Shown in pieces: positions 1 to 23,399 of a stretch of DNA of 23,399 bases; the stretch's first letter is position 1, and each line of letters starts with the position of its first letter. Below the pieces are notes generated by a model. It ran no database searches. It saw nothing but the letters and a program-made list of their open reading frames with translations, and was not told the DNA's origin. The stretch spans positions 1-23,399 of IMG/VR virus record IMGVR_UViG_3300032087_006008. One strand, given 5' to 3'. The stretch comes from a virus. The position numbers and the translations under genes are program-made.

Positions 1-3000
1 TGCCTTGTGAACCTGTAGTACCTTGTGAACCTGTAGTACCTTGTGAACCTGTAGTACCTTGTGAACCTGTAGTACCTTGTGAACCTGTAGTACCTTGTGA
101 GCCTGTAGCACCCTGAGCACCTGTAGCACCCTGAGCACCTGTAGCACCTTGAGAACCGCCAGTCCGTTTTTCAATAACGTTGTTTGCTCCTAAAACGAGA
201 AACTCTGTGGCACTAGCATTTGTTACGGCATCTTTAAGATAAGCGTTGCCGTGAACGTGCAAAGTGCCGCTCGGAGCAGCAGTTCCAATTCCTACACGGT
301 TGCCGCTGACCACAAGGTCGCTTTGGCCGTACTGTCCTGCGATTATCGTATCGTTCGCGAAAACCTCAAACACCGGAAGACCAGCAGCGTCATTGACGCG
401 CAGCAAAGAATCGCTAAGATCATCGCTGACCGTTAAAAGCGATCCGTTGTCGCCGTAAACTTCAAAGACCTGACCGGTTACGTTTTCGTTTAGAACCTTG
501 ATGCCCGAGCCGTCGTTGTGGACCTGCAAGTAACCTGTTGGGGCAGCGGTTCCTATACCAACATTGCCACCGGCTTTTACAGTAACATGCGTGGCATTAT
601 TTGCTCCTATATTGAAATCATGATTGCTATGTGTGCCAATGAAAGCATCAGAGTCTTGAGCGTAAGCTTTTAGAATACAATTATTTGTTGAGTCTTGTAT
701 CCTAAATTGAGGAGAGCCACTACCATAAAGATGTAGTTTTACATCTGGACTTGCTGTTCCCATGCCAACCCGTTGCGAACTGTCAATATGAATCGCCTCA
801 CTAGTAGTTCCCCCTGACTGACGGGTATAGATTCCTATGCTTGAGTCGGCCCTACCATCATTGGCTATCCTAAATTTATTTGTACCTGTCCCTTCGTATA
901 CAAGCTGTGCGCCATTATCAACCGCAGTACCTACAGACCCTGTTCCTATTTTTATTCTAGCACTATTAGCAATTGTCGTTGAGTTGACGATAAGGGCTGG
1001 CTCACTTGACCCCCCTTCAATGTGAACTATGCTCTCCGGTGCGGTTGTGCCGATGCCGACATTGCCGTCATGAGCAATACGCACTTGCTCTTCTAGAGTG
1101 GCTGAGTTAACTGTTTCAAATACTAAATCTGCATTAACATTGCTTGCGGCTGTCCATACATTGGCCGCTCTTGATCCTATCTTAGCAGTTATATAATCAG
1201 AACCTGAATTTACGTCTTCGTCGTATGCCGTGAACTGTATACTGCCTATCTTTTTATCGGCACTAGTGTTAGCCCAATTAGCTCTTGCGTTAATAATAGT
1301 GTCATCATTATTATTAGTTGGCTTCTTAACATCTAATGCATATTGAGGTGTGTGTGAGTTGCCTATAGATACGTTACCACCAGCCGTAATACGCATGTAT
1401 TCAGCAAATGTTCCATCTTTTCTAGTTTGAAAAGCTAGATCGGCAGTTCTATTTGCTGAGGTAGAAAAATCTTCTATAGCAATCGCCTGAATCAAAGCCC
1501 CGTTAACTCCGTTTGCGGGACCAAAATATAAATTTGCGGTATTATTAGCAGTAGCGTTACTATTGGAAATATAAAAATTAGTAGTAGTAGCATGAGTGCT
1601 TTGAAAAATTGCAACATCAGTACTGCTGGTTATAACCTTTAGTCTTGCATTCGGAGTTGTCGTTCCTATGCCAACATTGCCTCCCGGCAGAATTGTAAGG
1701 CGATCAACTAACGTATCATCTGCCGTTCCCGGTGTTGCAAAAGCTATTTTAGCGGGAGCAGAAACAGTATTCGCCGCTCCATGACGAGTAACAACTATAG
1801 CTGCTGAATTTCTATAACTAGAGCCACTAGGAGCGTATGCTACATAAGAGGTTGTACCAATAACATCTCCGTCACTTGTGCCTGTTGGACTAGCTTCAGT
1901 CCCCGTTGATCGTTGAAATAATTGCCTTGCCGCTCCGCTATTACTAGTTGAACCGCTGTATTGCAGCAGAAGGTGATCCCCGTCACCCGCTGAAATTTGT
2001 AATTTTTTACCCGGAGCACTTGTTCCTATGCCAACATTATCAGTAAGAGTGGTTGGATAAATATTGCCACTAGTACGTGTCCAAAACGAATCACCTGTGG
2101 TACCTTGAGCACCAGTAGAACCTTGAGTACCTGTAGTTCCTTGAGTGCCCGTAGTGCCTTGTGAACCCGTGGTTCCTTGAGCTCCATCAGTTCCTTGAGT
2201 GCCAGTAGCACCTTGAGAACCTGTAGTGCCTTGTGAACCTGTAGTGCCTTGTGAGCCCGTGGTTCCTTGAGTTCCATCAGTGCCTTGAGTACCTGTAGTT
2301 CCTTGAGTGCCCGTGGTGCCTTGTGAACCTGTGGTTCCTTGAGCTCCATCAGTTCCTTGAGTACCCGTAGTACCTTGAGTACCCGTAGTACCTTGAGTAC
2401 CCGTAGTACCTTGAGTACCCGTAGTACCTTGAGTACCCGTAGTACCTTGAGCGCCTGTAGCTCCTTGAGTACCAGTAGTACCTTGTGAACCTGTAGTACC
2501 TTGTGAACCTTGAGCTCCTTGAGTTCCTTGACTAACGGCACCAGCCTGAGTAAAAACTTTATTATTGCTATCAATAACAAGGTAACCTGTTTCTGCAGTC
2601 TTTGCAGCCAAGTCTTCCACGGTCAAAGCTCCTGATACCAATAAATCTCCAGCTAAATTCGTATTACCGGCATCAAAGAATTTTGCAATAGGCGGATTAG
2701 CGTCTGATTGAGGATTGAAATGTATTGCGTTGTCGCTTCCAACACCATAATACTCAATAGACATTCCAGCGGTATCAGAAGCAGTCTCACTAAATTGAAT
2801 AGAAGGCCTATTGCTTGTTGCTGCTTTTAATAATAGTAAAGTCTCTTTTTCATTTGATGTTCCAGCTTTTTCGATTTGAACAGGAATGCCTGCATCATCA
2901 AGAGTAACATATTGACTAATATTTAAATTATCTTGAGTTGCGTTGTAAACAGCGACACCACTATTAGTGCCGCCATTGAATAAACCAGTTTCAAATCCAG

Positions 3001-4708
3001 CTCCGGTAATTCCACCGATTATATCCCCAGAAGTAAATTTTAGAGGATTAGAAAATTCAGAATATTCATTGCCAAAAATGGTACGAACAGAGAACTCATA
3101 ATCTGCATAAGGATGCACCGGATATACAAAATGAGGCTCATATTCTGGTATAATCAAACCAGAATAATTTGTAACAACTAAAGTTCCAGTTAAGCCCTCT
3201 AATAAACCTCCCGTTCCTGCTTCAGGACCGCTTGGTCCACTAGGTCCGCTTGGACCAGAAGTGTCATAAGTTAAATTCCCAGTCCTTCCGGTTAAATAAC
3301 TGCCTATAAAAGCATTCCCTGAAACAGAAATTGCAGCTGGATTAAATTGATATTCGTCTGACCCAGTATTAAACTCTCCACCCCAAAAAATCCTAGAACT
3401 TTCAGTATTGCCTGCTGCGATAGCCACCTCAAAAACTTCAGTTTGACCTGTAGCAAAACCAAATGGCATATTGCTGGCTTGATTCAATATTATGGTATGA
3501 TCTAACCACTGCAGCCCTGTGGTTTGATACGTGGAAAATATGGGAGTTGCTGCGGTACCACTGTAAGCATAATCTTGAGCTGTAGTATTTACATCAAAAA
3601 ATTGCTTATCTAATCTGCCTGTTCCCGTACCATGTATAAAAGCTTGAATACCTTTTACTTGAGGAGGTTCTATGTTAAGGTAATCAGTTTTATCATATAA
3701 GTTTCCGCTCTCAACAATTTGAATTTGATAAGATTTTTGAGCTGGAGAAAGATCTTTTGAAAATTTAGCTATTACTTGGGCATCTACGTTTTTATTAAAA
3801 GTATCACGTGCGGCTATAACCTTTCCATTTAAACCGCTAGTTTCAACATTAAATATAAAAGGATCTATCGTGTAAGGTCTAACTGAAGAAGGGTAATAGT
3901 AAGATTCGCCAGTTCCAAAAGTGTCTTCAGCTACAGCACTATAAAAGTACCCAGAGCTTTGCGGCGGATTGATCGTAAAGTGTAAATTAGACTGCTCGCC
4001 ACCATCTACACTAAATTGATAAGTAAAAGCTGGAGACTGTTTTCCAGATACATCAATTATACTATAGTCAGAAAAAGGCGATGCATAAACATATATCGAC
4101 TTGAGGCCAGAATTTTTTGTGCATGCTAGATCGAAGGTTATTGTATTAGCGCCAATAGTAGTATTGCCACCAGTTATATCAGGTTGACGATTATTTAAAA
4201 AGTATATTCCAGTATTCTCTCTTCCATAGTAATCGCGCGATACAACTTCCAACTGAAATCTTCTGTAACTATAATAATCAACAGAATCTGCTTCAGCCGC
4301 AGAAAAAGCGTCAAATAGCATAGAGGAATCTAATTGAATTTGATTAGATTTGTAACCTCCTGTATATAACTGCGAAACAAACTGCCCTGTTTCTCCCTTT
4401 AATGTAACCTTAAATCCGCTAAAAGCAGATAAAGTTTCTAAATCTGAATCTAGGAAAACACTATCATCGCTAGGATTCAACAGGCTCCATTTTATCAATG
4501 GATTTTCAATAAAAAATTCTCCACTTGCAACCTTAATAGAAGGGTCTATTCCTGTACCCCCAGTAAATAATGGCAACTGAGAGTTATAAGGAAATGGTTC
4601 TAAAGTAGGTGCGTTCTTATTTTCATTAGATATATGAAAACCTGATATTTGTAGAGCCGCCCCATAGTCTACAGGAGATTGCGAAATAAATTTGTTAAAT
4701 TTTGGCAT
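1..4708 (-). CDS. Giant tail fibre / tip-extension protein with collagen-like arrays and GNVGIG repeats (C-terminus beyond left edge)
   Basis: The frame begins at ATG 4708, two bases after the gpJ-like stop, and stays open to base 2. I translated all 1569 codons and met no stop, so the gene continues beyond the window. Residues 1 to about 480 are beta-rich and FN3-like, similar in feel to the C-terminal part of gpJ. Residues 485-495 are a short GPSGPSGP collagen stretch. Residues 726-870 are a Gly-X-Y array built from GTQ, GTT, GSQ, GAT and GTD triplets. Seven copies of a G-(N/R)-V-(G/S)-(I/M)-G-x-x-x-P motif begin near residues 890, 1010, 1111, 1215, 1313, 1381 and 1470. A second Gly-X-Y array starts at about 1517 and runs off the edge. 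Such architecture is typical of trimeric phage fibres that bind the host surface, and many end in an S74 intramolecular chaperone, which cannot be seen here. Its place directly after J suggests a side fibre or a tip-attached extension of J. The function is inferred; the reading frame is certain. Confidence 0.9.
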   Translation of the reverse strand, partial: MPKFNKFISQSPVDYGAALQISGFHISNENKNAPTLEPFPYNSQLPLFTGGTGIDPSIKVASGEFFIENPLIKWSLLNPSDDSVFLDSDLETLSAFSGFKVTLKGETGQFVSQLYTGGYKSNQIQLDSSMLFDAFSAAEADSVDYYSYRRFQLEVVSRDYYGRENTGIYFLNNRQPDITGGNTTIGANTITFDLACTKNSGLKSIYVYASPFSDYSIIDVSGKQSPAFTYQFSVDGGEQSNLHFTINPPQSSGYFYSAVAEDTFGTGESYYYPSSVRPYTIDPFIFNVETSGLNGKVIAARDTFNKNVDAQVIAKFSKDLSPAQKSYQIQIVESGNLYDKTDYLNIEPPQVKGIQAFIHGTGTGRLDKQFFDVNTTAQDYAYSGTAATPIFSTYQTTGLQWLDHTIILNQASNMPFGFATGQTEVFEVAIAAGNTESSRIFWGGEFNTGSDEYQFNPAAISVSGNAFIGSYLTGRTGNLTYDTSGPSGPSGPSGPEAGTGGLLEGLTGTLVVTNYSGLIIPEYEPHFVYPVHPYADYEFSVRTIFGNEYSEFSNPLKFTSGDIIGGITGAGFETGLFNGGTNSGVAVYNATQDNLNISQYVTLDDAGIPVQIEKAGTSNEKETLLLLKAATSNRPSIQFSETASDTAGMSIEYYGVGSDNAIHFNPQSDANPPIAKFFDAGNTNLAGDLLVSGALTVEDLAAKTAETGYLVIDSNNKVFTQAGAVSQGTQGAQGSQGTTGSQGTTGTQGATGAQGTTGTQGTTGTQGTTGTQGTTGTQGTTGTQGTDGAQGTTGSQGTTGTQGTTGTQGTDGTQGTTGSQGTTGSQGTTGSQGATGTQGTDGAQGTTGSQGTTGTQGTTGTQGSTGAQGTTGDSFWTRTSGNIYPTTLTDNVGIGTSAPGKKLQISAGDGDHLLLQYSGSTSNSGAARQLFQRSTGTEASPTGTSDGDVIGTTSYVAYAPSGSSYRNSAAIVVTRHGAANTVSAPAKIAFATPGTADDTLVDRLTILPGGNVGIGTTTPNARLKVITSSTDVAIFQSTHATTTNFYISNSNATANNTANLYFGPANGVNGALIQAIAIEDFSTSANRTADLAFQTRKDGTFAEYMRITAGGNVSIGNSHTPQYALDVKKPTNNNDDTIINARANWANTSADKKIGSIQFTAYDEDVNSGSDYITAKIGSRAANVWTAASNVNADLVFETVNSATLEEQVRIAHDGNVGIGTTAPESIVHIEGGSSEPALIVNSTTIANSARIKIGTGSVGTAVDNGAQLVYEGTGTNKFRIANDGRADSSIGIYTRQSGGTTSEAIHIDSSQRVGMGTASPDVKLHLYGSGSPQFRIQDSTNNCILKAYAQDSDAFIGTHSNHDFNIGANNATHVTVKAGGNVGIGTAAPTGYLQVHNDGSGIKVLNENVTGQVFEVYGDNGSLLTVSDDLSDSLLRVNDAAGLPVFEVFANDTIIAGQYGQSDLVVSGNRVGIGTAAPSGTLHVHGNAYLKDAVTNASATEFLVLGANNVIEKRTGGSQGATGAQGATGAQGATGSQGTTGSQGTTGSQGTTGSQGTTGSQGTTGSQG
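3..157 (-). repeat. Tandem 18-bp repeat encoding a collagen-like Gly-X-Y array (left array)
   Basis: On the plus strand the 18-base unit ccttgtgaacctgtagta is repeated perfectly five times from position 3 to 92. Diverged units follow to about 157. Read on the minus strand this encodes alternating G-T-T and G-S-Q, then G-A-T and G-A-Q, triplets. The array continues beyond the left edge. Units are multiples of 9 bases, so gain or loss keeps the frame. Confidence 0.93.
272..2041 (-). repeat. Seven GNVGIG-type beta modules within the left fibre
   Basis: Seven modules of roughly 70-120 residues each start with a G-(N/R)-V-(G/S)-(I/M)-G motif, followed within a few residues by a proline and then a hydrophobic strand of the L-x-V type. 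Starts are near nucleotides 2041, 1681, 1378, 1066, 772, 568 and 301, reading leftwards. The modules differ in length and diverge between the motifs, so they are old duplications rather than simple repeats. The same motif recurs in the protein at 15645-17510. In known phage and bacterial surface proteins this motif is found in repeat-built trimeric shafts; here that is inferred. Confidence 0.8.
2096..2536 (-). repeat. Tandem 9/18-bp repeats encoding a collagen-like Gly-X-Y array (main array)
   Basis: About 440 bases are made of 9-base units that encode Gly-Thr-Thr, Gly-Thr-Gln, Gly-Ser-Gln, Gly-Ala-Gln and Gly-Thr-Asp triplets, roughly residues 726-870 of the fibre. An internal block has gtacccgtag at 2361, 2379, 2397, 2415 and 2433, five identical 18-base periods, which suggests recent expansion. 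The region has no proline in the Gly-X-Y positions; threonine and glutamine take the place that proline often has in collagen-like proteins. Confidence 0.93.
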
Positions 4709-4710
4709 AT

Positions 4711-7700
4711 TTAAAACCCTACATCTACTTTAAAAGATGGATCATAACGATATATATCTACACTTAAATTGGACTGACTTTTTAGGCTTCCTATTAATAC
4801 CGAAGCCGTAGTATTGTCGTGACCTGAAAGAGAAAATCTTATTCGCTCACCTGAAGACTTGAAAACTTCTACTATATAACCGCCTGTATTAGTAAAAGTA
4901 ACTCCATTCGCCACCGCTAAAGATGAAAAATCAATATTTATATAATAATTTTCATCATTTGCTTGTATATCTGGAAAAGAAGCTTCAAAATAAGGCAAAA
5001 TAGCTCCTTTAAGTATAGTAACATTTGTTATGGAAATAGGAGTATCTCCACTTAAAGGGGTTGGTAACGCTCCAACTGAAATATTTGATTTAGATTGTTG
5101 TGTGTTTTCTATACTTCTGGACTCATCTACAGCAGCGAATTTTGTACGGTTATACATCATACCGGTAACTTGATACTGGTTGGAATTTTGCTCGGTTATA
5201 CCAATTATTCTATATTCAACTTCTTCTATTTCATAATCTGTATTTGTATTTTGCACCGACCATATAAAACCTTTCTTGATTAAATTAAAATCTTCATCCG
5301 TGGTTTCGGAAATTGTAATTACATTAGTTTCACTAACAGAAGCAATTGTAAACTGCTTTATTTGCGGCTCTCTTGAAGAATCTAAATCTGAATCAGGTAT
5401 TCCCTCGTTTACTTCTTGATTTTTAATTGCTATTCTTATTTTAGATTCCGCTTTTTTATTTAAACTCCTTATTGTCTTGTTTTCGCGCGGTACAATTACT
5501 GTTATTTTCTGATTTACAATATTTTCTTGGATGCCCTCATCTAATGTTAAAGTTTTTTCTCCGTAATCTATGCCTTTGATTCTGCCGCCATACCTTTTGC
5601 TAGTTTTAAGTTTGTCTTGTACCTTGATGACGTCTCCGGGTTTTAAATAACTGCCTTCTTGACCAGTTGTAAATTGAATTGTGTCTGTTTCAGTTTGGTT
5701 TGTGTACAGCATCCATTTAGCCAGCCTATGAGCCTGAGCTCTAGAAGTTACGCCCAAAGCTATAATTTCTTTGTCTATATATCCATATTGCCTCACAGAA
5801 GCCGGATCTTCTAAATATTCTGTCTTTGGCTTATAGCTATCGTTTTCGTCATTAAATCTCACGATCACAGCGGTGCTTCTAGAAGTTTCAGCGCTTCCAC
5901 TGTAAACAAACTGACCATCAGCAACATTAGCGTTCGTAAAAAGCATAACCGCTTCTCTAGATTGATCGTTTGATACGCTGATATATCCAGAAGACCAATA
6001 AATCATACCCCTGAATATAGCTGCAATATCATTCAAAGCATTAAAAGCATTTTGTTTTCTATCTAAAAATAAATTGCATCTAAATCTAGGCTCAACTAAA
6101 TTTTTAAAACCGTAAAATTGAGTCGCGCTAGATCCATTTGTAACGCCTAGGTCTAAGGGTTCTCCAGCCCTATAATCTGCAACAAAAGTTGAAGAAGTAT
6201 TTTGTTTGTGTATTAGATAGTCTATTAAAAATTTTTGCGTATCTAATTTTGAACCTTGAGCTTGCAGTAAATAATCTGCTTTAACATCCGGATATTCTTT
6301 TAATACATATTCAGCATCAGGGATCTTGACGATCTTAAAACTAAAAGTATTGTCAGACGTATTGTAAGAAGGATTGATTATTACTCTCTTTGAAGCTTTA
6401 TCTAAATTTTCAGAACTTGAATTTTTAAGATCAAAAAGGCACACTATACCACCTTCAGGGTATCTTTCTAACATTTTGTCTGCACCTTTTGTGTTCGAAG
6501 AATCGTCAATGGTAATTACAACCCCACCTGAAGAACAAGTGAAATCCATATTGCCATATTTACCTGAATAACCCGTGGGAACAAATTCGTCACAATATTT
6601 TCCTACGCTATACAAGTTCCATTTATCAACAAATTCACTTTTGAATCCATATTTTCCGACTCCATATCTTTTATTTGTAGCTAAATCATAAAAAACCCAA
6701 GCAGGATTATCGGTCCATTCTTTTGAATTTTTGAATGATCCGTCCCAATTCCCATCGTAACTTCTCGTTTCAGGGTTGTAGTTGCTAGGAACAGAAACTT
6801 TTGTCATTTTTACATCAAATCTTCTGCTGGGGGGTTGAGCAAATGCCCTTGCATCAAAAACCATACCTATCAACGAACTGTTTGGGTAAGTATATGTTCC
6901 TTTGACTATTTCTGATATATTTTGGACGCCAAGACTTTTTTGAAATTTTATAGGAAGTCTCAACTCTCGATCAACTCTGAATATTTTTACGACTCTATCT
7001 CTTTTAGCGCTTCCAGATACAGGAAGTGGAACGTTATAAGTTCTGGCATACGGAGAACTAAGCTTTCCTTCTATGCCACATATTAAGTAAATGACACTTC
7101 CTTCACCTGAGGCTAATGTAACTTCATCGTCAACATAACCCACTTTAATAACAAAATTTACTGCAGCATTGCTAATATCTCCATCACTATGACTGTATCT
7201 AAGACCATTAGTAACCATATTAATTTGAACTTCGTTGACATTGTCATTAGTAATTACATGATTAATCGAGATAACTTGAGCTTTTTCCGCTGTTTTAACT
7301 TTGTCTATGGTATTAGCATCTTTAATGTTATATACAAAATTTCTACCAAAAGCTCCCACACCAAACTTTCCATCTGTAGATATAGTATTCCAAACTCTGC
7401 ATAAGTTGTATGGAGATCCGCCCTCTCCAACCACATTAAAAGTATCACCTTTACCAGTAACAATACTTTGAGAGCTAGCTAAACCGGGCAACATTACATT
7501 GAAATTTGAAGTAACAGCCGCTTTATCAAAAGAAAGCGAAGTATTGTTAGATTTAGCTAGACCGGTTTGATTCTTTGAACCAGTTTTAAAATCAGCAAAA
7601 ACTCTATTAAAATTTAATGTATTCGCATCTGTATTTTTTACAGGGGCATCATTTAAATAAATTCCTTTTAACCCGTCTTCATTACCGTTAGTGTCGTTTG

Positions 7701-7908
7701 TAAGTTTTAATAAGGTTCCGTGCTTATCACAAAGGCCTGCAATTTCGCCTTCAGTTAATAAATCTATGGTTTGATAAAAAGAAACAGACTCTAAATTGAT
7801 ATGCCCATTGTAATGGGAAAGATCAGCTAAAGGACAAACGCGCTTAAATGTCAAAGCTTCATCTAAGTTTTCAACATCGTATATATTTTGTTTTGGATTA
7901 TTAGGCAT
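4711..7908 (-). CDS. J: gpJ-like tail tip attachment / host-specificity protein
   Basis: This 1065-residue protein is close to the length of lambda gpJ (1132). The central hub of the tail tip, gpJ contacts the host receptor and joins gpL and gpI. Visible family features are the N-terminal FYQTIDLLTEGEIAGL stretch (about residues 44-59), which matches the usual 'DLLsEGpI.Gl' start. Near residues 399-420 it has NPAWVFYDLATNKRYGVGKY, like the 'P.wi..D.l...ryG.G' signature. Near 730-765 it has a TGQEGSYLKPGDVIKVQD segment, like the 'pGDvi.v.D' strand of J proteins. The last 150 residues are FN3-like and beta-rich. Its ATG overlaps the end of the gpI-like gene by 8 bases, which suggests translational coupling. 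The receptor-binding C-terminal region of lambda J is not recognisable here and may instead be provided by the following gene. Assignment to the J family is firm; the receptor is unknown. Confidence 0.9.
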   Translation of the reverse strand: MPNNPKQNIYDVENLDEALTFKRVCPLADLSHYNGHINLESVSFYQTIDLLTEGEIAGLCDKHGTLLKLTNDTNGNEDGLKGIYLNDAPVKNTDANTLNFNRVFADFKTGSKNQTGLAKSNNTSLSFDKAAVTSNFNVMLPGLASSQSIVTGKGDTFNVVGEGGSPYNLCRVWNTISTDGKFGVGAFGRNFVYNIKDANTIDKVKTAEKAQVISINHVITNDNVNEVQINMVTNGLRYSHSDGDISNAAVNFVIKVGYVDDEVTLASGEGSVIYLICGIEGKLSSPYARTYNVPLPVSGSAKRDRVVKIFRVDRELRLPIKFQKSLGVQNISEIVKGTYTYPNSSLIGMVFDARAFAQPPSRRFDVKMTKVSVPSNYNPETRSYDGNWDGSFKNSKEWTDNPAWVFYDLATNKRYGVGKYGFKSEFVDKWNLYSVGKYCDEFVPTGYSGKYGNMDFTCSSGGVVITIDDSSNTKGADKMLERYPEGGIVCLFDLKNSSSENLDKASKRVIINPSYNTSDNTFSFKIVKIPDAEYVLKEYPDVKADYLLQAQGSKLDTQKFLIDYLIHKQNTSSTFVADYRAGEPLDLGVTNGSSATQFYGFKNLVEPRFRCNLFLDRKQNAFNALNDIAAIFRGMIYWSSGYISVSNDQSREAVMLFTNANVADGQFVYSGSAETSRSTAVIVRFNDENDSYKPKTEYLEDPASVRQYGYIDKEIIALGVTSRAQAHRLAKWMLYTNQTETDTIQFTTGQEGSYLKPGDVIKVQDKLKTSKRYGGRIKGIDYGEKTLTLDEGIQENIVNQKITVIVPRENKTIRSLNKKAESKIRIAIKNQEVNEGIPDSDLDSSREPQIKQFTIASVSETNVITISETTDEDFNLIKKGFIWSVQNTNTDYEIEEVEYRIIGITEQNSNQYQVTGMMYNRTKFAAVDESRSIENTQQSKSNISVGALPTPLSGDTPISITNVTILKGAILPYFEASFPDIQANDENYYINIDFSSLAVANGVTFTNTGGYIVEVFKSSGERIRFSLSGHDNTTASVLIGSLKSQSNLSVDIYRYDPSFKVDVGF

Positions 7909-8623
7909 CTATTTTCTTTTCGACTATCAAATTTCTATCATCTACGAAAAAATTTCCAACACCCACCCCAACCATAGTCCCGCCCCCTTCAGAAAAACTG
8001 GTCGGAACGCTATTTCCAGTGTTTATTGAGCCGGAGTTAAATGAGTTAGCTCCAGAATTATCAACAATTGATCGATCACTATTAACAATGTTGACCGATA
8101 TAACTCTACTGCCAATTTGCATGCGGCCATACCCCACAGGCACAACAACTCCTTGCCTAGTGATGTTTTCCGCCTGCCCAAATATAAAAGAACTAGTATT
8201 TAGAGATTCTGGGTCATCGGGCTTGAGTATTTTAGCTATCAATAAGCTTATACCAAAAGAAAGCGCCGCCATTAAGACTGTGCCCACAACAAAATTAACT
8301 ACTTTAATAGTCATGGCAGTAGCCGTAGCGGTTGTAATCGCGGCTGTAATAGCTGCAGTTGTTGCAACAAGGCCTCCCATCAAAAGAGGAATAATCAAAA
8401 CTTCTTTTCCTTTTACATTTACATTAAAGTCATTTTTATCGCAAACCTCCTTGCCATTCACAAACACAGCAAATCTTCTTCTGCCATTGCCTTGCAAATA
8501 GCTTCTAAATTTTCCTGTATTGGCTTCAATAGCAGAAAAAACCTCTCTTAAATTTCTAGTTTTAAACGAAAAGTTCTTTCCTATTACTTGGCCTAGCCTA
8601 CCTTCAAGCGAAACTGTAGTCAT
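7901..8623 (-). CDS. I: gpI-like tail assembly protein
   Basis: The 240-residue protein sits between the K-like and J-like genes, as gpI does in lambda. Lambda gpI is needed for tail-tip assembly, where it acts with L, K and J. The N-terminal 73 residues look like the ubiquitin-like (TAPI) domain of the family, with a 'FAVFVNGKEV' strand at 51-60. Residues 75-132 form a long hydrophobic Ala/Thr/Val/Leu stretch compatible with one or two membrane helices. Residues 146-176 have the family's C-terminal pattern, a phenylalanine-glycine start followed by VVVPVGYGRMQIGS. The tail from about 177 is a low-complexity Ser/Asn/Gly linker ending in a charged tip. The ATG at 8623 is 19 bases past the K-like stop, the longest intergenic gap in the window, with a weak AGG close upstream. 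The family call is confident from motif plus position; topology is inferred. Confidence 0.85.
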   Translation of the reverse strand: MTTVSLEGRLGQVIGKNFSFKTRNLREVFSAIEANTGKFRSYLQGNGRRRFAVFVNGKEVCDKNDFNVNVKGKEVLIIPLLMGGLVATTAAITAAITTATATAMTIKVVNFVVGTVLMAALSFGISLLIAKILKPDDPESLNTSSFIFGQAENITRQGVVVPVGYGRMQIGSRVISVNIVNSDRSIVDNSGANSFNSGSINTGNSVPTSFSEGGGTMVGVGVGNFFVDDRNLIVEKKIDA

Positions 8624-8642
8624 TACCTATTATTATACACAT

Positions 8643-9047
8643 TTAAAGTGAAAAATAAATTAGGTTCTTGTTTTTTGGGGTATAAAATGAAAATTTTTTA
8701 TCTACAGTGGAATATATCAAAAATGGCCGATTTATCTCATCTGAAGTAAAAATATCAGATTCGCTTGGTTTTGCTCCGCCTAAACAATGAGAATGAAAAA
8801 AAAATATAACTTTTTTGTATATTTTAAAATAATCTTCCGGATCGATGAAAAAAGTTTTCTTTGGGTTTTTTGATAAATTTTTAAAAAAATATAGCTTTTC
8901 TTTTGTAGCTGCCCCACAAATTTCAAAATCACAAGCATGACTTGCGACCGAAATATGTTGCAAAAAATTTTTATTAATATCTGTACTTTTCAATAGATGG
9001 AAATCCGCCAAATGGAATGCCCGGAGAATAAACGCCCGCTTCAACAT
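8643..9047 (-). CDS. JAMM/MPN (Prok-JAB) metallopeptidase, gpK N-terminal-domain homologue
   Basis: A 134-residue frame carries a complete JAMM zinc-protease signature. It consists of a catalytic Glu in FEICG (E42) and H85-x-H87-x7-S95-x2-D98 in HSHCLGGAKPSESD. Lambda gpK has this domain at its N-terminus followed by an NlpC/P60 cell-wall peptidase domain. Here the protein stops right after the JAMM domain, and no NlpC/P60 domain is visible in the next gene. The frame overlaps the end of the L-like gene by 74 bases. The ATG at 9047 lacks a good Shine-Dalgarno sequence and adds residues unlike the family N-terminus. A TTG at 8993, preceded by GGCGGA, would give a more usual start and cut the overlap to 20 bases. 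The role is probably processing or maturation of a tip protein during assembly, inferred from family and position. Confidence 0.85.
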   Translation of the reverse strand: MLKRAFILRAFHLADFHLLKSTDINKNFLQHISVASHACDFEICGAATKEKLYFFKNLSKNPKKTFFIDPEDYFKIYKKVIFFFHSHCLGGAKPSESDIFTSDEINRPFLIYSTVDKKFSFYTPKNKNLIYFSL

Positions 9048-10428
9048 ATCTACATTTGCAAGCGTTTAGATTTTTGGCGCAAGAATCAGCTCTCCAGTAA
9101 GTTTGTTCGTAACGAGGATCTTTTGAAGTATCGACTTCTGCTATACATACAAAAAACAAATCAGGCTTAATTGATGTATCTTCCTGCGTAGAACTTAAAT
9201 CTTGCTTAGATAAATTCTCAATCTTAGATGTAATCCTCACAACATCTCCTGCTACATATTTAGTTGAGCCTGAAACTCCGTCTGCAAGTCCAGCACTAAG
9301 AATTCCAGATAAAGAAGTGGCAGATTCATCAGCATCAGCATCTAATTTTAAAGTAACGCCCGTGCTAAAAACAATCGTTCTGTCTTTTTCGATTGAGCTG
9401 CTAATTGCATCCACTGAAACTGCTTGGGCTACTGTTCCTGTTTCGTTATCTACCACCGTACCATTTAATTCACCAGAAATGCTAGTTGCACCTGCTGAAG
9501 CAGAACTACTTAAAGTAAATTTAGCCCCATTAGAAAAAGTAACAACTTTTTCATTGGCAATATCAACGGGAAGTGCATCTACAGTCATAGAAGTAGCTCC
9601 ATCTGACGCAGCACCATTTGCTGTTACCACCGATAAAGTTGCGGCGCCATCTGTTGTTACAGTGACACTATTCTTGTCATAATCTCCCTGCCAAAGCAAA
9701 TTTAAAGCGTAGCCGTCGCTATCTGTAAATTTTTTATTGTTTTCGTCTGCAACGGGCATGCCCAGATTAACACTATTGCTTTTAGCAAAAAAAGTACCAG
9801 CAGTAACCAGATCGCCATTAGCCATTAACATTGCTTGTTGAGAAAAGTCATCTCGCTGTCCGTATAGACATCCCTCTCCTCTGTACTGCCATGTACAATA
9901 ATCAGCTATCATGGTTCTGGCTGGAATTTGTATATCCTCTAATTCTAAAGGGGAAACCAATTCAAACTCAACAAAATATTTACTTTCTTGAACTTTTCTG
10001 TTTATAGTAAAAATATCGTCGTCAAATCTAGAGTCTGGATCAGCAACGCCAAAAGGATTAAAATCATTAGGAAAATTTTCATCATCTAAATATTTCAAAA
10101 AAATCCTCTTCCTGATGATAGTGCTGCCTACTAAATCATTTCTTCTTTTTAATACATCGGTGATTATACCTCCGGGGTTGGCGATAAGAATTTTTGGCCT
10201 AGGAAGCTGTCCATCTCCACGCATTTCAAATCCGCTAGCTTCTATAGGCATAGGAAAATAAGTTTGCAATACTCCGTTTTTATCACGCAGCATTATGTCT
10301 TTTAAGTCGTTTTTGCCCGGATGAAATCTATACAAGCCTTCTTGCTCGCCCAAATCGAGTTCGTATAACTCAATTAAAGTATCCGGCTCTAAATTTAATA
10401 AAGCTGAGTTGTGAGTTTGAGTAGACAT
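8974..10428 (-). CDS. L: gpL-like minor tail (tip) protein with inserted tandem repeats
   Basis: The product is 484 residues from ATG 10428, two bases after the previous stop; lambda gpL is about 232. The lambda protein sits in the tail tip and binds an iron-sulphur cluster through four cysteines. The same four are visible: C178 and C187 in a YCTWQYRGEGC segment, and C450 and C457 in DSCAKNLNACKCRY. The C-terminal GIPFGGFPS is the family's 'lPFGGFPs' end. The spacings C-x8-C and C-x6-C are what I recall for lambda. Between C187 and C450 lie about 260 residues, including two similar units at about 281-333 and 336-388 (VDALPVDIANEKVVTFSNG and VDAISSSIEKDRTIVFSTG). Both are followed by an ATS-(I/L)-SG strand. 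This is an inserted decoration, probably surface exposed. A TTG three codons upstream is a poorer start. Cluster binding is inferred from the family. Confidence 0.9.
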   Translation of the reverse strand: MSTQTHNSALLNLEPDTLIELYELDLGEQEGLYRFHPGKNDLKDIMLRDKNGVLQTYFPMPIEASGFEMRGDGQLPRPKILIANPGGIITDVLKRRNDLVGSTIIRKRIFLKYLDDENFPNDFNPFGVADPDSRFDDDIFTINRKVQESKYFVEFELVSPLELEDIQIPARTMIADYCTWQYRGEGCLYGQRDDFSQQAMLMANGDLVTAGTFFAKSNSVNLGMPVADENNKKFTDSDGYALNLLWQGDYDKNSVTVTTDGAATLSVVTANGAASDGATSMTVDALPVDIANEKVVTFSNGAKFTLSSSASAGATSISGELNGTVVDNETGTVAQAVSVDAISSSIEKDRTIVFSTGVTLKLDADADESATSLSGILSAGLADGVSGSTKYVAGDVVRITSKIENLSKQDLSSTQEDTSIKPDLFFVCIAEVDTSKDPRYEQTYWRADSCAKNLNACKCRYVEAGVYSPGIPFGGFPSIEKYRY

Positions 10429-10430
10429 AT

Positions 10431-13400
10431 TTACCAACTAGGTCCTATGTTAAATCCTGCAAAGTTAGTTTTATTTTTCAATTGATTTCTATCATTTGCG
10501 TCGTTTTTATTAGCAGAAGATTGAACTTTTAGTTTTTTGTTACTAAAGTGGCCCAATAAATTTTCTCTTTCTTTTTCAGATAATGGCCCTTTAAATATAG
10601 CAATATCACTTATACTACCATAATAAAAAGATTGGTCATTGTAATTTTTATCTCTAACAAATCCTATTCTAGGTTTAGTAAGCCAATCATAAGTATTAAC
10701 GTTCCTAAATCTTTTTGTGCAAACTAATTCTAAATCATTGTAAATATTGTAATAAATGTAAGACCCTATCCTATAAGAAGAAATGGAATACATCCACGCC
10801 CTCAAAGGATCTTTAGATCCTGTAAAATCAAAAAAGTTTACACCATATCCTTGAGGTAACCCAGTGTTCTCATAAGTTCTTGCTGATGCTGAGGTTCCTA
10901 CTTGATAGTAGAATGCTGGGATAGCAGTTTCCCTTCTTGTGGATTGATTTAATTGATTTTGCTTAGCCGACCACTGATGTAAAGGCCTAGATTTTATAGC
11001 CGCATCGTATCTAGGAGGTCTTTTGTCCACTCTCCAAAGCCCAACCTTACCCCTATCACTAACTCTAGAGTCTGGAGTATACCAAGTACTATGCTGTGAA
11101 GCTTCATTGCCATCTAAAGATGTAACGCTCGGATATAAGAAATAAACTATTTCAAATCCCTGCATAGAGTTTTCTATTCTACCGCTTCTAACAACATTAA
11201 AAAGCTCCCCGCCACCCGCTTTAAGAGAATTATTGCTACCAAAAAATACGGTATCCTTATTATTAAATGAAGAGTAATACGCACTAGCGTTAGGAGTGCT
11301 ACTCGTTACAAGGATGGGCCTATAGTTTCTATCAGGTGTAGTTGTACCATTACCATTATTATTGTAAAATTGTATGTACATACTGGTATCGTTTTTAGCC
11401 TTCCACTGATTTATTTCAGAATATGAACCCGCGGCAGTAGTGTCAAAATATGTAGAGCTTGTATCTTCGGTTGTAAACCAAGCCACTAAATCTGGATAAT
11501 TTGTGGAATTTGGAATTTTACCATCTTGGTATTGAACTAAATCGTCAAAAGTAGAATAATTTGTATTCCCGTCAATAATTTTTATTGCTTCGCCCGCTTT
11601 ACCTCCAGCTGCAGGCTCTGAATCTGTAGCGTTTCTGTAAATTTCATTGGCGTTAACATCTAAAGGCGTTTCTCCGTCTTCGCCAAATACACCACCTCTT
11701 CCGCCTATAGATACATGCGTATCAAAATTTGCGTCTGTGCCAAGTCCTGCACCTTCAAATGATCCTTGATTTTTAGCAAAAATATAAGAACTACCTTGAT
11801 CTTTAGAATACCCGCCTTCAGATAAACCAAATCCTTGGCCGCCTCCTCCAAGACCTCCGTAATGTTTACCAAAAAAATCTTCAACTTTTAAATTGATCAA
11901 GCCCGGATTATCACTGCTTGATCTGTTTGGAATAGTAATCTTTATCGTTCTGTCTTTGTCATCACTTATAACTCCGTCATTAACTGAGACTCTGTCGTAT
12001 ACGAGCCTATCTATTCCGGGCGATGATAAATTATATGTAGGATTTTCAGAAAAAGCAAACGCTTTAGGAAAAAAGAATGGATCTCCTCCGCCTCCGCCTC
12101 CGCCTCCTCCATATATTCTAGCGGTAAAATGTTTTTTGATTTTTAGCTCTGAAATAGCTGTGTCATTTATGTAAATTGCGGCAGAACCATCTCCGCCTGC
12201 GTCTGAGTTGGTAGTTTCAGTTTTGTCAAACTGTATTTTCCCAGATTGATGCTGAGGCCTCGGAGTGCCGTCGAATAGTTTTATCTCAGTGAACCCTCCG
12301 TTTCCTCCGCTTCCGCCCAAACCTGCAACAGTAGAATTTTTATGCAAAATTAAGTTAGATTTTATTTCAGTGCTTCCATATTTTAATTGAGCGCCAGAAG
12401 TAATGCCAGCATTTGTTGTTTTCGTGGATCCTACTTTATAATTTTCTGCCACTATAAAATGAACTCCAGAATAACTGTAATCAGCGTGTGTGGGATCAAA
12501 GTTGTTAACGCTCGCTCCAATATTAGTTAGTCTGTTGTCAAATTCTGTTTTTAGATTTATATTTGCCTGCCTATCATCAAAAAATATTTTTAACGCGCTT
12601 GGGCTATTTGAATCATTAGCTATAACAGTGCTAGGATCTGTTGTAGGACTTAAAGTTGTACTGCCACTCAGCAAGCCTCCATTTATGTCTGCGTTTGTTA
12701 TTTCTACATTGAAGTTATCAACTGGATAACCGTAAACATAAGGACTTTCATAATATATAGATGAATCTCTATCTATGTATTGGCTTTTTATTCTATAGTA
12801 ATAATTTGCATTAAAATCTAAACTAGACACAGTGTACTCGCCATATGGAGTTCGCGGGTTATCAGGAGTACCTCTAGTGTGTAACTGTGCTATACCTGTG
12901 TTTGTCGCATATTTGTAATATTGAAATTCCCCCGCTTCAAGATCTCCGCCTTGAGTTGTTAAAGTTCGGTTTATGTCAAAATCAAATAATCCAGTCCAAA
13001 CACCAGTTGCAACACTGCTATCTTCTATATTCCCTGCGTATTCAATTTTATATCTTTGAAAATAATATCCAGAAGAAGGATGCTGCCATCTTAAGACTTG
13101 TTGAGGCCTACCGTTTGCGCCATAATCTGTTGTAACTAAAAACCCTGATGGATGAGCCGGTATAGTTGTGGTAAATGGGCCGGTGCCGCCACCAAATCCT
13201 GTCACCTGACCAGTTATCCCAACTATAATATTTCCGTCTGTATCTGGCTGAGCATTTTGAAGAGATCTTGTGGACAAATTAAAACTAGATACCCAAGTGC
13301 CATTTATATCTGGACCGGTCGCACCTACCGCAGGACCACTGATATTGTCTTGCGAAAAGGTCATTTCAAAGGGTATAAATTTTGTAGTACCGGCTAGTAT

Positions 13401-13610
13401 GTCAAATTGTTGGCCGCTTGGAAAATCAAAAATACCCAAAACAGGCGCCTCTGAATACGAAAGTTCAGTTCTGATGGGATAGTTTCCGCTATTGGTAAGA
13501 TAAAAACCAGTTCTAATACCAAAACCAGTTACGCCAGTTAAAGACATTCCTGTGTTAGCGACAAAACTATTACCTTCCGCTCTGCTTGTTACTGTACTTG
13601 GTAAAGACAT
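10431..13610 (-). CDS. Large adhesin-like tail protein: FN3-like, glycine-rich and LamG-like regions
   Basis: I do not recognise this 1059-residue protein as a named phage gene. Residues about 157-290 look FN3-like, with strands of the YYYRIKSQYIDRDS type. Residues about 427-677 are glycine-rich with separated clusters: GLGGSGGNGG, nine consecutive glycines at 501-509, YGGLGGGGQGFG, IGGRGGVFGEDG, and a final AAGGKAGEAIKI, which is the usual closing motif of such domains. Residues about 690-1025 resemble a concanavalin/LamG-type beta sandwich, ending in ISDIAIFKGPLSEKEREN, the common 'i.e.i.iy...Ls..e...l' close of these lectin-like domains. Glycine-rich sandwiches occur in phage receptor-binding adhesins such as gp38 of phage S16, so surface or glycan binding is likely but inferred. 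It begins with TAATG coupling to the M-like gene, and its position between M and L is not found in lambda. Confidence 0.85.
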   Translation of the reverse strand: MSLPSTVTSRAEGNSFVANTGMSLTGVTGFGIRTGFYLTNSGNYPIRTELSYSEAPVLGIFDFPSGQQFDILAGTTKFIPFEMTFSQDNISGPAVGATGPDINGTWVSSFNLSTRSLQNAQPDTDGNIIVGITGQVTGFGGGTGPFTTTIPAHPSGFLVTTDYGANGRPQQVLRWQHPSSGYYFQRYKIEYAGNIEDSSVATGVWTGLFDFDINRTLTTQGGDLEAGEFQYYKYATNTGIAQLHTRGTPDNPRTPYGEYTVSSLDFNANYYYRIKSQYIDRDSSIYYESPYVYGYPVDNFNVEITNADINGGLLSGSTTLSPTTDPSTVIANDSNSPSALKIFFDDRQANINLKTEFDNRLTNIGASVNNFDPTHADYSYSGVHFIVAENYKVGSTKTTNAGITSGAQLKYGSTEIKSNLILHKNSTVAGLGGSGGNGGFTEIKLFDGTPRPQHQSGKIQFDKTETTNSDAGGDGSAAIYINDTAISELKIKKHFTARIYGGGGGGGGGDPFFFPKAFAFSENPTYNLSSPGIDRLVYDRVSVNDGVISDDKDRTIKITIPNRSSSDNPGLINLKVEDFFGKHYGGLGGGGQGFGLSEGGYSKDQGSSYIFAKNQGSFEGAGLGTDANFDTHVSIGGRGGVFGEDGETPLDVNANEIYRNATDSEPAAGGKAGEAIKIIDGNTNYSTFDDLVQYQDGKIPNSTNYPDLVAWFTTEDTSSTYFDTTAAGSYSEINQWKAKNDTSMYIQFYNNNGNGTTTPDRNYRPILVTSSTPNASAYYSSFNNKDTVFFGSNNSLKAGGGELFNVVRSGRIENSMQGFEIVYFLYPSVTSLDGNEASQHSTWYTPDSRVSDRGKVGLWRVDKRPPRYDAAIKSRPLHQWSAKQNQLNQSTRRETAIPAFYYQVGTSASARTYENTGLPQGYGVNFFDFTGSKDPLRAWMYSISSYRIGSYIYYNIYNDLELVCTKRFRNVNTYDWLTKPRIGFVRDKNYNDQSFYYGSISDIAIFKGPLSEKERENLLGHFSNKKLKVQSSANKNDANDRNQLKNKTNFAGFNIGPSW
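12084..12110 (-). repeat. GGN codon tract encoding nine consecutive glycines
   Basis: Nine consecutive glycine codons, a mix of GGA and GGC, encode residues 501-509 of the adhesin-like protein. The tract is flanked by tyrosine on one side and DPFFF on the other. Because GGA/GGC triplets repeat, the tract is a candidate for in-frame slippage. Confidence 0.9.
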
Positions 13611-13612
13611 TA
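13608..13612 (-). other. TAATG stop-start overlap, gpM-like to adhesin-like gene
   Basis: Stop TAA and start ATG share one base. Only a weak AAGA lies upstream, so translation of the large adhesin is likely coupled to the M-like gene. Confidence 0.85.
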
Positions 13613-14824
13613 TCTTATGTATGGATCAATTGTTATCAAAGAAGTAAACTCCACTTTTTCATTTAATATATTAATTGGAAACTCTACAAAGTTTACACTT
13701 ACCGTATTGTTATCTTTGTAATTCATGGTATGTTCCCATTTTGGACATACAAAAACTTTATCTGCTTTATCATATGGTGCAGGCATCTTAAATGAAAATT
13801 GATTTTTTCCATATTTATGTTCTAAAAAATGAACCATAGCTTTTGCTTCTGCGTCAGAACGTCCTTCAAAAGCAAACTCAATATTTAATAAAGCTTTATT
13901 TAACCCGTCAGGCGTTCTTATAAAGTAATCACTTTGCATAGGCTGTTTCAAAAACCTAGGCTTTTCTTCAATAGATACTCCCTTGTTTACGTCAAAATAA
14001 AAATTATCTTTTGTCCATAAAGATGTATCGCCTCCATTTGGGCCATTTGAATCAGTTGCAGTTGTCGAATCTGCACCGGTATAATAGTACCATCCTGAAA
14101 CTGAAGGCGTGTAAGCTCCATCGCCGCTTAAATAAGCTATATCATGTGTGTTGTATGTTTGCCCTGCGGACCAAAATTTTCTAGTTTGATTAAATGGTAT
14201 ATAATATTCTTGCCAATTTAATGTAGATTGATCTTCTCTATGTAAAGTGGTCGAAGCTGAATTGACATTAGGGTAATCAAAACCACGAGAAAAATCTTCT
14301 ATGTAAAATTCATGCTCGTTATCATAAGGAGCAAATGGAGTATAATATATGCCAGTATAAGCTCCGCTTGGTGGAGTGCCTTTTTGCCCTTTATTAAACG
14401 AATCTTCAAATAAATGAATCAAAGCTCTGGTTTCTTTATCGCTTCTTTTATTGTATGGCAAATTGAATTTTACTTTTAAAGAGTTTTCGCTTTTGTTCGC
14501 AAAATTATAATATCCATCTCCATAAGTGGCGTTATAAGTTTGGTTTTCATACGACACGGATGCTCCATAAGAAGGCTCGAAAAATAACTTTTGAGTCCAG
14601 ACGCTATCTGCCCCTACGGGAGAATTTGCCGTGGTAGAAGTGGCTGCTGTATCTCCGCTATAATAATAATGGCCAGTAACTGCTGGAAAATATTCCGTGC
14701 CGCCATTGGTATAACCGCTAAAAAATACAATATCATATTTTGAATAGCTGTTGCCAATTTCAAAAGAATCAACCCCATGTATATTGGTGACACCAGAGCC
14801 TAAAACGTAAGATTGGTTTGCCAT
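13610..14824 (-). CDS. gpM-like minor tail protein with duplicated domains
   Basis: The 404-residue protein appears to hold two copies of a two-part unit. The side module (about 21-83 and 217-280) reads like 'Y...DI....G......GhYYYsGd.a.t....P.G.dS.WT...FF', for example GWYYYTGADSTTATDSNGPN in copy two. Each is followed by an M-like domain (about 90-196 and 282-394). These have a hydrophobic strand, RSDxE(T/A)+A(L/M)(I/V)HFLE-type helices at 117-131 and 312-326, and an aromatic PYD strand (FAPYDNEHEF and MPAPYDKADKVFVCPKWEH). Lambda gpM is only 109 residues and has the matching helix-then-strand order. A fused double M domain would change the tip ring symmetry or replace two copies by one. 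The Trp/Tyr-rich modules might bind carbohydrate. The gene is coupled by TAATG at both ends. M assignment rests on pattern and gene order. Confidence 0.72.
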   Translation of the reverse strand: MANQSYVLGSGVTNIHGVDSFEIGNSYSKYDIVFFSGYTNGGTEYFPAVTGHYYYSGDTAATSTTANSPVGADSVWTQKLFFEPSYGASVSYENQTYNATYGDGYYNFANKSENSLKVKFNLPYNKRSDKETRALIHLFEDSFNKGQKGTPPSGAYTGIYYTPFAPYDNEHEFYIEDFSRGFDYPNVNSASTTLHREDQSTLNWQEYYIPFNQTRKFWSAGQTYNTHDIAYLSGDGAYTPSVSGWYYYTGADSTTATDSNGPNGGDTSLWTKDNFYFDVNKGVSIEEKPRFLKQPMQSDYFIRTPDGLNKALLNIEFAFEGRSDAEAKAMVHFLEHKYGKNQFSFKMPAPYDKADKVFVCPKWEHTMNYKDNNTVSVNFVEFPINILNEKVEFTSLITIDPYIR

Positions 14825-14826
14825 TA
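14822..14826 (-). other. TAATG stop-start overlap, into the gpM-like gene
   Basis: Stop TAA and start ATG share one base. A GGAAGGG lies about 12 bases upstream, a possible though distant ribosome binding site. Confidence 0.85.
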
Positions 14827-15645
14827 GTAAAAGACCCTTCCCGTTAAGTATTCTTGAGATGCTGATACTGTACCATCTATATAACCTCCCTCGGAAACAG
14901 ATAAATTTTGATTAAAAATTTGACCTGTGCAACCAAAATTGGCCAAAGCAGTATTTCCGTAAGCATCGAAAACATTTATGTTTAATGCTGCATAATTTCC
15001 TGTTATCCCTATCGCCTCACCAATATCTTCACCTGCAATAGATAAGCTAATTCTAACATCTTCTTTTGTTACTCTGGAGGGCAACTCATTTCCTACAGTA
15101 ACAACAGGGTTTCTGGAACAAGACACTGAATAATCGAACGATACTTTTTTATTAACTCCTATATCTGTTCCTGCCATATACGTTTTTAGTCCATGTGACA
15201 CGTTTCTTTCATTTCTCAATAGGTTGTCAGTTTGGCCTTCGTTATCTAACACTTCTGTTAGTGATGGACTTGGAGCTTGCAGCTCTCCGTATATATCCAT
15301 CTGAGATTTAAACAATATGGGACTAAAAGGTGAGACTGAAAAACTTAAACTTTTTATGTAACCGCTGGAAAAAGTGACGCCAGCTAAACTACCCTCTACC
15401 GGCTCACCAGTATGTTCGATAGCGGTAAGAGGATTTAAAAAGTCATGAAAAGCTCCTGTGCAATAGTGAGAAAAAGAGAGCGTGCCTTTAACCGGAGAAC
15501 TTGGAGCATAACGAACAAGTGAACCAGTAACGTTTGTGATTGGCTGCAAAGAAGCTTCTACTCCTAACTCCGCAGATTCGGCCATAATGCTTTGGTCTGC
15601 GATTTTAAGTAAAGCTTTTTCGTATTTTATAAATTTAGTGGCCAT
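14824..15645 (-). CDS. Tail structural protein, possible tube-like fold, paralogue of 17513-18451
   Basis: I cannot name this 273-residue protein from a family signature. It is beta-rich with no membrane segment or catalytic motif. It resembles the 312-residue product of 17513-18451 in several ordered places. These are an N-terminal 'G...S.......+..........p..G..s......' stretch, a central GYIKSLSFSVSPFSP strand ending in IYGEL (residues 95-122, against GYLTSYSINCDVQ ending in FGQL), and a C-terminal strand with a D-G turn. The pattern of strand pairs recalls the beta-sandwich tube fold used by tail-tube and distal-tail proteins; this is inference. It starts with TAATG overlap after the fibre-like gene and ends with TAATG into the M-like gene, so it is probably made in proportion with them. 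Confidence 0.7.
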   Translation of the reverse strand: MATKFIKYEKALLKIADQSIMAESAELGVEASLQPITNVTGSLVRYAPSSPVKGTLSFSHYCTGAFHDFLNPLTAIEHTGEPVEGSLAGVTFSSGYIKSLSFSVSPFSPILFKSQMDIYGELQAPSPSLTEVLDNEGQTDNLLRNERNVSHGLKTYMAGTDIGVNKKVSFDYSVSCSRNPVVTVGNELPSRVTKEDVRISLSIAGEDIGEAIGITGNYAALNINVFDAYGNTALANFGCTGQIFNQNLSVSEGGYIDGTVSASQEYLTGRVFY

Positions 15646-15647
15646 TA
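15643..15647 (-). other. TAATG stop-start overlap, fibre-like gene to 14824-15645 gene
   Basis: Stop TAA and start ATG share one base and no good Shine-Dalgarno sequence is visible upstream, so the downstream gene probably depends on coupling. Confidence 0.85.
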
Positions 15648-17510
15648 AAGAGTATCATCTATATAAAATTCAACAGTAAATTGAACATTTAAATTTGCAT
15701 TCCCGCTATCACAATCAAAAGAAAACATCAAATAATCTCCTTGGCTAAAATCTAAGTTAGATTGGCCGCCAGCATTACTGCCTGCAAAATTACTATAACC
15801 TAATGTCACTTTTTGGTTCGCGTCAGCAGCCAGATGTAATTGGCTATTAGCCGTTGTGCCCTCATCATCAAAGCCTTGCACGTAAGCTGAATCAGTTGTT
15901 GTTAATTTTGTACCGGCGGGCAAGCTACTGCCGGTGTATACATACAAGGTCATGTTAGTTTGGCTTGACTGGTTATTTTTAGCGGCAGCCCGAATAGACA
16001 AAATTCTTCCATCATGTGGCGCAATTGATGCCCATTTGGCAGTTATAGTATTTCCTTCTGTATCATCGGTTCGGTCGAATGGGGGCGCCAAAAGAGGACT
16101 GAAAGGCTGCAATGCAGAGGCGTAATAAGGCACTGAAAAAGTTTGTAAAAATCTTCCTCTACAATAATTTCCAGCAGTATTCCCTCCTTGATCATAATAT
16201 GCAGACGCTTCCATTGTGCCTTTAAATCTAACGTTGCCGCTAGTATCCAAACGCATTGCGTTGTTTGTAGTATTCGTGTCGAAAACATATTGACCATCAG
16301 TTGGCGCTGCCTGACTACTATAATGAATCATAAAATAATTGTTGTCTGGATTGGCATTGTCTTTGTATGCCCCAGTCATCCAATTTGCTATTTCATTAGA
16401 TCCAATTTTATTGGGAAATGCAATTAAACTATGCTGATCCGCAGCCGCAGCATTCGAAGTATTTCTTATTAATATTTTAGTTCCATTGTTGTCAGAGGAA
16501 TTAAACTCACCCACAATATTATTACTGTCAGTAACATTAAACTTGCGAGTAAATCCAGTTGCACCCACATCCAAGCTGCCTGCTCTAAAATTAACAGAAT
16601 CAGAACCAAGAGTAACTGCAGAAACATTTCGTATTCCTAAATTAGTTCCGTCCCAAACCATTTGTTGCTCTAAGGATGTAGAACCGACTGTTCTTGTAAA
16701 TCGTAAAATTGAATTGGGGGATCCGCTAGCAACTCTGTTTTCTAATTTTAATGCTACATTATCTGCCCCAGAGCTTTCATAAACGTGTAATCTTGCATCT
16801 GGAGATAGCTCATTTATTCCAACTCTTTTATTCGAACTTTTTGCAAATATAGCCGCAGCGCTTGTATCTCCAACTATGTGAACGTCTTGACTAGCAGATT
16901 TCTCTAAAAATAATCCGCTTTGTGATTTAACTTCTCCTGTACTCGGATCAAGAATTACGTTATTAGTTCCAGTCGCAGCTAAATCACCTACTACTTCTAA
17001 TTGATAGCCAACAGTTGCGCTTGACGGATTTACTCCAATTCCTACATTACCGTTGGTTTGAATAATTAAGACATGTGAACTGCCATTATAAATTGAAAAT
17101 AAATCAGCTACTCCTGCTCCTGTAAAATTTCCATGAGGCGCATAAATGGACCATGTTTGCGCATCATTTTTCATGACTAAATGAGGATATCCATTTGTAG
17201 CATTAGAATAAATTCTTAAATTAGCTGTTGCCACAGCTGTAGTTTCTAAATCTAACTTATAATCCGGCGTGTTTGTTCCGACTCCAACATTCCCGCCATC
17301 TTTGATAAAAAGACCATAATTGCCACCATCATCAGTAATTTTTAGCCCACCGCCATCTGCTGCCCATATTTGATATTTTTTGTTAAGGTTGGTGATGGAG
17401 ACATGTTTTGTAGTCGGATTTGTAGATGATTCATTATAATCCCCAATAAATAACAAATCATTTACGTTTGGAGGTCCACCTAAATCGTTATATTCTAATA
17501 TTTTGCCCAT
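15645..17510 (-). CDS. Fibre-like structural protein with GNVGIG repeats and C-terminal beta sandwich
   Basis: The 621-residue protein opens with a linker of the kind seen in many phage fibres, with 'PPNVNDLLFIGDYN' at about 13-26. It has GNVGVGTNTPDYKLDL at about 73-88, NGNVGIGVNPSS at about 153, and KRVGINELSPDARLHV at about 228. Each opens a module with strands of the 'L.v' type, like those in the protein at 1-4708. The last 180 residues (from about 435) have no repeats and look like one compact beta sandwich, with strands such as MTLYVYTGSSLPAG and a final VQFTVEFYIDD. That end is a plausible trimer cap or receptor-binding head. Trimeric fibre function is inferred. It sits between two paralogous structural genes, two bases after the first and overlapping the second by one base. 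Confidence 0.78.
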   Translation of the reverse strand: MGKILEYNDLGGPPNVNDLLFIGDYNESSTNPTTKHVSITNLNKKYQIWAADGGGLKITDDGGNYGLFIKDGGNVGVGTNTPDYKLDLETTAVATANLRIYSNATNGYPHLVMKNDAQTWSIYAPHGNFTGAGVADLFSIYNGSSHVLIIQTNGNVGIGVNPSSATVGYQLEVVGDLAATGTNNVILDPSTGEVKSQSGLFLEKSASQDVHIVGDTSAAAIFAKSSNKRVGINELSPDARLHVYESSGADNVALKLENRVASGSPNSILRFTRTVGSTSLEQQMVWDGTNLGIRNVSAVTLGSDSVNFRAGSLDVGATGFTRKFNVTDSNNIVGEFNSSDNNGTKILIRNTSNAAAADQHSLIAFPNKIGSNEIANWMTGAYKDNANPDNNYFMIHYSSQAAPTDGQYVFDTNTTNNAMRLDTSGNVRFKGTMEASAYYDQGGNTAGNYCRGRFLQTFSVPYYASALQPFSPLLAPPFDRTDDTEGNTITAKWASIAPHDGRILSIRAAAKNNQSSQTNMTLYVYTGSSLPAGTKLTTTDSAYVQGFDDEGTTANSQLHLAADANQKVTLGYSNFAGSNAGGQSNLDFSQGDYLMFSFDCDSGNANLNVQFTVEFYIDDTL

Positions 17511-17512
17511 TT

Positions 17513-18451
17513 TTAGTCTTTATTGTAATAGTCTTTAAATTCTAAATTTACACTTAAAACACCATCAACACTTGATTCAATACTCTCTGACACCAAATGT
17601 CCAGTCGTGCTTAAAAATTCATATCTTGTTATGCCGTCGCCGTCGTCTCCCAAACAATCTCCATTATTATCCTGCAAACAAAGCTTGTCTCCAACTACTG
17701 CATGGCCATCTAAGGTTTCTGATTTTTTGCCAAGTCTAATTTCAACGCCCAAAGTTTGATAATTACCACTTCTAATATTGTCGATCATGTTGGCTGTTTC
17801 ATAATCATCCATCTCAATAGTTAAGTTGGTTGTAATTTCTATCGGATATTCAGTTAATACTTCAGACGGCGCATAATATATTTCGCTAGTCTTTTGATCT
17901 AACGTATAAATAGGAATGCGGTTGATGTTATAACTTTGAGAGGCCGAAACTGCTCTATTAGTGCCCGAACCATCAAAAGTTAAAAATACTGATTCATGAT
18001 TAACGACACCTAAATTTTGAAGGGGAGCAACGCCCGAGTAGTCTAATTCACCTTCTCTGACGCCGCTCCCCAACTGGCCAAAAACAGCAAAACTTGACTC
18101 GATTGTCGGGACGTCTTGCACATCGCAATTTATACTATAACTGGTTAGATAACCGGTGTTAAATCCATATACTTTTTCTGCTCCGTCTAATTCAACTCCA
18201 TATAATAAAGTGCCAGAAACTGGAGCTTCTCCAGTCAAGCCTAAAACTGGATCTTGATACAGCATGTCGCGGGTCATTGACATTTCGCCACGAAGAGGCT
18301 CGGCTATCACTTCTTGCACGAAGCCTGCACCTAAAGCCCTAATTGTTTTTTGAGCAACGCTATACCCCGCACTTAAATTACGTATACCAGATACACCGGT
18401 TCCACCGAGGTAAAAAATTTGTTCGTAACTTGGTGAGGCGTTGTTGGGCAT
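17513..18451 (-). CDS. Tail structural protein, possible tube-like fold (paralogue of 14824-15645)
   Basis: The 312-residue, acidic, beta-rich protein follows the tape measure with a TAATG overlap. No enzyme motif or membrane segment is visible. Its middle has GYLTSYSINCDVQDVPTIES (from residue 100) closing in FAVFGQL, and a later strand run PIEITTNLTIEMDDYET. An acidic, calcium-loop-like DNNGDCLGDDGDG sits near 263-275, and a D-G turn before the last strand. These landmarks recur in order in the 273-residue protein at 14824-15645. In lambda the tail tube gene lies before the tape measure, so this may be a distal-tail or baseplate-like ring rather than the major tube; the true tube gene is expected beyond the right edge. 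The metal-loop idea is from residue pattern only. Confidence 0.72.
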   Translation of the reverse strand: MPNNASPSYEQIFYLGGTGVSGIRNLSAGYSVAQKTIRALGAGFVQEVIAEPLRGEMSMTRDMLYQDPVLGLTGEAPVSGTLLYGVELDGAEKVYGFNTGYLTSYSINCDVQDVPTIESSFAVFGQLGSGVREGELDYSGVAPLQNLGVVNHESVFLTFDGSGTNRAVSASQSYNINRIPIYTLDQKTSEIYYAPSEVLTEYPIEITTNLTIEMDDYETANMIDNIRSGNYQTLGVEIRLGKKSETLDGHAVVGDKLCLQDNNGDCLGDDGDGITRYEFLSTTGHLVSESIESSVDGVLSVNLEFKDYYNKD

Positions 18452-18453
18452 TA
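18449..18453 (-). other. TAATG stop-start overlap, tape measure to 17513-18451 gene
   Basis: The tape measure stop TAA and the next ATG share one base. An AAGG lies just upstream. This favours re-initiation by the same ribosome, keeping the two products in a set ratio. Confidence 0.85.
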
Positions 18454-21400
18454 TCCTTGTCTTGATGTTTTGCTAAGAGAGCCTCCTAGCCTTTGTTCAT
18501 CTTGTATAACTTGAAGAACGGCTGAGCGAATTCTTTCGCTCAACTCTTTTCCTTCTGTAGCTCGATCTCTGTTGCTTTCTTCGTTAGCGTTTTTGTTGCC
18601 AGTGTTGTCGGAGCCTTGGTTTGAACCTGCGCCACCAACGTTTACATTTATTGAAATGTTGTTTGTATTAGCGCCAGTTTGATTGTTCAATGGTGCAGCT
18701 TGTGGACCGACCATACCTCCTGCTTGCATAGTCGGAATCAATCCTCCGTTTAATCGACCCATGAAGCCAAGACCGTACTTGCGTACAGCGCGATTATTCA
18801 TTACAAATTCGCCACCTGCCATGTAAGCTGGAACGCTGTCTCTATTTATGAAGCCGCCAGAAATTTTACCCCCACCTTTACCTTTAGCATGAGCTTGACC
18901 ATGTATATTGAAAAAGTTTCTTCTTGCGTCTGGACCGGTGCCCAGATAACTCATCTCATCGAACGCATTCTCGAGCCTAGCGTCAATGCGGGCATTCAAC
19001 GCCCTCTTAAATGACTTAGGTACCCTGTGTTTCATTGAAGGGTCTAACCCCAAGTTAGTTGCCTGAACACCAGTTAAGAACTTTTGGCCTTTAAATTGAG
19101 CAAGTGCTGCGTCACTACCTTCTATATTATAACCTTTCAAAAATGAACCTGTTCGCGTTAGCGCTAAACTTTCACCGGCATCATTTGTGGTTCCAGCTGT
19201 CATTTGTTCCATCTGTTTAGCGTTTTGTCCTTCTTGGATTCTTCCGCTGATAGCGCTAATTCCCTTGGAAATTCCCACGCTCATTAAGGTGCTCAAAAAC
19301 TGTGTTTTCAGGGCTTTTCTTTCCGCTTTCTTTTGCTGCTTCTTTTGGTACTCTTCCATAGCTTTTTCTCTAGCTTCGGCCAATTCCGGATTATCAGAAG
19401 CTAAAAAGTAACCACTCATACGATCGCTTTTTACGCTTTCGTTTAGCGTCATCATTCCACCGTTTGCAAAGCGAGGAAATGAACCAAAATTTAAGCTATC
19501 TAAAACCGCTTTGCCTCCCATTCCTCGAACAGCCTTTCGATTTAAAACATATTCTCCATCTTCAAGTAAGGCAGGATTTCTATCTCCAGTTCTGTTGCCA
19601 GAAATATACATTCCGTTTCTTGCTTTTATAATTCCTCCGTTTTGAGAATTACGAAAGCCCGAATCTGCCATTCCAAGCAAATTAGTAAAGTTACTCATCG
19701 AATACTCAAGTGAAGCGCGACGAATCATTTTCAACATATCAATAGCAACGCCTCTCATAGCATCTCCAAAAGTTTCAGCCTTGTCTAATGACACTTCAAG
19801 TGCATTAACCATTCCGTCTCTGAATGCAGTTGGCAAATCTCTTCCCAATCTACCATATATATATTCTGTTTCTTCGTATATATCTAGCATACCTTCTGTA
19901 AATTGGGTTCTAAAAGAACGCGCATCCTGATCCAAACTTATTTTTCTATTATTAGTTTGTTCGCGTAGTTCGTCAGATATAGCTTGTTCAGTATCTAGTT
20001 TCTTTTTACCTAAATTGATTTCTCTTAGTAAAGCGTCTATTCTTCTTTTTTCTGCTTTTCCTACCTGATCGTCTTCTAATTGTGCTCGACGCTCATTCAA
20101 CTTTGTTATTACTTCTTCTTGAGTTTTAACATCTTCTAATGTTGCGGCTAAATTTTTTGCTGCCTTTTCTTCAGTTTCATAATCAAATTTTCTTTCGCCT
20201 AAAGGATTATCTACTCTTACCGGAGGTAAACTTCCACTTTCAGGTATCGCGGAGGCGCCTCCCCCCATCTTACGGTTTAAAATACCTTTTCTTTTTGCAT
20301 CAAATGCTGCTTGAGCTGGAGTAGCGAACATATCTGCACCAGCCATCCGGGCATCTTTAAGGTTTGCATATCCAAGCCTTGTAGCATCAGCTTCTGTGAA
20401 ATTGGGACGAGATCCCATAGCCACTAAGTCACTTTGTTTTTGAAACTCAAATATCAATTCTTGCATAGTATCATTTAAAGAATTTTGTGATTTGAGAAGC
20501 TCATTATCTAATGCGATTTGTTGCTTCTGTACCAATAAGGCATTTGCTTTTTGTACGCTACTTTGAGTAGCCTCCGCCCTTCTTCCTTCAAATTCTAAAT
20601 CTGATATTTGCCGCTGAATTGCTGCTCTTGCTTTTATGCGTCTACTTTCCGTATTAAGTCCTGTGCCGCGAAAATTACGAGGATCTTCAAGGCTGCCTTG
20701 CAATATATTTATTCTACGTTGGCGTGTCGCATTCTCATCTACTAAATTCATTGCGCGACGATTTTCCATAGCGCTCATTGCATCAGTTAAAATAGCCTGT
20801 CTTTCAGTATTTTCTCTTCGTTTTTGTTCTACTTCTAATTTGGCCTGTGTTATTTTTTCGTCTAAATTAATATTTGTTAATTGGTCATTATAAGTAATGC
20901 GTAATTCATTTATTAGTTTGGTGAGCTTTTCTTGTTCTTTACTATTAGCCGAAGTAAATTCAGCGAAAGCGTCTAATCCGGCGTTAATGTCTTGAGAAAA
21001 AAGATTGGCAGCTGCCTCTAACTTTCTTATGCTTATATCTCCAGCAGCCGATTGGCCTGCTTTAATTGCATCCATTATTCTGGTAGAATTTGCTTGCGCG
21101 GTTGTGGCTATTAATTTAGCGCGCTGATCTGCAAAACCAGCACTAGCTTGGCCCTGCGCCAAACTTCCGATTGATAACCCCCTACCAGCCCCGCTTAATA
21201 AATCTATCCTTTCTGTGGTGAATGCTTTTCTAACTTTTGCTATGTTATCAAGTGATTTAACCATCGAGCCTAAACTTTCGGTAAGGCGGGTGATATTAGA
21301 TTTTGCATTTATAAAGCTTTCTTGAGCAAAATCTATTTCCTTACCAAGAGCGCTGCTGGAGTCCCCCAGTGATTTTGTGGTTTGCTGAAAATCATTTACT

Positions 21401-23399
21401 AATTTTACTACCTCCGCAAAACCCACGAAACTTTGTTTTGTAAATTGATTATTAACCTGAATTTCATCTGCAAAAAATCTTCCATCTGTAACCTCCTGCA
21501 AACGTTGAAAGAAATTGCCTAAATTCTCCGCATCTTTTTCGTCAAACCCAGCTCGAAAACTTACTAATTTATCTGCTATTGCGCTCGCATCAAAAGCGAA
21601 ATCTCCTCTACCTTCTCCAAACAGTGCCATTATACCACTCCCGCCTTCTTCAGCAAGCAGGTCACTTAATTCTTTCATTTGGGCTTCATTTAAATTGCCC
21701 ATAAGCTTGAAAAAATCACCATATTGTTTTTTAAGATTACTTAAAGCTGTTTTGTCTAAATCAAAGCGTATTCCGTCTGGCCCAATCGATCTTGTTAAAA
21801 TACGATTTGCGTCCTTTTCCGTCCCTATCCCCCCGCCTTCTTCTTGCAAACGTTTAATATTAGTAGCTACTCTTCCTCCAATCGCTCCAGATTCTCTCCT
21901 TAACTCATATGCTTCTAATTTTTTAACCATTTCGTCAACACTAGTGCCCGCTTCACTGAAAGCAGTTTGAAGATTTACATCTTTAATCTCATCAAAGTTT
22001 TTAGCTAAACGTTTTTGCGCGTCTTCAAATTCTTCTGGTGAAATAGCCGCAGCTAAATCTCGTGACGCCTGAATATATTCACGCGCCGCGTTAGTGTTGT
22101 TATCAGTTTCTTGTTGGTATTCTTTGGATTCTCTTTCTAATTGCTCAAGACTTTTTCCAGCATCCATTGCAGACACCCCTAGACCAATCAAAGCTCCTCC
22201 CACTCCACCAATAGCGGCTCCCAATGGACCAAACATCATGCCCATGGCCGCGCCTGTACCCGCACCTGTCAAAGCTCCAGATAAAACTTGGCCTGTTGCA
22301 TTGCCTTCTCCGAATCCTTGCTCAATGGCTCCAGCCAACATAGGAGCCCCCATTGTTAAACCCATTCCTACTCCCATACCGCCCATAGGGCCACGGCTCA
22401 TGCGTGCGTTCAAAGCGCTCATACGACCTCCTATACCTACTGCACCGCCCCTACTAGCTGCTAATCTATCTGCTGCAGCAGCTCTACGGTTAACAGCTGC
22501 AGTTACTTTTTTTTCTGCCGCATTAGTCAGCTGCATACTTTGCGTTAATTGTTTAGTTTTTGCATTCAACTGTTCACGGCTCATGTTACCTTTACGATAA
22601 TCATTTATAGCATCATTTAATTCTGTGGCAAGTTGTTTTTGTAGCGATTCTATTAAAGCAGCATGGCCTTTTCCTTTTTTAGCTGTTAGTCCTCCCGGCA
22701 AATTTAAAGCGTAATTTGGGACATATCCTTTGGAAGCTCCAACTACATCTTTTAATCCTCTAGGCTCATCCCGTGTGTTTGTTACAGCTAATCCAGCTGG
22801 GTTATTAGGCCCAGCCAATCTGCTTGAACGCCCCACACGAATAGATCCCAAAGGAACTCCTGCGGCAGCCTCTCTTTCTACCGCATCTCCAAGTGCAGCA
22901 AAATTAGGAACATAACCTCCCGCAGCGCGCCCTCTATTTTTTAATACCTGCTCTGCAAACTTGCCGTCATTACCTTGGCTAACCGAACCTTTAAAATCTC
23001 CAAATCTTGCTGAGGTCTTCATGCCTCCAACAAATAATTTTTTTACAGCAGGGCTCATGACCGTATCTAAAGTCATTCCGTCTGGAGTAGCATTTTTATC
23101 GTTGACCATTCGGCCGATCAAAGCTTCAAAAAATGCTCCCTTAAGAGCAGCTATTGCACCGGGAGCACCTTCTTTGCTCATGAATGGTTGCAATTCTTGC
23201 TCTGAAACAGGAATTTTTTTGACAAATTCAGGGTGTATACTACTGATCACAGTGTTAGCTGCGCTAACTATACTATCATCCAAAACTTCATCAATTTTTA
23301 CTAAATTGCTAAGTTGATTTTCTGCATTATTAGCAATACCTCTTCTATTAAAAATAACTCCTTCTGCACCGTATTGTTTTACTTTATCTGCGCTTTTAA
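18451..23399 (-). CDS. Tape measure protein (N-terminus beyond right edge)
   Basis: The frame is open from the stop at 18451 to the right edge, at least 1648 residues. An apparent TTG start at 23283 is not the real one: 38 further codons upstream are open and read as ordinary protein. The tape measure fills the tail tube and sets its length. Evidence is the size, a Gly/Ala/Met-rich hydrophobic zone (about nucleotides 22390-22170), and long charged helical, coiled-coil-like stretches (about 20930-20430 and 20180-19930). Repeated motifs known in tape measures are also present. Two are GGYVPNFA and KGYVPNYA near 22919-22896 and 22731-22708; two more are GEYVLNRKAVRG near 19557 and GEFVMNNRAVRKYG near 18815. 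No lysozyme or NlpC/P60 motif was seen. Position ahead of the M, L, K, I, J order supports the call. Confidence 0.92.
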   Translation of the reverse strand, partial: KSADKVKQYGAEGVIFNRRGIANNAENQLSNLVKIDEVLDDSIVSAANTVISSIHPEFVKKIPVSEQELQPFMSKEGAPGAIAALKGAFFEALIGRMVNDKNATPDGMTLDTVMSPAVKKLFVGGMKTSARFGDFKGSVSQGNDGKFAEQVLKNRGRAAGGYVPNFAALGDAVEREAAAGVPLGSIRVGRSSRLAGPNNPAGLAVTNTRDEPRGLKDVVGASKGYVPNYALNLPGGLTAKKGKGHAALIESLQKQLATELNDAINDYRKGNMSREQLNAKTKQLTQSMQLTNAAEKKVTAAVNRRAAAADRLAASRGGAVGIGGRMSALNARMSRGPMGGMGVGMGLTMGAPMLAGAIEQGFGEGNATGQVLSGALTGAGTGAAMGMMFGPLGAAIGGVGGALIGLGVSAMDAGKSLEQLERESKEYQQETDNNTNAAREYIQASRDLAAAISPEEFEDAQKRLAKNFDEIKDVNLQTAFSEAGTSVDEMVKKLEAYELRRESGAIGGRVATNIKRLQEEGGGIGTEKDANRILTRSIGPDGIRFDLDKTALSNLKKQYGDFFKLMGNLNEAQMKELSDLLAEEGGSGIMALFGEGRGDFAFDASAIADKLVSFRAGFDEKDAENLGNFFQRLQEVTDGRFFADEIQVNNQFTKQSFVGFAEVVKLVNDFQQTTKSLGDSSSALGKEIDFAQESFINAKSNITRLTESLGSMVKSLDNIAKVRKAFTTERIDLLSGAGRGLSIGSLAQGQASAGFADQRAKLIATTAQANSTRIMDAIKAGQSAAGDISIRKLEAAANLFSQDINAGLDAFAEFTSANSKEQEKLTKLINELRITYNDQLTNINLDEKITQAKLEVEQKRRENTERQAILTDAMSAMENRRAMNLVDENATRQRRINILQGSLEDPRNFRGTGLNTESRRIKARAAIQRQISDLEFEGRRAEATQSSVQKANALLVQKQQIALDNELLKSQNSLNDTMQELIFEFQKQSDLVAMGSRPNFTEADATRLGYANLKDARMAGADMFATPAQAAFDAKRKGILNRKMGGGASAIPESGSLPPVRVDNPLGERKFDYETEEKAAKNLAATLEDVKTQEEVITKLNERRAQLEDDQVGKAEKRRIDALLREINLGKKKLDTEQAISDELREQTNNRKISLDQDARSFRTQFTEGMLDIYEETEYIYGRLGRDLPTAFRDGMVNALEVSLDKAETFGDAMRGVAIDMLKMIRRASLEYSMSNFTNLLGMADSGFRNSQNGGIIKARNGMYISGNRTGDRNPALLEDGEYVLNRKAVRGMGGKAVLDSLNFGSFPRFANGGMMTLNESVKSDRMSGYFLASDNPELAEAREKAMEEYQKKQQKKAERKALKTQFLSTLMSVGISKGISAISGRIQEGQNAKQMEQMTAGTTNDAGESLALTRTGSFLKGYNIEGSDAALAQFKGQKFLTGVQATNLGLDPSMKHRVPKSFKRALNARIDARLENAFDEMSYLGTGPDARRNFFNIHGQAHAKGKGGGKISGGFINRDSVPAYMAGGEFVMNNRAVRKYGLGFMGRLNGGLIPTMQAGGMVGPQAAPLNNQTGANTNNISINVNVGGAGSNQGSDNTGNKNANEESNRDRATEGKELSERIRSAVLQVIQDEQRLGGSLSKTSRQG

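What the first reader, a model, noticed from the sequence alone, without database searches (positions are those of the whole stretch)
14824..18451. Two paralogous structural proteins flank a fibre: a three-gene cassette absent between H and M in lambda
The products of 17513-18451 and 14824-15645 share ordered landmarks, best in a 28-residue stretch with seven identities (GY.xxS.S...S...G.L pattern). A GNVGIG fibre gene lies between them. One reading is that each paralogue makes a ring or collar and the fibre is anchored between two non-identical rings. I know of no described system with exactly this layout.
Basis: partly seen in the sequence, partly recalled or inferred. Interest (0 to 1): 0.65.

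Follow-up and report, generated by a model that had tools for sequence, protein, structure and literature searches.

The report
Tail-tube paralogues flanking a fibre gene
In an uncultured phage with a lambda-like tail tip, two relatives of the protein that builds the tail tube are encoded on either side of a tail-fibre gene, and one of them carries an extra loop that is missing in exactly the relatives that lack the fibre, which points to where the fibre attaches.

Summary
The products of 17513-18451 (PA) and 14824-15645 (PB) are co-linear, full-length paralogues: profile-profile probability 95.9%, E 5.7e-9, against at most about 2% for unrelated families from the same genomes. They are not new ring or collar proteins. 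They are paralogues of the phage's own major tail tube protein, which lies on the opposite strand near the neck genes, and their (low-confidence) models match the T5 tail tube proteins pb6 and p140 in the PDB. The genes sit between the tape measure gene (H) and a lambda-type M-L-K-I-J tip.

The trio PA-fibre-PB was found in nearly all relatives. In two lineages PA and PB are adjacent with no fibre gene, and one of these is a secondary loss. In both, PA lacks a 28-47-residue segment (9-10 residues remain) that all fibre-bearing PAs have. In the closest fibre-bearing/fibreless pair this is the only length change in PA, and PB has none.

Best reading: PA is a T5 p140-like trimeric tube ring that carries the fibre through an added loop, and PB is a second tube ring. 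"Fibre clamped between two rings" is possible but not specifically supported. New variant of a known kind.

The parts
17513..18451 (-). PA, 312 aa: tail-tube-fold paralogue, predicted p140-like distal tube ring that carries the fibre
   Evidence: Paralogous to PB (95.9%) and to the major tail tube protein (96.3%) by hhalign; AF2 model matches T5 p140/pb6 and DT57C counterparts in the PDB, E 2e-6 to 4e-6
17636..17728 (-). PA residues about 242-272: inserted segment, candidate fibre-docking loop
   Evidence: Segment 240-279 is 28-47 residues in all PAs next to a fibre gene and 9-10 in all PAs without one; sole indel between PA of G013 (fibre) and G014 (no fibre)
18080..18163 (-).
   Evidence: Aligned with PB 92-119 in the full-length alignment
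15645..17510 (-). FIB, 621 aa: tail fibre with GNVGIG motifs
   Evidence: A fibre gene lies between PA and PB in 47 of 50 distinct PA/PB pairs (42 called as FIB, the other five) and in the fibre-bearing loci; most variable at residues 481-600 (mean identity 0.25-0.27)
17331..17510 (-). FIB residues 1-60: conserved N-terminal segment, candidate anchor
   Evidence: Most conserved part of the fibre, mean pairwise identity 0.51 versus 0.25-0.43 elsewhere
14824..15645 (-). PB, 273 aa: second tail-tube-fold paralogue, predicted distal tube ring next to M
   Evidence: hhalign to PA; AF2 model best PDB hits are T5 and DT57C tail tip tube proteins, E 3e-4 to 4e-4
15289..15372 (-).
18451..23397 (-). Tape measure protein (lambda H position), open at the window edge
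   Evidence: Longest tail gene, followed directly by PA in relatives; full-length relatives 2263-2342 aa
13610..14824 (-). M, 404 aa: distal tail protein made of two Phage_min_tail-like domains in tandem
   Evidence: PF05939, two stretches; halves match at 99.8%
8974..10437 (-). L, lambda-type tip protein
   Evidence: PF05100 Phage_tail_L E 7.8e-41
8643..9047 (-). K-like, JAB-type domain, 134 aa
   Evidence: phrog_30 E 4e-11; Prok-JAB below cut-off
7901..8623 (-). I, tail assembly protein
   Evidence: phrog_32 E 1.7e-28
4711..7908 (-). J, central tip protein
   Evidence: phrog_31 E 1e-134, PF13550

Best explanation
PA and PB are descendants, by gene duplication, of the phage's two-domain major tail tube protein (TTP). 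Like T5 pb6 and p140, each very probably forms a trimeric, pseudo-hexameric ring. The rings prolong the tube between the last TTP ring and the M (distal tail) ring of a lambda-type tip. The fibre encoded between them is a side fibre attached at this level. Its conserved N-terminus most likely docks onto the PA ring through a 28-47-residue loop inserted in PA's second tube domain. This does the job that the separate p132 collar does around the p140 ring in T5. Shown here: paralogy of PA with PB and with TTP, domain co-linearity, conserved gene order, and the insert/fibre co-occurrence with one coupled loss. Supported by low-confidence models: the tube fold. Inferred: trimeric rings, their stacking order, and direct docking of the fibre to PA.
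For: Paralogy of PA-PB and PA-TTP with negative controls. T5-type tube fold for both models. Gene order TMP-PA-FIB-PB-M conserved over more than 50 contigs. In L135, TTP-A-B-C tube paralogues are tandem with no fibre, like T5 where TTP T5.145 adjoins T5.144. The PA insert is present with the fibre and absent without it in two lineages; the nested loss is supported on the PA tree; the sole PA indel between sister genomes is the insert and PB has none. The FIB N-terminus is its most conserved part. T5 precedent: p140, a TTP duplicate, forms a trimeric ring that with p132 holds three side fibres (PMC10038345; PMC10713586).
Against: No direct sequence match to any solved tube protein, and PB has no detectable direct profile match to TTP, so its link runs through PA. 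The insert/fibre correlation rests on two independent contrasts. No structure or interaction data exist. The fibreless clade could have lost the loop for another reason.
Confidence: 0.6

Rival explanations
1. Sandwich: the fibre's N-terminus is clamped between the PA ring and the PB ring, and both paralogues are needed for anchoring.
For: The fibre gene lies between the two paralogues in 47 of 50 distinct pairs and in the fibre-bearing loci, and the three genes are nearly end to end.
Against: PA and PB both persist, adjacent and intact, in fibreless genomes. Only PA changes when the fibre is lost; PB keeps the same length. Gene adjacency does not prove contact.
Confidence: 0.2
2. Ordinary tail operon: PA and PB are tube-end rings needed for tail assembly, the fibre gene is a cargo insertion at a permissive spot, and the fibre attaches elsewhere (for example M, X or J). 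The insert correlation is coincidence or reflects another partner.
For: Outgroup L135 and the G014/G016 clade have PA and PB without a fibre between. X (between M and L) and a collagen-type fibre after J are other adhesin candidates.
Against: The PA insert tracks the fibre without exception over all fibre-bearing and fibreless PA sequences measured, and the two deletions are not contiguous in the DNA.
Confidence: 0.25
3. PA is the main tube-building protein and the gene taken as TTP is something else.
For: PA is well conserved (66% mean identity) and lies next to the tape measure gene.
Against: A separate, longer paralogue (mostly 412-534 aa, 383 in L135), as T5 pb6 is longer than p140 by its decoration domain, sits next to the neck genes in the relatives that extend there, often duplicated.
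Confidence: 0.12
4. The similarity of PA and PB is chance or compositional convergence of beta-rich proteins.
Against: Profile E 5.7e-9 with half-to-half specificity, and nothing comparable among unrelated control families.
Confidence: 0.02

Closest known systems
Phage T5 / DT57C p140 (DT57C: TTMP) ring with p132/LtfC collar and side fibre pb1/LtfA
   Same: A TTP-derived, two-domain protein without decoration domain, forming a pseudo-hexameric trimer between the last TTP ring and the distal tail protein, at the level where side fibres attach (PMC10038345, PMC10713586).
   Different: T5 has one such paralogue, encoded next to TTP upstream of the tape measure gene, and uses a dodecameric p132 collar. 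Here there are two paralogues downstream of the tape measure gene with the fibre gene between them, no p132-like gene recognised in the cluster, and a lambda-type M-L-K-I-J tip.
Lambda tail tip (V; H-M-L-K-I-J)
   Same: Order and families of L, K, I, J and the Phage_min_tail M protein.
   Different: Nothing lies between H and M in lambda. Lambda V and M form hexameric rings (PMC10721106), while here TTP, PA and PB appear two-domain and M is a tandem duplicate.
T4 gp48/gp54 tube-initiating rings
   Same: Extra TTP-like rings between the baseplate and the main tube (noted in PMC10038345).
   Different: Contractile phage; no fibre gene linkage known to me. Comparison rests on the paper, not tested here.

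Membership tests
Tail tube protein superfamily (two-domain, T5 pb6/p140 type) | Tube fold: beta-sandwich with flanking helix and long loop, present twice | tested here: inconclusive
   Models low confidence, but best PDB hits of both are T5/DT57C tube proteins. The internal N/C repeat is not detected by profile (paN-paC 3%)
Tail tube protein superfamily (two-domain, T5 pb6/p140 type) | Sequence relation to the phage's own major tail tube protein | tested here: met
   PA-TTP 96.3%, PA-PB 95.9%; PA HMM finds TTP E 1.9e-5. The gene is called TTP from its homology, length and position, not from a database name
Tail tube protein superfamily (two-domain, T5 pb6/p140 type) | Assembles as trimeric rings on the tail axis | not testable with these tools
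   No complex prediction or micrographs
T5 p140 (baseplate tube protein) family proper | Sequence homology to p140 | tested here: not met
   No PDB sequence hit for single or profile queries, no INPHARED hit; similarity is at fold level only
T5 p140 (baseplate tube protein) family proper | Accompanied by a p132 collar gene | tested here: inconclusive
   No extra gene in the PA-to-J cluster; an Ig-fold collar encoded elsewhere was not sought by structure
Lambda-type tail tip | M, L, I, J families in order after the tape measure gene | tested here: met
   PF05939, PF05100, phrog_32, phrog_31/PF13550 in order

The most novel reading that the evidence does not exclude
A collar-free side-fibre attachment system: a duplicated tube protein (PA) has gained a loop that directly receives a trimeric fibre on a fully threefold tail (two-domain TTP, PA, PB and tandem M), with loop and fibre lost together.
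Probability: 0.4. Interest if true: 0.65.

Novelty: new variant of a known kind. Interest (0 to 1): 0.52.

Why it matters
The T5 structure paper states that p140 and p132 are a landmark of the T5 family only and that side-fibre anchoring must differ in lambdoid phages. This group of uncultured phages joins a T5-style set of tube paralogues to a lambda-style tip. It offers a natural deletion (fibre and PA loop lost together) that narrows the likely docking site to about 31 residues, so how side fibres attach to non-T5 siphophage tails becomes directly testable.

Tried and rejected
PHROGs, Pfam and PDB sequence searches with PA, FIB and PB: nothing convincing. tblastn against INPHARED: no PA or PB relatives; FIB N-terminal third only weak cyanophage hits. 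GTDB genomes: no PB or TTP relatives, so no prophage and no host call. The first profile comparison with shallow alignments was inconclusive (1.4%) and was settled only after deeper sampling. Considered that the FIB-like hit in G016 (L153 1-2778) was a relocated fibre: rejected, because it is most likely the GNVGIG-rich end of the collagen-type fibre F split by the contig ends. The circular-shift null was dropped because it keeps the local alignment. PA and PB do not match M, L, K, I, J, X or FIB by profile.

Full report
What is there. On the minus strand the window runs: tape measure protein (18451-23397, open at the edge), PA (17513-18451, 312 aa), FIB (15645-17510, 621 aa, GNVGIG motifs), PB (14824-15645, 273 aa), M (13610-14824), X (10431-13610), L, a K-like JAB protein, I, J, and a collagen-repeat fibre. 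M, L, K, I and J are the lambda tip families in lambda order. In lambda itself H and M overlap with nothing between. PA, FIB and PB match no PHROG, Pfam or PDB sequence convincingly, and PA and PB have no tblastn match in 50,697 phage records.

Is the paralogy real? The full-length alignment is: score 89 against 37.7 +/- 6.1, maximum 68 in 1000 shuffles. With deep alignments the profile comparison gives 95.9%, E 5.7e-9, over profile columns 27-304 of PA and 52-282 of PB. Column-permuted controls average 15.4 with maximum 24.4, and the reversed control is 22.9, against 68.9. Each half matches only its own counterpart (N-N 92%, C-C 51%, cross pairs at most 2%). Among ten families from the same genomes, unrelated pairs stay at or below 2%. 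The one exception, M with X at 100%, I attribute to M-X fusion ORFs in some relatives; this was not checked in detail.

What they are. An HMM of PA finds a third gene in two long relatives (G2 29078-30529, E 1.9e-5; G1 33233-34699, E 3.7e-4), on the opposite strand beside the neck genes. Homology, length and place mark it as the major tail tube protein (TTP), though no database names it. PA against this family scores 96.3%. PB links to it only through PA. AlphaFold models from shallow alignments are of low confidence (mean pLDDT 48.6 and 50.2), yet of 350,542 PDB chains the best matches are T5 and DT57C tail tube and tip proteins for both (PA E 2e-6 to 4e-6, PB 3e-4 to 4e-4). The viral library gives several major tail proteins for PA. 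In T5, p140 is a duplicate of TTP at 9% identity. It forms a trimeric pseudo-hexameric ring below the last TTP ring, and the p132 collar around it holds three side fibres (PMC10038345; PMC10713586). So the fold and the place in the tail have a precedent.

Linkage. The order TMP-PA-FIB-PB-M-(X)-L-K-I-J is conserved in the viral contigs that reach it. Of 50 distinct PA/PB pairs, 47 have a 1.6-2.0 kb fibre gene between. The scan called 42 of these as FIB, and the other five had been identified as FIB. Three pairs are adjacent. A further scan added more fibre-bearing loci and one more fibreless contig (L171) of the same clade as G014 and G016. The fibreless cases are the G014/G016/L171 clade, nested among fibre-bearing relatives on the PA tree and therefore a loss, and L135, where TTP, A, B and a fourth paralogue C stand in tandem. 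T5 likewise has its TTP gene next to a second tail protein gene (T5.145, T5.144). The tandem array is therefore plausibly the older state, and the fibre-bearing trio a derived one; this is inference.

The new clue. The segment of PA between residues 240 and 279 is 28-47 residues long in every PA that has a fibre gene next to it, and 9-10 in every PA that has none. TTP is also short there by eye. Between the sister genomes G013 (fibre) and G014 (no fibre) PA differs in length only by this 31-residue piece, and PB, at 264 aa in both, has no indel. The piece is separated from the lost fibre gene by about 40 conserved codons, so the two losses are separate deletions. The fibre's first 60 residues are its most conserved part (mean identity 0.51; 0.25-0.27 at residues 481-600), as expected of an anchor.

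Mechanism. The best reading is that PA and PB form tube rings between TTP and M, and that the fibre's N-terminus docks on the PA ring through the inserted loop, without a T5-type collar. Shown: homology, order, co-occurrence. Inferred: ring formation, stacking order, contact. M is a tandem duplicate of the lambda M domain (halves 99.8%). Lambda M is a 109-residue hexamer (PMC10721106), so three copies of this M would make a ring, and TTP, PA, PB, M, L and J could all be threefold, matching a trimeric fibre. This last point is inference.

Limits. There is no isolate, no host call and no complex prediction, and only two independent contrasts of fibre presence and absence.

Noticed in passing
L096 6001-7458 and 7546-9102; also L093, L097, L098, L100, L101, L103, L104, L105, L128: Many relatives carry two major tail tube genes in tandem (about 55% identical to each other's family where compared), so some genomes probably encode four tube paralogues.
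   Followed up: partly
L135 6001-9696: Four tube paralogues in tandem (TTP, A, B, C) after the neck genes with no fibre between; the contig ends before the rest of the tail.
   Followed up: partly
13610-14824: M protein is a tandem duplication of the Phage_min_tail domain; the more distant relatives have larger M genes (587-960 aa), and in L075 one 1677-aa ORF at the place of M and X carries two Phage_min_tail stretches.
   Followed up: partly
L085 13233-18461 and the matching part of L089: The coding strand flips between the tail cluster and the neck/TTP genes, unlike the single-strand lambda layout.
   Followed up: no
8643-9047: The K-like protein is a JAB-type domain of only 134 aa, shorter than lambda K (199 aa).
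   Followed up: no
L147 6740-7929 and L148 5242-6458: Two I-like genes stand in tandem in these relatives.
   Followed up: no
2-4708; L141 1-3207; L153 1-2778: The fibre after J has collagen or SSGTSG repeats; in fibreless G016 a piece that is probably its end carries several GNVGIG modules, suggesting exchange of fibre modules between loci.
   Followed up: partly
10431-13610: X (1059 aa, glycine-rich, between M and L) matches nothing known and varies strongly among relatives; a second candidate adhesin.
   Followed up: no
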